Shown here: in pieces, positions 1 through 64,000 of the stretch
Position numbering within the stretch: position 1 is the first letter of the stretch
Layout of the letters: the number at the start of each line of letters is the position of its first letter
Source: Paracoccus saliphilus
GTDB lineage: Bacteria; Pseudomonadota; Alphaproteobacteria; Rhodobacterales; Rhodobacteraceae
Length of the DNA: 64,000 nucleotides
Assembly (NCBI RefSeq): GCF_028553805.1
Contig: NZ_CP067140.1
Span: 124,001-188,000, forward strand
Reading direction: 5' to 3'
Notes under the pieces: model-generated
Databases searched by the model: none
What the model was told of the DNA's origin: nothing
The model's input: the letters and a program-made list of their open reading frames with translations, nothing else
Program-made: the position numbers and the translations under genes

Positions 1-183
1 TAACGGCCTGTCCAGCCCCAGTGACTTGCGCACAGCAAGGACATCCTCGGGCGAGGCCTCGGGTCCGGCGACCAGTCGTGCGGGATCGCCCGGAAGCATA
101 TGCACAAAGGCGAAGACGCAGACGGTAACCATCAGGATCACCGGGATCGTTCCTACCAGCCGCTTTACGAGATAGCCAAGCAT
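1..183 (-). CDS. Peptide ABC transporter permease, DppB/GsiC family (N-terminal part)
   Basis: Only the first 61 codons lie in the window; the rest runs off the left edge. The start follows a purine-rich GAAAAGAG site. The fragment has a short basic N-terminus, one hydrophobic membrane segment (about residues 9-29), then LPGDPA and a stretch ending GLDRPL. That pattern is typical of the first subunit of dipeptide/oligopeptide importer permeases (BPD_transp_1 family). It lies 65 bp downstream of the substrate-binding protein gene on the same strand, so it should supply one membrane subunit of that importer; the partner permease probably lies beyond the edge. Confidence 0.85.
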
Positions 184-248
184 GAAAACTCTTTTCAGTC
201 AGTTGATCGGAACCGGTCCAGAGAACCGGTTCCGTGTTTTACAGAGAA

Positions 249-1781
249 TTATTCAGTGAATTCCGCCTCTTCCAACAGGAAGCCGCGATCTGGGAGCATG
301 TGAACGCCCGTCACCGTATTGCTTTGGGCCGAGATGTTCTGCGCAGTTCCCAGGAAGATCCAGGGAGCACCCTCCCATGCCAGTTTCTGGGCATCGGCAT
401 AGAACTCGCCGCGCTTCTCTGGATCCGAAGTGCCGAGCGCACCTTCGATGGCGCTGTCGACCTCGGGGTCATTGTAATAGGCGACGTTGAACATCGCAGG
501 CGGGAAGCTTTCGCCATAAAGCAGCGGGCGAATGCCCCAATCCGCATCCCCGGTCGAGGACGACCAGCCGCCATAATACATCTGCACCTCGGCATCCTCG
601 GGCGTGTCCACCGACCAGATACGCTGCGTAGCGACGCCGGCCTCCAGCGGAACGACTTCTACTTCTACGCCGATCGGGGCAAGCTGTTGCTGGATGAACT
701 GTGCAGCGCGCAGGTTTTCGGTATTCGAAACGGCCCACAACTCAGCCTGGAAGCCGTCTTCAAGCCCTGCCTCTTTCAGCAATTCTTTCGCCTTGTCGGG
801 GTCATAGGCGTAATCCCCAGCCGGCACATGGAAGGCCAGCATTTCGGGGATGATCGAATCCGCCGGTTTGCACAACCCGCTAAAGGCAATCTTGCAATAG
901 GCTTCCTTGTCCACCGCGTAGTTCAGCGCCTGCCGGACCCGGACATCGTCAAAGGGTTCCTTGGTGTTGTTCAGCGCGACATAGTACTCGACGATGGAAT
1001 CCGTAGCCTCGACTGTCAGGGCCGGGTTCTTCTTGGCCGCCTCCAGCAATTCGGGCGGGAAGCCGGGGACGAATTGCGCCTCACCGGTTTGCAGCATGGC
1101 GAAGCGCGCTCCGGATTCGGGAACCGAGCGGATGGTAATCCCCTCGACCTTTGGCAGACCGTCCTTCCAGTAATCCTCGTTCCTGACGACTTCCAGCGTA
1201 TCGGCAGCCCAGTTCTTGAAGACGAAGGGGCCGGTACCGATCGGATTGCGGTCGATATCCTTGCCGTATTTTTCCAATGCCGCGGGCGAGATCATCATCG
1301 CACCAGGATGGGCGAGCGAGGCGATCATCGCACCGAAGGGTTCGTCGAGGACCAGCTTGACGGTGAGGTCATCGACGATCTGCACCTCTTTCACCATCGA
1401 GACAAGGCTGCGCCGCGACAGCCCGTTGTCGGGATTGGCAAGGCGTTCGATATTCACCTTGACCGCATCGGCGTTGAAATCGGTGCCGTCATGGAACTTG
1501 ATCCCCTGACGCAGCTTGATAGTGAACTCGGTGGCATCCTCGTTGCTGTCATAGCTTTCGGCCAGCAGCGGGATCAGTTTCATGTCCTCGTCGAAACCGA
1601 AAAGGCCTTGATAAACCAAGCGCAGCGAAGTCTGCGAAAGCGTATCGTTGACATTGGTCGGGTCCAGTCCGGTCAGGTTGTCCTTGATGGCAACGGTCAG
1701 GGGCTTGGCCCAGCCCGCGATTGGCAGAATTGTTGCCGCAGTCAGCGCGGTTATGGCCATGAGCGATTTAAGTTTCATCAT
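249..1781 (-). CDS. Peptide ABC transporter substrate-binding protein (SBP_bac_5 family)
   Basis: This 510-residue protein is a periplasmic receptor of the DppA/OppA/GsiB family. It begins with a clear Sec signal peptide (basic start, hydrophobic core, GWAKP cleavage region near residue 26). The mature part shows family features such as LVYQGLFGFDED, a KLRQGIKFHDGT block and RQALNYAVDKEAY. A GGAG ribosome site precedes two adjacent ATGs. Its length is usual for the family. It sits between a double ATPase and a permease in one operon headed by a D-aminotransferase-like gene and a DmpA-type peptidase, so I infer a ligand among short peptides, possibly containing D-residues. The ligand cannot be read from sequence. 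Confidence 0.93.
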   Translation of the reverse strand: MMKLKSLMAITALTAATILPIAGWAKPLTVAIKDNLTGLDPTNVNDTLSQTSLRLVYQGLFGFDEDMKLIPLLAESYDSNEDATEFTIKLRQGIKFHDGTDFNADAVKVNIERLANPDNGLSRRSLVSMVKEVQIVDDLTVKLVLDEPFGAMIASLAHPGAMMISPAALEKYGKDIDRNPIGTGPFVFKNWAADTLEVVRNEDYWKDGLPKVEGITIRSVPESGARFAMLQTGEAQFVPGFPPELLEAAKKNPALTVEATDSIVEYYVALNNTKEPFDDVRVRQALNYAVDKEAYCKIAFSGLCKPADSIIPEMLAFHVPAGDYAYDPDKAKELLKEAGLEDGFQAELWAVSNTENLRAAQFIQQQLAPIGVEVEVVPLEAGVATQRIWSVDTPEDAEVQMYYGGWSSSTGDADWGIRPLLYGESFPPAMFNVAYYNDPEVDSAIEGALGTSDPEKRGEFYADAQKLAWEGAPWIFLGTAQNISAQSNTVTGVHMLPDRGFLLEEAEFTE

Positions 1782-1798
1782 GTTCTCCTTCCTGATGG

Positions 1799-3676
1799 TC
1801 AGTTGAAGTCGCCGATCGGATGACGAGCGACGAAATGTCCGGGTTCGACCTGCACCAGCGGTTCGACGACCGGCATATCGCCGGGCGCCCGGACCGGGCT
1901 GGGGATCTCGCCTTCGATCAGCGGCCGGTTCCGGTCGCGCCGTGCGGGTGAGGCGATTGGCACGGCGGATAGAAGTCGCCGGGTGTAAGGATGTTGGGGA
2001 TTCTCGAATACTTGCTGACGGTCGCCCAGCTCCACGATCTGGCCCAGATACATCACGGCGACGCGATGCGAGACCCGCTCGATCACGGCCATGTCGTGGC
2101 TGATGAAGATATAGGACAGGCCGCGTTTTTCCTGTAATTCCATCAGCAGGTTCACCACCTGCGCCTGGATCGAGACATCCAGAGCCGCCACCGCCTCGTC
2201 GGTGATCAGGATGTCCGGATCACCGGCCAGCGCGCGCGCGATGCAAATCCGCTGCCGCTGCCCGCCCGAGAACTGGTGCGGATAGCGGCGGGCGTGTTCG
2301 GGCTGCAGTCCCACGTCGCGCAATAGCTGCGCAACCCGGTCCTGCAACTCGGATTTGGCCGCAAGCCCGTGGGTGATTAACGGTTCCGCAATAGAGAAGC
2401 CGACGGTCAGGCGCGGGTCCAGCGAAGCAAACGGGTCCTGGAACACATATTGTATCTTGCGCCGGATGGCCTTCTTTTCGGCATCGGGGAGCGCGAGGAT
2501 ATCCCGGCCCTGATAAAGCACTTCGCCGCTATTGGCCTCTTCCAGCATCATGATGCTGCGCCCGGTCGTCGATTTACCGCAACCGGATTCGCCCACCAGA
2601 GCCAGTGTCTCGCCCGGTCGCAGATCGAAATTCACATGTTCGACGGCGTGAACGCGACCGGAAACGCGGGAAAAGAGGCCCTTGCGGATATCGAAGCGTG
2701 TCACCAGATCGCGCACCTCCAGCACCGGGCTGTCCGAGGTGATCGTGTCTTGTGGCGGGTATTCCTCGAAGCCAGAAGCCTGCCGGTAATCGCCATCCGC
2801 CTTGAGCAGCGGGAAGCGGCGCGGCAGGTCCTGCTCCTTCAGCGCACCGAGGCGCGGCACAGCGGCAAGCAGTGCCTTGGTATAGGGATGTTGCGGAGCG
2901 TCGAATATCTTCTCGACGGAACCTTCCTCGACCTTTTCGCCGTGGCGCATCACCAGCACTCGATCTGCGACTTCGGCCACAACGCCCATGTCATGCGTGA
3001 TGAACAGGACCGACATGTCCATTTCTTCCTGCAGCAAGCGGATCAGCCGCAGGATCTGCGCCTGTATGGTCACGTCCAGCGCCGTTGTCGGCTCGTCCGC
3101 GATCAGCAGGCGCGGCTTGCAGGACAGCGCCATGGCGATCATCACCCGCTGGCGCATCCCGCCGGACAATTGGTGCGGGTGGCGATCCATGATGCTTTTC
3201 GCATCGGGAATGCGGACCTTTTCCAGCATCCGCAATGCCTCGGCCCGCGCCGCTTTCATCGAGCATTTCTCGTGCAGACGCACGGCCTCGGCGATCTGTT
3301 CGCCCACGGTGAAGACCGGGTTCAACGAGGTCATCGGCTCCTGGAAGATCATGGCGATATCCCTGCCGCGGATGTCCTCCATCTCTTTCAGCGAATACCT
3401 GGTCAGATCGTTCGTCTGGCCATCACGGTCGGTGAAACGAACGGCACCTTCAGCTATGCGTCCGCCGCCATATTCGACCAGTCGCATGATCGCCAGTGAA
3501 GTGACGGATTTGCCGGAGCCGGATTCCCCCACGACGGCAAGCGTTTCACCCGGAGCGATGCTGAAGGACAGGTCGTTGACCGCGCGAAAGCTACCTTCGT
3601 CCCCATCGAAATTGACGCAGACATTCTCGACGCTGATGATCGGTGTGCGGGCAGATTCCCGAGAGCTCACTGGCAT
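1799..3676 (-). CDS. Fused dual ABC transporter ATPase for peptide import
   Basis: This 625-residue protein carries two complete ABC ATPase domains in tandem, as in GsiA and other one-chain DppDF fusions. The first half has Walker A GESGSGKS and signature LSGGMRQR; the second has GESGCGKS and FSGGQRQR. Each has a Walker B aspartate (LLIADEP, ILITDEA) and an H-loop histidine. Each half ends in the oligopeptide-transporter region typical of this subfamily ([16 protein letters not shown]). I chose the ATG at 3676 because GAAGGAAG lies just before it; the frame stays open upstream but would run into the peptidase gene. It energises the importer whose receptor and permease follow. Confidence 0.93.
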
Positions 3677-3743
3677 CTGGCTTCCTTCGAATAGGGCCTG
3701 TCGCGGCCCGGTATTTTCATTCTTGAGCGGGGCGTCTGGACCG

Positions 3744-4769
3744 TCATGCATTGGCATTGAACCAATCCGACAGAAGCGGGCGAGTGGCTCCTTCCTGCCC
3801 TTCGACAGCGGTTGCCGCGCAAAGAGCATTCAACACCGCCTCTTCGGTGGCTTCGCAGGCGGCCCGGAACATGTCATCGATATGGCTGTCATGCAGACGC
3901 TGCATCGAAAGAACGTCCTGCTCGATGTCATGGGGAATACGGTTTGCCGTGGTGAAGCCCAGAACGATGTCCCCGCTGCCATGGCCCCAAAAAGCCCCGA
4001 GCCGAGCAATCCCCGCCCCGGCTCGTCGGCAAATCCGCTGCAACTGGCGCTGATCGACCGGCATATCGGTCGCCAGAACCACGATGATCGACCCACTCTC
4101 GGGGCGCGAAGGCTGGCGTGGGTCGGGACGTTGACCATCGGGAAGGACCAGATCTCCGGCCCGCCCGAAATTCGCCAGCACCAGTGCGCCAAGATGCCGT
4201 GTTGTGCCGGATATGTTCAGCTGGCGCGAGGAACTGCCGATCCCGCCCTTGAAGCCGAAACAGGTCATCCCGGTGCCAGCGCCGATCGATCCCTCGGCGA
4301 AATCCGCTCCTGCGGCGTCCATGGCGGCGATGGCATCGGCCTCGGTCACAGCCATGGCCTGAATATCCGACAAGCTTCCATCGTTACATTCGCCGACCAC
4401 CGCATTCACCGTCGATGTCTGGCGTCCGATATCGGGGTTCTCGGCCACCATCCGCCCGATCAGCGCATCGACGCAGCGTCCGACTCCGAAGGTGTTGGTC
4501 AGCAGGACCGGCGTTTCCAGCAGGCCCAGCTCGGCCAACTGCACGAGCCCTGCGCTTTTGCCGAAACCGTTTACGACCTCGGCCGCTGCTGTAAGTTTCT
4601 GCCGGAACAGATTGCCTGGTTGCGGCAAGATCGCGGTCACTCCGGTATTCACTGAACCGCGCCGGATCGTCCGATGCCCAACCGCGACTCCCGGAACATC
4701 GGTGATCGAATTGCGCGTGCCCGGAGGCAAAAGCCCCGGACCCTCAGCGAAATCCCGATATCGCGCCAT
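3744..4769 (-). CDS. P1 (S58) family aminopeptidase, DmpA/BapA-like
   Basis: This 341-residue protein belongs to the DmpA family of self-cleaving N-terminal nucleophile aminopeptidases. Known members release D-residues, L-residues or beta-amino acids from peptide N-termini. Visible motifs are [12 protein letters not shown] near the N-terminus, GECNDG mid-protein, the maturation region [10 protein letters not shown] and [11 protein letters not shown] in the C-terminal half. By analogy with DmpA, cleavage before a serine of the SSS run would expose the nucleophile; the exact residue is inferred. The ATG at 4769 follows a strong GGGGAGG site; an upstream in-frame ATG at 4820 lacks one. Its place between an aminotransferase-IV gene and a peptide importer suggests intracellular peptide hydrolysis. 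D-specificity is inference from context. Confidence 0.9.
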
Positions 4770-4816
4770 CTTGCCTCCCCCTGTCAGGTGATCCGATTGC
4801 CGGTCCGTTCCGTGAT

Positions 4817-5680
4817 TCATTCGACCGGTTCAACCCGAATTCCTGCGGTCTGCAGATAAAGCTCCTGAAGATGCCGGGTCGCGGGACCGGGACGTCCGTC
4901 ACCGATCATGCGCTCGCCGATCCGCACCACTGGCTGAACCAGGCTGGAGGCGCTTGTCAGGAAGGCTTCTTCTGCCTCTTGCGCCTCGGCAATGGTAAAC
5001 GCCCGTTCTTCGAAACGCAGCCCGCGCGCCTCGATCAGCTTTAACACCGCTTGTCGCGTGCAGCCGGGAAGCGTGGAATGGGAATTGGGGCGTGTCACGA
5101 TCGTACCTTCGGTGGTCAGGATGAAGGCGGTGGATGATGCGCCCTCCGTAATCTGCCCATCCTCATGCAGCCAGACATCGTCGAAACCCTGTGCATGGGC
5201 AGCCTGCTTTGCCAACACCTGCCCCAGAAGCATGCTTGTCTTGATGTCCCGGCGGTCCCAACGCGGGTCAGGCATCAGAGCGACCGAGATCCCGTTGCGT
5301 TGGGCGGGTGTGTCCCGCAGGTTCCTGGGTTGGGTGAAGGCCACGAAATTCGGAACAATCTCTGCAGCGGGCAGGAAATCCCGTTCGGCCGTCCCACGCG
5401 AGACCTGCAGATAGATGGTGCCATCGCTCATGCCGTTGCGGCGGATCAATTCCGCCTGCACCTGGCGGATTCCGTCCAGGGGTAACGGCATCGGGATGTC
5501 GATTGCGGCCAACGAGCGTTCCAGCCGTGCCAGATGCAGGTCGTTATCTATGAGTTGTCCGCCGATCATCGCGGTCACTTCGTAGATCGCGTCCCCGAAC
5601 AGAAAGCCGCGATCCATGACGGGAATCACGGCTTCGCTTTCGGCCAGATAGCCCCCGTTCACATAGATTTGCCGCGTCAT
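4817..5680 (-). CDS. Class IV aminotransferase, D-amino-acid transaminase-like
   Basis: This 287-residue cytosolic PLP enzyme matches D-amino acid aminotransferase in length and layout: DRGFLFGDAIYEV near residue 23, the RDIKTSML block with the likely Schiff-base lysine, and the cofactor-binding EGASSTAF segment. D-aminotransferases move the amino group of D-amino acids to 2-oxoglutarate. Branched-chain aminotransferase and aminodeoxychorismate lyase share the fold, but the sequence and the DmpA-type peptidase downstream favour the D-type. It is the first gene of the leftward operon, 128 bp from the divergent LysR gene. A GAGGGATAGGA ribosome site precedes the start. Confidence 0.85.
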   Translation of the reverse strand: MTRQIYVNGGYLAESEAVIPVMDRGFLFGDAIYEVTAMIGGQLIDNDLHLARLERSLAAIDIPMPLPLDGIRQVQAELIRRNGMSDGTIYLQVSRGTAERDFLPAAEIVPNFVAFTQPRNLRDTPAQRNGISVALMPDPRWDRRDIKTSMLLGQVLAKQAAHAQGFDDVWLHEDGQITEGASSTAFILTTEGTIVTRPNSHSTLPGCTRQAVLKLIEARGLRFEERAFTIAEAQEAEEAFLTSASSLVQPVVRIGERMIGDGRPGPATRHLQELYLQTAGIRVEPVE

Positions 5681-5782
5681 TCCTATCCCTCGTCTTCAAA
5701 GTCGCGCGATAATCAAGTCTTGAGTCCGTATTGGCCAATGCCAGTTCCGGCAAAGAACATTCCATTTCTGCATAGTTTTTAT

Positions 5783-5795
5783 TAATCAACGGTTA
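5783..5795. promoter_or_regulatory. Candidate LysR-type operator (T-N11-A box)
   Basis: The 13 bases TAATCAACGGTTA form a T-N11-A box with inverted TAA/TTA arms, the general shape of a LysR-family binding site. It sits in the AT-rich intergenic space between the divergent aminotransferase-led operon and the lysR gene. That placement suits control of both directions. Such boxes are short and can occur by chance. Confidence 0.35.
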
Positions 5796-5828
5796 ACACC
5801 GGAAAAAATGCACATCTGGAGACGCAAT

Positions 5829-6776
5829 GTGGAACTGAAATGGCTGGAAGACTTCGTCATGCTCGCGAACACTGCCAGCTTTTCGCGCGCGGCCGAAGCG
5901 CGGAATGTCACCCAATCCGCGTTCAGCCGTCGAATCAAGCAGCTTGAGGCATGGGTCGGAGCGCCATTGGTCAGCCGTGCCAGCCTTCCGGCCGAGCTGA
6001 CCGAGGAAGGGCGGACATTCTTGCCCGTCGCACAGGAAACCATCCGGGCTTTACACAATCTGCGTGACACCCTGCATCCCGAACAGGAGGCGCGGGAAAA
6101 GCGGATCACCTTTGCGGCGTTACATACGCTGACAGTGACGTTCTTGCCGGAGCTGCTTGAACAGGCACGCAGGAAGTTGCCTGATTTGCTGAGTGCGATC
6201 ATCCCTGATCGGGGGGGCATAGAGGCAAACCTTGATACACTGGTAAGTGGCGAGGTCGATCTGTTCCTGACCTATGCCCATCCCTTCGTGCCGATGCTGC
6301 TGGACCCGACTGCATTCGAATGGCGGAGATTGGGCACGGAAACCTTGGTTCCGGTGGCGGCACCGGAACTCAATCTGGCGGCAGCTCCGCACAATCATGA
6401 CGAGGGGCTCATCGAACAGGCGATCCGCCTCGGGGTCCCGCTTCCCTATCTGGATTATGGAAGCAGTTCCTTTTTCGGCGTTGCCCTGCAAAGGATCTTC
6501 GGTCGTTCGCCCGGTATGGAGCGGCAAGTCGTTCACCAAAGCACCATCAGCGACGGTTTAAGGCAATGCGCCTTGGCCGGTTGGGGGGTCTGTTGGCTGC
6601 CAGAGGCGTTGATCCGTCGTGATCTCGAGGTCGGACGGCTGATCCGGGCCAGTAATCAACGCGAATGGACCCTGCCTATCGAGATCCGCATTTATCGTCA
6701 CCGTGAAACCACCCGGGCAATCGTTGACGATTTCTGGAGACTCATCAACGAGCAACGCTGCGCGGGCCTGTCGTGA
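5829..6776 (+). CDS. LysR-family transcriptional regulator
   Basis: This regulator of about 315 residues has the LysR layout: an N-terminal winged helix-turn-helix (FSRAAEARNVTQSAFSRRIK) and a periplasmic-binding-like effector domain. I prefer the GTG at 5829 because GGAGA lies 6 bases upstream and family members normally begin M-x-L-K-W-L-x-D-F; an ATG at 5808 would add seven residues. It is divergent from the aminotransferase/peptidase/importer operon with a shared 128-bp control region, so it probably regulates that operon in response to a peptide or amino acid. A perfect inverted repeat just after the stop may be its terminator. Confidence 0.9.
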   Translation: MELKWLEDFVMLANTASFSRAAEARNVTQSAFSRRIKQLEAWVGAPLVSRASLPAELTEEGRTFLPVAQETIRALHNLRDTLHPEQEAREKRITFAALHTLTVTFLPELLEQARRKLPDLLSAIIPDRGGIEANLDTLVSGEVDLFLTYAHPFVPMLLDPTAFEWRRLGTETLVPVAAPELNLAAAPHNHDEGLIEQAIRLGVPLPYLDYGSSSFFGVALQRIFGRSPGMERQVVHQSTISDGLRQCALAGWGVCWLPEALIRRDLEVGRLIRASNQREWTLPIEIRIYRHRETTRAIVDDFWRLINEQRCAGLS

Positions 6777-6785
6777 ATGTCCGAA

Positions 6786-6807
6786 TGCCCGGCGATCTCG
6801 CCGGGCA
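6786..6807 (+). terminator. Inverted repeat after lysR, possible terminator
   Basis: A perfect 10-bp inverted repeat (TGCCCGGCGA and its complement) with a 2-base centre begins 10 bases after the lysR stop. The stem is strong but no T-run follows, so it may end transcription weakly or protect the mRNA 3' end. Confidence 0.5.
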
Positions 6808-7461
6808 GGACAGCCGTGTCTCTATTTCAGTACGCACGGACCAGCCGGGCCGTTGAAGATAGCAGGCCCATGACGCCGTGCCGGTCATGGAAAGCGGATC
6901 ATCCTGCCTGATGGAGCACAGCTCGTCACGGATTTCTCGTGTCGCGAGATGGTTGCCAGGATGTTCCTCCAGCCCGGTATCCTCATGAATCCGATAGCTC
7001 GTCACCCCTTGCTCATATCGCGCTCGACCGTTCGCCGTGTCTCACCCGGCAGATGCTGTATGTAATCGGGCAGTGGATCCGGATTTTCCGGGGCGGGCAG
7101 GATGATCGGCCCGCAATCAATGATCGCCGAAACCATTCTGACACCGTTTGGTGAGTATCAACATGTCTATTTGAAAGGCATCACGATTGGAGTTTCATGG
7201 CGCAAGGAAAATCTTCCCTACAGCTCGCGCATGATCTGGCGATATCTGGGGCGTGATGTCGACTACCGTATCTTGTTGCGAAACTGCGGCATCTTGCCAG
7301 TCGACTCTCGTCAGTTGCCACCGACGGTGCGTAATTTCCTGGATCCGCAGCTTTCGGAATGCCAGACAATCCCGACCATGTGATGAATGTCGATGATGGA
7401 TGAAGGCTCGCCATGATCGGAAGTACCAACACTGCGGATAGCGATCACGGTGCAACAAGTA
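6808..7461. other. No intact gene; possible decayed coding remnants
   Basis: About 650 bases between the lysR terminator and the end of the ROK gene hold no convincing complete gene. On the minus strand, 7136-7002 encodes 44 residues, including ENPDPLPDY and GETRRTVERD, that look protein-like. It ends in a GTGA overlap with a second frame starting at 7005. That frame looks coding (HPGNHLATREIRDEL) until about 6897, where a one-frame change leads into GVMGLLSSTARLVRAY and a stop near 6832. The pattern suggests a degraded gene. I do not recognise the parent family, and random frames remain possible. Confidence 0.3.
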
Positions 7462-8580
7462 TCAGCTTTTGCACAGCGCCCCGTCCGGTTGGAAGAAATG
7501 TGACAACGGGAGTGCCGCCGCGCCAAGAACACGGGCTGTTCGCCCCATACTGCCTTCCATAACATGTGGGCGGTCGATTCCCTCGGCGGGCAATGCGGCC
7601 AATGCTTTGCGAGTCGCTTCGACAAGGCGGGTTCGTGTCGCGGGGGGGACGGCGCCATCGATGACCACCAGGGGAAAATCTACAATCGAGACCGCGGCCA
7701 GGGCGGTGAATGCCAATGCTTCTCCAGCCTCTTCTGCCCATGCGTATTCGACAGTTTCGTCAGGGTCCCATCCCGAGTCATCTGGCGGAAGAGGTCTGCC
7801 GAGGCGACGTTCCAGCACGGCGACAGAAGCTCGATCCAGAAGTTGTTCGCCGCCGGGTAAAAGAGTTGAGCCAAGAGCCGCCGCGTTTCGCCGCGGTCCA
7901 AACCGCAAGTTTCCGTCCAGGACAATCCCGCCGCCAGGAAAATGCGCGATGTAGATATGCAGAAAATCCGCGGGAAGACTATTTCGTCCGAAGATCAGTT
8001 CGGCCCCGCAAGCCGTAGTTGCGTCGTTCTCCAGGAAGATCGGGAAGGGCAGTTCACGCCCCAGCTCACCGCGAAGATCGAATCCGCGCCAATCGACCAT
8101 CTCTTCGCCCCAATCCCAGAGCCGGAAAGGTGTAGCGATTCCCAGCCCCGTGATTCGTTCTCGCATGTTCGGTGACAATGAGGAATGGAATGTGGCAATC
8201 CCGTGATGCGCAAAATTAAGGACCCGATCTGGGGTCAGATTCGGCAATACCTCCTGCCGGTGGAGTTTTATCTGTCCGGTAAAGTCCACCAAGGCAAGCT
8301 CGACGAGTTTTCTGCCCAGTTTCAGGCCAAGGAACAGGGCGCCATCAGGTGCGAGGGAAAGCGGCGTGGAAGGTTGGCCAACCTTCCCCCTTACGACCTC
8401 CTGCTCTGTCAATAATCCATTTTTTATCAGTTTTCTAGTAAGGTTTGTCATGGCTTGTGCCGAGACGCCCGTCGCTTGCGCCAATGCTGCGCGAGGCATG
8501 GGGCCGTGTCGTCGTATGAGTGCGAGGATCGAACGTTCGTTCCGGCTGAGCCCGTCGGGATGTTCGCGATCATTCGGCAT
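7462..8580 (-). CDS. ROK-family transcriptional regulator, probable repressor of the frc operon
   Basis: This 372-residue protein joins an N-terminal winged helix-turn-helix (about residues 10-60, with RAALAQATGVSAQAM) to a ROK sugar-kinase-like domain. The kinase part looks non-catalytic: the DxGxT phosphate loop is replaced by LGLKLG and the usual ROK zinc-binding cysteines are missing. That fits a sugar-sensing regulator like Mlc, NagC or XylR rather than a kinase. The start at 8580 has a GGGAG site 8 bases upstream; ATGs further upstream lack one. It is divergent from a fructose-type ABC operon, which it most likely controls. Confidence 0.9.
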   Translation of the reverse strand: MPNDREHPDGLSRNERSILALIRRHGPMPRAALAQATGVSAQAMTNLTRKLIKNGLLTEQEVVRGKVGQPSTPLSLAPDGALFLGLKLGRKLVELALVDFTGQIKLHRQEVLPNLTPDRVLNFAHHGIATFHSSLSPNMRERITGLGIATPFRLWDWGEEMVDWRGFDLRGELGRELPFPIFLENDATTACGAELIFGRNSLPADFLHIYIAHFPGGGIVLDGNLRFGPRRNAAALGSTLLPGGEQLLDRASVAVLERRLGRPLPPDDSGWDPDETVEYAWAEEAGEALAFTALAAVSIVDFPLVVIDGAVPPATRTRLVEATRKALAALPAEGIDRPHVMEGSMGRTARVLGAAALPLSHFFQPDGALCKS

Positions 8581-8599
8581 GTTGAAGTCTCCCTTTTCC

Positions 8600-8609
8600 T
8601 TATTAATAA
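8600..8609. promoter_or_regulatory. AT palindrome, candidate ROK operator
   Basis: TTATTAATAA is a perfect 10-bp palindrome in the 120-bp space between the ROK regulator and frcB. NagC/Mlc-type ROK regulators bind AT-rich inverted repeats with TTATT/AATAA halves, so the site is a reasonable operator candidate. It could equally be a -10 element for the regulator gene. Confidence 0.3.
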
Positions 8610-8623
8610 ACATGATTGAGTTA

Positions 8624-8652
8624 TTGACAAGTGGTGCCTTGCAATGCTTATT
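8624..8652 (+). promoter_or_regulatory. Candidate promoter for frcBCA
   Basis: A perfect TTGACA -35 hexamer (8624-8629) is followed after 17 bases by a weak CTTATT -10-like hexamer, about 50 bases before the frcB start. The spacing is ideal but the -10 match is poor. Confidence 0.35.
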
Positions 8653-8700
8653 TCCGATAGATCGGGCAGCCAGCCCGCTTGTGATGGAGGAGATCACGTC

Positions 8701-9729
8701 ATGCGTAAATCAACTATTATTCGCCTTTCCCTGGCGGCATCCGTGCTTGCGGCAAGCGCTGGTTTGGCGCAGGCACAAGAGCCGGCGAAGGCCTGTCTTA
8801 TTACCAAGACGGATACCAATCCGTTCTTCGTCAAGATGCGGGAGGGCGCGAGTGCGAAGGCCGACGAGCTCGGTATCGAACTCAACACCTTTGCCGGCAA
8901 GCTCGATGGCGACAATGAAACGCAGGTTGCCGCGATAGAGACCTGTATCGCCAGCGGAGCCAAGGGTATCCTGATCACGCCGTCCAACAGTTCGGCCATT
9001 GTCGACTCTGTCCAGCAGGCGCGCGACGCCGGCATTCTGGTCATTGCTCTCGATACGCCGCTCGATCCGATCGACGCGGCGGACATGACCTTCGCGACCG
9101 ACAATTTCCTCGCCGGCGAATTGATCGGGCAATGGGCAAAGGCAACGATGGGAGATGCGGCGGCCGATGCCAAGATTGCCCTGCTCAATATCGATATTGC
9201 CCAGCCAAGCGTCGGCGTGCTGCGCAACCAGGGATTCCTGACGGGGTTCGGTATCGATGTCGGTGATCCGAACAAATGGGGTGACGAGGAAGATCCCCGT
9301 ATCGTCGGCAATGACGTGACACAGGGCAACGAAGAGGGTGGCCGCAAGGCGATGGAGAACCTGCTTGTGCAGGAGCCTTTCATCGACATGGTCTATACTG
9401 TCAACGAACCCGCTGCGGCAGGGGCCTATGAAGCTCTCAAGGCCGTCGGGCGCGAAAGTGACGTGACCATCGTGTCTGTGGACGGAGGCTGTCCCGGGGT
9501 GGAGAATGTCGAGGCCGGGGTGATCGGCGCGACCTCGCAGCAATACCCGCTGTTGATGGCCTCCAAGGGGATCGAGGCAATTGCCGCTTTCGTCGATGAC
9601 GGTACCAAGCCGACGGCGACAGAGGGGAAGAACTTCTTCGATACGGGAGTTGAACTGGTTACCGATGCGCCCGCCGAGGGGATAGAGTCGATCTCTGTCG
9701 CCGAGGGCAAGGAACTGTGCTGGGGCTGA
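8701..9729 (+). CDS. frcB: Sugar ABC transporter substrate-binding protein, FrcB-like
   Basis: This 342-residue periplasmic protein belongs to the ribose-type sugar receptors (Peripla_BP_4). It has a signal peptide ending in an AxA-type site (GLAQAQE, about residue 23) and then [14 protein letters not shown], which closely resembles FrcB, the fructose receptor of Sinorhizobium. The start at 8701 follows GGAGGAG; an in-frame ATG 57 bases upstream has no such site. Permease and ATPase genes follow in order and a ROK regulator diverges, as expected for a fructose/ribose importer. Fructose is the likeliest ligand, with ribose or mannose as alternatives. Confidence 0.88.
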
Positions 9730-9842
9730 TGCCACGACCGTGATCTATCCTAACGCCGTGGGTACTGGGGGCAGGCCTCCGCTTGCCCCTTCTACTTAAC
9801 CGTTCCGCCGTGGCGCTGGCCGCGGGCACAAGGGAGGAACGC

Positions 9843-10910
9843 ATGTCAGATAACGAGAATTACGAGGCTGCCGTCAAATCGGCGTCGGCAGAGGTCGCCA
9901 GCTTCGAAGAGCATGGGAAGGGCCTGTTAGGCCATTTCCATCATGCGCTGCACGTCACACCGTCGCTGGTGCCGTTGATCGTGCTGCTTTCCTCGATCGT
10001 CATCTTCGGCATCGTCGTGGGCAGCAATTTCTTCTCGGCCTATGCGCTGACACTGATCCTGCAGCAGGTGCAGATCGTCGGGGTATTGGCGGCTGCTCAA
10101 ACGCTGGTGATCCTGACCGCCGGTATCGATCTGTCGGTCGGCGCCATCGCGGTATTCATCTCGGTCGTCATGGGGCAATTCACCTTCCGCTACGGTATCC
10201 CGGCTCCGGTCGCGGTGATCTGCGGGTTGGCCATTGGCACGGGGATCGGCGCGATCAGTGGCTGGCTGGTCAGCCGTGTCAAGCTGCCGCCCTTCATCGT
10301 GACATTGGGCATGTGGCAGATCGTCCTTGCCGCCAATTACCTGTATTCCGCCAACGAGACGATCCGTTCGCAGGATATATCGACCGATGCGCCTTTCCTG
10401 CACTTCCTCGGTCGCACCTTCGAGTTGGGTGGCGCCAAGTTGAACCTGGGTGTGGTGCTGATGCTGATCCTGGTCGGGGTATTGGCCTATTGCCTGCGAT
10501 CCACCGCATGGGGTCGACATGTCTATGCCGTCGGCGACGATCCCGAAGCCGCCAAGCTCGCAGGCGTCAATGTCAACAAGACGCTGATGTCGGTCTACAT
10601 GCTGGTCGGCTTCATCTGTGCGCTGGCGGGCTGGGTCATGATCGGACGTTTCGGTTCGGTTTCGCCTTCGGCCACCACCGGAACCTTCGGCAATATCCAG
10701 GCGATCACCGCCGTCGTGATCGGGGGAATCTCGCTATTCGGCGGTCGCGGCTCGATCCTTGGCGCCTTCTTTGGTGCGCTGATCGTGGGTGTGTTCGAAC
10801 TGGGCCTGCGCATGGCCGGAGCGGATGCGCAATGGACCTATCTGCTGATCGGTGCGCTGATTATCGGTGCGGTGACCGTGGATCAATGGATCAGAAAGGT
10901 GTCTGCATAA
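9843..10910 (+). CDS. frcC: Sugar ABC transporter permease, FrcC-like
   Basis: This 355-residue inner-membrane protein is an RbsC/FrcC-type permease (BPD_transp_2). It has a hydrophilic N-terminal tail of about 40 residues and then 8-10 membrane segments. The segment LTAGIDLSVGAIAVF and the loop AVGDDPEAAKLAGVNV, which contacts the ATPase, are characteristic. The start at 9843 follows GGGAGGAA. It lies 113 bp after frcB, and its TAA shares a base with the ATG of frcA, so translation is coupled. It forms the sugar channel of the system. Confidence 0.9.
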   Translation: MSDNENYEAAVKSASAEVASFEEHGKGLLGHFHHALHVTPSLVPLIVLLSSIVIFGIVVGSNFFSAYALTLILQQVQIVGVLAAAQTLVILTAGIDLSVGAIAVFISVVMGQFTFRYGIPAPVAVICGLAIGTGIGAISGWLVSRVKLPPFIVTLGMWQIVLAANYLYSANETIRSQDISTDAPFLHFLGRTFELGGAKLNLGVVLMLILVGVLAYCLRSTAWGRHVYAVGDDPEAAKLAGVNVNKTLMSVYMLVGFICALAGWVMIGRFGSVSPSATTGTFGNIQAITAVVIGGISLFGGRGSILGAFFGALIVGVFELGLRMAGADAQWTYLLIGALIIGAVTVDQWIRKVSA

Positions 10911-11680
10911 TGGAACCCATTCTCAAGGCTCGTGGGCTGGTCAAGCGTTATGGCAAGGTGACCGCGATCAATCACAGCGATTTCGACCTGATGCCGGGCG
11001 AAATCCTTGCGGTGATCGGCGATAATGGCGCAGGGAAATCAAGTATCGTCAAGGCATTATGTGGTGCAGTCATCCCGGATGAAGGCGAAGTCTGGCTGGA
11101 GGGCAAGAAGGTCAGATTCTCATCTCCCATCGAAGCCCGTGATGCAGGGATCGAGACGGTTTATCAGACCCTGGCCATGTCCCCTGCGCTCTCGATCGCC
11201 GATAATATGTTCATGGGGCGTGAGTTGCGCAAGCCTGGCTTCATGGGAAAATGGCTACATCAGCTCGACCGACCGGCGATGGAGAAATTCGCCCGGGAAA
11301 AGCTGTCAGAACTGGGGCTGATGACGATCCAGAACATCAATCAGGCGGTGGAGTCCCTGTCGGGTGGTCAGCGTCAGGGCGTGGCCGTGGCCCGTGCCGC
11401 GGCCTTCGGGTCCAAGGTGATCATCCTTGACGAACCGACCGCCGCGCTTGGCGTCAAGGAGAGTCGCAAGGTTCTGGAACTCATCCAGGACGTGCGCTCG
11501 CGGGGGGTGCCGATCATCCTGATCAGCCATAATATGCCGCATGTGTTCGAGGTCGCGGATCGGATTCATATCCATCGGTTGGGCCGCAGGCTTGCCATCA
11601 TCGATCCCAAGGAACATTCGATGTCGGATGCTGTGGCCTATATGACCGGCGCCCAGGTTCCTGACGGGGTTGCCGCGTAA
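10910..11680 (+). CDS. frcA: Sugar ABC transporter ATP-binding protein, FrcA-like
   Basis: This 256-residue single-domain ABC ATPase has Walker A GDNGAGKS, signature LSGGQRQG and Walker B VIILDEP. A one-domain ATPase of about 260 residues is typical of FrcA; ribose RbsA is a two-domain protein of about 500 residues. That is a second reason to favour the fructose-type assignment. Its ATG overlaps the frcC stop by one base. A strong hairpin follows the stop. Confidence 0.9.
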   Translation: MEPILKARGLVKRYGKVTAINHSDFDLMPGEILAVIGDNGAGKSSIVKALCGAVIPDEGEVWLEGKKVRFSSPIEARDAGIETVYQTLAMSPALSIADNMFMGRELRKPGFMGKWLHQLDRPAMEKFAREKLSELGLMTIQNINQAVESLSGGQRQGVAVARAAAFGSKVIILDEPTAALGVKESRKVLELIQDVRSRGVPIILISHNMPHVFEVADRIHIHRLGRRLAIIDPKEHSMSDAVAYMTGAQVPDGVAA

Positions 11681-11688
11681 AACGTGCT

Positions 11689-11716
11689 GACGCCGGATGA
11701 CAATCCGGCGTCGAGT
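11689..11716 (+). terminator. Hairpin terminator after frcBCA
   Basis: A perfect 10-bp stem (GACGCCGGAT and its complement, 11689-11698 and 11703-11712) with a GACA loop starts 8 bases after the frcA stop. Only a short TTT follows, so termination may be partial. Confidence 0.6.
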
Positions 11717-11856
11717 TTGCGGCACAGCGTAGAATTTGCGGGTGAGGCAGTTTCAAAAGTCCTCGCGGATCAGATAGTTGACTACACTGCAGAGTTGCAT
11801 CACGCTCCGGCAGATGCGATCCACGCAACTGGATCATTTCTGATCGAGGACATCCT

Positions 11857-13449
11857 GTGACGCATTTCGACTTTCTTTCGGGACGGCGGCCGCCCAGCTA
11901 TGCCAGCCGTGCAATGATTGCCACCTCTCATCCCTTGTCGACCTCTGCCGGCCTTGCTGTGCTTGCTGAAGGCGGCAACGCTGCCGATGCGGCGATCTGC
12001 GCCTGCGCGGTTCAATGCGTTACCGATACGCATATGACCGGCATTGGTGGCGATTGTTTCGCGCTATATGCGCCAGCGGGCGGCAAGGTGAGGGCGTTGA
12101 ACGGGTCGGGGGCTGCTCCTGCCGCCGCCTCTCCGGAAGCGCTGCGTGCAAAAGGAGTCACCGAGTTGGCTCAAGCCAGCCCGCATTCCGTGACGATCCC
12201 CGGAGCAATCTCGGCTTGGTGCCTGCTGCATGACGAATACGGGACTTTGCCGCTTGATCGGCTGTTCGCGCCCGCGATCCGCTATGCAGAGGAAGGGTTC
12301 CCGATCACTGCCCGGGTGGCGCGTGACTGGGCCATGTCCGGTGACACCCTGCAGCCGGGCGACCACGCTGCGCGATTGTTCCTGCCAGATGGCCGTGCTC
12401 CGCGTGCCGGCACGATCATGCGTCAGCCACTGCTTGCCGCGCGCCTGCGCGAAATCGCAGTAACGGGAGCGGCGGCATTCTATACGGGCGAGACCGCAGC
12501 GAAGATGACCCGCTACCTGCAAGGCCTTGGCGGTTTGCATCGTGAGCAGGATTTCCATGACTCGATGTCGATTGCCCGTTGGGAAGAGCCCATCTCGGCT
12601 TCGTACCATGGCCACGAAGTTCTGGAATGCGGTCCGAACGGGCAGGGGCTGGCAGCTCTGCTTATCCTGCGTATTCTCGAAGGCTTCGATATGGGGCCCG
12701 AGGTTTCGCAGGCGGATCGCGTTCATCTGCTCGCCGAAGCAACCAAGCTTGCCTACCATCATCGCGATGCGTTGATCGCCGATCCGGCCCATTGCGAAGG
12801 GGTGGCACAGCAACTTCTATCGGATCAGGTCATCGAGGCACTGAGGGCGCGCATTGACCCTGCGCGTGCGGCAGAGCCGGTCCTTTGGACCGAGGCCGAG
12901 CACAAGGATACGATCTATCTTTGCGTGGTCGATGCGGAAGGCAACGCGATTTCCTTCATCAACTCGATCTTTCACGCCTTCGGGTCAACGCGGCTCGATC
13001 CCGAAACCGGGGTGCTGTTCCATAGTCGCGGATCGTCCTTCCGGCTCGATCCGTCTCATCCTAACGCCATCGGGCCGGGTAAGCGCCCGATGCACACGAT
13101 CATTCCCGGCATGCTGCGGGAGAACGGCCGCGTGACGATGCCGTTCGGGGTGATGGGCGGGCATTACCAGGCGGCGGGCCACGCGAATTTCCTGTCGGCC
13201 GTGCTGGATCGGGGCCTGGATATCCAGACCGCAATGGAAGAACCGAGGACTTTCGCCTTCGACGGCGAATTGCAGGTCGAGCCCGGCTTGCTGGACGTGG
13301 TTTGCCGAGATTTGGAAAAGCGCGGCCATCGACTTGCGACGGCGCCCGGGCCGATCGGTGGTGCTCAGGCTATCAGGATCGACGGCGAAACCGGTGCACT
13401 GATCGGTGCCTCTGATAGCCGCAAGGATGGGATGGCGGCGGGTTATTAG
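11857..13449 (+). CDS. Gamma-glutamyltransferase family Ntn-hydrolase
   Basis: This 530-residue protein has the Ggt fold: GGNAADAAIC near the N-terminus, a TGIGGDCFAL block and the maturation site HKDTIYLCVVD, where Thr352 would become the N-terminal nucleophile after self-cleavage. The C-terminal RPMHTIIPGM and MGGHYQAAGH segments agree. It uses a GTG start with GAGGA upstream. There is no signal peptide, unlike secreted E. coli Ggt, so it is probably cytosolic. Such relatives include oxamate amidohydrolases, cephalosporin acylase-like enzymes and PhnZ-unrelated amidases as well as true Ggt, so the substrate is open. It follows frcA after 176 bp and a terminator and is probably a separate unit. 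Confidence 0.88.
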   Translation: MTHFDFLSGRRPPSYASRAMIATSHPLSTSAGLAVLAEGGNAADAAICACAVQCVTDTHMTGIGGDCFALYAPAGGKVRALNGSGAAPAAASPEALRAKGVTELAQASPHSVTIPGAISAWCLLHDEYGTLPLDRLFAPAIRYAEEGFPITARVARDWAMSGDTLQPGDHAARLFLPDGRAPRAGTIMRQPLLAARLREIAVTGAAAFYTGETAAKMTRYLQGLGGLHREQDFHDSMSIARWEEPISASYHGHEVLECGPNGQGLAALLILRILEGFDMGPEVSQADRVHLLAEATKLAYHHRDALIADPAHCEGVAQQLLSDQVIEALRARIDPARAAEPVLWTEAEHKDTIYLCVVDAEGNAISFINSIFHAFGSTRLDPETGVLFHSRGSSFRLDPSHPNAIGPGKRPMHTIIPGMLRENGRVTMPFGVMGGHYQAAGHANFLSAVLDRGLDIQTAMEEPRTFAFDGELQVEPGLLDVVCRDLEKRGHRLATAPGPIGGAQAIRIDGETGALIGASDSRKDGMAAGY

Positions 13450-13465
13450 GACCTGCGTATAAGTC

Positions 13466-14152
13466 TTACAGAACTCCTGCCAGGAAACCCGCGCCCGTCA
13501 GGGCGACTGCTGTGCCCGCTGTCCGCGTGGCCAGCAGATTGGAACGGATGAGACTGCCAATGCCGACACCGCTCAGATGCAGAAGTCCTGTGCCAAGAAC
13601 GAATCCCGCCGCGTAAATCAGGGGATTGGCGGTGCCGGGCATCTCGGCTCCATGTGCGTGTCCATGGAATATGGCGAAGAATGCCACGACGGAGGTGGCC
13701 ATGACCACAGAGGGGCTACGCAGCACGATAGCAAACCCGATGATCAGCGCCGAAGCGGCGATGCCGGTTTCAACGCCCGGCAGCGGCATTCCCATTGTTC
13801 CGAGAACTCCTCCTAGGATCATCGCCAGCAGAAAGGCAACCGGCAGGGCCCAGCTTGCGGGTCTGCTGAACAGGGCGCTCCAAAGCCCGACCGCCACCAT
13901 TGCGGCCACGTGATCCGCACCGAGAAGCGGGTGCTGGAACCCAGACATGAAACTGCTTCCGGTGGCATGGCCCGTATGGGCCAGCGCGGGAGAGACTATG
14001 ACCAGCCCCAGCCCCCCTGCAGTCAAGGCTGCGCGCGAGTACCGCTTCAACCGGTTTTCATGCCACTCATGATCTTTGGGGAGCAGGTCGCCGCTGACGG
14101 CTTTGGTGTCTGGCAAGTGGTTCATGCAGGTGCGGCTTATCCGGGCGTTCAT
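13466..14152 (-). CDS. HupE/UreJ-family nickel permease
   Basis: This 228-residue membrane protein shows the HupE/UreJ hallmark near the start of the mature part, FMSGFQHPLLGADHVAAM (HPxxGxDH type), and a second metal-site region FFAIFHGHAHG. About six membrane segments follow a signal-like stretch ending PALAH. HupE/UreJ proteins transport Ni(II), sometimes Co(II). The start at 14152 has GGAG at good spacing, giving an N-terminal lead of about 34 residues. It is the last gene of the lar operon, 40 bp after larC. No hydrogenase or urease gene is in the window, so I infer it supplies nickel for the LarA cofactor. Confidence 0.87.
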   Translation of the reverse strand: MNARISRTCMNHLPDTKAVSGDLLPKDHEWHENRLKRYSRAALTAGGLGLVIVSPALAHTGHATGSSFMSGFQHPLLGADHVAAMVAVGLWSALFSRPASWALPVAFLLAMILGGVLGTMGMPLPGVETGIAASALIIGFAIVLRSPSVVMATSVVAFFAIFHGHAHGAEMPGTANPLIYAAGFVLGTGLLHLSGVGIGSLIRSNLLATRTAGTAVALTGAGFLAGVL

Positions 14153-14192
14153 TCAAATCTCCTAATTCGTTTGGGGCGAGCATCCAGTCGGC

Positions 14193-15440
14193 TCAGTCAT
14201 TCTCGGCCAGACGCGCCCGCGCACGGCGCGCAGCCAGCGTCGGGGCCCCGTCGAGGTCGTCGCTTTCTGCCTTGAAGGTGACGCCTGAAGGCCGGATGGT
14301 GCTTTTGCGCCTGGTCTTGCCGTCCGGTGCGATATCGGCACTGCGCGGCAGGATGAGCCGCGTGACCTCGGTCCGGCGCAGGCCCAAGGTGCTGGTTTGG
14401 TTGAACAGGGCTTCGACGATCCGTGCCTCGGCCTCTGGCTTCAGCAACAGTTCCATGCGGGTCACCGGACGGGCCTTTTTCCCCTGCGCAGATAGCAGGA
14501 CAAGGTCGATCACGCCGGACAGGGCGCGTAATCTCTCGACCGCCGCCCCGATTTCCTCGCCCGTCATGTCGTCGATATCGCAGGCCAGTTGCAGCACCTG
14601 GTCGGTCTGGCTGGGCGCATTGGCCATGTCGAAAGCAGTCACTCGCAGAATGTTCGGCCGGTCGGGCAAGTCTCGGATGCCTGCGCCCATGCCGATGGAC
14701 ACAAGGCGGCCAGATCGACGGAGGCCCGGTCTGCCTTGGGTCAGATGAGCGATGATCGCCGCGCCTGTCGGCGTGACGCGCTCGCCAGCCACGCCATCGT
14801 CATGCCAGGTGTAGCCCTGCAGAATCCGGGCCGTTGCAGGGGCCGGGACGGGCAGCATGCCATGGGCTGTCTGTATCATGCCATCGCCCAAGGGCAGAGA
14901 CGCCAGCGACCAGCTTGCCCCCTTTAGCGCAGCGGCGATACTGCCGGCAGCAGTCACGTCCATCAGCGCGTCCCAATCGGCAAGTTCGTGGAAATGGACG
15001 CGCTCGATCGGAATGTCATGTGCTGCCGCCTCGGCCTCGGCAATCAGGTGCAGAATGGCGCAGGCGTGCTCGGCCGTGCCTTCAGAGAGCGGTGCCGCCT
15101 CGATCATGGCACGCATGGCGCGGTAGGTTGTTTCTTCGCCATGGCGATGGTTTCCATGCCCGTGATGGTCATGGTCGTGCGAATGGGTATGGTCGTGATG
15201 GTGGCCGTCCTCCGGCGTTACCAACGCAAAGCGCTGCACCGACATGCCGCCGCTAAGCCCGCGGGTCAAAGCGGCATGGCCGACATGTTCGGGCAGGATG
15301 GCGGCGATGTCGCGCATGATTCGGTCTTCCAGCGCCGGAAAACTGTCCAGCATCGCGGCGATGAACATGTCGCCCGCCGCGCCTCCGACGGGATCGATGT
15401 GAATATGCAGGCGCGTGCCTTCCGGTAAATCCATGGTCAT
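14193..15440 (-). CDS. larC: Nickel insertion protein LarC (nickel-pincer cofactor synthesis)
   Basis: LarC is a CTP-dependent cyclometallase that inserts nickel into the pyridinium bis-thiocarboxylate precursor of the LarA cofactor. This 415-residue protein begins with the family's HIDPVGGAAGDMFIAA and later has RVHFHELADWDALMD and GVAGERVTPTGAAI. A histidine/aspartate-rich stretch at about residues 78-102 is a likely nickel store or binding loop. It is one unbroken frame, unlike Lactiplantibacillus plantarum, where larC is read through a programmed frameshift. Its ATG overlaps the larA stop as ATGA, so the two are translationally coupled. Confidence 0.93.
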   Translation of the reverse strand: MTMDLPEGTRLHIHIDPVGGAAGDMFIAAMLDSFPALEDRIMRDIAAILPEHVGHAALTRGLSGGMSVQRFALVTPEDGHHHDHTHSHDHDHHGHGNHRHGEETTYRAMRAMIEAAPLSEGTAEHACAILHLIAEAEAAAHDIPIERVHFHELADWDALMDVTAAGSIAAALKGASWSLASLPLGDGMIQTAHGMLPVPAPATARILQGYTWHDDGVAGERVTPTGAAIIAHLTQGRPGLRRSGRLVSIGMGAGIRDLPDRPNILRVTAFDMANAPSQTDQVLQLACDIDDMTGEEIGAAVERLRALSGVIDLVLLSAQGKKARPVTRMELLLKPEAEARIVEALFNQTSTLGLRRTEVTRLILPRSADIAPDGKTRRKSTIRPSGVTFKAESDDLDGAPTLAARRARARLAEND

Positions 15441-16771
15441 TGCGCCTCGGGCCAGGAATTGATCAGACGGCCATCCTCGAAGCGCATCTCTTCCAAAGCT
15501 CCCACGATCTCGATACCGGGTCGGGCCTGCAATTCGGGCAGCATGGCTTCGGACGCGTATATATATTCCAGATGCAGCGTGTTGGGGACCCGCAGCAGGC
15601 GCGCATTCGAGATATCCTCGGCCCCGCAGGTCTTGACCGCCGCCTGGATGGCGCTGCGATCATCCGGCATGACCATCGGCATATGGGCCTGTGTCAGCAC
15701 GGTCGAGGTCAGCGCATTCGCATAGACCGCCTCACGGTCGAACGCCGCTTCGAGACGTGCCGTCACCACATCGGCCCGCGCTGCGCCGTTACCGTTTCCG
15801 TTACTGCGCGGCGACAATTCCAACGCCGCCAGCCGCGCGATCCGGAGTGTCGCATGGGCCTGCATCTTGGGCGACGAGAAGCGGTGCGTGATGTTCGGAT
15901 CCATACCGGTGCCGGAAAATTCCTTGCCGATTTGGTCCACGACCAGCACATCCAGATCTCCTGCAGCGGTTGGCGCGTCGACTGGCCCAAGCGGCAACCT
16001 GGGCATGTTGGCCATCGCCTCTTGCAGGAAAGGCTGCTCCGCCTCCAGCATCCCTTCGCTGTCCAGAACAACGACACGGGCCAGCCGGTCATAGGCGTTC
16101 TCGATCGTGCCGATGCCAAACAGGATCTTGCAGCGTTCCAGTTTCATCCGCGCCATCAGATCGACATAGACCGGCACCTCGTCGATCCCGCGTGAATGGC
16201 ATGCCTCGGCGCCAGATTGCTTGCCAAGGCCGATGGCCAGCATTTTGGCGAGCCCGCTTTCATTCGCCGCGCGAAATGACGTATGCGGCTTGATGCGATT
16301 GAACAGCACGATCCCGTCGGCCTCATGAGCCAGCCTGTCGATGCGCACCGACATGCCGTTATCCAGCCGACCGATCTCGACCGTCTCCATCGAGGAGCGG
16401 ATGGGGCAGCCGATCACGGCCTCGGTCACTCCCAGCTTTTCCAGCGCCGCCGTCTGCCCCTCGGCGGTCGCGCCGCCATGGCTACCCATCGAGGGTACGA
16501 CAAAGGGTTCTGCGCCGCGCGCCCTTACCTCTTTCACGATTGCTGTCACCAGTTCGGGGAATGCGGCAATACCCCGGCTGCCCGCCGTTATCGCGAGGGA
16601 CATCCCCGGCCGGATCTTTGCGGCACAATCCGCTCCTGCCATCTCGTCATGCACAGCTGCCGCCGGATCCTCGATATGGTCGGAAGGAAAGCTTTGCCGG
16701 CACAGTGCGATGCGCGGCAGCGGCGTATCCTCGACCAGTTTCACGTAGTTAGGTCTTGTCCTGTCCGACAT
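15437..16771 (-). CDS. larA: LarA-family nickel-pincer hydroxyacid racemase/epimerase
   Basis: This 444-residue protein belongs to the LarA superfamily, which inverts alpha-hydroxyacid carbons by hydride transfer with a nickel-pincer nucleotide. His98 (MGSHGG) and His163 (IKPHTS) fit the acid/base pair His108/His174 of L. plantarum LarA. Lys176 (SGLAKM) fits the cofactor-linked lysine and His192 (EACHSRG) the nickel ligand. The 16-residue gap between Lys176 and His192 equals that of Lys184-His200. Surrounding sequence differs from true lactate racemases, so the substrate may be another 2-hydroxyacid or a sugar acid. It lies 12 bp after uxaA and overlaps larC. Confidence 0.9.
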   Translation of the reverse strand: MSDRTRPNYVKLVEDTPLPRIALCRQSFPSDHIEDPAAAVHDEMAGADCAAKIRPGMSLAITAGSRGIAAFPELVTAIVKEVRARGAEPFVVPSMGSHGGATAEGQTAALEKLGVTEAVIGCPIRSSMETVEIGRLDNGMSVRIDRLAHEADGIVLFNRIKPHTSFRAANESGLAKMLAIGLGKQSGAEACHSRGIDEVPVYVDLMARMKLERCKILFGIGTIENAYDRLARVVVLDSEGMLEAEQPFLQEAMANMPRLPLGPVDAPTAAGDLDVLVVDQIGKEFSGTGMDPNITHRFSSPKMQAHATLRIARLAALELSPRSNGNGNGAARADVVTARLEAAFDREAVYANALTSTVLTQAHMPMVMPDDRSAIQAAVKTCGAEDISNARLLRVPNTLHLEYIYASEAMLPELQARPGIEIVGALEEMRFEDGRLINSWPEAQ

Positions 16772-16783
16772 GATCTTTCCTTC

Positions 16784-18334
16784 CTATCCGGTGACCCCGA
16801 TGGGCCACGGTGCGAATTCCTCTTCCCCGACGCCAAGCGCTTCGGATTTGCTTTTCTCTCCCGAAGCGATGGCAAGGATCTTGCGAAAGATCGCCTCGCC
16901 CATCTCTTCGAGGCTCATCTCGCCATCGACGATCTGGCCACAATTTATGTCCATATCCTCCTCCATCCGGGTGAACATGGGCGTATTCGAGGCGAGCTTG
17001 ATCGTCGGCGAGGGGTAGGAACCAAAACAGGAGCCCCGCCCGGTGGTGAAGCAGATCAGGTTGGCACCCCCGGCGATTTGCCCGGTGGCCGAGACCGGAT
17101 CGAAGCCCGGCGTATCCATGAAGACGAGACCCTTTTCGGTCACCGGTTCGGCATAGCGGTAAACCTCCATCAGCCCGGTCGTGCCGCCTTTCTTGGCGCC
17201 GCCCAGGGATTTCTCCAGCACATTGGCAAGCCCCCCGGCCTGATTTCCCGGGCTGACCACGCCGTTGATCTGGGTGTCCTTGCCCTTGGTATGATCCAGC
17301 CACCAATCCATCCGCTCGACCAGCTTGCGGCCAATCGTTTCGCTACGGGCGCGCCGGGTCAGCAGATGCTCGACCCCGAAGATCTCGGGCGTTTCCGACA
17401 GGATCGCGGTACCGCCGTTGCGGATCAGGATATCCGCTGCGTGCCCAAGGGCGGGATTCGCCGTCAGCCCCGACAGCCCGTCCGATCCGCCGCATTGCAT
17501 ACCGATGGTAATATGTTCGGCCGAGCAGGGCTCGCGCCGGACCTTGTTTGCCTCTTCCAGCATCTCGCGTACGGCGGCCTTTCCGTCGGCGATGGCCCGC
17601 GCGGTGCCTCCGACATGCTGCATGGTGATGCCGCGAAGCATCTTGCCCTCGGCCAGACTTTGTTCCTCGAAGAACTGCATCAGGTTGTTGCGCTCGCATC
17701 CGAGCGAGCAGACTACGGCGCCAGCCATGTTGGGATGGCGGATATAGCCGGCGAGCGTGCGGCGCAGCAGGTCCATCGGCTCGCCTGTCAGTTCCATCCC
17801 GCAGCCGGATTCGTGGATGAAGGGAATGACGCCATCGACATTCGGCCATTCCTCGATCCGCTCCTCGTCAAAGTAATTCGCGATCTTGCGCGCGACGGTG
17901 GCCGAGCAGTTCACGGTGACAAAGAGGCCGATGTAGTTGCGCGTCCCGACCTTGCCATTCGCGCGGCGGATACCTTGAAACTGGGCCCGCTCCCCTTCTG
18001 GCAGTATGTCAGTTGGTCGATAATCGCGGGCGAAGGCGTAATCCTTCTCGACCGCGTCGAAGCGGATATTGTGGCTGTGCAGCCAATCGCCCGGCATGAT
18101 GTCATGGGCGGCATAGCCGATCACGGTCTCGAATTTCAGGATCGGCGCGCCGGCCTGGATTGGACGGGTGGCGACCTTGTGACCCTGCGGCACCTTCTCG
18201 CGGGTGGTCACGCCTTCCTCGGAAAGTTCCGTACCCCCGGGGATTTCGCGAATGGCGACAACGATATTGTCTCCCGTGCTGAGGCGCAGCACCGGGGCGC
18301 TGGTTCTGTCCTGTTCGAGCGTCGTGACTGTCAT
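16784..18334 (-). CDS. UxaA/GarD-family sugar-acid dehydratase
   Basis: This 516-residue protein has the altronate/galactarate dehydratase layout: an N-terminal SAF domain (about residues 18-90, with GDWLHSHN) and the large UxaA domain with NGKVGTRNYI, VNCSATVA, HESGCGMEL, CSLGCERNN and QCGGSDGLSG. Family enzymes use iron to remove water from altronate, galactarate or related acids, giving 2-keto-3-deoxy acids. Its length fits UxaA (about 495) and GarD (about 523). GAAAGGAGAAACC precedes the start. Placement directly before larA suggests that LarA adjusts a hydroxyl centre for or after this step. Sulfolactate lyase SuyAB is a related alternative but is normally two separate subunits. Confidence 0.87.
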   Translation of the reverse strand: MTVTTLEQDRTSAPVLRLSTGDNIVVAIREIPGGTELSEEGVTTREKVPQGHKVATRPIQAGAPILKFETVIGYAAHDIMPGDWLHSHNIRFDAVEKDYAFARDYRPTDILPEGERAQFQGIRRANGKVGTRNYIGLFVTVNCSATVARKIANYFDEERIEEWPNVDGVIPFIHESGCGMELTGEPMDLLRRTLAGYIRHPNMAGAVVCSLGCERNNLMQFFEEQSLAEGKMLRGITMQHVGGTARAIADGKAAVREMLEEANKVRREPCSAEHITIGMQCGGSDGLSGLTANPALGHAADILIRNGGTAILSETPEIFGVEHLLTRRARSETIGRKLVERMDWWLDHTKGKDTQINGVVSPGNQAGGLANVLEKSLGGAKKGGTTGLMEVYRYAEPVTEKGLVFMDTPGFDPVSATGQIAGGANLICFTTGRGSCFGSYPSPTIKLASNTPMFTRMEEDMDINCGQIVDGEMSLEEMGEAIFRKILAIASGEKSKSEALGVGEEEFAPWPIGVTG

Positions 18335-18415
18335 GGTTTCTCCTTTCCGAAGGACAATTTGCCGCGTTCAGGCACTCAGATGGCGCTCCTCGGTGTGATG
18401 CGCGAATACTCCCGC

Positions 18416-19207
18416 TCAGACCTCGCGGGCATAGTCGGTTACGCGTTGACGAGCCTGAAGCAGGTGGTAAGCCATCGTCAGCCCTGCCGCGTCGATATCG
18501 CGGGCAAGGATGGCTTCGTATATCTGCCGGTGTTCCTGCGTGACCCGATCGATCCGTGCCTGGCTGCCTTCGCGTGTGAGGCTTTGGGCGACGTCTATGG
18601 TGCGTTCCATCACGTCGCGGATCGCATTCAGCATGATGACGAAGGCGTCGTTTCCACTGGCCTCGGCGATCGCAAGGTGAAAATCGAAATCCGCGTCCAG
18701 CGCCACTTCACGGCGCCGCATCAGGTTTTCAAGCGTTTTCAGCGCGGCTTCGATCTTGGCAATCTCTCGCGATCCGGCGCGCTGCGCGGCCAGCTTTGCA
18801 GTCGCTTTCTCCACTACCATTCGCGCTTCCATGGCCCGCATGAGGCCCGATACGCTGTCGGCAGTGGTAAACTCGATCAGCCGTTGCGGCGGGCGCTTGC
18901 GAACGAAGGAGCCAACGCCGCGCCGCGCCTCGACCAACCCGTCATCCTGTAGCTTGCGCAAGGCTTCCCGGACCACGGGGCGGGACACTCCGAAAGCCGA
19001 GCAGATCTGGTTTTCCGATGGGAGCTTTTCGCCTTGCTTGAGTGCTCCCGAGACGATCTGTTCGAGGATCTGACCGTAGAGCTGATCTGACAGCGTCTTG
19101 CGCTTGCGGATTGTCAGCTTGCCATTGTCCATATCCAGACCTTCAAGCCGGGCAGTTCCCTGCTGCGGCACCTTTCCCAAGATATCTAGCCGTGGCGAAT
19201 TCGTCAT
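18416..19207 (-). CDS. GntR-family regulator with FCD domain (first of two in the lar operon)
   Basis: This 263-residue protein has a GntR winged helix at about residues 32-105 (LPSENQICSAFGVSRPVVREAL, shown only in part: SVSRPVVREALRKL type) and an FCD ligand domain after it. FCD domains sense carboxylates through a metal held by Asp/His residues; FDFHLAIAE and EHRQIYEAI carry candidates. The start at 19207 lies 6 bases after the larB stop; an in-frame ATG at 19132 with GAAGG upstream is an alternative giving 238 residues. It is embedded between larB and uxaA, so it likely controls this operon or the acid pathway. Confidence 0.88.
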   Translation of the reverse strand: MTNSPRLDILGKVPQQGTARLEGLDMDNGKLTIRKRKTLSDQLYGQILEQIVSGALKQGEKLPSENQICSAFGVSRPVVREALRKLQDDGLVEARRGVGSFVRKRPPQRLIEFTTADSVSGLMRAMEARMVVEKATAKLAAQRAGSREIAKIEAALKTLENLMRRREVALDADFDFHLAIAEASGNDAFVIMLNAIRDVMERTIDVAQSLTREGSQARIDRVTQEHRQIYEAILARDIDAAGLTMAYHLLQARQRVTDYAREV

Positions 19208-19213
19208 GTAAAG

Positions 19214-19903
19214 CTAACCATCCTGGGGCGCTGCCGCATGGGCGAAGCGCAGGGCGGCACAGGCCGCGCCATAGCCATTGTCAATATTGGTGACCACAAC
19301 GCCGGGCGCACAGCTTGCCAGCGCCGCGTCCAGCGCCACCCGCCCCCCGGTCGCCACGCCATAGCCAACCGAGGTGGGTACAGCGATCACCAGTCCCGGC
19401 ACCAGCCCGGCCACGACAGAGGGTAAAGCGGCATCCATTCCGGCGAAAACGATCACCACCTGCATGTCACGTAAAAGCGGTGCGCGCTCGAGCAGACGCC
19501 ACAACCCCGCAACTCCGACATCCGGTACCTCGGTTGCGGCAAGGCCCGAATAGGCCAGCACCCGCCGCGCCTCTGCTACAGCAGCGGCATCCGAAGTGCC
19601 GGCACTGACCAATGCCACGTGAGGTGTCGCCGCTTGCGGGGGCAGATCGCCCAGGATCGCGCTCCGCGACAAGGCGCAATAATCAAGTGCGGAACGCTGC
19701 CGGTCCGGCAGGGCCCGGAACTGTGACACGGACATCCGCGTCAAGAGGAGGCGACGGTCTTCCAGCATCGCATCGTCGATGATGGCGGCAATCTGTTCGG
19801 GCGTCTTGGGCTCGGCCAGCACGGCCTCCTCCAATCCGATCCGCGCCTCCCGAGCGCGGTCGAAAGTGACGTTGGGGTGGCTGTCCAATCGCTTGTCAGG
19901 CAT
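19214..19903 (-). CDS. larB: Nickel-pincer cofactor biosynthesis protein LarB
   Basis: LarB carboxylates nicotinic acid adenine dinucleotide and cleaves it to pyridinium-3,5-dicarboxylate mononucleotide, the first step to the LarA cofactor. This 229-residue protein has the expected two-part form. The N-terminal segment contains TFDRAREARIG, and the PurE-like C-terminal domain shows VALVSAGTSD, VIVFAGMDAALPSVVAG and IAVPTSVGYG. Its start overlaps the end of larE by 8 bases, so the two are co-translated in pathway order. Confidence 0.93.
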   Translation of the reverse strand: MPDKRLDSHPNVTFDRAREARIGLEEAVLAEPKTPEQIAAIIDDAMLEDRRLLLTRMSVSQFRALPDRQRSALDYCALSRSAILGDLPPQAATPHVALVSAGTSDAAAVAEARRVLAYSGLAATEVPDVGVAGLWRLLERAPLLRDMQVVIVFAGMDAALPSVVAGLVPGLVIAVPTSVGYGVATGGRVALDAALASCAPGVVVTNIDNGYGAACAALRFAHAAAPQDG

Positions 19904-20699
19904 GCAGAAACGCGCTTCCTCGCTGATAGGGGCGAAGGGTGACGGTCAATTCTTCGCCGCCATGTTGACGGCTGGCCTCTCGTGCCCGCGCGGTCAATTC
20001 GGCGAGCCTATTCGAGTTGAGACTGTCCATCAGTACCCGATCCATCTCGATGGCCAGCCCCGTATGCAGGCGGCGGCAGCGTAGGGTGACTTCACCCAGC
20101 TCCGTGCGAAGCGCCGTTTCCACCGCGTCTATCATGGCAAGCTCGGCCGGTTCGACCCGCAAGCCAGTCTCGATCCGGCTGGCAAGACAGGGAGACGCTG
20201 GCAACTCTGCGATATCGCCCAAGCCCAGAGATCGGGCCAGGGTGCGGACATCCGCCTTGGTCATCCGGGCCTGAACGAATGGGTGCAGGATACCGTGCTC
20301 CTCCGCGGCCTGGAGGCCGGGTCGATAATCGCCCAGATCGTCGAGATTGGTTCCGGCGGCAACGGTCCTGTCGCCCCACAGGCGTGTCAGTGTTCCATAT
20401 AGATTGGATTTGCAGAAATAGCAGCGATTGACCGGATTGGCGCGATAGCGCTTGTCGGAAAACTCACCGGCATCGACAATTTCCAATGTCAGCCCTCGCT
20501 TGGTTGCGAAGGCTTTCACCCGCTTTGTCGCCGCATCCGGAACCGCGGGTGAGACAGCATGGCAAAGTGTCAGGTTCCTGCCGTTCCGCGCTGCCACTGC
20601 TGCCGCGGAGAGGCAGAGGCTGTCCACGCCGCCACTGACCGCGATGGCGAGTGCGTCGGGTTGGCGCAGTAACTCAGTGAGGTCAGATGGCAAACTCAT
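19896..20699 (-). CDS. larE: Pyridinium dicarboxylate sulfurtransferase LarE
   Basis: LarE adenylates the LarB product and adds sulfur to make the bis-thiocarboxylate. This 267-residue protein has the PP-loop SGGVDS at residues 22-27. It carries three conserved-position cysteines: Cys93 and Cys96 (NRCYFCKS) and Cys171 (SPCLASR). Cys171 matches the sacrificial cysteine of L. plantarum LarE, while the three-cysteine set matches the [4Fe-4S] LarE type described from Thermotoga. I therefore predict an iron-sulfur, non-sacrificial enzyme. I chose the ATG at 20699, which overlaps the preceding gntR stop as ATGA with GAGGA 7 bases upstream. Confidence 0.93.
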   Translation of the reverse strand: MSLPSDLTELLRQPDALAIAVSGGVDSLCLSAAAVAARNGRNLTLCHAVSPAVPDAATKRVKAFATKRGLTLEIVDAGEFSDKRYRANPVNRCYFCKSNLYGTLTRLWGDRTVAAGTNLDDLGDYRPGLQAAEEHGILHPFVQARMTKADVRTLARSLGLGDIAELPASPCLASRIETGLRVEPAELAMIDAVETALRTELGEVTLRCRRLHTGLAIEMDRVLMDSLNSNRLAELTARAREASRQHGGEELTVTLRPYQRGSAFLHA

Positions 20700-21448
20700 T
20701 CCCGGTCCTCGCTGTTCCACAGATGTCCCAACAGTCTGGCACTGGACAGTTCCAGATGCTTGCGCATCAGCTTTCGGGCGGCAAGGCTGTCCTGTGCCTC
20801 GATCGCCTCGGCGACGGCGCGATGTTCCTCGGCCGCTTCCCGGCTGTCGCCGCCACGCTCGACAGAGCGATTGCGTCCGGCTTCGATCGTTTCCCGCAAG
20901 CTGGCGCTGAGATAGTTGAACAGGCCAAGATAATAATCATTCTGCGTCGCTACGCAGATTGCGCGGTGAAACTGCAGATCGGCATCGACCCCGGCGCGCA
21001 CCTGTTCGGGGCCGAATTTCTGCACGGCGGCAAAGGCCGAAACCGCGGCATGGATCTGTTCCAGATCCGCATTGTCGCGACGGATAGCGGCAATCGCGGC
21101 GGCCTCGATTTCGACCCCGAGGCGCAGTTCGAGGATTTGGGCAAGCTTGCGGCGATTGTCCACGTCCTGCTCGTCGATGGAAAAGCCCATGCGGGACCGG
21201 TTGCTGGAGACGAATGCGCCCCGGCCCTGATGGCTGGCCAATAGACCTTCGGCCTTGAGGCGCGATACCGCTTCGCGGATCACCGAACGGCTGACGTCCA
21301 GCTTTTGCGACAATGCGGCTTCGGAGGGTAGCATGCTGCCTACTGGCCAGTCACCGTTAACGACATAGCGTCGCAGCGCTTCCGTCGCCTGATCGCTGAG
21401 GGTCTGGCCACGGGCCAGGGGCGCGGCATTTTCAAATAAATCGCTCAT
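20696..21448 (-). CDS. GntR-family regulator with FCD domain (second of two, operon head)
   Basis: This 250-residue FadR-type regulator has a GntR winged helix at about residues 15-80 (KLDVSRSVIREAVSRL) and an FCD domain with the family's FHRAICVAT and EHRAVAEAI segments. It heads the leftward lar operon and shares a 311-bp control region with the divergent TAXI-TRAP operon, so it probably regulates both sides. Its stop overlaps the larE start. It is clearly different in sequence from the other GntR in the operon, so this is not a recent duplication. Confidence 0.9.
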   Translation of the reverse strand: MSDLFENAAPLARGQTLSDQATEALRRYVVNGDWPVGSMLPSEAALSQKLDVSRSVIREAVSRLKAEGLLASHQGRGAFVSSNRSRMGFSIDEQDVDNRRKLAQILELRLGVEIEAAAIAAIRRDNADLEQIHAAVSAFAAVQKFGPEQVRAGVDADLQFHRAICVATQNDYYLGLFNYLSASLRETIEAGRNRSVERGGDSREAAEEHRAVAEAIEAQDSLAARKLMRKHLELSSARLLGHLWNSEDRE

Positions 21449-21759
21449 GACCCTTCCCTCCTTTCCTCGTTGGCAAGCCTACACCTATATGGCAAGCTGT
21501 CAATAAGATGACATTACAGCAATGAAGTCTGTCGTTTCGATTGAGAATCTTTAATATATTGAATTTGTATATAATTTTATGTAGAAGCACAAAAACGCAT
21601 ATTTATTGATGTATTTTTATTTGACAAGTAGGTGGCAATTGGACAGGGTTGCCGCGACGGCACGGTCGTGCCGCACCAGGAGGAAATACGGGTGGATCGA
21701 CGCTTATCGGCCGTTATGGGGCGGCGGGGCGTGCTCGGCCCTATAACGGGGAGGTTTTC
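21449..21759. promoter_or_regulatory. Divergent control region between the lar operon and the TAXI-TRAP operon
   Basis: These 311 bases hold no gene and are AT-rich, unlike their surroundings. At 21498-21513 TGTCA-ATAAGA-TGACA is a perfect inverted repeat, a reasonable site for a FadR-type GntR protein. A TTGACA hexamer lies at 21621-21626 facing the TRAP genes, without a good -10 at standard spacing. The sequence GGCAAGC occurs twice about 20 bases apart near 21473 and 21491. Confidence 0.45.
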
Positions 21760-22722
21760 ATGTCTCAGATATTCAAGGCTATGTGCCGTACCGCAACGGC
21801 GGTGACTGTTCTGGCGGGTGCCACTATCGGTGCGCATGCGCAGACCATTACCATGGCAACCGGGCAGCAGGGCGGATCGTGGTATCCGGTTGGTGGTGCC
21901 ATCAAGGCGATCGTCGAGCGCGAGCTTCCGGACGTCAGCATGACCGTGACGCCGGGCGCCGGGGTGTCCAATGTCGTTGGCGTGGAAGCCGGTCGCTTCC
22001 AGATCGCCTTTGCCAATTCGATCTCGACGGTGGACAGCCTTTCGGGGAAAGAGCCGTTCCGGGAAGCCACGACCAATGTCTGCAATATCGGCATACTTTA
22101 TCCGCAATATTTTCAGGTCGTGGCGCTCGCCGATTCGGGGATCGAGGCCGTTGCCGATATCGAGGGCAAGCGCCTGACCACGCAGCAGCTTGGCAATACC
22201 GGGGAGTTTCTGACCCGCGAATTGCTGTCGACCGCCGATCTGACCTTTGACGATCTCGATTCGGTTGCGCACACGTCCTATTCCGACAGCGCTTCCCAGA
22301 TGAAGGACGGGCATGCGGATATCTTCACGTTGGGCTCTTCGCTGCCCACCGGTTCGGTGATGGATCTTGCCTCCGCGCGAGATATCAGGCTGATTGATGT
22401 CGATGAAGAAACCTTCCAGCATTTCAAGGATCAGAACGCCGCGTTCCAAAGGCGTGAGGTTCCGGCGGGCTCTTATCCGGGCTTCGATGAGACGGTGCAT
22501 GCCATCAGCTATGATACCCATATGGTCGCGCCTTGCGACTCCGATGGCGAGCTGGTCAAGGCGGTGTTGGGGGCCATCGCTGACAATGTCGACAGCTTTG
22601 CCTCGGTTACCAAGTCGATGGCGGATCTGACGGTCGAGGAAATGGCGACCGATATCGGGGTGCCGTTCCATCCCGCAGCCAAGGATTTCTACACCGAGCG
22701 CGGCGTGGAAGGTTTGGAATAA
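21760..22722 (+). CDS. TRAP transporter substrate-binding protein, TAXI family
   Basis: This 320-residue periplasmic protein belongs to the TAXI family, the receptors of TRAP transporters with one fused permease. It has a signal peptide ending GAHAQ (about residue 27), then the hallmark ATGQQGGSWYPVGGAI, and later PGAGVSNV and FANSISTV. The start at 21760 follows GGGGAGG. Such receptors usually bind organic acids; glutamate, 2-oxoglutarate and others are reported. It is the first gene of the rightward operon facing the lar genes, so a 2-hydroxyacid or sugar acid is a plausible ligand. Confidence 0.92.
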   Translation: MSQIFKAMCRTATAVTVLAGATIGAHAQTITMATGQQGGSWYPVGGAIKAIVERELPDVSMTVTPGAGVSNVVGVEAGRFQIAFANSISTVDSLSGKEPFREATTNVCNIGILYPQYFQVVALADSGIEAVADIEGKRLTTQQLGNTGEFLTRELLSTADLTFDDLDSVAHTSYSDSASQMKDGHADIFTLGSSLPTGSVMDLASARDIRLIDVDEETFQHFKDQNAAFQRREVPAGSYPGFDETVHAISYDTHMVAPCDSDGELVKAVLGAIADNVDSFASVTKSMADLTVEEMATDIGVPFHPAAKDFYTERGVEGLE

Positions 22723-22852
22723 TCCTGCAGGAAACCTGATCGGGGCGGAGTTATGGGAACTCCGCCCCATTCTGCATCCGATCCGTCTTGACGGAAGGAA
22801 ATCGAGATCGCGCCGAGAGGTGCCGAGTTCGGTAGCGCCATAGGGGGAGCCC

Positions 22853-24709
22853 ATGAACTTGACGATTTTGGACCGGAGCATACCGCTATTGGGGCGCATC
22901 GCACGCCTCATCCTGATCGGGATGGCGCTTTGGCATTTATACGTAGCGTTTGTCGGGCCGCCGAATCCTTATATCATGCGGGGCGTTCACGTTGCGCTGG
23001 CGCTGTTGCTGATCTTTCTTACGGTTGATTTCCGGGGGCGGCTCGTAGAGCGACCCAGATGGTACGATATCGGGTTCGGCGTTGTCGCCTGTCTGGCCGC
23101 GCTATATCCGTCACTGAATCTCGACTATATCTTCCAGCGCTTCCTGTATGTCGATCCGCTGACACCACGCGATACCGTTGTCGGGATCACCTTGGTGGTT
23201 CTGCTCCTTGAAGCCACGAGAAGAATGCTCGGGCCGATGCTGCCCATCACCGCCATCTGTTTCATGGCCTATGGGCTTTTGTTCACATCGACCTTGCCGA
23301 GCGTGATACTCGAGCAGCTTTTCATGACACCCGAAGGGATCTTCGGTATCCCGACCTCGGTCTCGGCGACCTATATGGTCCTGTTCATCCTGTTCGGTTC
23401 GCTGGTCGAACGGATGGGTGTAGGTCAACTTTTCATGGATTTCGCCGTGGCGCTGACCGGTAAGCAGGCCGGGGGGCCGGCCAAGGTGGCCTGCGTCACC
23501 TCGGGCATGTTCGGTTCGGTTTCGGGCTCTGCGGTGGCCAATGTGATGACCACCGGCACCTTCTCGATCCCGCTGATGAAGCGCATGGGTTTCAAGCCCG
23601 CCTTCTCGGGCGCGGTCGAAGCTGTCGCCTCGACGGGGGGGCAGATCATGCCGCCGGTCATGGGGGCAGCTGCCTTCGTCATGGCCGAGTATCTGGGGGT
23701 CAGTTATCTTCAGGTGGCAAAATACGCCATCGCACCTGCGGTCCTGTTCTATGTCGCGCTATTTGCGGCAGTGCATTTCGAGGCCAAGCGCAATGGCATC
23801 GGCTCGGTTCCGAAAGAGGATCAGGTGCCGATGGGGCAGGTGCTGCGCGAGCGTGGTCATCTGTTCCTGCCGCTGGCCATTATCATCGGTGTGCTGTTGA
23901 ATGGCTATTCAGCGCCCTATGCGGCGCTCTGCGGGGTGCTGTCCGTCGTGCCCGTGGCGGCAATGCGCAAGACCACCCGACATTATGTGACCCTGGACAA
24001 CGTTCTGGTTGCGCTTGAGAACGGTGCCCGCAACGTGTTGTCCATCGCGGCGGCCTGCGCCTGTGCGGGTATCGTCGTGGGTGTGATCGACATCACGGGG
24101 CTGGGGCTGTCTTTCTCGAATTTCGTGATCTCGGCGGCACAGGACAAGTTGCTTTTCGCGCTGCTGCTGTCGATGGTGGCGGGGATCATCCTGGGCATGG
24201 GAATGCCTACCACGCCCGCCTATATCGTTCAGGTCGCGCTGCTGGTGCCCGCGCTGGTCAAGCTGGGTGTGCAGGCCGAGGCGGCACATCTGTTCGTGTT
24301 CTATTTCGCCATCCTCTCTGCCATCACACCGCCGGTTGCCATGGCGGTCTATGCGGCCAACTCGTTGAGCCAGGCGAAGATCATCGAGGCGAGTATCGCG
24401 GCGATCAAGCTGGGGGCGACCGGCTTCATCGTGCCCTTCATGTTCGTCTACGAGCCGACAATCCTGATGCAGGGCGAATGGTTCCGCATCGTGATCGTGA
24501 TTGCCCAGGCCACGCTCGGGGTGGTGCTGCTGGCAGCGTCTTTGCAGCGCTACTTCTTCGGCAAGCTGGAGAGGTGGCAAGTGGGGGTGCTATTCGTCGG
24601 GGCATTGTGCTTTATCTATCCCGATTGGCGTGTGACATTGTGCGGGCTCGCCTGTGCCGGACTGGTCTGGTTCCGTCAAAGCCTGCGTCAACCACGATCC
24701 GCCACGTAG
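22853..24709 (+). CDS. TRAP transporter fused permease (TAXI-associated, DctQM-like)
   Basis: This 618-residue inner-membrane protein joins the small (DctQ-like, about 4 helices) and large (DctM-like, about 12 helices) TRAP subunits in one chain, as is normal for TAXI systems. Typical segments are FGSVSGSAVANVMTTGTFSIP, STGGQIMPPVMGAAAF and GMGMPTTPAYI, which match the repeated DctM scoop motifs. The start at 22853 is 130 bp after the receptor gene. It works with the TAXI receptor as a sodium- or proton-driven importer. Confidence 0.93.
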   Translation: MNLTILDRSIPLLGRIARLILIGMALWHLYVAFVGPPNPYIMRGVHVALALLLIFLTVDFRGRLVERPRWYDIGFGVVACLAALYPSLNLDYIFQRFLYVDPLTPRDTVVGITLVVLLLEATRRMLGPMLPITAICFMAYGLLFTSTLPSVILEQLFMTPEGIFGIPTSVSATYMVLFILFGSLVERMGVGQLFMDFAVALTGKQAGGPAKVACVTSGMFGSVSGSAVANVMTTGTFSIPLMKRMGFKPAFSGAVEAVASTGGQIMPPVMGAAAFVMAEYLGVSYLQVAKYAIAPAVLFYVALFAAVHFEAKRNGIGSVPKEDQVPMGQVLRERGHLFLPLAIIIGVLLNGYSAPYAALCGVLSVVPVAAMRKTTRHYVTLDNVLVALENGARNVLSIAAACACAGIVVGVIDITGLGLSFSNFVISAAQDKLLFALLLSMVAGIILGMGMPTTPAYIVQVALLVPALVKLGVQAEAAHLFVFYFAILSAITPPVAMAVYAANSLSQAKIIEASIAAIKLGATGFIVPFMFVYEPTILMQGEWFRIVIVIAQATLGVVLLAASLQRYFFGKLERWQVGVLFVGALCFIYPDWRVTLCGLACAGLVWFRQSLRQPRSAT

Positions 24710-24745
24710 CCGGGCAAATGATCCATGCGAGAAACGGAGACAAGC

Positions 24746-26443
24746 ATGCTGCAATCAACCAATCTTCCAACCCGCAGCGGCGGTCAGATCCTTGTCGATC
24801 AGCTTTTGATCCATGGTGCCGACACCGCCTATTGCGTGCCGGGGGAAAGCTATCTGGAAGTGCTGGATGCGTTGCATGATGTGGAAGATCGTTTCACCCT
24901 GATCAACGCACGACATGAGGCCGGGGCGGCCAATATGGCCGAGGCTCATGGCAAGCTGACCGGAACGCCGGGCATCTGCATGGTAACTCGCGGTCCCGGT
25001 GCCTGCCATGCGGCTATCGGGGTGCATATCGCGCAGCAGGACAGCACGCCGATGATCCTGCTCGTCGGGCAGATCGCGCGGGGCACCACTGATCGCGAAG
25101 CGTTTCAAGAGGTCGATTACCGGGCCATGTTCGGCCCGATCGCGAAATGGGCCACGCAGATCGACGATCCGCGGCGGATTCCGGAATACATGGCGCGGGC
25201 CTTTCGTGTCGCGACCTCGGGCCGCCCCGGTCCGGTGGTTGTCGCGCTGCCCGAGGACATGCTGACCGAATGCGTGGCCGTTGCCGATGCGCGTCCATAT
25301 GCCGCCACCGGCGCGGGTATCACGCCCGAGAACCTCGAAGCCGTGAAGGCCGAGCTGATGACAGCGGAGCGTCCCTTGCTGCTGGTGGGCGGCTCGGGTT
25401 GGGACGATGCCGCTGCCGGCGCAATCACCCGCTTTGCCGAGGCGAACAATATCCCGGTCACCTGTTCGTTCCGCCGTCAGGACATCGTTGACAACCTCTC
25501 ACCGGTCTATGCGGGCGATTTCGGGACATCGACCGGCCCGACACTGTACAAGCACCTGGAAGAGGCCGATCTGCTGGTCGTCATCGGTGCGAGGCTGGGC
25601 GAGATGACGACGCGCACCTATACATCGCTTGATGCTCCCAATCCCGGCATCCGGCTGGTGCATATCCATCCTGATGCGGATGAGATTGGGCGCGTCTATT
25701 CCCCGGATTTGGGGCTGGCCTGCACGCCCGCCGTGATCGCCGCCTCGCTGTACGGCAGCGATCTGGGCAAGGCCGATACCTGGGCCGATTGGTGCGCCGC
25801 CCTGCATGGCGACTACCTCGCCGATACCGAGGCGCCCAACGGCGGCGAGTGGTCGCTGGATATGGGCGTGGCGCTGGCGCAGGTTCGCGACGAGTTGCCC
25901 GATGATGTCGTGGTGACGATGGATGCGGGTAATCACAATGGCTGGGCACAGCGTTTCCTGCGCTTCGCACGGCCGGGGCGCGTGCTGGGCTCGACCTGCG
26001 GCGCCATGGGCTATTCGGTGCCTGCCGCCGTCGCGGCATCGATCTCGAATCCCGAACGGCTGGTGTTGTCCTTCGTGGGTGATGGCGGCTTCCTGATGAG
26101 CGGCAACGAACTGGCCACCGCTGCGCAATATGGCGGCAAGCCGGTGGTGCTGCTGTTCAACAACGGCATCTATGGCACGATCCGCATGCATCAGGAGCGC
26201 GAGCATCCCGAGCGGGTGTCGGGTACGACATTGCAGAACCAGGATTTCTGCCGCATGGCCGAAGGGTTGGGTTGCCATGCCGAACGCGTGACCAGAACCG
26301 AGGATTTTGCCGATGCCCTGACCCGCGCGCGCGAAAGCGGTCGCCCCGCTGTTCTGGAGCTGGTGACAGACCCCGAACAAATCTCGACGCGCACCACGAT
26401 CTCGGCACTGCGCCGTGCGGCCAAGGCAAAGCAGACGAGTTGA
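24746..26443 (+). CDS. ThDP-dependent enzyme, acetolactate synthase-like
   Basis: This 565-residue protein has the three domains of ThDP decarboxylases and acetohydroxyacid synthases. The activating glutamate lies in NARHEAGAANMAEA near residue 50. The cofactor motif begins GDGGFLMSGNEL and ends FNNGIYG. The family is broad: acetolactate synthase, glyoxylate carboligase, sulfopyruvate and benzoylformate decarboxylases. No small regulatory subunit gene is adjacent, so valine/leucine synthesis is unlikely. I chose the ATG at 24746, which has GGAG 7 bases upstream, over one 21 bases earlier. With an FAD hydroxyacid dehydrogenase 6 bp downstream, it may act on the 2-oxoacid that enzyme makes. The substrate is unknown. 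Confidence 0.85.
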   Translation: MLQSTNLPTRSGGQILVDQLLIHGADTAYCVPGESYLEVLDALHDVEDRFTLINARHEAGAANMAEAHGKLTGTPGICMVTRGPGACHAAIGVHIAQQDSTPMILLVGQIARGTTDREAFQEVDYRAMFGPIAKWATQIDDPRRIPEYMARAFRVATSGRPGPVVVALPEDMLTECVAVADARPYAATGAGITPENLEAVKAELMTAERPLLLVGGSGWDDAAAGAITRFAEANNIPVTCSFRRQDIVDNLSPVYAGDFGTSTGPTLYKHLEEADLLVVIGARLGEMTTRTYTSLDAPNPGIRLVHIHPDADEIGRVYSPDLGLACTPAVIAASLYGSDLGKADTWADWCAALHGDYLADTEAPNGGEWSLDMGVALAQVRDELPDDVVVTMDAGNHNGWAQRFLRFARPGRVLGSTCGAMGYSVPAAVAASISNPERLVLSFVGDGGFLMSGNELATAAQYGGKPVVLLFNNGIYGTIRMHQEREHPERVSGTTLQNQDFCRMAEGLGCHAERVTRTEDFADALTRARESGRPAVLELVTDPEQISTRTTISALRRAAKAKQTS

Positions 26444-26449
26444 GAGAAG

Positions 26450-27886
26450 ATGAGCTTTCCCCAATCTGATCTGGTCCAACGCGGGATATCCGACGAGTTT
26501 TACCAGGCATTGGAGGCCGCAGTCGGTGCGGCTCATGTCGTTGTCGATCCAAAGGCGATGGAACCGCGTCTGATCGAGGATCGCGGCCTTTATCGGGGAT
26601 CGGCACTGGCGCTGGTGCGGCCCGGCACGACCGAAGAGGTCGCAAAGGTGGTGCGGGTTTGCCGCGCCGCCGCGGTGCCGATCGTGCCGCAGGGCGGCAA
26701 TACGGGCCTGGTCGGCGGCGGTGTGCCGCAGGATGCGGTGGTCCTGGTGACGGACCGGCTGAACCGGATCCGCGCGGTCGATCCGCTGAACTCGACCATG
26801 ACGGTCGAGGCCGGGTGTATCCTGTCCAATATCCAGCAGGCCGCGAATGATATCGATCGGCTGTTTCCGCTGTCCCTGGCCTCTGAGGGATCTTGCCAGA
26901 TCGGCGGCAACCTTTCGACGAATGCGGGAGGAACGGCGGTGCTGCGTTATGGGAATATGCGCGAGCTGGTGCTGGGTCTGGAAGTCGTTTTGCCCGATGG
27001 TGAAATCCTGAATGACCTGAACGGGTTGCGTAAGAACAACACCGGTTACGATTTGCGCAACCTCTTTATCGGTGCCGAAGGAACCTTGGGGATCATCACC
27101 GCCGCAGTGCTCAAGCTGTACTCGAAGCCCGTTCTGCGGGCGACCGCGCTGGTGGCCTGCGAAGGGCCGCAAGCCGCGCTGGCATTGTATGACCGGCTTC
27201 GGTCGCGAAACGCGGACAGCCTGTCCACCTTCGAATATATTGAACGGATCGCGTTGCAGATGGTGCTGGATCACACACCCGGTTGCGCCGATCCGATGGC
27301 GCAGGAGCATCCGGCCTATGTGCTTGTCGAATTGACATCGTCCGATCCCGAAGCCGATCTGGATACCCGTCTGGAGGCGGCTTTGGCGGCGGCTTTCGAG
27401 GTTGAGGAAATTCTTGATGCCGTCATCGGGGCCTCCGAAAGTCAGCGCGACGCATTATGGGCCCTGCGCGAGAACCTGTCGGAAGCGCAGAAATTCGCAG
27501 GGGCGTCGATCAAGCATGATGTGGCGGTGCCGGTATCGAGGGTTGCCGAGTTTCTGATGACTGCATCGTCGGCCTGCCGTGCCCATGTCCCAGCTGTCCG
27601 GATCTGCCCTTTCGGTCATTTCGGGGATGGCAATATCCATTTCAATTTGTCCCGCCCGCTGGACATGTCGGATGCCGATTTCCTGGAGGAATATCCGGCT
27701 TTCAACCGTATCGTGCATGATATAGTTGCCGAACTGGGTGGTTCCATCTCCGCCGAGCATGGAATTGGATTGGTCAAACGGCAGGAACTGCGCCGCTACA
27801 AGGATCCGGTGGCGTTGAGAGTGATGGAGCAGATCAAGACGGTACTCGATCCCGAGGGGCTGATGAATCCGGGCAAGGTGCTTTGA
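26450..27886 (+). CDS. FAD-linked 2-hydroxyacid dehydrogenase (GlcD/D2HGDH-like)
   Basis: This 478-residue protein joins an FAD_binding_4 domain (VPQGGNTGLVGG, SEGSCQIGGNLSTNAGG) to the FAD-oxidase C-terminal domain with the catalytic-site segment PFGHFGDGNIHFN and the ending DPEGLMNPGKVL. Members oxidise D-lactate, D-2-hydroxyglutarate, glycolate or similar acids to 2-oxoacids and pass electrons to a carrier. It starts 6 bp after the ThDP enzyme, which suggests linked steps: hydroxyacid to oxoacid, then decarboxylation or ligation. LarA in the facing operon could supply the D-isomer. No glcE or glcF partner is present, so it probably works alone. Confidence 0.9.
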   Translation: MSFPQSDLVQRGISDEFYQALEAAVGAAHVVVDPKAMEPRLIEDRGLYRGSALALVRPGTTEEVAKVVRVCRAAAVPIVPQGGNTGLVGGGVPQDAVVLVTDRLNRIRAVDPLNSTMTVEAGCILSNIQQAANDIDRLFPLSLASEGSCQIGGNLSTNAGGTAVLRYGNMRELVLGLEVVLPDGEILNDLNGLRKNNTGYDLRNLFIGAEGTLGIITAAVLKLYSKPVLRATALVACEGPQAALALYDRLRSRNADSLSTFEYIERIALQMVLDHTPGCADPMAQEHPAYVLVELTSSDPEADLDTRLEAALAAAFEVEEILDAVIGASESQRDALWALRENLSEAQKFAGASIKHDVAVPVSRVAEFLMTASSACRAHVPAVRICPFGHFGDGNIHFNLSRPLDMSDADFLEEYPAFNRIVHDIVAELGGSISAEHGIGLVKRQELRRYKDPVALRVMEQIKTVLDPEGLMNPGKVL

Positions 27887-27906
27887 TCCCGCAGATCGGC
27901 GGGATC
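27885..27906 (+). terminator. Hairpin at the end of the TAXI-TRAP operon
   Basis: A perfect 8-bp stem (GATCCCGC and its complement) with a 6-base loop overlaps the stop of the FAD dehydrogenase gene and is followed by CCCCTTCTAGTTCT. It is a reasonable weak terminator for the four-gene operon. Confidence 0.5.
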
Positions 27907-28034
27907 CCCTTCTAGTTCTGCATGCGCATTCATGACTTCGTCCGGTGCAAGTGGGACAAATGATATGCCTCTTAAATTTTATTGCTAATATTCGTCATGC
28001 CGATATGCTGCCCAACTCATGATCGGGGTGAATG

Positions 28035-28058
28035 CGCTTTCATGCTTGGATGAAAGCG
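28035..28058. promoter_or_regulatory. Inverted repeat before lacI-type gene, candidate operator
   Basis: CGCTTTCAT and ATGAAAGCG form perfect 9-bp inverted arms around a 6-base centre, ending 29 bases before the LacI-family start codon. The position suits an autoregulatory operator. It could also form an RNA hairpin in the leader. Confidence 0.4.
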
Positions 28059-28087
28059 GCATGAGTTGATGAAGTGGGGCGGCGCTG

Positions 28088-29098
28088 GTGTCAGGGAACG
28101 ACAAGGGCGGGCGAGTGACGATGGCCGCGATCGGGCGGCTGGCCGGTGTTTCCCAGGTCACGGTATCCCGCGCGTTGAGCGAACCCTCGAAGGTTTCCGC
28201 CGACACCTTGCGGCGCATTCACCAGGCAATCGAGCAGACGGGTTTCGTCCCGAACGCGCTGGCCGGCGCTCTGGTGTCCCGCAAGAGCAAGCTGATCGGT
28301 GCGCTCGTGCCCTCGATTACCAGCATCGTCTATTCCGCGATGGTGCAGGCATTCGGAGAGCGGATGCGCGCGAAAGGTTATCAGATCCTCCTGTCGGAAA
28401 CTGGCCATGCTTTGGAGGATGAGGAAAGCGCCATCATGCTGCATCTTTCGCGTCGACCCGACGCGATGATGCTGACCGGCATTCATCATAGCTCCAAGGC
28501 GCGAAAAATCTTGCTGGGGGCGGGAATTCCCGTCGTCGAGCTGTGGGATGTCACCGAGTCCCCCATCGATCTTTGCGTGGGCTTTTCGCATGGCGCGGCG
28601 GGCCGGGCGGCTGCGGATTTCGCGGTTGATGCGGGTTATCGCCAAGCTGCCCTTGTTCATGCCGGGGACGAACGGGCGCTGCGCCGCAAGGACGCCTTTG
28701 CGGAACGGTTCCGTGAGCGGATCGGCGGCAATCCCGCCGAGATCGACCTGAATGCTCCGGCCAGCCTCGGGCAGGGGCGATTGGCATTGAACCGGTTGAT
28801 CGAAGAGGCTGGTTTCGAGCGTGGCCTGATCTTTTGCAGCTCGGATCTTCTGGCGCATGGTGTCGTGATCGAGGCGCAGGCGCGCGGGCTCCGCATTCCG
28901 CAGGAGATCGGTGTTTTGGGTTTCGGCGATCAGGAATTCGCCGCACATGTCCAACCTGCACTGACAACGTTGAACGTCGATCGGGAGGCCTTGGGCAGGC
29001 AGGCCGCCGAGGCACTGCTCTGCCGGATCGAGGGGGGACGGATCGGCAGACCTGTCTTCGATCTGGGCTTCAGGCTGGTGCGACGAGATTCGGCTTGA
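28088..29098 (+). CDS. LacI-family transcriptional regulator (GntR-gluconate type)
   Basis: This 336-residue regulator has a LacI helix-turn-helix at the N-terminus (MAAIGRLAGVSQVTVSRAL) with the hinge helix PNALAGALVSRKS, then a sugar-binding core domain. The GTG at 28088 has only a weak upstream site; an in-frame ATG at 28121 is the alternative start. Similar proteins regulate gluconate or sugar-acid genes. It lies between the TAXI-TRAP operon and the convergent tctCBA genes, and an inverted repeat sits just upstream. Its targets are probably in this sugar/hydroxyacid island. Confidence 0.9.
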   Translation: MSGNDKGGRVTMAAIGRLAGVSQVTVSRALSEPSKVSADTLRRIHQAIEQTGFVPNALAGALVSRKSKLIGALVPSITSIVYSAMVQAFGERMRAKGYQILLSETGHALEDEESAIMLHLSRRPDAMMLTGIHHSSKARKILLGAGIPVVELWDVTESPIDLCVGFSHGAAGRAAADFAVDAGYRQAALVHAGDERALRRKDAFAERFRERIGGNPAEIDLNAPASLGQGRLALNRLIEEAGFERGLIFCSSDLLAHGVVIEAQARGLRIPQEIGVLGFGDQEFAAHVQPALTTLNVDREALGRQAAEALLCRIEGGRIGRPVFDLGFRLVRRDSA

Positions 29099-29144
29099 TT
29101 GACTGATCGGATAGACGGCTTCTCGGTGATCCCGATTGTGTCCT

Positions 29145-30665
29145 CTATATGGGATCAGGTCCTGCCTTCGGCTTCCGGAACAGGATCATGTAGACCGCGA
29201 ACAGGGTCAGCCCAAGGAAGAACAGGCTATCCGGGCTGGTCAGGAAGATCATTGGATTGCCGTCGTTCAATGACAGGGCACGGCGCAGATACTGCTCCAG
29301 ATCGGGCCCCAGGATGAACCCGAGCAGCAGAGAGACCGTCGAATAGCCCTGCTTGCGCATCACGAAGGCCAGCACCCCGAAAATCAGAGCCAGGAACATC
29401 TGGAAGATCGAGTAGGTGGCGACATAGCTGCCGACCAGCGCCACAACTGCGATGGAGCTGTATAATAATCCCTTGGGGATCGAGACGATCCGTACGAAAT
29501 AGGGGCCGAACAGATAGAGTGTCAGCGGGATCAGCACGAGAGCGCTGATGAACAGCGATGCCAGCATCGGCGCCAGCAAATCCGCCTGGTTTTCCAGAAG
29601 CCGAGGGCCCGGTTGCAGACCGTTGATGACCAGGACGCCCAAGACAATGGCTGTGGTTGGATCGCCAGGGATGCCGAACATCAGCATGGGTACGAAGGCA
29701 CCACCACACATCGAGTTGTTGGCCGATTCTGCCGCCGCGATCCCCTCGCGCGAGCCTTTGCCATATTCTTCGGGCTTCTTCGATCCGCTGCGGGCGACCG
29801 CATAGGATACGAAACCCGCCATCGACCCTCCGGCTCCGGGCAGGATGCCGATGCCGTAGCCGATGAGGGCGCTGCGCAGATAGGTGAACAGGCCAATTTC
29901 GCGGATTTCGGACAGCGGTGGCAGAAAGTCACGGCGGCGAATTTTCAGGCCTTTCGCCTGCGACAGGTTCTGGCCGAGCGAGCTGCTCCAATTCTGTGCC
30001 TGGATCAGGACTTCGCTGACGGCGAAAGCGCCGATCACCAATGGCATGATATCGATGCCCTCGATCAGCGTTTCGGTACCAAAGCTGAAGCGTGGGATGG
30101 GTTGCAGAACATCGATACCGACAGTGGCCAGCATGATACCAAGGCAGGTGGCGGCCATGCCTTTCGGGATATTCTGCTTGTCGACGATGATGATCACCAC
30201 CAGCGCGAACAGCACGAGCGAGAATTTCCCCGGAGTGCGGATCAAGAGCGACAGCTCTGCCGCCAGCGGCATGAAGGCCATCAGCAGGAGCGCGCCCACG
30301 CTCCCCCCGATCATCGAACCAAGCGCCGCATGGCCAAGGGCGTTCGCGCCGAGCCCCTTTTTCATCAGCCTGTTGCCCTCGATCGCCGTCATCATCGAGG
30401 ACGGTGCGCCGGGGATATTGATGGTGGTTGCGGTGATCGAGCCGGAATACATTCCCGCCATGAAGATCGACGCGCACATGACCAATGCCGGGATCACATC
30501 GATCGTATAGGTGATCGGCAGCAAAAGCGCGATGGCGAGGACCGAGGTCAATCCGGGCATGGCGCCGAAAAACGTGCCGATCAGGAAGCCTGAGATCATG
30601 AAGGCCAGAACCTTCCAATCGGCCAATGCGGCGAAGCCGCCGGATAATGTCAGAAACATCTCCAT
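29145..30665 (-). CDS. tctA: Tripartite tricarboxylate transporter large permease, TctA family
   Basis: This 506-residue inner-membrane protein is the main channel of a TTT transporter. Family hallmarks are FGAMPGLTSVLAIALLLP and TTINIPGAPSSMMTAIEGN near the N-terminus, and GYGIGILPGAGGSMAGF with FGIPGDPTTAIVLG in the second half, repeating the same motif. I place the start at 30665, where the ATG overlaps the tctB stop (TGATG); a longer upstream frame is only the antisense reading of tctB. It works with TctB and TctC to import a carboxylate. Confidence 0.93.
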   Translation of the reverse strand: MEMFLTLSGGFAALADWKVLAFMISGFLIGTFFGAMPGLTSVLAIALLLPITYTIDVIPALVMCASIFMAGMYSGSITATTINIPGAPSSMMTAIEGNRLMKKGLGANALGHAALGSMIGGSVGALLLMAFMPLAAELSLLIRTPGKFSLVLFALVVIIIVDKQNIPKGMAATCLGIMLATVGIDVLQPIPRFSFGTETLIEGIDIMPLVIGAFAVSEVLIQAQNWSSSLGQNLSQAKGLKIRRRDFLPPLSEIREIGLFTYLRSALIGYGIGILPGAGGSMAGFVSYAVARSGSKKPEEYGKGSREGIAAAESANNSMCGGAFVPMLMFGIPGDPTTAIVLGVLVINGLQPGPRLLENQADLLAPMLASLFISALVLIPLTLYLFGPYFVRIVSIPKGLLYSSIAVVALVGSYVATYSIFQMFLALIFGVLAFVMRKQGYSTVSLLLGFILGPDLEQYLRRALSLNDGNPMIFLTSPDSLFFLGLTLFAVYMILFRKPKAGPDPI

Positions 30666-31138
30666 CAGATCACGCCTCCGATGAGGGCTGGCAGGCGCAC
30701 GCCGAAAATCCCGGCAAAAAGGCCATAGAAGACCGCCGTGACGGCGATGGCGTAAAGGATGAACTGCACAGGCTGCCGGGGTTTGAACTCGAATATCCGG
30801 AACAACGCCAGGACAAATAGTAGTGTCGACAGTGAATAGCCGATCGGCCGGAAGAGGAGGATATAAGCGGCGGTCGCGCCGACAACTAATAGCGGCCGCG
30901 AGAGGCCGGTTCCGGCATCTTCTTCTGTGGGCCGGCGCAATTCCTGAAAGATCACGACCAGCAATGTCATATACATGCAAATTGCGACCAGCAGAGGAAT
31001 GGTCCGTGGTCCGATTTCGCCATCACCGGTGAACTGGGTTCGGATGTCGAAGGCCGCTGCCGTGTAGATGGCAGTCAATACGAGAAGGAAGAGGGGAAAC
31101 AACATCCCCAACCGGAAGAATCGCTGCGATCCGTTCAT
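30665..31138 (-). CDS. tctB: Tripartite tricarboxylate transporter small permease, TctB family
   Basis: This small membrane protein of about 157 residues has four predicted helices, as expected for TctB, with the conserved tail FGVRLPALIGG type ending. The start at 31138 has AGGAG at good spacing; an earlier ATG at 31198 lacks one. It overlaps tctA by one base and follows tctC by 84 bp. Confidence 0.88.
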   Translation of the reverse strand: MNGSQRFFRLGMLFPLFLLVLTAIYTAAAFDIRTQFTGDGEIGPRTIPLLVAICMYMTLLVVIFQELRRPTEEDAGTGLSRPLLVVGATAAYILLFRPIGYSLSTLLFVLALFRIFEFKPRQPVQFILYAIAVTAVFYGLFAGIFGVRLPALIGGVI

Positions 31139-31222
31139 TGCCCTGCTCCTGAACTGCCGGATGTCAGTTGGGTTCTGAACGGGCATCAGGATTTCCAATG
31201 CCCGTTCAACTCGTTCCCGATT

Positions 31223-32200
31223 CTATTTGGACATGACCCCGGCCTCGGCCAGCGCGTCCATTTTTGTGAAGAGTTCTTGCGCGGCTTCATCCGCCCATTG
31301 CGTCACTTCATCCTGGCCAAGCCAGTCGGGCGTCACGCCGACCTCTGCAACCCAGTTCTGGAACTCGTCGCTATCGAATGCGGTCTTGTAGGCGGCTTCA
31401 AGTGCTGCGATCGCTTCATCAGGCGTTCCGGCAGGGGCGGCCAGCACGATAAAGCTGCCATTTTGCAGATCAACGCCCTCTTCCTCGGCAGTGGGCACAT
31501 CATAGGTCGGATTGCGGGTGTTCGAGAATTCGACGACGCCGCGAACCGTGTCATCCGCGATCAGATTGGCGAAATCGCCCAGACTGGTGAGCGCGATATC
31601 AACCTCGTCTGACAGGATCGCCTCTTTCTGCGGTGCTGCGCCGCCGGGATAGGAGACGATCTTGAACTCGGCCCCGGTCAGGTCCTGCAGTTGCAGAAGC
31701 GTCAGGTGAACGCGGCCCCCCAGGTTCTGGACCGCGACCCGAACCTGGCCGGGGTCCGCCTTGGCGGCGTCGATGACATCCTGTAGCGATTCGTAGTCGC
31801 TATCGGCATCGACGATCAGCGCATCCGGCTCGCTGGTGATGCGCGCGAACAATTTCAGCTTGTCCATCTTGTAGCTGGGCAGCATGTCCTGCCAGGGAAT
31901 GGTGACGATACTGTCATATGTAAGCGTGCCGATCGTGTAGCCGTCGGGGATCGCGGCCATCACCTCGCCGATCCCGGTTGCGCTTACGCCGCCCTCGATA
32001 TTCTCGACATAAAGAGATGCATCGTCGAATTGCTGCTCCGCCAGGCTGGTGATCTTGCGGACAATGCCATCGGTGCCTCCTCCTGCACCCCAAGGCACGA
32101 CAACGCGGATGTCGCGCTCGGGAAAATCGGCGGTTGCCGCGATGGGGGTGAGGGAGCCGATCAGAATGGCCGCCGCGCCGAGCAAGGCTTTTCTATGCAT
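31223..32200 (-). CDS. tctC: Tripartite tricarboxylate transporter substrate-binding protein, TctC/Bug family
   Basis: This 325-residue periplasmic receptor has a signal peptide (cleavage near ATADF, residue 24), followed by FPERDIRVVVPWGAGGGTDGIVR, here given only by its ends: the PWGAGGGTD loop is the Bug-family signature for binding a carboxylate through water. SYPGGAAPQKEAIL and DVALTSLGD-like segments follow. Ligands in the family range from citrate to aromatic and sugar acids. It is the first gene of the leftward tctCBA operon and faces the NIPSNAP gene across a 251-bp divergent region. Confidence 0.92.
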   Translation of the reverse strand: MHRKALLGAAAILIGSLTPIAATADFPERDIRVVVPWGAGGGTDGIVRKITSLAEQQFDDASLYVENIEGGVSATGIGEVMAAIPDGYTIGTLTYDSIVTIPWQDMLPSYKMDKLKLFARITSEPDALIVDADSDYESLQDVIDAAKADPGQVRVAVQNLGGRVHLTLLQLQDLTGAEFKIVSYPGGAAPQKEAILSDEVDIALTSLGDFANLIADDTVRGVVEFSNTRNPTYDVPTAEEEGVDLQNGSFIVLAAPAGTPDEAIAALEAAYKTAFDSDEFQNWVAEVGVTPDWLGQDEVTQWADEAAQELFTKMDALAEAGVMSK

Positions 32201-32451
32201 GTCGTGGGTCTCCTCCTGTGACGGCTGCCCGCCGTCTTTTGAACTGGACTCGCGAAGGGAGTTTTCCCTGCGATCAGGCGTTTATGCCGGGATATGTCCG
32301 GCTGAAACGCGGGCTTCAGGGGCGTGAAAAGACATTCTCCCTGTTGCGCAATGGCCAACTAATACATTACTATATGACGCATGTCTATAGAGTTGAACCG
32401 GCGGATTGCCGGGTCGATTTCAGGCATGGCATCAGATTCGGAGGGAATTCA

Positions 32452-32769
32452 GTGATATACGACCATAGGACCTATATTTGCCGGCCGGGCACGATCAAGA
32501 AGCACATGAAGCTGTATGAAGAGCATGGCTGGAGCGTCCAGAGCCGTCATCTGGGCAAGCCCTTGCTGTATGGTGCTGTCGAAACCGGCGATGTGAATTC
32601 CTACGTTCATATATGGGTCTTCGAAAGCGCGGCGGATCGCGCCGCGAAACGTGCCGCCTTGCAGGCGGATCCGGATTGGCAGGCCTATCTCGCCAAGAGT
32701 GCTGAGGCTGGATATCTCATCAAGCAGGAAAACAAGATCCTTGTCCCGGCACCGTTCTTTGAAGGCTGA
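32452..32769 (+). CDS. NIPSNAP family protein
   Basis: This 105-residue protein matches NIPSNAP, a ferredoxin-like alpha/beta barrel fold of unknown chemistry often found in catabolic clusters. It has the typical start YDHRTYICRPG and the block VHIWVFESAADRAAKRAAL. The start is a GTG at 32452 with GGAGGG upstream; the frame is open further back but has no ribosome site or family similarity there. It lies between divergent tctC and a convergent gntR, probably in the same regulon. Confidence 0.85.
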   Translation: MIYDHRTYICRPGTIKKHMKLYEEHGWSVQSRHLGKPLLYGAVETGDVNSYVHIWVFESAADRAAKRAALQADPDWQAYLAKSAEAGYLIKQENKILVPAPFFEG

Positions 32770-32793
32770 CGGAGGCTTTTGTGCGGTGAGGCC

Positions 32794-33522
32794 CTATGAA
32801 GGCGCCGCGGGGGCGAAATATTCGGGATGGGATGCGCGGAACTCTTCCACCCAGTCCGACGGCTTGTACAGGTGATCGCGCATGGCGCCCATCGCCGCCA
32901 ACTCGTCCCGTGTCTCGATCCCGCGAAGAATCGCCTCATGACCGCTGATGATGCTTTGCAACTTCTCTTTCGAGTGAATCTGCAGGCGTCTGACCCGGTC
33001 GAGATGCCCGGAGCGAGAGCGGATCAGGCTTCGCAGGTTGTCATGCCCCAGGCCCGTGAAGAGGATGCCGTGGAAATGCTCGTCAAGTTCCTGAAACAGC
33101 CTGAGCTGGCTCTGATCCTCGGCCACCCCGCGCTGCAACTCGATGACCGAGCGTCCTTGCTCCGTCACATCCGCGGCGCCCTGCCGTGCCAATTGGCGAA
33201 CCACCTCGGTCTCAAGCGCCACCCGTAGCATTGACGCTTCATGGATCTTGGGAATGTCGATCAGGGTCACCGTTGTCCGGGATTGCGGAATGATCCGGAC
33301 AAGATCGTCCTGTTCCAGTCGTTGCAGGGCATCGCGCAGCGGTGTCTGGCTGACCTCGTATTTTGCTGCAAGCTCCGTGCGCAGCAACCCGGTACCGGGC
33401 GGCAGGTCCAGTGACAGGATGCGCTGGCGGAGATCGCCGTAGATCCGGGCGGAGGCCAACGACCAATCGCGCGGCAAGCTGAGACGAACCAGATCCAGGG
33501 CGGCCTTCACCGACGTATTCAT
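32794..33522 (-). CDS. GntR-family regulator with FCD domain
   Basis: This 242-residue regulator has a GntR winged helix at about residues 20-85 (ELAAKYEVSQTPLRDALQRL) and an FCD domain containing LDEHFHGILF and GHEAILRGIE. I chose the ATG at 33522, where GGAAAG lies upstream, rather than one at 33555. It is divergent from the aldehyde dehydrogenase/KdgD/dehydrogenase operon with a 223-bp shared region, so it likely responds to a sugar acid and controls that operon and perhaps the tct genes. Confidence 0.89.
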   Translation of the reverse strand: MNTSVKAALDLVRLSLPRDWSLASARIYGDLRQRILSLDLPPGTGLLRTELAAKYEVSQTPLRDALQRLEQDDLVRIIPQSRTTVTLIDIPKIHEASMLRVALETEVVRQLARQGAADVTEQGRSVIELQRGVAEDQSQLRLFQELDEHFHGILFTGLGHDNLRSLIRSRSGHLDRVRRLQIHSKEKLQSIISGHEAILRGIETRDELAAMGAMRDHLYKPSDWVEEFRASHPEYFAPAAPS

Positions 33523-33745
33523 GCTTGCTTTCCCATTCCTTTTTCTTCGCGACATTGTTTCAACCTTATGCCAGTTGACCCGGGCGATAAACTAAAATAT
33601 TAGTGCATATGAAATCTTCATCATTCGCACGGGTGATCTGCCCGGCGTCGGCATCAGGGCGGTCGCTTCTTCTGGCACTGCTGTGATCGAGAAACGGAAT
33701 GGCCGGGCTGAGGCTGTGCAGGTTCGGAATGAAAGGTCAGCAATC

Positions 33746-35275
33746 ATGAATGCGGATATTGGCAAATTTAGGCCACATGGCAAACATCTGATCGCGGGCG
33801 AATGGCTCGGTTCGGAGGGAAGTTTCCACTCCGAGCCAGCCTCGGGTGATGCGTTCGAATATTCGGTGGGTACGCCCCAGCTAGTGGATCGTGCCTGCGA
33901 GGCTGCTGAAGAGGCGTTCTGGACCTATGGCTATGTCAACCGGTCGGAGCGAGCCGATTTTCTTGACGCCATCGCAGACGAGATAGAGGCGCGCGCGGAT
34001 CAGATCACCTGGATCGGCAGCGCGGAAACAGGCTTGCCAGAGGCGCGGCTGCAGGGGGAGCGGGGGCGCACGACCGGTCAGCTTCGGCTCTTCGCCAGCC
34101 ATATCCGCAAGGGCGATTACCTGGACCGGCGCCATGACCAGGCGATGCCCGATCGTCAGCCGTTGCCGCGTCCCGATCTGCGGATGATCCAGCGGCCCAT
34201 TGGCCCGGTTGCAGTCTTCGGCGCGTCGAACTTCCCGCTTGCCTTCTCGACGGCGGGGGGCGACACGGCGGCCGCTTTGGCGGCGGGTTGTCCTGTGGTG
34301 GTCAAGGGGCACTCGGCTCATCCCGGTACCGGCGAGATCGTGGCAGAGGCGATCCATGCCGCCATCGAGAAGGCCGGTATGCCCAAGGGCGTGTTCAGCC
34401 TGATTCAGGGCGGCAAGCGTGATGTCGGTCAGGCCTTGGTGCAGCATCCGCTAATCAAGGCGGTGGGGTTTACTGGCTCGCTTGGCGGTGGACGTGCCCT
34501 GTTCGATCTCTGTGCCGCCCGTCCCGAACCGATCCCGTTCTTTGGCGAGCTCGGCTCGGTCAATCCCATGTTCATCTTGCCCAATGCCGTGAAATCGCGC
34601 GGAGCAGAGATCGGTGCGGGATGGGCCGGATCGCTGGCCATGGGGGCGGGGCAGTTTTGCACCAATCCCGGTATCGTCGTCCTGCAGCGCGGACCCGAGG
34701 GTGACGCCCTTGTCGAAGCCGCGAAAGCTGCGCTTTCCGATATATCGCCCCAGACCATGCTGACCGGCGGGATTGCCGCTGCCTATCGTGACGGCAAGGC
34801 GCGCTTCGACGCCCGGAATGCGGTTCACCCCGTCCTGACCACGGAAAGCGGCGGTCGTTCGGCCAGCCCAAATCTGTATGAAACAGATGCGGAGGTGTAT
34901 CTGCAAGACGACTCGCTTGGCCAAGAGGTCTTTGGCCCGCTTGGCCTCGTCGTCCGGGTCAATGATATCGATGAGATGCTGCGCCTAGCCAAGGGATTCG
35001 AAGGACAGTTGACCGCGACTATTCACATGGATGACGGCGATACGGATGCGGGGCGCCGCCTGTTGCCGATCCTGGAGCGCAAGGCTGGACGCCTGCTGGT
35101 CAACGGTTTCCCAACCGGTGTCGAGGTCGCCGATTCCATGGTTCACGGTGGGCCTTATCCAGCCTCGACAAATTTCGGGGCTACCAGTGTTGGCACCTTG
35201 TCTATCCGGCGTTTCCTGCGCCCTGTCTGTTATCAGAACCTTCCCCACGCCCTCCTGCCTGAAGATCTCGTCTGA
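33746..35275 (+). CDS. Alpha-ketoglutarate semialdehyde dehydrogenase (aldehyde dehydrogenase family)
   Basis: This 509-residue protein is an NAD(P)-dependent aldehyde dehydrogenase of the 2,5-dioxovalerate type, which oxidises alpha-ketoglutarate semialdehyde to 2-oxoglutarate. Motifs are HLIAGEWLGSEG at the start, GPVAVFGASNFPLAFS, the catalytic glutamate in FFGELGSVNP and the catalytic cysteine in GQFCTNPG. The ending NGFPTGVEV is typical of this subgroup. The start at 33746 is chosen from family alignment, with AAAGG about 10 bases upstream. The next gene is KdgD-like, which makes exactly this semialdehyde, so the assignment is well supported by context. Confidence 0.9.
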   Translation: MNADIGKFRPHGKHLIAGEWLGSEGSFHSEPASGDAFEYSVGTPQLVDRACEAAEEAFWTYGYVNRSERADFLDAIADEIEARADQITWIGSAETGLPEARLQGERGRTTGQLRLFASHIRKGDYLDRRHDQAMPDRQPLPRPDLRMIQRPIGPVAVFGASNFPLAFSTAGGDTAAALAAGCPVVVKGHSAHPGTGEIVAEAIHAAIEKAGMPKGVFSLIQGGKRDVGQALVQHPLIKAVGFTGSLGGGRALFDLCAARPEPIPFFGELGSVNPMFILPNAVKSRGAEIGAGWAGSLAMGAGQFCTNPGIVVLQRGPEGDALVEAAKAALSDISPQTMLTGGIAAAYRDGKARFDARNAVHPVLTTESGGRSASPNLYETDAEVYLQDDSLGQEVFGPLGLVVRVNDIDEMLRLAKGFEGQLTATIHMDDGDTDAGRRLLPILERKAGRLLVNGFPTGVEVADSMVHGGPYPASTNFGATSVGTLSIRRFLRPVCYQNLPHALLPEDLV

Positions 35276-35321
35276 TCTCTGCCGGACCTGTGCAGGTATC
35301 CAATTCAAAGGAGCAATACCC

Positions 35322-36227
35322 ATGATCAGCCCCAAAGACCTTCAGGAAATCATCCGCAACGGGCTTCTTTCGTTCCCCGTCACTCCTTTCGATGCTGAAG
35401 ACCGCTTTGCGCCTTCGGTGTTCAAGGCGCATCTGGAATGGTTGGGGCAATACGAGGTGGCCGGGTTGATCGTTGCGGGTGGTACGGGCGAGATGTTCTC
35501 TCTCAGCCCGTCGGAAATCGTCGAGGTGGTCAAGGCCGCGCGCGAAGTCGCAGGCGATCGGCCGGTGCTGGCCGGTTGCGGATATGGCGTGCGCATGGCC
35601 TGTGACCTTGCGCAGGAGATCGAGGCGGCCGGTGGTGACGGTATCCTTTTGCTGCCCCATTACCTGACCGAAGGTCCGCAGGAAGGTGTGGCCGATCGCG
35701 TCCGGGCGGTCTGCAAATCCACCAATATGGGAGTCATCTTCTACAATCGCGGCCAATCGCGGGTTTCGGCGGCGACGCTTGAGCAACTGGCCGGGGAATG
35801 CCCGAACCTGATCGGCTTCAAGGACGGCACTGGAGACATCGATACGGTGCGCCGGGTGACTGCGATGCTGGGGGACCGGTTGTCCTATATCGGCGGCATG
35901 CCGACGCATGAGCTGTTCGCCCAGGCATATAAGGGCGCAGGCATGCCGACCTATTCCTCTGCCGTGTTCAACTTCGTTCCAGAGACCGCCTTGGCATTTC
36001 ACAAGGCCTTGTCCAACGGCGACGATGCGGCCTGCGAGCAGATGCTGCGCGATTTCTATTATCCTTTCGCCCAGATACGTGACCGGCAGCCCGGCTATGC
36101 GGTCTCGGCGATCAAGGCCGGCGTGACGTTGCGCGGGTTCCAGTCCGGCCATGTCCGCGCGCCCCTGACCAGCCTGACCGGGGAAGAGCGCGAAATGCTG
36201 CAGGAACTGATCGGAGGGCGGAAGTAA
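35322..36227 (+). CDS. kdgD: 5-dehydro-4-deoxyglucarate dehydratase (KdgD-like)
   Basis: This 301-residue protein of the DHDPS/NAL class I aldolase family matches KdgD, which dehydrates and decarboxylates 5-keto-4-deoxyglucarate to alpha-ketoglutarate semialdehyde. Visible are GLLSFPVTPFD, the IVAGGTGEMFSLS substrate loop, the tyrosine in VIFYNRGQ and the Schiff-base lysine in LIGFKDGTGD. A clear AAGGAG precedes the ATG at 35322. It lies 46 bp after the semialdehyde dehydrogenase and shares one base (TAATG) with the next gene. It suggests use of glucarate, galactarate or uronate-derived aldarates. Confidence 0.9.
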   Translation: MISPKDLQEIIRNGLLSFPVTPFDAEDRFAPSVFKAHLEWLGQYEVAGLIVAGGTGEMFSLSPSEIVEVVKAAREVAGDRPVLAGCGYGVRMACDLAQEIEAAGGDGILLLPHYLTEGPQEGVADRVRAVCKSTNMGVIFYNRGQSRVSAATLEQLAGECPNLIGFKDGTGDIDTVRRVTAMLGDRLSYIGGMPTHELFAQAYKGAGMPTYSSAVFNFVPETALAFHKALSNGDDAACEQMLRDFYYPFAQIRDRQPGYAVSAIKAGVTLRGFQSGHVRAPLTSLTGEEREMLQELIGGRK

Positions 36228-37183
36228 TGGCTATTGGACCGGTTGCTGTTCTCGAACCGATCACAGGCGAGGCTCAGGCTCGGATCATGGCGATCTGCGA
36301 GGGCTTCGATCTGCGATTTCCCAAGAGTGGTGCTCCCAAGAATTTCGCCGAGATTATCGGGGATGCGAAATATGTGGTTACGCGCGGGTTGCGGTTTCCG
36401 CCGGAGGTTCTCGAACGGGCGAATGCGCTGGAGTTGATCCATCAGTGGGGTACCGGCATCGATGGCATCCCGTTGGAGAAAGCCCGCGACCGGGGCATCG
36501 CGGTCGCTCGCAGTCCAGGTATCAATGCCCCGACCGTGGCCGAGGGAACAATTGCGCTGATGCTTGCGACGCTACGTCGCCTGCCGCAGGTTCATGCCGA
36601 TTTTCGTAGCGGCCAATGGGACATGCCCGATCTGTGGAAACAGTCGCGGGATCTGGGGAGCTGCACGGTGGGGCTTGTCGGCATGGGCGCCATCGCTCAA
36701 GAGGTCGTCAAGCGATTGCGGGGGTTCGGGTGCGAGGTGATCTATACGCGCGCCTCGGGCCCATCCTCCGAGATCGATCTGCGCTTTGCCGATTTGCCCC
36801 AATTGTTGGCCGAAGCGGATATCGTCAGCCTGCATCTGCCACTGACCGAAACGTCCCGGCACCTGATCGATGCGACCGCCATCGCAAAGATGAAGCCGGA
36901 GGCAATCCTGATCAACACCTCGCGGGGCGGGGTGGTGGACGAGGCGGCGCTGATCGCGGCGCTACGCGAAGGCAGGTTGGGCGCAGCGGGGCTGGATGTA
37001 TTCGACACCGAGCCGGCGAACCCGGACAACCCCCTGCTTGGAATGGACAGCACCGTGACCCTGCCGCATGTAGCGGCCAGGACATTGGACAATTTCGATC
37101 GCATGGTATCGCATTGGGCAGGAAATATCCGTGCGCATGCAGAGGGACGGCGAATCGACCCGGCCTGCATTGTGCTGGACTGA
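36227..37183 (+). CDS. D-isomer-specific 2-hydroxyacid dehydrogenase (NAD-dependent)
   Basis: This 318-residue protein has the D-2-hydroxyacid dehydrogenase fold. The Rossmann motif GLVGMGAIAQ lies near residue 149, the catalytic arginine in NTSRGGVVDE, the glutamate in FDTEPAN and the histidine in LPHVAART. Relatives include phosphoglycerate and glyoxylate/hydroxypyruvate reductases. Its start overlaps kdgD by one base, so it belongs to the sugar-acid operon. It may reduce a 2-oxoacid by-product or oxidise the entering hydroxyacid; the direction is not readable from sequence. Confidence 0.88.
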   Translation: MAIGPVAVLEPITGEAQARIMAICEGFDLRFPKSGAPKNFAEIIGDAKYVVTRGLRFPPEVLERANALELIHQWGTGIDGIPLEKARDRGIAVARSPGINAPTVAEGTIALMLATLRRLPQVHADFRSGQWDMPDLWKQSRDLGSCTVGLVGMGAIAQEVVKRLRGFGCEVIYTRASGPSSEIDLRFADLPQLLAEADIVSLHLPLTETSRHLIDATAIAKMKPEAILINTSRGGVVDEAALIAALREGRLGAAGLDVFDTEPANPDNPLLGMDSTVTLPHVAARTLDNFDRMVSHWAGNIRAHAEGRRIDPACIVLD

Positions 37184-37213
37184 CACGGGATCACGGCGCA
37201 AGCCGCAGGCCGA

Positions 37214-37975
37214 TCACTCTGCCACGATGACCCTAGTTTCCCATTCGCGGCATTTCTGCGTCAACGGGCCGGGCAGGGGGCGATCCACGAAAACCGTGTC
37301 CAGTTCGGCCATGGAGATGATGCGGACGGGGGCGGAGCGTTCCAGCTTGCTCACATCGGTGACCAGAAAGCTCTTGCGGGCCAGTTCCGTGATGGCGCGG
37401 CTGACGCGGACCTCGGCCATGTCGAAATCCAGCAGATCGCCATCGGCATCCAGCGCGGAAGAGCCGATGATCGCGTAATCCGGCTTGAACTGCGTCATGA
37501 ACTCGGTCGTCAGATCGCCTACTAGGCCGCCATCCGAACGGCGGAGCGCGCCACCGGCGACCATGATGTCGCAGCTTTCATTGGCGACTAGGATATTGGC
37601 GACATTCATGTTGTTGGTGATCACCGTCAGGTTGCGGTGATGCAAAAGCTCGCGCGCGACGGCTTCGGTCGTGGTACCCAGATTGATGATGATAGAGCAG
37701 TTGTCGGGAATCTCGGCCGCACAGGCGCGGGCGATCGTGGCCTTGGCGTCCTCGTTCATGCGGCGGCGTTCCTCGTAGCCGATATTGCTGACGCCGCTGC
37801 GCATCACCGCGCCGCCATGAACGCGATCCAGCACTCCCTGATCTGCCAGTTCGCCCAGATCGCGGCGGATGGTCTGCAATGTGACCTCGAAGCGTTCGGC
37901 AAGTTCCTCGACGCCGACGCGGCCTGTCACGCGGGCCAGATCCAGAATTTCCATCTGGCGGATGTTCAGCGCCAT
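37214..37975 (-). CDS. glpR: DeoR-family regulator, probable glycerol regulon repressor GlpR
   Basis: This 253-residue protein has the DeoR helix-turn-helix (GVEELAERFEVTLQTIRRDL) and a DeoRC sensor domain with INLGTTTEAVARELL and GALRRSDGGLVG. It is divergent from glpD and the glycerol ABC operon, so it is most likely GlpR, which senses glycerol-3-phosphate. The start at 37975 follows GGGAGG; an ATG at 38011 lacks a site. A 12-bp palindrome in the 138-bp gap is a candidate operator. Confidence 0.9.
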   Translation of the reverse strand: MALNIRQMEILDLARVTGRVGVEELAERFEVTLQTIRRDLGELADQGVLDRVHGGAVMRSGVSNIGYEERRRMNEDAKATIARACAAEIPDNCSIIINLGTTTEAVARELLHHRNLTVITNNMNVANILVANESCDIMVAGGALRRSDGGLVGDLTTEFMTQFKPDYAIIGSSALDADGDLLDFDMAEVRVSRAITELARKSFLVTDVSKLERSAPVRIISMAELDTVFVDRPLPGPLTQKCREWETRVIVAE

Positions 37976-38039
37976 TTTGGCCCTCCCTTGCTGACCCCAC
38001 GGAACCTTCATGCGCGCTTTTTGTCAATCCGAATGAAAA

Positions 38040-38051
38040 CGCAAATTTGCG
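38040..38051. promoter_or_regulatory. Palindrome CGCAAATTTGCG, candidate GlpR operator
   Basis: A perfect 12-bp palindrome lies between divergent glpR and glpD, 62 bases before the glpD start and just upstream of a TTGACA hexamer at 38062-38067. The position is right for a repressor acting on both promoters. No well-matched -10 is visible 17 bases beyond the TTGACA. Confidence 0.45.
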
Positions 38052-38113
38052 AAAAATATCGTTGACAAAACGCACGAGCGCGTGATCGGATATCGCGAGT
38101 TTAGGAGATCGCG

Positions 38114-39664
38114 ATGCCGGATATAACCGACCTGTTCATTATCGGTGGCGGAATCAACGGCTGCGGCATCGCCAGGGATGCCTCCGGTCGCGGGCTGTCG
38201 GTCCGGTTGGCCGAGATGGGCGATCTCGCGCAGGCGACCAGTTCGAAATCGACGAAGCTGTTTCACGGCGGGTTGCGCTATCTGGAATACTTGGAAATCC
38301 GGCTGGTCCGTGAGGCATTGAAAGAGCGCGAGGTCCTGTTGCGTGCCATGCCGCATATCAGTTGGCCGATGCGTTTTGTCCTGCCTCTGGATCCGCAGAT
38401 GACATTCGAGTCGCAGACACCGGTCTCGAAGTTGCTGGGCTGGTTGATGCCGTGGGACAGGGGGCATCGTCCGAACTTCCTGATCCGGGCGGGCCTATTC
38501 CTTTATGATAATCTGGGCGGACGCAGGATTCTGCCCGGCACACGCAGCCTGGACTTGACGGAGTCGCCAGAGGGTGCGCCGCTGCAGGCTCGGTTGTCCA
38601 AGGCATATGAATACAGTGATTGCTGGGTGGACGATGCCCGGCTGGTGGCGCTGAACGCGCGTGACGCGGCACAGCGCGGAGCCGAAATCCTGGTTGGCGC
38701 GAAAGTTGTCGAGGCGGTACGCGAAGGTGATCTTTGGCGTGTCATGCTGGAAGACGGGCAGGTGTTCCACGCGCACGCATTGGTGAATGCCGGAGGGCCG
38801 TGGGTCGGGCAGGTGATCCGGGATGTGGCTCATCTGCCCTCGACCGAATCCGTGCGGTTGGTCCGGGGCAGCCATATAGTGGTGCCGCGGCTGTATGACC
38901 ACGACAAGGCCTATTTCTTCCAGGGAGTTGACGGCCGGATCATCTTTGCCATTCCATACCAGGACGATTTCACCCTGATCGGAACCACGGACCGTGACCA
39001 TCAGGGGGCTCCTCTGGATGCGGAATGCACTCCGGAAGAGCAGCAGTATTTGTGCGATTTCGCATCGGAATATTTCAAGGCGCCGGTGACCCCGGATCAG
39101 GTTGTATGGACCTATTCCGGTGTGCGCCCGCTTTATGACGATGGTGCAAAATCGGCGACGGCGGCGACACGGGATTACGTGTTGTCGATGGACGAAGCGG
39201 GAGCGCCTTGTCTGAACGTCTTTGGCGGCAAGATCACCACTTACCGGCGGTTGGCCGAGCATGCGATGGAAAAGCTGGCATCGCATTTCGCGCAGACCGG
39301 GGCGGCATGGACTGCAGGTGCACCCTTGCCGGGCGGGGACTTCCCGGTTGATGCCGTGTCCCGGTTGATTGCCGATTTGCAGGCGGATTATCCTTTCTTG
39401 ACTGAACGTTGGGCGGCGCGTCTGGTGCGCGCCTATGGCAGCGATGCGCGGATGATACTGGGCGATGCGAAGGATGCGGCTGCGCTTGGACGCGATTTTG
39501 GTGCTACGCTGACCGAAGCCGAATTGCGTTGGCTGATGGAACACGAATTCGCCCGGCATGCCGAGGATGTCGTCTGGCGTCGCAGCAAGTTGGGATTGCG
39601 GATGGATGTAAAGCAAATCGCCGCGGTGGAGGAGTGGATGCAGGAAGTGAGGGCCGCCGCATGA
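38114..39664 (+). CDS. glpD: Glycerol-3-phosphate dehydrogenase
   Basis: This 516-residue protein is the FAD-dependent aerobic enzyme that oxidises glycerol-3-phosphate to dihydroxyacetone phosphate at the membrane and feeds quinone. It begins with DLFIIGGGINGCGIARDASG (FAD-binding GxGxxG) and has KLFHGGLRYLE, GPWVGQV and TTDRDHQG segments. GGAGATCGCG precedes the ATG. Its stop overlaps the glpS start (ATGA), so it is the first gene of the glycerol operon. Confidence 0.95.
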   Translation: MPDITDLFIIGGGINGCGIARDASGRGLSVRLAEMGDLAQATSSKSTKLFHGGLRYLEYLEIRLVREALKEREVLLRAMPHISWPMRFVLPLDPQMTFESQTPVSKLLGWLMPWDRGHRPNFLIRAGLFLYDNLGGRRILPGTRSLDLTESPEGAPLQARLSKAYEYSDCWVDDARLVALNARDAAQRGAEILVGAKVVEAVREGDLWRVMLEDGQVFHAHALVNAGGPWVGQVIRDVAHLPSTESVRLVRGSHIVVPRLYDHDKAYFFQGVDGRIIFAIPYQDDFTLIGTTDRDHQGAPLDAECTPEEQQYLCDFASEYFKAPVTPDQVVWTYSGVRPLYDDGAKSATAATRDYVLSMDEAGAPCLNVFGGKITTYRRLAEHAMEKLASHFAQTGAAWTAGAPLPGGDFPVDAVSRLIADLQADYPFLTERWAARLVRAYGSDARMILGDAKDAAALGRDFGATLTEAELRWLMEHEFARHAEDVVWRRSKLGLRMDVKQIAAVEEWMQEVRAAA

Positions 39665-40728
39665 CGCTGGAACTTCGCGGTGTCACTAAATCCATGGGCG
39701 GTGGGATGCATATCCATCCAACCGACCTGGTATTACAGCCCGGCAGCATGAATGTGCTTCTGGGGCCGACCCTGGCGGGCAAGACGACGCTGATGCGGCT
39801 GATGGCCGGGTTGGAACGCCCCACTGATGGGCAGGTTTTATGGAACGGTGAAGATGTCACCGGGCAGCGGGTGCAAGATCGCAAGGTCGCGATGGTTTAC
39901 CAGCAGTTCATCAACTACCCGTCGATGAGCGTTTACGACAATATCGCTTCGCCCCTGCGGCTGATGGGCGTGGCCCGGGACGAGATTGACCGGCGCGTGC
40001 GTGCGACTGCCGATATGATGCGTTTGACCCCGATGCTGAAGCGTCGCCCGCTGGAACTATCGGGCGGGCAGCAGCAGCGTTGTGCCTTGGCGAGGGCGTT
40101 GGTCAAGGGGGCGGGGCTGGTGCTGCTGGACGAGCCGCTGGCCAATCTGGATTACAAGCTGCGCGAGGAGTTGCGGGTCGAGATCCCGCGCATCTTCGAG
40201 GAATCCGGGGCAATTTTCGTCTATGCAACCACCGAACCGGAAGAGGCGCTGCTTCTGGGCGGCAACACCGCGGCATTATGGGAGGGGCGGGTGACGCAAT
40301 TCGGCCCGACGCCCCGGGTTTACCGAGCCCCCCGGGACGCGGTGACGGCGCGGGTGTTCAGCGATCCACCAATGAATTTCTCGACGGTTCGGCTGTCGAA
40401 CGGGCGCGCCTTGATCGGTCAGTCGGAATGGCAGGTGGATCTGGCCGATGGCGAATACATGGCCGGGTTCCGGGCGGCGCATCTTTCCTTGGATGAGACA
40501 CCGGGCGCAATGCCGTTGACCGCCGTTCTGGAATCGGTCGAGATCACCGGTGCGCAGACCTTTCTGCATCTGCGCCACGGTCGGAATAGCTGGGTCGGGC
40601 TGGTCGATGGCGTGCAGCGCCGGGAATTGGGGCAGGAACTGACGGTCTGGCTGGACCCGGCGCATATCTATCTGTTTACGCCGGGGGGTGATCTGGCCCG
40701 CACCGCGCCTTATGCCGCCGCCGCATAG
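39661..40728 (+). CDS. glpS: Glycerol ABC transporter ATPase GlpS
   Basis: This 355-residue ABC ATPase has a C-terminal TOBE-like domain as in sugar importers. Walker A reads GPTLAGKTT instead of the usual GxxGxGKS/T, a variant seen in GlpS of rhizobial glycerol systems. The signature is LSGGQQQR and Walker B LVLLDEP. The H-loop reads YATTEPEE in place of the usual THD. Together with GlpT it forms a heterodimeric motor. It is translationally coupled to glpD. Confidence 0.9.
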   Translation: MTLELRGVTKSMGGGMHIHPTDLVLQPGSMNVLLGPTLAGKTTLMRLMAGLERPTDGQVLWNGEDVTGQRVQDRKVAMVYQQFINYPSMSVYDNIASPLRLMGVARDEIDRRVRATADMMRLTPMLKRRPLELSGGQQQRCALARALVKGAGLVLLDEPLANLDYKLREELRVEIPRIFEESGAIFVYATTEPEEALLLGGNTAALWEGRVTQFGPTPRVYRAPRDAVTARVFSDPPMNFSTVRLSNGRALIGQSEWQVDLADGEYMAGFRAAHLSLDETPGAMPLTAVLESVEITGAQTFLHLRHGRNSWVGLVDGVQRRELGQELTVWLDPAHIYLFTPGGDLARTAPYAAAA

Positions 40729-40748
40729 GCGCCGGAGGGAGGAAAGAC

Positions 40749-41840
40749 ATGGCACGAATAACTCTGGAGAACCTGTCTCATAGCTATCTCCCCAACCCGT
40801 CGAAAGACGAGGACTGGGCGCTCAAGCCGATGACGCTGACATGGGAGGATGGCGGCGCATATGCGTTGCTGGGGTCATCGGGTTGCGGGAAATCGACGCT
40901 TCTTAATATCATTTCCGGGCTGCTGGTGCCATCGCGGGGGCGGATACTCTTCGGGGACCGGGATATGACCGGCCTGCCGACGATGGAGCGGAATATCGCG
41001 CAGGTATTCCAGTTCCCGGTCGTTTACGACACGATGAGCGTTCGAGAAAATCTGGCCTTTCCGCTGAGGAATCGGGGCCTGCCCGAGGATCAGATAACCG
41101 CACGCGTGGCCGAGATTGCAGAGATGATCGGGATGCATGATATGCTTGACCGCCGCGCCCGCGGGCTCACGGCGGATGCCAAGCAGAAGATCAGCCTTGG
41201 CAGGGGCATGGTCCGGCAGGATGTCAACGCGATCCTGTTCGACGAGCCTCTGACGGTGATCGATCCGCATATGAAATGGGAACTGCGCACCCAGCTCAAG
41301 GATCTTCATCGCCGTTTCGGGCACACGATGATCTATGTGACACATGACCAGACCGAGGCGCTGACCTTCGCCGATCAGGTCGTCGTCATGTATGACGGGC
41401 GCGTGGTGCAGGCGGGTACGCCCCAGGCATTGTTCGACGCGCCGGAACACACATTCGTCGGATATTTCATCGGCTCGCCCGGCATGAACCTGATGGATGC
41501 CCGGATCGAGGGCGCTGCCGCCCATATCGAAGGGGTGCAAGTGCCGCTGCAGCATGGTTACGGGGCGCCGCAAGGCAAAACTCAGCTTGGCATCCGCCCG
41601 GAATTCCTGCGGCTTGGCACTGGGCAGGAGGGACTGCCCTATGCAATTCGACGAATAGAGGATGTCGGCCATCACCGCATCATCCGCGGGCGCGTGGGGC
41701 CGGCGGATGTGAACGTGATCGCTCCCGAGGGTCAACCCATTCCTGCGGATGCGAACCGGGTGATCCCCGATCCCGTCCATGCACATGTTTATCTCGACGA
41801 TTGGCGGATCGCCCCCTCGAACCAGGAAAGGGCTGCGTGA
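40749..41840 (+). CDS. glpT: Glycerol ABC transporter ATPase GlpT (not the G3P antiporter)
   Basis: This 363-residue ATPase is the partner of GlpS. Walker A is canonical (GSSGCGKST), Walker B is AILFDEP and the switch VTHDQTEAL is intact. The signature motif is degenerate: LTADAKQKISLGRG replaces LSGGQ. With GlpS having an odd Walker A and a lost H-loop histidine, each composite ATP site should differ, which suggests one good and one weak site. It starts 20 bp after glpS and overlaps glpP by one base. Confidence 0.9.
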   Translation: MARITLENLSHSYLPNPSKDEDWALKPMTLTWEDGGAYALLGSSGCGKSTLLNIISGLLVPSRGRILFGDRDMTGLPTMERNIAQVFQFPVVYDTMSVRENLAFPLRNRGLPEDQITARVAEIAEMIGMHDMLDRRARGLTADAKQKISLGRGMVRQDVNAILFDEPLTVIDPHMKWELRTQLKDLHRRFGHTMIYVTHDQTEALTFADQVVVMYDGRVVQAGTPQALFDAPEHTFVGYFIGSPGMNLMDARIEGAAAHIEGVQVPLQHGYGAPQGKTQLGIRPEFLRLGTGQEGLPYAIRRIEDVGHHRIIRGRVGPADVNVIAPEGQPIPADANRVIPDPVHAHVYLDDWRIAPSNQERAA

Positions 41841-42706
41841 TGGAGAAACCTGTCAATAATCGCGCATGGTTTCTGGTATTGCCGGTGCTGTTGCTGGTCG
41901 CATTCTCGGCAATCCTGCCGCTGATGACGGTTGTCAACTACTCGGTGCAGGACACATTCGGGCAAAACCAGTTTTTCTGGGCGGGATTGGATTGGTTCGA
42001 GGAGGTTATCCATTCTGACCGCATCCGCGCTGCCCTGGGGCGGCAGATCCTGTTCTCGGCGATCATTCTGGCCATCGAGATTCCGCTTGGCATCTTCGTA
42101 GCACTGAATATGCCGAAGAAAGGTATCTGGGCTTCCTTCTGCCTGGTCGTCATGGCGTTGCCATTGCTGATTCCGTGGAACGTGGTCGGTACGATCTGGC
42201 AAGTCTTCGGGCGGGTCGATATCGGCCTGCTGGGCTATGTACTGACCAAGCTGGGCATCGACTATAACTATGTGAACGACGCCATCGATGCGTGGATCAC
42301 GGTCATCGTCATGGATGTCTGGCACTGGACCAGCCTGGTTGCACTGTTATGCTATGCCGGACTGCAATCCATCCCCGACGCCTATTATCAGGCTGCCAAG
42401 ATCGATCAGGCCAGCCGCTGGAAGGTGTTCCGATATATCGAGTTGCCCAAGATGCAGGGCGTACTGCTGATCGCCGTGCTGCTGCGTTTCATGGACAGTT
42501 TCATGATCTATACCGAGCCTTTCGTTGTTACCGGGGGCGGTCCGGGCAATGCCACCACCTTCCTGTCCATCGATCTTGTCAAGATGGCGGTGGGGCAGTT
42601 CGACCTTGGTCCGGCGGCAGCGTTCAGTCTGATCTACTTCCTCGTGATCCTGTTAATTTCATTCGTGTTCTACACGGTCATGACCCGGGAAAAGGAGGGG
42701 GGTTGA
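41840..42706 (+). CDS. glpP: Glycerol ABC transporter permease GlpP
   Basis: This 288-residue inner-membrane protein has six helices and the MalF-type permease loop ending in AAKIDQASRWKVFRYIELPKM, shown here by its EAA-like core YYQAAKIDQAS. The start at 41840 shares one base with the glpT stop (TGATG). It pairs with GlpQ as the channel for glycerol. Confidence 0.92.
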   Translation: MEKPVNNRAWFLVLPVLLLVAFSAILPLMTVVNYSVQDTFGQNQFFWAGLDWFEEVIHSDRIRAALGRQILFSAIILAIEIPLGIFVALNMPKKGIWASFCLVVMALPLLIPWNVVGTIWQVFGRVDIGLLGYVLTKLGIDYNYVNDAIDAWITVIVMDVWHWTSLVALLCYAGLQSIPDAYYQAAKIDQASRWKVFRYIELPKMQGVLLIAVLLRFMDSFMIYTEPFVVTGGGPGNATTFLSIDLVKMAVGQFDLGPAAAFSLIYFLVILLISFVFYTVMTREKEGG

Positions 42707-43527
42707 TGGCAGCCGTAGCTGAATCCAAAGGCCGGGGCGCTGCTTTGGTGATGGTGCTTTACCTGCTCTTTCTGATGCTGCCGATCTATTGGCTGCTGAA
42801 CATGAGCCTGAAGACGAATTCCGAGATCCTCGGCACTTTCAGCCTTTGGCCGAAGAATCCGACGCTGGCCAATTACCGGACCATCCTGACCGATCCGAGC
42901 TGGTATATGGGCTATGTGAATAGCCTGACCTATGTGGTGATGAACACGGTGATCTCGATCACGGTGGCATTGCCTGCCGCCTATGCATTCAGCCGTTACC
43001 GCTTTATCGGTGACAAGCACCTGTTCTTCTGGTTGCTGACCAATCGCATGGCGCCGGCGGCGGTATTCGCCCTGCCGTTCTTTCAGCTTTATTCCTCGAT
43101 CGGGCTGTTCGACACGCATATCGCCGTGGCCTTGGCACATTGCCTGTTCAACGTGCCGCTGGCCGTGTGGATCCTCGAAGGCTTCATGTCGGGCGTCCCG
43201 CGCGAGATCGACGAGACCGCCTATATCGATGGCTATTCCTTCCCGCGCTTCTTCGTGCGGATATTCATGCCGCTGATCGCGAGCGGCATCGGAGTTGCGG
43301 CATTCTTCTGCTTCATGTTCTCATGGGTGGAACTGCTCCTGTCGCGCACCCTCACCTCGGTCGATGCCAAGCCCATTGCTGCGACGATGACGCGAACGGT
43401 ATCGGCATCTGGAATGGATTGGGGCGTGCTGGCTGCGGCGGGGATTCTAACGATCATTCCGGGCGCATTGGTGATCTGGTTCGTGCGGAACTACATCGCC
43501 AAGGGCTTTGCCTTGGGGAGGGTGTAA
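42706..43527 (+). CDS. glpQ: Glycerol ABC transporter permease GlpQ
   Basis: This 273-residue MalG-type permease has six helices and the EAA loop PREIDETAYIDGYS. Its ATG overlaps the glpP stop by one base and has AAGGAGG upstream. It completes the membrane part of the glycerol importer. Confidence 0.92.
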   Translation: MAAVAESKGRGAALVMVLYLLFLMLPIYWLLNMSLKTNSEILGTFSLWPKNPTLANYRTILTDPSWYMGYVNSLTYVVMNTVISITVALPAAYAFSRYRFIGDKHLFFWLLTNRMAPAAVFALPFFQLYSSIGLFDTHIAVALAHCLFNVPLAVWILEGFMSGVPREIDETAYIDGYSFPRFFVRIFMPLIASGIGVAAFFCFMFSWVELLLSRTLTSVDAKPIAATMTRTVSASGMDWGVLAAAGILTIIPGALVIWFVRNYIAKGFALGRV

Positions 43528-43552
43528 GACCATGGTTGGCGATATGACCGCG

Positions 43553-43610
43553 CATCTTCTTCTTCACGGAAATATCCCTGGGGGTCCGGGGGCAAGCAGC
43601 CCCCGGCTTT
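43553..43610. repeat. Intergenic repeat with GC hairpin
   Basis: Between glpQ and the DUF2160 gene lies TCTTCTTCTTCACGGAAATATCC followed by a GC-rich hairpin at 43587-43607 (CCGGGGGC, loop AAGCA, GCCCCCGG); the first run is given as position 43554-43576. From general knowledge, elements of this form (TTCTT, AAATA, then a GGGGGTCCGGGGG core) are scattered between genes in Rhodobacteraceae. It may reduce read-through within the operon. Confidence 0.55.
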
Positions 43611-43635
43611 CGCGGGACGCAATCGAAGGGGTGGT

Positions 43636-44037
43636 ATGATGCGCCGTTCGCTCAATCTCGGTTTCGGTATCGCCGGTCTGGTCTGGCTCGCCGTCATCGT
43701 CTGGCTGATCACGCAGGTGCCGATGCGCGACAATGCAAAGGATTGGACCGGTAGCCTCGATCCCGGCGGCTGGATGGCATGGACCCTGCCGACCGCACTG
43801 TTCTTTGCTGTCATCGCGGGACTTCTGATCGGCTTTACATGGCTTGCGATCCGCTTTCCCGAGACGCCACGGAAAGGTGTGCTCGGACTGATGACTACGC
43901 GCGGCGACCGGCTGTTTATCAGCATGCTGGGGTCGGCTTTCATCTGCCTGATCTGGCTGGGCGTGATGGGGATGCCGCTTTGGGGCGGGGTAGCCGTCGC
44001 CTTGATATACGCCGCAACGGTGTTCCGTTGGGTGTAA
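43636..44037 (+). CDS. DUF2160 family membrane protein of the glycerol transporter
   Basis: This 133-residue protein has three or four hydrophobic segments (about residues 10-27, 48-72, 92-112 and 114-132) and no other motif. It matches DUF2160, a small membrane family found almost only inside glycerol ABC operons between glpQ and the receptor gene. It may be an accessory membrane subunit; no function is established that I can name. The ATG at 43639 has better spacing to AAGGGG than the first ATG at 43636, a difference of one residue. Confidence 0.82.
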   Translation: MMRRSLNLGFGIAGLVWLAVIVWLITQVPMRDNAKDWTGSLDPGGWMAWTLPTALFFAVIAGLLIGFTWLAIRFPETPRKGVLGLMTTRGDRLFISMLGSAFICLIWLGVMGMPLWGGVAVALIYAATVFRWV

Positions 44038-44083
44038 CAACTGCCGGGCAATCATGATCCGGCAATAATATGGGAGGGAAACC

Positions 44084-45796
44084 ATGAGACTACATTTGAC
44101 CACCGCCATGGCGCTTGCGCTGATGGCGACGGCCGCGCAGGCGGGTATGGAGGAAGCGCAAGCCTTTCTCGATGCCGAAATCGACAACTCGGTCCTGACT
44201 CGCGAAGAGCAGGAGGCCGAGATGCAGTGGTTCATCGATGCCGCCGAATCTTTCAAGGGCATGGAGATCAACGTGGTGTCCGAGACCATCACCACGCATG
44301 AATACGAGGCCAAGGTGCTGGCCCCGGCTTTCAGCGAGATTACCGGCATCAAGATCACCCATGACCTGATCGGCGAGGGGGACGTTGTCGAAAAGCTGCA
44401 GACCCAGATGCAATCGGGCGAGAATATCTATGACGCCTATGTCAATGATAGCGACCTGATCGGAACACATTGGCGCTATCAGCAGGCGCGCAACCTGACC
44501 GACTGGATGGCAAATGACGGCAAGGACGTCACCAATCCGGGTCTGGATATCGATGATTTCATCGGCAAGTCCTTTACCACCGCGCCGGATGGGAATCTTT
44601 ATCAGCTTCCCGATCAGCAATTCGCCAACCTGTACTGGTTCCGCTATGACTGGTTCAACGACCCCGAGATCCAGGCCGAGTTCAAGGAACAATACGGCTA
44701 CGATCTGGGTGTGCCGGTAAACTGGTCGGCCTATGAGGATATTGCCGAATTCTTCACTGGCCGCGAAATCGATGGCAAACAGGTCTATGGTCATATGGAT
44801 TATGGCAAGAAAGACCCCTCGCTCGGCTGGCGCTTTACCGATGCATGGCTGTCGATGGCCGGGAATGGTGACAAGGGTATCCCGAACGGCGTTCCAGTCG
44901 ATGAATGGGGCATCCGGGTGGACGAGAACAGCCGTCCCGTGGGCTCCTGCGTGGCGCGTGGCGGGGATACGAACGGCCCGGCTGCGGTCTACTCGATCCA
45001 GAAATACCTGGACTGGATGGAGAAATACGCTCCCCCCGCGGCTCAGGGCATGACTTTCAGCGAGTCCGGCCCGGTTCCCGCACAGGGCGAGATCGCTCAG
45101 CAGATGTTCTGGTACACCGCCTTCACCGCAGACATGGTCAAGGAGGGATTGTCGGTCGTGAACGAGGACGGTACTCCGAAATGGCGCATGGCACCCTCGC
45201 CGCATGGCGCCTATTGGCAGGACGGGATGAAGCTTGGTTATCAGGACGCGGGATCCTGGACGCTTTTGAAATCCACTCCGGATGATCGCGCCAAGGCGGC
45301 TTGGCTTTACGCGCAATTCGTGACCTCCAAAACCGTGGACGTCAAGAAAAGCCATGTCGGGCTGACCTTCATCCGCGAGTCCTCGATCCAGCATGAGAGC
45401 TTTACCGAGCGTGCCCCGGAGCTGGGCGGCCTGGTCGAGTTCTATCGCTCGCCCGCCCGCCTGAACTGGTCGCCCACTGGCACCAATGTGCCGGACTATC
45501 CCAAGCTTGCGCAGCTTTGGTGGCAGGCCATCGGCGATGCCGCTTCGGGCGCCAAGACCGCGCAAGAGGCGATGGACAGCCTTTGTGCCGAACAGGAAAA
45601 AGTGCTGGAGCGGCTGGAGCGTGCGGGTGTCCAGGGTGATATCGGTCCGAAAATGGCCGAGGAGCACGACCTGGAGTGGTGGAACAACTACGCCAAGGAA
45701 AACGGGACTATCGCTCCGCAATTGAAACTGGAAAACGAAAAGCCGCAACCCGAGACCATCGGCTATGACGAGCTGGTACAAAGCTGGCAGGAGTAA
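44084..45796 (+). CDS. glpV: Glycerol ABC transporter substrate-binding protein GlpV
   Basis: This 570-residue periplasmic receptor has a signal peptide ending TAAQAGME (about residue 21). It is longer than most sugar receptors, which is normal for GlpV. The segment INVVSETITTHEYEAKVLAP and the block YNSDLIGTHWR-type region (NDSDLIGTHW) are typical, and the C-terminus ends in a Trp-rich stretch. GGGAGG precedes the ATG. It delivers glycerol to GlpPQST. Confidence 0.92.
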   Translation: MRLHLTTAMALALMATAAQAGMEEAQAFLDAEIDNSVLTREEQEAEMQWFIDAAESFKGMEINVVSETITTHEYEAKVLAPAFSEITGIKITHDLIGEGDVVEKLQTQMQSGENIYDAYVNDSDLIGTHWRYQQARNLTDWMANDGKDVTNPGLDIDDFIGKSFTTAPDGNLYQLPDQQFANLYWFRYDWFNDPEIQAEFKEQYGYDLGVPVNWSAYEDIAEFFTGREIDGKQVYGHMDYGKKDPSLGWRFTDAWLSMAGNGDKGIPNGVPVDEWGIRVDENSRPVGSCVARGGDTNGPAAVYSIQKYLDWMEKYAPPAAQGMTFSESGPVPAQGEIAQQMFWYTAFTADMVKEGLSVVNEDGTPKWRMAPSPHGAYWQDGMKLGYQDAGSWTLLKSTPDDRAKAAWLYAQFVTSKTVDVKKSHVGLTFIRESSIQHESFTERAPELGGLVEFYRSPARLNWSPTGTNVPDYPKLAQLWWQAIGDAASGAKTAQEAMDSLCAEQEKVLERLERAGVQGDIGPKMAEEHDLEWWNNYAKENGTIAPQLKLENEKPQPETIGYDELVQSWQE

Positions 45797-45834
45797 GTTA
45801 TCAGGCGCAAGGGGGCGGTCGCTTGGCTGCCCTC

Positions 45835-45910
45835 TTCTTCTTTGTCCAAATACCTTTGGGCCGACCTCGGCCCCGGATGCCTCCGGCGGAGGTATTTGCA
45901 CAAAGAAGAA
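45835..45910. repeat. Long intergenic inverted repeat between glpV and glpK
   Basis: Two 21-base arms (45835-45855 and 45890-45910) are complementary except for one base and enclose a GC-rich centre with CCTCCGGCGGAGG. The arms have the form TTCTTCTTTGTxCAAATACCT. Elements of this shape recur between genes in Rhodobacteraceae as far as I know. As RNA it forms a long hairpin that could act as a terminator or attenuator before glpK. Confidence 0.7.
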
Positions 45911-45926
45911 GGCAAGGGAATGAGAG

Positions 45927-47402
45927 ATGACCATTCTGGCAATGGATCAGGGAACAACCTCGTCGCGGGCCTTGGTGTTCAGCGATGATCTGCAGGTGCA
46001 GGCGAGTGCGCAGCAGGAGTTCGAGCAGCACTTCCCCCGTTCAGGCTGGGTCGAGCATGATCCCGACGATATCTGGACAACGAGCGCGGCAACGGCCCGC
46101 GGGGCGATCGAAAAGGCGGGCAATCCACGCATCGACGCGATCGGGATTACCAATCAGCGTGAAACGGTCCTGATCTGGGACCGCAAGACCGGGCAGCCTA
46201 TCCATCGCGCCATCGTCTGGCAGGACCGGCGGACTGCGGATCTCTGTCAACGGTTGAAGGATGAAGGCTGCGAAGAGGTGGTCAGGACAGTGACCGGGTT
46301 GCTGTTGGACCCCTATTTCAGCGCGACCAAGATCGCCTGGATACTGGATGAGGTAGAGGGAGCCCGGGCGCGAGCCGAAGCAGGAGAACTGGCGTTCGGC
46401 ACCGTGGACAGTTTCCTGATCTGGAAGCTGACCGGTGGGCAATCGCATGTCACGGACGCGACGAATGCCTCGCGCACCCTGCTTTATGACATTCGCAAGG
46501 GCGAATGGTCGGACGAGATGTGCCGGCTGTTCGGCGTGCCGCGCGCGATGTTGCCGGAGGTTCGCGATTCTGCGGCGGAATTCGGGACCACCCGCGCCGA
46601 TCTGTTCGGGCGCGAAATTCCGATCCTTGGCGTGGCGGGCGATCAGCAGGCGGCAACCGTCGGGCAGGCCTGTTTTGCTCCGGGCATGATGAAATCGACC
46701 TATGGCACAGGCTGCTTTGCGCTGTTGAACACCGGCGATCAGGCGGTGACTTCCGAGAACCGGCTGTTGACCACCATCGCCTATCAACTGGACGGTAAGC
46801 CGGTCTATGCGCTGGAGGGTAGCATCTTCATTGCCGGGGCGGTGGTGCAATGGCTGCGCGACGGGTTGATGCTGATCCGCGAAGCGAGCGAGACGCAGGC
46901 TCTGTCGGAACGCGCCGATGACAGTCAGCAGATCATCATGGTGCCCGCCTTCACCGGGCTGGGCGCGCCGCATTGGAACCCGCAGGCGCGCGGAGCGATC
47001 TTTGGACTGACGCGGAATACCGGCCCGGCAGAATTCGCACGGGCCGCGCTGGAAAGCGTGGGTTTTCAGACTCGCGATCTGTGGCAGGCGATGCGCGCCG
47101 ACTGGACAGAGGCTGGCGATGCTGTCCTGCGGGTTGATGGCGGAATGACCGCCAGCGAGCCGGCAATGCAGTTCCTGGCAGATATTCTTGGCGCGCCGGT
47201 GGATCGACCCGAGAATACTGAAACCACCGCGCAAGGAGCAGCCTGGCTGGCGGGTTTCCGCGCCGGTCTGTGCCCCGGCCCGGACGAATATGCCAAGGCT
47301 TGGCGCCTGGATCGACGGTTCGAGCCGAAAATGGACGAATCCCTTCGCCAGCAGCGATATTCCGCTTGGCAGCGTGCTGTCGCGGCTGTCATGTCCGTCT
47401 GA
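45927..47402 (+). CDS. glpK: Glycerol kinase
   Basis: This 491-residue FGGY-family enzyme phosphorylates glycerol to glycerol-3-phosphate, the substrate of GlpD and ligand of GlpR. It has [14 protein letters not shown] at the start, [13 protein letters not shown], the ATP-site [14 protein letters not shown] and [19 protein letters not shown]; each is family typical. It lies 130 bp after glpV, separated by a long inverted repeat, so its expression may be tuned apart from the transporter. Confidence 0.95.
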
Positions 47403-47472
47403 CTTCCGGCTTTGTGATTTCACCTCGGCGTGTTTTCACGTATTATTGCGGGAAAACGACAAGAGGGCAGTG

Positions 47473-48054
47473 ATGAACAGGTTTCTGAAACTCGCGATCG
47501 TCGCGCTTGTCGCCTCATGCGGGGGCGGCAACTACAAGGCGCCACGCAACCTCGATAATGCATGCGCAATCGTGGCAGAACGTCCGGCCTACCTCCGCGC
47601 GATGAAAAAGACCGAACGGCGATGGGGGGTGCCCGTCCATGTGCAGATGGCGACGATACATCAGGAATCCAAGTTCATCGGTGATGCACGGACACCTCAC
47701 AAATATCTGCTGGGCGTGATCCCCGTTGGTCGCCAAAGCAGTGCTTACGGTTATTCGCAGGCCTTGGACGGGACCTGGGAGGAGTATCAGCAGAAAACCG
47801 GAAACAGGCGGGCGCGGCGCAACGATATCGATGACGCCACCGATTTCATGGGCTGGTACATGGATGGCTCCTACAAGAGGTTGGGTATCTCGAAATGGGA
47901 TGCGACCTCGCAATATCTGGCATATCATGAGGGACGTGGCGGTTATGCTCGCGGTTCATACCGGTCGAAATCCTGGTTGATGGGGGTGGCGAACAAGGTG
48001 GGCAGTCGGGCACAGACCTATCGTGCGCAGTTGTCCTCTTGTGGACGGGCGTGA
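47473..48054 (+). CDS. Lytic transglycosylase-like (SLT domain) lipoprotein
   Basis: This 193-residue protein begins with a lipoprotein signal: the lipobox LVASC places the lipidated cysteine at residue 16. The rest resembles lysozyme-like SLT domains, with the catalytic glutamate probably in IHQESKF, then AYGYSQALDGTW and YLAYHEGRGGY. It would act on peptidoglycan in the periplasm. The start at 47473 is chosen for the signal peptide; the frame is open upstream into glpK. It stands alone, convergent with thiQ. Confidence 0.85.
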   Translation: MNRFLKLAIVALVASCGGGNYKAPRNLDNACAIVAERPAYLRAMKKTERRWGVPVHVQMATIHQESKFIGDARTPHKYLLGVIPVGRQSSAYGYSQALDGTWEEYQQKTGNRRARRNDIDDATDFMGWYMDGSYKRLGISKWDATSQYLAYHEGRGGYARGSYRSKSWLMGVANKVGSRAQTYRAQLSSCGRA

Positions 48055-48076
48055 TTACGACAGCGATGAAACCGGG

Positions 48077-48769
48077 TTAACCCAGATATGCGCGCAGTCC
48101 AGGCGGTGGATTGTCAAGCAACGGTTTTGTCGGTGTCGGCGCGCATGCGGTGCCATCCTCGATCAGGATCGTCTGCGGGGCAAAGCTGCGCGCATCCTGG
48201 GGATCATGCGTGACCATGAGTACGGTTGCCGCTGTTTCATTGGCAATACGTGCGACCAGTTCCAGCATATCGGCCTTGAGCGCAGGCCCAAGGGCCGCGA
48301 ACGGTTCATCGAGCAGTAACAGGGGGCGAGCCCGCAGCAGAACGCGGGCCAGTGCCACACGGCCTTGCTGGCCCCCCGACAGGTCGGCAGGGCGGCGTTT
48401 CTCCGTACCCGCCAATCCGACCTCTGACAGTGCCCGGCTGATGCGCGCCTTCTGATCGGCGTTCAATCGCAGATCAGAGCGCATCCCCAGGCCGATATTT
48501 TGAGCGACGGTCAGATGCGGAAACAGGTTTTGATCCTGGAACAGAAAGGATACCGGACGCTGGCCGGGGGGCAGAGCGGTAATGTCTTGACCGTTCCAGA
48601 GGAGCTTTCCCCGATCCGGTGCCAGGAATCCGCCGATCAGAGACAGGAGCGTGGATTTCCCTGAACCGGACGCCCCGATAACTGCCATGCGCGAAGCAGG
48701 TGGAACTGACAGATCTGCTTGCAAGGTGAATTCGCCGAGAGTGACCGTTATGTCGTTCAATTCAAGCAA
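48077..48769 (-). CDS. thiQ: Thiamine ABC transporter ATP-binding protein
   Basis: This ATPase of about 230 residues has Walker A GASGSGKST, signature LSGGQQGR and Walker B LLLLDEP. I place the start at a TTG at 48769, preceded by GGGGAGG at 5 bases, so that the protein begins L-L-E-L-N-D; the ATG upstream at 48805 lies deep in thiP and has no ribosome site. The gene overlaps the end of thiP by 8 bases. It powers thiamine or thiamine-phosphate import with ThiB and ThiP. Confidence 0.9.
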   Translation of the reverse strand: MLELNDITVTLGEFTLQADLSVPPASRMAVIGASGSGKSTLLSLIGGFLAPDRGKLLWNGQDITALPPGQRPVSFLFQDQNLFPHLTVAQNIGLGMRSDLRLNADQKARISRALSEVGLAGTEKRRPADLSGGQQGRVALARVLLRARPLLLLDEPFAALGPALKADMLELVARIANETAATVLMVTHDPQDARSFAPQTILIEDGTACAPTPTKPLLDNPPPGLRAYLG

Positions 48770-50306
48770 GACGGCCTCCCCGATCGAACAGCCAGAACAG
48801 CGCAAAGCTGATGACCATCAACAACACCGCGCAGGCAGAGGCATCGGCCATGCGATAGGAGTTCATCAGTTGGTAAAGCTTTAGTGGCAGGGTTGGCTGA
48901 TCGGTGGCAAAAAGCGTGATCACACCCAGATCGCCCATCGCCAATGCCGCTGCCAGACCTCCGGCAAAGCCGAGCGGACGTGCGAGGCGCGGCAGCGTCA
49001 GATGGCGCAGCCGGGCCAGCCCCCGCATCTCGAGCGAATCCGCAAGGCGCCCGTAATCGTCCCGCAAGGCTTGGGCGGCGGGGATCAGGGCGCGCAGGCC
49101 AAAGGGCAGGGCCATGATCGCGTTGATCGCGACCGTAACCGGCAGGGCCATCGCGTCGGTCGACAACCACCCGCGCAGCAGGATGAACAGCCCGGTGCCC
49201 AGCACGAGCGGCGAGGCGACGATGGGCAGCATCCCCGCCATCTCGATCCAGTGTGCATTGCCGCGCGCGATGGCCAGCGCCAATGTCAGGCATAGCAGTA
49301 GTGCAAGAAGCGCCGAACTGACTGCCATCACGGCCGAACGTGTGGCGGCAGCCCAGACATCGGCGGGCAGCATAGGGATACGCGGCAATCCCGACGCGGT
49401 AACCGACAGGATGGGCCATAGCAGGAATGACGATGCCAGCAGGATCGCAAGCATGTCCGTCCCCCGACGCCAGCCCTGCGGCCCCCGTGGACCCTGCGTT
49501 TCGTGCAGCCCCGCGCCGAAAGCGGCGGGGATCGTGATCCAGCGGGCCAATGTCATCGCAGCAAGGCTTAGCCCGATTTGCACCAGCCCCAGCATCGCCG
49601 CCCGGCCCAGATCGAAATCGAAACGAAAAGCCTGATAGATAGCCAGTTCGACCGTGGTGGCCGATGGCCCGCCACCAAGCGCAAGGGCAACGGTGAACGA
49701 GGTCAGGCAGACCAGGAACACTGCCAGCCACACTCCTGGCAGGACCGAACGGAGCATCGGGCGTTCCAGATGCCGGGCGATATCCGCAGGCGTAAAGGCA
49801 AGGCTTTCAGCCAGGCGGAACCGCTCGGCCGGGATTGCCTGCCACCCCTGCAGGATCAGCCGCACCGAGAGCGGCAAGTTGAAGAAGACATGGGCAAGGA
49901 TGACGCCCTGCCAACCATAAATGCTCATCTCTGGCAGGCCCAGAAGGCGCAACCCGTCATTGATCGCGCCGTTACGCCCAAAGACCGAGATCAACCCCAT
50001 GATCGCCACGATCACCGGCAGGATGAAGGGCGCGCCCAGCAACGTGACCAGCGCCGCCTTTCCGGGAAAGCGCCGCCTCGCCAGCGCGCGTGCCACCGGG
50101 ATTGCCAGTATGGCGGACAAGGCGGCGGATAGCACCGCCTGCCAGACCGTGAACCGCACGGCGCGCCAATCCCATATTCCCAGTCCCGACAATCCGCGCG
50201 CCTGCCACGCCACCGCCGCCAGCGTGCCCAGGATCAGCGCTGCCAGGGCGGTGGCAATCAGCACACCGCCGGGGTCGCGCTTTATTGCGAGAATGCCCGC
50301 AGCCAT
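48762..50306 (-). CDS. thiP: Thiamine ABC transporter permease
   Basis: This 514-residue inner-membrane protein contains two fused permease halves with about 12 helices, as normal for ThiP. EAA-type loops are seen in both halves (RLAESLAFTPADI and RLADSLEMRGLARL). The ATG at 50306 lies within the end of thiB, overlapping by 25 bases. It forms the whole membrane channel of the thiamine importer. Confidence 0.92.
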   Translation of the reverse strand: MAAGILAIKRDPGGVLIATALAALILGTLAAVAWQARGLSGLGIWDWRAVRFTVWQAVLSAALSAILAIPVARALARRRFPGKAALVTLLGAPFILPVIVAIMGLISVFGRNGAINDGLRLLGLPEMSIYGWQGVILAHVFFNLPLSVRLILQGWQAIPAERFRLAESLAFTPADIARHLERPMLRSVLPGVWLAVFLVCLTSFTVALALGGGPSATTVELAIYQAFRFDFDLGRAAMLGLVQIGLSLAAMTLARWITIPAAFGAGLHETQGPRGPQGWRRGTDMLAILLASSFLLWPILSVTASGLPRIPMLPADVWAAATRSAVMAVSSALLALLLCLTLALAIARGNAHWIEMAGMLPIVASPLVLGTGLFILLRGWLSTDAMALPVTVAINAIMALPFGLRALIPAAQALRDDYGRLADSLEMRGLARLRHLTLPRLARPLGFAGGLAAALAMGDLGVITLFATDQPTLPLKLYQLMNSYRMADASACAVLLMVISFALFWLFDRGGRLA

Positions 50307-51265
50307 TCATCCAGAGCCGGTTTGCGAAGGGCTTCGGCCTCGTCCTCATTGTAGAACAGGGTTTTTTCGGGGCGGGGCAGGTCGCGCATGACCTCGGGCC
50401 ATTCTTCCCGCGGCAACTTGGCAGGCATCGACCAGTTGGCCAGCGGGATCGTCCGTTGGAATTCTGGCGTCAGAATCCAATCCATGAATTCTTGCGCCAG
50501 TTCGGGTTGATCGGTCGATTTTACCTGCGCGGCAAGCTCGGCCATGAAGTAATGCCCCTCGGGAAAGATCGCGGCATGTTTGGTCGTGTCGCCTTCTGCC
50601 TCGATATGATAGGCGGGCGAGGTTGTGTAGGACAGCACCATGTCTGCCTCTCCATCGGTGAACATGCCGTAGGATTCCGACCAGCCCTTTGTCACGGTCA
50701 GGACCTTTGGGGCCAGTTTGGCCCACGCCTCGGGGGTGTCGTCGCCATAGACCGACTTGACCCACAACAGCAGGGCGAGGCCGGAGATCGAGGCGCGCGG
50801 GTCCTGGATGACGATCTTCAGATCGTCAGGCGCGTTCAGCAATTCGTCGAAGCTGGCGGGCGGGTTCTCCAGCCGCGTCTCGTCATAGACGAAGGCCGTC
50901 TCGCCCCAGTTATAGGGCAGGAAGATCTCATCGCTCCATTCCACCGGCAGTGACAGGTCCGAGATATCCTGACCATGCGGCGCGAACAGGCCCGAGGTGC
51001 GGGCGCGGGCCGTCACATCGGTGTTCAGGCCAAAGACGATATCGGCATCGGTGCCTTCGCCTTCCATCAGGATACGGGGCAGGATGTCGCCGGTGACGAA
51101 TTCCAGGTCACAGTCGCAGAAAGCTTCGAAACCCTTTTCGATCTTGGGTCCCGGCCCCCATTCGCTGGCGATGTAATCGCCGGCATAGACGGTCAGCACG
51201 GGCTTGTCCTGGGCAAATGCCGGTGTGGCAGCCAGCAGTGCCGCGGCAATCATCCGGATTTTCAT
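50282..51265 (-). CDS. thiB: Thiamine ABC transporter substrate-binding protein
   Basis: This 327-residue periplasmic receptor has a signal peptide ending TPAFAQDK (about residue 19), then VLTVYAGDYIASEWGPGP and the block GLNTDVTARA typical of ThiB. The start at 51265 follows AGAGGAGG; the frame is open upstream but that stretch is the riboswitch leader. First gene of thiBPQ, under a TPP riboswitch, so it is switched off when thiamine diphosphate is plentiful. Confidence 0.95.
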   Translation of the reverse strand: MKIRMIAAALLAATPAFAQDKPVLTVYAGDYIASEWGPGPKIEKGFEAFCDCDLEFVTGDILPRILMEGEGTDADIVFGLNTDVTARARTSGLFAPHGQDISDLSLPVEWSDEIFLPYNWGETAFVYDETRLENPPASFDELLNAPDDLKIVIQDPRASISGLALLLWVKSVYGDDTPEAWAKLAPKVLTVTKGWSESYGMFTDGEADMVLSYTTSPAYHIEAEGDTTKHAAIFPEGHYFMAELAAQVKSTDQPELAQEFMDWILTPEFQRTIPLANWSMPAKLPREEWPEVMRDLPRPEKTLFYNEDEAEALRKPALDEWLRAFSQ

Positions 51266-51309
51266 CGCCGAGCCTCCTCTTTTGCGGTGTCGAAAGAAAG
51301 GGCAGCGAA

Positions 51310-51398
51310 ACCTTCCCTCCGCCGGGGTCAACCGGATCAGGTTCAACGGGTCCGCGATCACGCGTCTCAGCCCGAACGGGCCCCCCGAGGTATCCGCG
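51310..51398 (-). promoter_or_regulatory. TPP riboswitch (thi box) controlling thiBPQ
   Basis: Read on the minus strand, the leader contains the conserved pieces of a thiamine diphosphate riboswitch in order: a GC-rich P3-side stem (GGGGGCCCGTTCGGGCTGAGA), the CTGAGA core, then GACCCGTTGAACCTGATCCGG-type P4/P5 sequence, here ACCTGATC followed by GGTT, and the closing GGCGGAGGGA. It ends 45 bases before the thiB start. It probably blocks translation or transcription of thiBPQ when bound to TPP. Confidence 0.92.
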
Positions 51399-51498
51399 CA
51401 GCATAGTGCAGCTGTGACACTTCGCAAGGTGAAAGCGAGGTTTCCAATGCTGGCGCGGACGGCTAGAAACATCGCCACGAGGGAAGAGAAGGACCGGC

Positions 51499-54135
51499 AT
51501 GAGCGATCAGCCCACCCCGATGATGGCACAATATCTGGCGATCCGAGATGCGAATCCGGGCGCGCTGCTGTTTTATCGCATGGGCGATTTCTACGAGATG
51601 TTCTTCGAGGACGCCGTGCAGGCCGCCGCGGCGCTCGACATTGCCCTGACCAAGCGCGGCACCCATCAGGGAGAGCCGATCCCGATGTGTGGCGTGCCAG
51701 TTCATGCCGCTGAAAGCTATCTGCTGACACTGATCCGCAAGGGATTTCGTGTCGCCATCGCCGAACAGATGGAGGACCCGGCTGAGGCCAAGAAGCGCGG
51801 TAGCAAATCGGTCGTTGCGCGGGATGTCGTACGGCTCGTCACGCCGGGCACGCTGACCGAGGAATCCCTGCTGGAAGCGCGGCGTCACAATTTCCTTGCC
51901 GCCTTTGCGCAGGTTCGGGAGGAGGGGGCATTGGCATGGGTCGATATCTCGACTGGCGCATTCCAGGTGATGGAATGCCCCTTGCCGCGCCTGTCCCCGG
52001 AATTGGCACGACTGGCTCCGCGTGAATTGCTTGCGGCCGACGAGGCCGGGCTCGAGGACTTGGCCGCCGAGGCCGGGGCGGCGCTGACCGATCTGCATGC
52101 CAGCGCATTCGACAGCACAGCGGGTGCTCGGCGGCTCTGTGCGCTCTACGGGGTGGAAACGCTGGACGGGTTCGGCAGTTTCTCCCGCGCCGAGTTGTCG
52201 GCGATGGGTGCGATTGTCGACTACCTGGAGATGACGCAGAAGGGGAAATTGCCGCTACTGCGCCATCCGACCCGCGAAAGGGCGGGCGGGGCAATGCAGA
52301 TCGACGCTGCGACGAGGCGCAATCTTGAACTGACGCAGGCGCTGTCGGGTGGGCGCGAGGGCTCTTTGCTGGCCGCCATCGATCGCACCGTGACCGCCGC
52401 AGGTGCGCGGCTGCTGGAGCGTCGTATCAGTGCCCCGTCCCGCGATCTGGCACTGATCCATGCGCGGCAGGACGCGGTGGCGCAGCTTGTGGACGATGCT
52501 CGCCTCTCGGCTGATCTGCGCGAGGCGTTGGCTCGGGTCCCCGATATGGACCGGGCGCTCTCCCGGCTGGCATTGGAACGTAGCGGGCCGCGCGATCTGG
52601 CGGCGATTCGGGCCGGGCTGACGCAAGGGGCGGCGATTGCCGAACGCTTGCCAGAGGATGCCGCGCAAGTTCTGTCCGATGCGGCCCGCGACCTGATCGG
52701 TCATGACGAGTTGATCGACCTGTTGGATAACGCTCTGGTGGCCGAACCTCCTCTGCTGGCCCGCGACGGAGGCTTTGTTGCACCCGGTTACGACGAGGAT
52801 CTGGACCAAACCCGCAAACTGCGCGACGAAGGGCGCGGCGTAATCGCCTCGATGCAGGCCGATTATGCGGCGAAGGCCGGGGTTCAAAGCCTGAAGATCA
52901 AACATAACAATGTGCTGGGCTACTTCATCGAAACCACGGCGACCCATGCCGAGAAGATGATGAAGCCTCCCTTGTCCGAGACATTCATTCACCGCCAGAC
53001 TACCGCGAACCAGATCCGCTTTACCACGGTGGAGCTGAGCGAGTTGGAAACCCGTATCCTCAACGCCCGTGATCGTGCGCTGGAGATCGAACGCGAGATT
53101 TTCACACAGCTGCGCAGCGCTGTGCTGGATCGGGCGGCGCAGATCGGACAGGCGGCCCGCGCATTGGCCGAAATCGACCTTGCCGGCGCCTTCGCCGATA
53201 TCGCGGCAGGTGAGGGTTGGACCCGCCCCCGCGTCGATGACAGCCGCGCCTTTGTCATCGAAGGTGGAAGGCATCCGGTCGTCGAAAGGGCGCTGAAGCG
53301 AAAATCAGAAAGCTTTGTCGCGAATGACTGTGTGCTCACGGCTGGTGATACCCCGGCGATCTGGTTGCTGACCGGACCGAACATGGCAGGGAAATCGACC
53401 TTTCTGCGGCAGAACGCGCTGATTGCGGTGCTGGCGCAGGCCGGGGGTTTCGTGCCCGCCCGGCAGGCCCATATCGGCATGGTCAGCCAGTTGTTCAGCC
53501 GGGTGGGCGCCGCCGACGATCTGGCGCGGGGGCGCTCGACCTTCATGGTCGAGATGGTCGAAACGGCGGCGATCCTCAATCAGGCCGACGATCATGCGCT
53601 TGTCATTCTTGACGAGATCGGGCGCGGGACGGCGACATGGGACGGGCTGTCCATCGCATGGGCGGTGATGGAGCATATGCACGAGGTCAACCGCTGCCGC
53701 GCGTTGTTCGCCACCCATTATCACGAGATGACTGCACTGACCGCCAAGCTCGACGGGGTCGAGAATGCCACCGTCGCGGTTCGAGAGTGGGAGGGCGACG
53801 TGATCTTTCTCCACGAGGTTCGCAAAGGCGCCGCCGATCGCAGCTATGGCGTGCAGGTGGCGCGTTTGGCCGGGTTGCCCGCCAGTGTCGTGGAGCGCGC
53901 GCGCGAAGTGCTGGACGCGCTGGAAACGGGCGAACGCGAAGGCGCTGCGCGTCCGGCCGCCCTGATCGACGATTTGCCGCTATTTCGCGCCGCGCCTCCG
54001 GCCCCGGTATCTGTTAAGGTCAGGGAATCGCCGCTGGACGGGCGGTTGAAGGATGTACATCCCGACAGCTTGTCACCGCGCGATGCGCTGGATCTGATCT
54101 ATGAACTCAAGGCCCTGACCGGAGATTTGCCATGA
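51499..54135 (+). CDS. mutS: DNA mismatch repair protein MutS
   Basis: This 878-residue protein has full MutS architecture. The N-terminal mismatch-binding domain contains FYEMFFEDA (the Phe-x-Glu wedge), followed by connector, lever and clamp domains, and the C-terminal ATPase with Walker [10 protein letters not shown] near residue 626. Walker [17 protein letters not shown] and the FATHYHEM helix follow. AAGGA precedes the ATG. It recognises mismatches after replication. Its stop overlaps aroC (ATGA), an unusual functional pairing. Confidence 0.97.
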
Positions 54136-55232
54136 GCTACAACACATTCGGCCGCGAATTCCGGTTCACCACCTGGGGCGAAAGCCACGGTCCCGCGCTT
54201 GGCGCGACTGTTGACGGCGTGCCGCCGGGTGTGCCTCTGGACGAGGGTTTCATCCAGAAATTCCTGGACCGTCGTCGGCCCGGCACCTCGAAACACACAA
54301 CGCAGCGCAAGGAGGCCGATCAGGTCCGCATCCTCTCGGGCGTGTTCGAGGGGAGCACGACCGGGACCCCGATCCAGCTGATGATCGAAAATACTGACCA
54401 AAGATCAAAGGATTATGGAGAGATCGCCAGCAGTTTCCGCCCCGGTCACGCCGATATCACCTATCACCTGAAATACGGGGTGCGGGATTATCGCGGCGGT
54501 GGTCGTTCCAGCGCGCGGGAAACGGCGGCGCGGGTCGCGGCCGGAGGGATCGCGCAGGCGGTTCTGGCGCATCTGCTGCCGGACCTGAGGATCACTGGCT
54601 ATATGGTGCAGATGGGCGAAATGCGGTTGAACCGCGGCAATTTCGATCCGGACGTGATCCCTGACAACCCGTTCTTTCTGCCCGACGCGAGTGCCGTGAC
54701 GAAATGGTCGGATTATCTCGATGGGGTGCGGAAAGATCAGAACAGCGTCGGCGCTGCCGTTGAAATCCTCATCGAAGGTTGCCCGCCCGGCCTTGGCGCG
54801 CCGGTCTATGCCAAGCTGGATACCGACCTGGCGGCCGCCATGATGTCGATCAATGCGGTGAAAGGCGTCGAAATCGGTGAGGGCATGGGCGCGGCGGGCC
54901 TGACCGGCACCGATAATGCCGACGAGATTCGAATGGGCAATGACGGGCCGTTCTTCCTGTCAAATCACGCGGGTGGAATCCTTGGCGGGATCTCAACCGG
55001 GCAGGATATCGTGCTGCGTTTCTCGGTCAAACCGACAAGTTCCATCACAACGCCCCGGCGCACGATCAATCAGCACGGCGAAGAGATCGAATTGATCACC
55101 AAGGGCCGCCACGATCCTTGCGTGGGTATCCGTGCCGTGCCAGTTGCCGAAGCCATGGCGGCCTGCGTCATCCTGGATCATCTGCTCATGGACCGGGCTC
55201 AAACCGGGGGTGTTCGCGGCGAGATCGGCTGA
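54132..55232 (+). CDS. aroC: Chorismate synthase
   Basis: This 366-residue enzyme uses reduced FMN to convert 5-enolpyruvylshikimate-3-phosphate to chorismate, the last step of the shikimate pathway. Motifs are [13 protein letters not shown] near the N-terminus, [26 protein letters not shown] and GGISTGQDI. Length is normal. The ATG overlaps the mutS stop by four bases, so it depends on mutS translation or on a promoter within mutS. Confidence 0.97.
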
Positions 55233-55292
55233 CCGCTTTGTTCCTGTGCTTCTTTCCGGCTCAATCACGCCGGGGAGGGGCGCCAACGGGAT

Positions 55293-56174
55293 TCAGGCGC
55301 TTGGCTGATCCGACAGGAAATCCCGCACCTCGTCGAGTGAAGGGATCGCATCGCCGGCCCCCTTGCGGGTGACTTTCAACGCAGCTGCGGCCGAAGCCAA
55401 TCGTAGAGCGTCAGGGATCGCATCGCCACGATCCAGTGCTGCCGCGAAATAGCCTGCGAATGTGTCTCCTGCGCCGGTCGTATCAATTGGATCGACAGGA
55501 AATGCTGGATGGCGATATACTCGATCACCTTCCAGGTCGCGATATTCGACCCCTTCGGCTCCACGCGTGATCAGCAGCCCCTGTACCGGCAGATCTCCGG
55601 GCACAGCCGCAAAAAGCTGCTCTGCCTCGCCCGCATTCATGGCAAGGATCGAGACATGGGCCATGACATCGCGCAGCGCGTCGAGATCGAAAGGCGCAGC
55701 GGAATAGATCACCCGTGCTCCGGTGGCTCGGGCGATTCGTGCGGCGGCAATCTGACAATTGGTTTCGTTCTGGATCAACAGCGTGTCTTCGCGAGCGATA
55801 GGCCGCAGCGCCTTCTCCAGGGCAGAGGTTTCCAACGCGCGATTCGCACCGGGATGAATGATGATCGAGTTTTCGGCGGCAGAATCCAACAGGATGATGG
55901 CGTGGCCGGTCACATTGTCCGACAGCCGCTGTATGTTGTCGGTGTCAACACCTGCCGCTTGTAGCCTGTGGATAACCCAATCGTCGGCCTCGCCCATCGC
56001 GCCAAGATGCTGCGTCACACCCCCGGCTAAGGCTGCCGCAATGGATTGATTCGCACCTTTTCCGCCCAACCCGACGGAATAGCTGTTGGCGGCGAGCGTT
56101 TCGCCGGGAAGAGGCAGATGCTCCATCCGGTAAACATGATCGATATTGATCGAGCCCAGGTTCCAGATTGCCAT
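55293..56174 (-). CDS. rbsK: Ribokinase
   Basis: This 293-residue PfkB-family kinase has GSINIDHVYRM at the start, GGKGANQSIAAA and the catalytic-site signature DTTGAGDTFAGYF, as in ribokinase. It phosphorylates ribose, or possibly another sugar or nucleoside. The ATG at 56174 follows AAGGAGG; the frame extends upstream into the terminator region without a site. It is a single gene, convergent with aroC and 112 bp downstream of fbcC. No ribose transporter is next to it. Confidence 0.88.
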   Translation of the reverse strand: MAIWNLGSINIDHVYRMEHLPLPGETLAANSYSVGLGGKGANQSIAAALAGGVTQHLGAMGEADDWVIHRLQAAGVDTDNIQRLSDNVTGHAIILLDSAAENSIIIHPGANRALETSALEKALRPIAREDTLLIQNETNCQIAAARIARATGARVIYSAAPFDLDALRDVMAHVSILAMNAGEAEQLFAAVPGDLPVQGLLITRGAEGVEYRDLEGDRVYRHPAFPVDPIDTTGAGDTFAGYFAAALDRGDAIPDALRLASAAAALKVTRKGAGDAIPSLDEVRDFLSDQPSA

Positions 56175-56230
56175 CACAGTTCCTCCTTCTGCATGTATCT
56201 GACCGGCGCGGCCCTGCCTTGTCCAGCAAT

Positions 56231-56258
56231 GAAAAACGCGCCCCCGCAAGGGGGCGCG
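56231..56258 (-). terminator. Rho-independent terminator of the fbc operon
   Basis: On the minus strand a perfect 9-bp GC stem (56237-56245 with 56250-56258) with a TTGC loop is followed by TTTTTC. It lies 28 bases after the fbcC stop and before rbsK. Confidence 0.88.
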
Positions 56259-56285
56259 CCTTTGTTCGATTCCGGGTTTGTCGGA

Positions 56286-57728
56286 TCAGCTATCCAGTTT
56301 CTTGCCCTTGTGCGGAGCCCAGAGCCGCTTGTTGGTCAGGTACAACAGCGCCGTCAGAACGATTAGGAACAGGACTGAGACGAGGCCGACTTGCTTGCGG
56401 TCCGTCAGCTTTGGCTCGGCGGTCCACATCAGGAATGCCGACACGTCGCGGGCCATCTGATCCACAGTCGCGGGGGTGCCGTCCTCATAGGTGACCAGAT
56501 CTTCCGACAACGGCGGCGGCATGCCTATGCTTCCGGTCGGGTAGGCGGTGTTCACGTAGAGATACGTCCCTGCCTGCTCGACTTCTTCGCCGGTATAACC
56601 CGTCAGGATGGCGTGGATATATTCCGGACCACCGATTCCCTTGAACAATTGGTTGATGCCGGTGCCATAGGGGCCGTGGAAACCCGCCCGCGCCTTGGCC
56701 ATCAGGGACAAGTCCGGTCCCATCCCGTCGCCGGTAACGGCGGGGAAATGGTCGGTCGGCAGGCGAGGGCGTTCTTCGCCGGTTTCCTCATCGACGATGG
56801 TCATGTTGGCCGCATAGGCGCGGACCTGATCTTCGGGCAGGCCGGGGCCGCCATCGTTGTGCAGCGTGCGGATCGGTACGAATTTCATACCGTGGCAAGC
56901 AGCGCAGACCTCGGTATAGACCTGAAGGCCGCGTTGCAGCTGGAACTGGTCATATTTGCCGAACGGACCTTCGAAGCTGAAATCGATGTCCTCGATATGG
57001 CCAGCGCCATGCCCGCCGCCTTCAGCTTCGGCATGACCTTCTTCGGCACCCTCGTCAGCGTGCTCGGTGCTTTCGCCTTCTTCCGCCGCTTCTTCTTCTG
57101 CGGCAGGTTCATCTGCCGTGGCCTCATCCGAGGCTGCTTCCTCAGCTGCCGGTTCTTCAGCGGCTGCGTCTGCACCATCGGCTTCCGCTGCGGGTTCTTC
57201 TGCAGCTTCTTCCACTGTGGTGGGCTCCTCCGCAGTAGTAGCCTCATCCGACGCGGCTTCCTCAGCTGCCGGTTCTTCGGAAGCTGCGTCTGCGTCTTCG
57301 GCTTCCGCTGCGGGTTCTTCTGCAGCTTCTTCCTCTGTGGCGGGCTCCTCCGCAGTAGTCTCATCCGACGCGGCTTCCTCAGCTGTCGGTTCCTCGGAAG
57401 CTGCGTCTGCATCCTCGGCTTCCGCCGCTTCTTCCTCTACGGCAGGCACCTCTGCCGTGGCCTCGTCCGATGCTGCCTCGTCTGTCGCCGGTTCTTCGGC
57501 GGTAGCCTCAGCATCCTGGGTTTCTGCGGAGGGTTCTTCGCTTGCGCTTTCCTCAGGCGTGGCCTCTTCCGTCGCCGTGCTTGTCTCGGCGGCGGAAGCG
57601 TTGTCCGAAGCGGGTTGTTGCGCTTCGGTTGGTTGCTCGGTCGTTTCGGCCTCTTGCGCCAGCGAATAGCCGGTCGCGAAGATGGTCAGGGCCGCAACGG
57701 CCGTGAGCGTCTTGGTTCTCAAGGTCAT
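56286..57728 (-). CDS. fbcC: Cytochrome c1 of the bc1 complex, with long acidic repeat insertion
   Basis: This 480-residue precursor has a signal peptide (to about residue 24). A very long Ala/Glu/Asp-rich segment follows to about residue 240. The heme c site [10 protein letters not shown] lies near residue 275, the probable axial methionine in SIGMPPPL near residue 401, and a C-terminal membrane anchor near residues 450-470. It passes electrons from the Rieske protein to cytochrome c. The acidic part, with imperfect repeats of about 39 residues, is longer than in P. denitrificans c1 as I recall it, and much longer than c1 of Rhodobacter. It likely binds basic cytochrome c. Last gene of fbcFBC. 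Confidence 0.96.
57080..57510 (-). repeat. Tandem repeats of about 117-120 bp inside fbcC
   Basis: Copies at about 57121-57240, 57241-57357 and 57358-57460 are nearly the same, with degenerate partial copies on either side. The first two copies differ in length by one codon (120 against 117 bases). They encode 39-40 residue units rich in Glu and Ala, each with an [17 protein letters not shown] core. Frame is kept throughout. Confidence 0.85.
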
Positions 57729-57740
57729 CGATGGCTCTCC

Positions 57741-59075
<1,335 letters not shown>

Positions 59076-59636
59076 TCAGCCCAGTTTGATGGTTGTTTCG
59101 TCGACGAATTCGGCGACCGGGATATGCAGGTTCTCCGGTGCGGGACCTTTGCGGATGCGTCCGGCCGTGTCGTAATGCGAGCCGTGGCAGGGGCAGAACC
59201 AGCCGCCGAAATCGCCCGCACCGTCACCGATCGGAACGCAGCCCAGATGGGTGCAGACGCCGATCTGGACCAGCCATTCGCCAGCCTCGTCCAGGGTACG
59301 GTTCTCGTCCGTGGCGGGCTCGTTCGGTTTGTTCTCGTTCTCGGCATTCTGGTCGATCAGATCGCCGAGGTCGACGGCGCGGCCTGCTTCGATCTCTTCG
59401 GGGGTCCGGCGGCGGATGAACACGGGCTTGCCCAGCCATTTCACTGTCAGCTGGGTGCCGACATCGATTCCGCTCACATCGACCTGAATCGAGGACAATG
59501 CCTGGACATCAGCCGAGGGGTTCATCTGGTTCACTAGCGTCCAGGCGGCGGCTCCGGCGGCCACCGTGCCTGCACCCGCCGTGGCATAATAGAGGAAATC
59601 CCTCCGGGTGCCTACGTGGTCATCTGCGTGGGACAC
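59076..59636 (-). CDS. fbcF: Rieske iron-sulfur protein of the bc1 complex
   Basis: This 186-residue protein has a twin-arginine signal-anchor ([13 protein letters not shown], residues 9-21) and one membrane helix. The [2Fe-2S] cluster motifs CTHLGC and CPCHGSHYD supply two Cys and two His ligands. It takes electrons from ubiquinol at the periplasmic side. First gene of the fbc operon; 217 bp separate it from radC upstream, which should hold the fbc promoter. Confidence 0.97.
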
Positions 59637-59853
59637 GGGTCATTCTCCAGTTCGGGCCATTTGGTCGGCCGATATGTCATTCCGGGCCGCGTTTCACCGC
59701 AACCTTCGCGTAGGCGGTTCTAGCGTTCAAATCCCCGTCAGTCCAGCGGGTAAGCCAAAACCGAAATGCCTTGTGGCCCGTCTATGTTGAAAAAATGTCG
59801 CGCGTGGTCGAAACGAGGCTGCGCTGTTTTGTCGCGGGGCTATGGATGCGCGT

Positions 59854-60639
59854 TCAAAGCAAGCCTTCTGACCGAAAGCTGAGCTCGCGTGATTTTCCGA
59901 TGATCAGATGGTCGTGGATGGTGATTCCCATGCTGTCGGCGGCCCGGGCGATCTGTGCCGTCATGGCAATATCCGACTCTGACGGGGTTGGGTCGCCGGA
60001 TGGGTGGTTGTGGACCAGGATCAGTGCAGAGGCGTTAAGTTCCAATGCCCTGCGGATAATCTCGCGCGGATAGACCGGGACGTGATCGACGGTGCCCCGG
60101 GCCTGTTCTTCATCGGCGATCAGGATGTTCTTGCGGTCGAGATACAAAACGCGAAGCTGCTCGATCTCGCGATGGGACATGCTGGTGTGGCAATAATCCA
60201 GCAGCGCCTGCCAGCCCGACAGAATCGGTCGGAGCAGGACCTTGGCCCGGGCCATGCGCTGCGCAGCGGCCTCGACGAGTTTCAGTTCGGTGACAACCGC
60301 ATTGCCAACCCCTTCAACTTCGGCGAGCCGTGAGGGGGTTGCGGACAGAACGCGATTGAAATCCCCGAAATGCTCGATCAGGCGGCGAGCCAGCGGTTTG
60401 ACATCCTGCCGCGGAATTGCCCGGAACAGGACCAGCTCGAGCAACTCGTAATCCGGCATTGCCGCCGCGCCGCCTTGCAGGAAACGTTCGCGCAGCCGGG
60501 CACGATGATCGGCAAGATAGGAAGGTGTGGATTTGCTTCCCCGCACCGCTGTCCTAGTGGAATTTGCGGCGCGATGATCCAGAACTGCCGGGTCGAACAG
60601 GGGCAGCGATGTCGGTTCAGACGGATGATTCGTGTCCAT
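59854..60639 (-). CDS. radC: RadC family JAMM/MPN protein
   Basis: This 261-residue protein has a helix-hairpin-helix part (AEVEGVGNAVVTEL) and a C-terminal JAMM metalloprotease-like domain with the zinc motif HNHPSGDPTPSESD. The name suggests DNA repair, but the role of RadC is not settled. Length is slightly above the usual 220-230 because of an N-terminal tail of about 40 residues. It stands between dnaJ and the fbc operon on the same strand as both. Confidence 0.92.
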   Translation of the reverse strand: MDTNHPSEPTSLPLFDPAVLDHRAANSTRTAVRGSKSTPSYLADHRARLRERFLQGGAAAMPDYELLELVLFRAIPRQDVKPLARRLIEHFGDFNRVLSATPSRLAEVEGVGNAVVTELKLVEAAAQRMARAKVLLRPILSGWQALLDYCHTSMSHREIEQLRVLYLDRKNILIADEEQARGTVDHVPVYPREIIRRALELNASALILVHNHPSGDPTPSESDIAMTAQIARAADSMGITIHDHLIIGKSRELSFRSEGLL

Positions 60640-60673
60640 GCCCGGATCATGCGGGGGTGGAATAAAGAAAGAA

Positions 60674-60708
60674 CTAACAAAACGGGGGGCGCTTATACGC
60701 CCCCCTTG
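60674..60708 (-). terminator. Rho-independent terminator after dnaJ
   Basis: On the minus strand, an 8-bp stem (GGGGGGCG, loop TATAAG, CGCCCCCC) is followed by GTTTTGTT. It starts 4 bases after the dnaJ stop and lies between dnaJ and radC. Confidence 0.85.
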
Positions 60709-60711
60709 GGT

Positions 60712-61884
60712 TCAGCGGGTCATGTCGTCCCAGAACCCTTTGACCTTGTTGAAAAAGCTGGTCGATTGCGGGCTGTTGTCAACCTTTTCGGATTCAAATT
60801 GGCGCAACAGTTCCTTTTGATGGGCATTCAGGTTGACCGGGGTTTCCACAGCCAGTTCGATCAACATGTCGCCCGCCTCGCCATTCGCGCCCGGCCCGTG
60901 GCGGAGCGGAGGCATGCCTTTGCCGCGCAGACGCATCTGGCGCCCTGTCTGGCTGCCAGCCGGAACCTTTACGCGGGAACGGCCGCCATCAATGGTCGGC
61001 ACCTCGACCTCGCCACCCAGGGCTGCGGTCGCCATGCTGACCGGCACCTGGCAAGCCAAGGTTTTGCCATCGCGCAGGAAGATCTCGTGTTCCTTCACCT
61101 CGATGAAGATGTAGAGATCGCCTGCGGGACCACCCCGCATCCCCGCTTCGCCTTCGCCTGCCAGGCGGATGCGGGTACCCGTTTCCACGCCCGCCGGGAT
61201 ATTGACTGACAGGGTGCGATCCTTCTCGACCCGGCCTGCACCGTGGCAGGATTTGCAGGGGTTCTTGACGATCTGGCCCTGACCGCCGCAGGTGGGGCAG
61301 GTGCGTTCGACGGTGAAAAAGCCCTGCTGGGCCCGGACCCGTCCCATGCCTGAACAGGTCGGACAGGTTGCGGGTTGGGTCGCACCCTCGGCACCGGTTC
61401 CGTCGCATTCTCCGCAAGCGACCGAACTGCTGACGGTAATGGTCTTCTGCAGGCCGGTATAGGCATCCTCGAGCGACACGCCGAGATTATAACGCAGATC
61501 TTGTCCCCGCTGAGCGCGCGAACGTCCGCCACCCGCGCCGCCGCGCCGGCCCATCATGTCGCCGAAAAGATCGTCGAAAACGTCGGCAAAGGCCGAGCCG
61601 AAATCGCCCGGATGGGCGCCGCCGCCTCCGCCGAAGCCGCCCCCGCCCATACCTCCATTTTCAAAGGCCTGATGGCCGAATCGGTCGTAAGCTGCCTTTT
61701 TCTGATCGTCTTTCAGACAATCATAGGCCTCGTTGACCTCTTTGAATTGGGTTTCGGCGCCCGGATCGTCCTTGTTACGATCAGGGTGAAGTTCCTTAGC
61801 CTTCTTGCGGTAGGCTTTCTTTATCTCGTCAGTCGAGGCCCCGCGCTTGACCCCGAGAACGTCGTAATAGCAACGCTTGGCCAT
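60712..61884 (-). CDS. dnaJ: Chaperone protein DnaJ
   Basis: This 390-residue co-chaperone has the J-domain with HPD (ELHPDRNK), a Gly/Phe-rich linker (residues 75-100), four CxxCxGxG zinc repeats (including [16 protein letters not shown] and CKSCHGAG) and the C-terminal substrate domains. It stimulates DnaK ATPase and hands over unfolded protein. It follows dnaK by 80 bp that contain a hairpin. Confidence 0.97.
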
Positions 61885-61919
61885 GTTATGTCCTGTTTAC
61901 TGATCCCCGGAACGAAATC

Positions 61920-61945
61920 CGGCCCGCATTGTGGCGCGGGCCGGT
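61920..61945 (-). other. Hairpin between dnaK and dnaJ
   Basis: A perfect 9-bp GC stem (CCGGCCCGC and its complement) with an 8-base loop lies between the dnaK stop and the dnaJ start. There is no T-run on the minus strand. It probably stabilises the dnaK mRNA end or lowers read-through so that more DnaK than DnaJ is made. Confidence 0.6.
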
Positions 61946-61964
61946 CCAAGGGATACGGCCCGGA

Positions 61965-63881
61965 TCAGCCGCGTTTCTTGTCTTCGCCGAGATCTTCGAA
62001 ATCGGCGTCTACGATGTCCTCATCGGCAGCGCGCGGCTCTTCCTCGCTGCTGCCTGCGCTGTCGCCAGCTTCTTGCTGGGACTTGTAGATCGCTTCACCC
62101 AGTTTCATCGACGCGTCCATGACGTTCTGGATACCCGACTTGATCTTGCCGGCGTCGTCGGACTTGACCGATTCTTCCAGCGCACCGATCGCCAGCTCGA
62201 TGGCTTCGACAGTGGATTCGTCCACCTTGTCGCCATGCTCTTCCAGCGACTTCCTGCTGCTGTGGATCAGGCTTTCGGCCTGGTTCTTGGCTTCGACCAG
62301 CTCGCGGCGATCCTTGTCGGCGTCGGCATTGGCTTCGGCATCCTTCACCATCCGTTCGATATCGTCATCGGACAGACCGCCCGAAGCCTGGATGGTGATG
62401 TTCTGCTCTTTGCCAGTACCCTTGTCCTTGGCGCTGACCGACACGATGCCGTTGGCGTCGATATCGAACGTCACCTCGATCTGCGGCATGCCGCGTGGTG
62501 CGGGCGGGATATCCTCGAGATTGAACTGGCCCAGCAGCTTGTTATCCGATGCCATTTCACGCTCGCCCTGGAAGACCCGGATCGTCACGGCGTTCTGGTT
62601 ATCCTCGGCGGTCGAGAAGATTTGGCTCTTCTTGGTCGGAATGGTGGTGTTGCGGTCGATCAGCCGGGTGAACACGCCACCGAGGGTCTCGATCCCCAGT
62701 GACAGCGGCGTCACGTCCAGCAGCACCACGTCCTTGACGTCGCCCTGCAGCACACCGGCCTGAATTGCGGCGCCCAGTGCCACGACCTCGTCAGGGTTCA
62801 CGCCCTTATGCGGCTCTTTCCCAAAGAAATCGGTCACCTCCTGGAAAACCCTGGGCATACGGGTCATCCCGCCGACCAGAACCACCTCGTCGATATCCGA
62901 CTTCGAGACACCGGCGTCCTTCAGGGCTTCCTGAACAGGCTTCATGGTCTTCTTGATCAGGTCGCCGACCAGGCTTTCCAGCTTGGCGCGGGTCAGTTTC
63001 ATGACCATGTGCAGCGGCGTGCCGGAATCCTTGTCCATCGAGATGAACGGCTGGTTGATCTCGGTCTGGCTCGAGGAGGACAGTTCGATCTTGGCTTTCT
63101 CGGCGGCCTCTTTCAGGCGCTGGAGCGCCATCTTGTCCTTGGTCAGGTCGACGCCATGCTCTTTCTTGAATTCCTCGGCGAGGTAATTCACGATCCGCAT
63201 GTCGAAGTCCTCACCGCCGAGGAACGTGTCCCCGTTGGTCGATTTCACTTCGAACAGGCCATCGTCGATCTCAAGGATGGTGATGTCGAAAGTCCCACCG
63301 CCAAGGTCATAAACCGCGATGGTTTTCGTCTCTTTCTTGTCCAGGCCATAGGCCAGTGCGGCTGCCGTCGGTTCGTTAATGATGCGCAGCACTTCGAGAC
63401 CGGCGATCTTGCCGGCGTCCTTGGTGGCCTGACGCTGAGCGTCGTTGAAATAGGCCGGAACGGTGATGACGGCCTGCGTGACCTCTTCGCCCAGATAGCT
63501 TTCGGCGGTTTCCTTCATCTTCTGAAGGATCATCGCGCTGACTTGCGCGGGGGAATAATTCTCGCCCTTCACCTCGACCCAGGCATCGCCATTGCCACCG
63601 TCAACGATCGAATAGGGAACCAGCTTCTTGTCCTTTTCGACGGCTTCGTCGCCGATGCGACGTCCGATCAGACGCTTGACGGCGAATACGGTGTTGGTTG
63701 GGTTGGTCACGGCCTGACGCTTGGCGGATTGACCGACCAGACGCTCACCGTCGGTGAAACCGACGATCGAGGGGGTGGTGCGTGTGCCTTCGCTGTTCTC
63801 GATGACCTTGGGCTGGCTGCCGTCCATGATCGCGACGCAGCTATTCGTGGTGCCGAGGTCGATCCCGATGACTTTGGACAT
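61965..63881 (-). CDS. dnaK: Chaperone protein DnaK (Hsp70)
   Basis: This 638-residue Hsp70 has the ATPase domain with [12 protein letters not shown] at the start and [15 protein letters not shown], the linker [14 protein letters not shown] region, the substrate domain and a C-terminal tail ending in [10 protein letters not shown]. Length is standard for bacteria. GAAAGG precedes the ATG. The 119 bases upstream within the window hold no gene; I see no confident heat-shock promoter there, only a short ATCAATCAATCA repeat. Confidence 0.98.
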
Positions 63882-64000
63882 AGATTTATAACCTTTCTTG
63901 CGGCGATATGATGAGCCTTGGGTCCGTTTTGGCCCCCGCGGCCCGATCCCTTTGATTGATTGATTCAGGTCCGAAACGAGTCCGAACGCTTCGCGGCTGT

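Follow-up and report, generated by a model that had tools for sequence, protein, structure and literature searches.

A group 22 LarA homologue beside a UxaA-type dehydratase in a predicted sugar-acid catabolic locus of Paracoccus saliphilus

LarA-type D-gluconate 2-epimerases have been published before (PMC7583248, PMC11770544), and a LarA that acts on acids other than lactate is therefore no novelty by itself. GntE1 and GntE2 (LarAH19 and LarAH20) resemble the P. saliphilus LarA in an epimerisation at C2 of a sugar acid with the nickel-pincer cofactor NPN, which is here a prediction, and in a gene context of sugar-acid catabolism (PMC7583248). They belong to another group: the loop after the second catalytic histidine carries E,V in GntE D-gluconate 2-epimerases (PMC11770544), in contrast to T or S followed by A or S in group 22. 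The P. saliphilus LarA is by score a member of NCBIfam NF052515, 'nickel pincer cofactor-dependent isomerase, group 22', whose dehydratase and kinase contexts are counted below. An open-licence full-text search of titles and abstract starts gave no activity for group 22; neither did a term search inside PMC7583248, PMC11770544, PMC11796402 and PMC11851776. The dehydratase next to LarA shares domain order and four cysteines with the UxaA/GarD superfamily (altronate, galactarate, D-idonate and D-arabinonate dehydratases), but forms a separate supported clade with 33.6-50.4% identity to the compared members. Non-phosphorylative routes of the Weimberg type use an IlvD/EDD dehydratase, a DapA-type dehydratase and a KGSA dehydrogenase. 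The same downstream families occur in a cluster of Sulfitobacter dubius and are split over two places in the P. saliphilus genome; unlike these routes, the locus puts a putative nickel C2-epimerase in front.

The window, that is the whole stretch of 64,000 nucleotides analysed, contains eight open reading frames at 13466-21448, all on the minus strand.

13466..14152, minus strand: HupE/UreJ-family nickel permease (HupE_UreJ PF04955, 184.3 bits, cut-off 23)
14193..15440, minus strand: LarC, nickel insertion into the pincer cofactor (TIGR00299, 164.8 bits, cut-off 90; NF052512, 93.1 bits, cut-off 50)
15437..16771, minus strand: LarA of group 22, presumed NPN-dependent C2-epimerase (NF052515, 482.9 bits, cut-off 400)
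16784..18334, minus strand: sugar-acid dehydratase of the UxaA/GarD superfamily, own clade (SAF PF08666, GD_AH_second PF04295, GD_AH_C PF20629)
18416..19207, minus strand: GntR/FCD regulator 1 (PF00392, PF07729)
19214..19903, minus strand: LarB (NF033503, 234.4 bits, cut-off 175)
19896..20720, minus strand: LarE (TIGR00268, 243.8 bits, cut-off 150)
20696..21448, minus strand: GntR/FCD regulator 2 (PF00392, PF07729)

The leftward order is GntR, LarE, LarB, GntR, UxaA-family dehydratase, LarA, LarC and HupE, with gaps of -25, -8, 6, 81, 12, -4 and 40 bp in the direction of transcription; LarA follows UxaA after 12 bp. The original prediction of leftward larE, larB, larA, larC, HupE, dehydratase and two GntR genes is confirmed in coordinates and families. 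Its full NPN set of nickel import, cofactor steps and enzyme was also found, with LarE, LarB, LarC, LarA and HupE all above cut-offs; for LarB, LarC and LarE these are the NCBIfam equivalog cut-offs for NPN biosynthesis. The locus order recurs in related genomes, therefore the arrangement is not due to chance. HupE homologs adjoin lar genes in two further loci (L157 and L109).

On balance, the locus is probably an island for sugar-acid catabolism that provides NPN itself, in which LarA would act as an NPN-dependent sugar-acid C2-epimerase feeding C2/C3-stereospecific dehydratases toward 2-oxoglutarate. Gene content, families, conserved residues, the genome-level coupling of LarA with LarB and the recurrent pairing of LarA with dehydratases are observed; we infer the C2-epimerase activity of LarA, its substrate and direction, and the downstream route. 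HupE would import nickel, and LarB, LarE and LarC would make NPN. NPN-bearing LarA may then invert C2 of a polyhydroxy acid (aldonate or aldarate), with the hydride passing between two histidines. The UxaA-type enzyme would dehydrate the resulting acid and not accept its C2 epimer. A KdgD, or a second DapA-type dehydratase, may process the 2-keto-3-deoxy acid further, and an aldehyde dehydrogenase may produce 2-oxoglutarate. Sugar-acid dehydratases discriminate strictly by the C2/C3 configuration, which would make the inversion important. IlvD/EDD aldopentonate dehydratases are reported to be strictly specific for C2 and C3 (PMC9795676), and the acids taken by a UxaA-type D-arabinonate dehydratase have C2, C3 and C4 in common (PMC6336799).

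LarA is the sole match to Lar_N (PF09861) in the P. saliphilus genome. Both catalytic histidines (H98, H163) and the NPN-binding R66, K176 and H192 are kept; these five residues and K283 are invariant in 53 of 53 alignment rows. H98, H163, R66, K176 and H192 were matched to LarA positions 108, 174, 75, 184 and 200 by spacing, the two histidines also by a weak profile match to a solved apoprotein of the LarA family (E 0.11). LarA alone found no match in a PDB sequence search. The search for LarA homologs returned at least 7994, not all of which need be group 22. LarB was above its cut-off in all 20 genomes tested that have a group 22 LarA, versus one of 20 genomes of the same genus without it, an indirect sign of NPN binding.

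The dehydratase has the SAF, second and C-terminal domains of its superfamily, and Cys143, Cys178, Cys213 and Cys281, the superfamily's four cysteines, are kept in 7/7 sequences. It shares 33.6% identical amino acids with UxaA of E. coli, 34.4% with GarD, 49% with the UxaA of the galacturonate cluster in its own genome and 50.4% with a P. denitrificans gene taken for a D-idonate dehydratase from its neighbours. The galactarate dehydratase model TIGR03248 scored 367.9 bits, below the cut-off of 730.85. In the phylogenetic analysis, the enzyme did not cluster with E. coli UxaA, which was flagged as a long branch; the LarA and UxaA trees are both quick trees with long-branch warnings. Another UxaA copy lies in a uronate-type cluster elsewhere in the P. 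saliphilus genome. The clade of the window enzyme occurs without LarA in eight family genomes, and the dehydratase can thus do without it; in 8/8, homologs of IlvD/EDD and RraA are located beside it.

The pairing of LarA with a dehydratase recurs. uxaA adjoins larA in same-genus relatives, in four plasmid records of Sulfitobacter and Pseudosulfitobacter, in a Rhodospirillaceae genome and in the Firmicute Sporomusa termitida, where the order is TctCBA, larA, small and large uxaA, and GntR; loci with this adjacency include L157, L158, L161, L005, L006, L012 and L013. The pairing is thus found in at least two phyla, and an adjacency unique to this strain, which would have counted against the original prediction, does not apply. 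Loci of group 22 were compared by single-linkage BLAST clusters of script-called ORFs, each cluster taking its name from a single scanned member; the named loci are the best 80 of at least 588. Three of 94 loci were dropped for lack of a called LarA ORF (L007, L011 and L105, of which L007 and L105 are one place). Among the remaining 91, window excluded, 22 have UxaA, 27 IlvD/EDD and 33 either of them; 58 have neither in the stretch around LarA, and an FGGY sugar kinase is present in 28. These counts are not independent, since the loci have common ancestry. As a background, GD_AH_C gave 63 match rows (counting fragments) over the whole genomes of 101 relatives, or about 0.6 each. On a LarA tree of 100 rows, eight of them labelled by hand, the dehydratase label requires 13 changes; at least 10 changes are forced by supported branches, hence the pairing arises in separate clades. 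Only two loci have both a dehydratase (33) and an FGGY kinase (28). This exclusion was considered as a sign of two fates of one product and rejected: it follows clades, and a test with independent pairs was not significant.

Within the genus, UxaA is intact beside LarA in four of nine LarA genomes. A fifth locus (G018) has kept LarA (93%) with UxaA reduced to a short remnant, and the other four lack UxaA in the stretch flanking LarA; one of the nine, G251 (LarA 80%), has none there, nor does its genome contain a close copy. Among 394 family genomes, own genome included, group 22 LarA and UxaA (the latter at E 1e-180 or better) were not strictly inherited together: each was present in 11, and three had both. 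In the plasmid records of Sulfitobacter and Pseudosulfitobacter, LarA, IlvD/EDD and UxaA occur together; in P. saliphilus, some of these genes lie in the window and the rest at C1:4.28-4.30 Mb.

Two further gene groups lie outside the span of the original prediction, a divergent operon at 21649-27886 and a set at 32452-37183. Both recur with lar genes elsewhere.

21649..22722, plus strand: TAXI-family TRAP solute-binding protein, divergent operon (TIGR02122, 214.7 bits; start codon not refined)
22853..24709, plus strand: fused TRAP transporter permease (TIGR02123, 621.1 bits)
24725..26443, plus strand: thiamine-pyrophosphate (TPP) enzyme, PRK08199 subfamily (NF006052, 780.1 bits, cut-off 539)
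26450..27886, plus strand: GlcD-like FAD-linked 2-hydroxyacid oxidase/dehydrogenase (PF01565, PF02913; TIGR00387, 273.1 bits, below the cut-off of 567.9)
32452..32757, plus strand: NIPSNAP-family protein (69% identity with a member from the S. dubius lar cluster)
32794..33555, minus strand: regulator, known by identity and not by family scan (48% identity with the GntR regulator that flanks uxaA-larA in S. dubius)
33683..35275, plus strand: aldehyde dehydrogenase, presumed 2-oxoglutarate semialdehyde dehydrogenase (PF00171; 76% identity with its counterpart in the S. dubius cluster)
35322..36227, plus strand: KdgD-type 5-keto-4-deoxyglucarate dehydratase, DapA family (NF002958, 409.1 bits, cut-off 278)
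36227..37183, plus strand: D-2-hydroxyacid dehydrogenase family protein (50% identity with its counterpart in the S. dubius cluster)

Beyond the lar and TRAP genes, the window and S. dubius thus both have the aldehyde dehydrogenase, the hydroxyacid dehydrogenase, NIPSNAP and the regulator. The listed ORF of KdgD begins upstream, at 35031; a more likely start is the ATG at 35322, which follows AAAGGAG. KdgD scored 360 bits with the stricter equivalog TIGR03249, just below the cut-off of 373.95, and its best solved match is 4UR7, a keto-deoxy-D-galactarate dehydratase. The motifs GGTGE, FYNR and YSSAVFNF are the same as in AbKdgD; FKDGT differs from FKDSS of AbKdgD and equals 4UR7.

The divergent operon suggests another use of LarA, which we regard as rather unlikely: TAXI-TRAP would import a 2-hydroxyacid, LarA would turn its L form into D, oxidation by the GlcD-like FAD enzyme would give a 2-oxoacid, and this would be decarboxylated by the TPP enzyme, with UxaA dispensable. 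Within the genus, TAXI, fused TRAP and TPP genes accompany LarA more consistently than UxaA does, in 9/9 loci, window included (GlcD in all five whose stretch extends far enough), and four of the nine lack UxaA in the stretch. TRAP/TPP genes are also near LarA in S. dubius and Sulfitobacter D7, and in another family beside a 40%-identical LarA (L109). This last locus, however, also has an L-arabinonate dehydratase equivalog (1090.7 bits) beside its lar genes, and dehydratase pairing recurs where no TPP or GlcD is seen near LarA, as in Sporomusa and Bacillales. Close TPP homologs (67-79%) occur without a group 22 LarA in four genomes of the genus (G009, G023, G027, G060), and an AraD-DapA-RraA-HpcH set elsewhere in the P. 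saliphilus genome also counts against this use. The predicted cooperation of LarA and UxaA is partly supported: the pairing recurs, but it is weakened by TRAP/TPP in 9/9 versus intact UxaA in 4/9 loci of the genus and by the eight family genomes that have the UxaA clade without LarA.

The chemistry of LarA could differ as well. At the position three residues before R66, where LarA of L. plantarum has the catalytic Asp72, all 53 rows have V, A or G (mapping by spacing, not structure-based), and groups without catalytic residues may perform other hydride reactions, as suggested in PMC7583248. Hydride transfer by the cofactor might thus serve group 22 in a reaction that does not invert C2. The two catalytic histidines are invariant, however, as is the counterpart of K298, and we consider this improbable. 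The LarA family and the full lar gene set would also suit a plain lactate or malate racemase. This was rejected as very improbable: the malate racemase model NF052593 scored 25.9 bits (cut-off 500), no lactate permease is among the annotated flanking genes, and the loop after H163, F,F in lactate racemases (PMC11770544), is mostly T then A/S in group 22. With T164 and S165, the window LarA has neither F,F nor E,V; loop and group 22 score place it outside the lactate racemases, as originally predicted. The sulfolactate sulfo-lyase SuyAB is a member of the UxaA superfamily (PMC6336799), which would allow a sulfolactate system of racemase and lyase. The four cysteines are conserved across the superfamily except in this lyase (PMC6336799); the window UxaA has all four and is a single chain, unlike SuyAB, and a sulfolactate system was rejected with hardly any probability left.

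The sugar-acid epimerase reading has a tentative extension, which we hold to be possible though not probable. AraD-type IlvD/EDD enzymes take the C2/C3 configuration of L-arabinonate and D-galactonate, UxaA-type enzymes that of D-arabinonate and L-galactonate. With C2 inverted by LarA, these two unrelated iron dehydratases, taking opposite C2/C3 configurations, could funnel all four C2/C3 stereoisomers into a 2-keto-3-deoxy acid. A D-arabinonate-type specificity of the window UxaA is assumed here.

The enzyme family is known; the role as a sugar-acid epimerase with a dehydratase partner is a predicted one for group 22. The neighbourhoods suggest a short list of substrates, the C2-epimer pairs arabinonate/ribonate, galactonate/talonate, galactarate/talarate and idonate/gulonate. 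If the proposed role is true, C2-epimerases for rare sugar acids could be drawn from group 22 clusters, and the nickel cofactor, initially associated with lactate, would serve generally in the use of sugar-acid stereoisomers.

Eight genes on the minus strand of the window combine the genes for the nickel-pincer cofactor (NPN) and its isomerase LarA with a UxaA-type dehydratase. Three gene sets are considered:

13466-21448, minus strand: operon, transcription order GntR2, LarE, LarB, GntR1, UxaA, LarA, LarC, HupE
21649-27886, divergent from the lar operon: TAXI protein, fused TRAP permease, TPP enzyme (PRK08199 subfamily), GlcD-like FAD enzyme
32452-37183: NIPSNAP, regulator, aldehyde dehydrogenase, KdgD, 2-hydroxyacid dehydrogenase

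The leftward operon of the original prediction, with larE, larB, larA, larC, HupE, UxaA and two GntR genes, was recovered in full. Intergenic spacings in transcription order are -25, -8, 6, 81, 12, -4 and 40 bp, including the predicted 12 bp between dehydratase and larA. The other two gene sets were absent from that prediction. In NCBIfam profile searches, LarB, LarC and LarE passed curated equivalog cut-offs and LarA, the sole Lar_N match in the genome, exceeded the cut-off of the nickel pincer cofactor-dependent isomerase group 22. The stretch 8644-13449 encodes an RbsB-like binding protein, further ORFs that probably belong to a sugar ABC transporter, and a homolog of gamma-glutamyltranspeptidase whose gene converges on hupE.

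Comparative sequence data support an NPN dependence of group-22 LarA, because LarB is coupled to LarA at the genome level and larB, larC and larE occur near LarA. LarB was over cut-off in 20/20 genomes with group-22 LarA versus 1/20 same-genus genomes without it. Near LarA, larB was present in 42, larC in 44 and larE in 41 of 91 loci (80 named loci, the best 80 of at least 588, plus 14 more; three of the 94 had no LarA ORF called and were left out). R66, H98, H163, K176, H192 and K283 are invariant among 53 aligned group-22 rows. The first five are spaced, give or take a few residues, like R75, H108, H174, K184 and H200 of Lactobacillus plantarum LarA; K283 lies in a QIGK stretch resembling that before K298 (PMC7583248, excerpt). 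Valine, alanine or glycine takes the place, mapped by spacing, of Asp72 (same excerpt). Directly after H163, threonine predominates at the first position and alanine or serine at the second; under the loop rule (PMC11770544, excerpt), these two residues differ from those of lactate racemases and of GntE. The group-22 model was also over cut-off in the control genome of Haloferax volcanii; therefore, group 22 extends to archaea. This archaeon may have an NPN enzyme (PMC8305020, excerpt).

The UxaA has SAF, second and C-terminal domains and keeps all four cysteines, which are connected with iron in the superfamily (PMC6336799, excerpt). GarD identity was rejected (367.9 bits versus a cut-off of 730.85). 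A quick tree, with several reference rows flagged as long branches, separated it from the E. coli UxaA type and united it with LarA-adjacent relatives in one supported clade, nested in a larger one. The second UxaA of the genome is in a galacturonate-type cluster. Eight family genomes have this UxaA clade (64-72% identity) without group-22 LarA. In all eight, UxaA lies with an RraA homolog and with an IlvD/EDD dehydratase homologous to the L-arabinonate dehydratase of Sulfitobacter dubius; a DapA homolog accompanies it in six. Three of the eight stretches (L204-L206) stop near UxaA or lose its neighbours at a contig end.

Group-22 LarA was found in 9/125 genus, 11/394 family and 3/398 phylum genomes (the window genome counted each time). 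The larA-uxaA adjacency is not unique to this strain and recurs in genus relatives, Sulfitobacter and Pseudosulfitobacter plasmids and Sporomusa termitida. Within the genus, uxaA adjoins larA in four of the nine LarA genomes (G000, G871, G882, G928). A fifth, G018, has an intact LarA (93% identical) and a short remnant of the start and end of uxaA (L098, 2650-2900), by deletion or assembly artefact. The remaining four (LarA 48% identical) have no uxaA within the stretches. UxaA-type genes are located elsewhere in G006, G018 and G024. Each of the four plasmid records examined, from S. dubius, Sulfitobacter D7 and two Pseudosulfitobacter, carries uxaA next to larA. Searches of all plasmids matched UxaA (80-90%) and LarA (60-80%) in 60 records each, in both cases 47 Pseudosulfitobacter and 13 Sulfitobacter. 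The Firmicute S. termitida encodes a tripartite tricarboxylate transporter, larA, then a split uxaA.

Across the 91 loci, UxaA occurred in 22, IlvD/EDD in 27, either in 33 and neither within the stretch in 58; an FGGY kinase was present in 28. Within 5 kb of LarA, the counts were 14 for UxaA and 27 for IlvD/EDD. The GD_AH_C background was ~0.6 matches per genome (63 rows including fragments, 101 relatives), by estimate far less than 1% for each 20 kb, a rough yardstick only as the loci span other phyla too. The dehydratase label changes 13 times on the LarA tree (100 rows), at least 10 of them on supported branches. One LarA branch from family genomes (L101-L103) combines lar genes with a DctPQM-type TRAP transporter, with no dehydratase in the stretch.

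Inversion of sugar acids at C2 by LarA, somewhat favoured here, accounts for the dehydratase and sugar-kinase genes that turn up repeatedly near LarA in separate clades. NPN-dependent sugar-acid epimerases are already known. The TRAP/TPP operon adjoins LarA in 9/9 genus loci, with GlcD in the five whose stretch extends that far, and in a locus of another family (L109), where AraD (1090.7 bits, cut-off 882), RraA and HpcH lie beside the lar genes. Supply of a D-2-hydroxyacid by LarA to the FAD and TPP enzymes of this operon is rather unlikely as the explanation; it accounts for retention of the divergent operon where UxaA was lost. Both roles could be compatible in one enzyme.

S. dubius unites in one cluster pieces that are apart in the window genome:

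Part 1: TAXI-TRAP-TPP-FAD enzyme
Part 2: GntR-LarE (annotated adenine nucleotide alpha hydrolase)-LarB-GntR-NIPSNAP
Part 3: 2-hydroxyacid dehydrogenase-aldehyde dehydrogenase-HpcH
Part 4: AraD-DapA-RraA
Part 5: GntR-UxaA-LarA-LarC

Homologs of its AraD (79%), DapA (77%), RraA (78%) and HpcH (67%) lie elsewhere in the window genome, at C1:4.283-4.301 Mb. Urease, likewise a nickel enzyme, is encoded by an operon that comes after the lar/TRAP cluster on the S. dubius plasmid (NZ_CP085146; L178, 12492-17623). The KdgD of the window passes the subfamily cut-off, scores just below the stricter equivalog cut-off and shares most of the active-site motifs known from 5-keto-4-deoxyglucarate dehydratase, so that the substrate may be a hexarate, for instance galactarate. 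KdgD is encoded ~17 kb from uxaA in a separate operon; its link to LarA therefore rests on synteny of the surrounding genes with Sulfitobacter. The Sulfitobacter DapA is outside the KdgD subfamily (136.6 versus 278 bits), thus pentonates or hexonates are possible there. The window also encodes a tripartite tricarboxylate transporter (TctA, TctC; 29145-32200, minus strand), a type that adjoins group-22 LarA elsewhere (e.g., L186, L013), and a glycerol-use set (37214-47402) of DeoR-family regulator, GlpD, two UgpC-like ATPases, GlcU-like permease and GlpK.

A full-text search of the open-access literature found no description of the UxaA/IlvD coupling of group 22, nor of a possible funnel of LarA with both dehydratase types. 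IlvD/EDD aldopentonate dehydratases are reported to be strictly specific for C2 and C3 (PMC9795676, excerpt), and acids accepted by a UxaA-type D-arabinonate dehydratase have C2, C3 and C4 in common (PMC6336799, excerpt). A C2-epimerase ahead of such a dehydratase would widen the range of usable acids.
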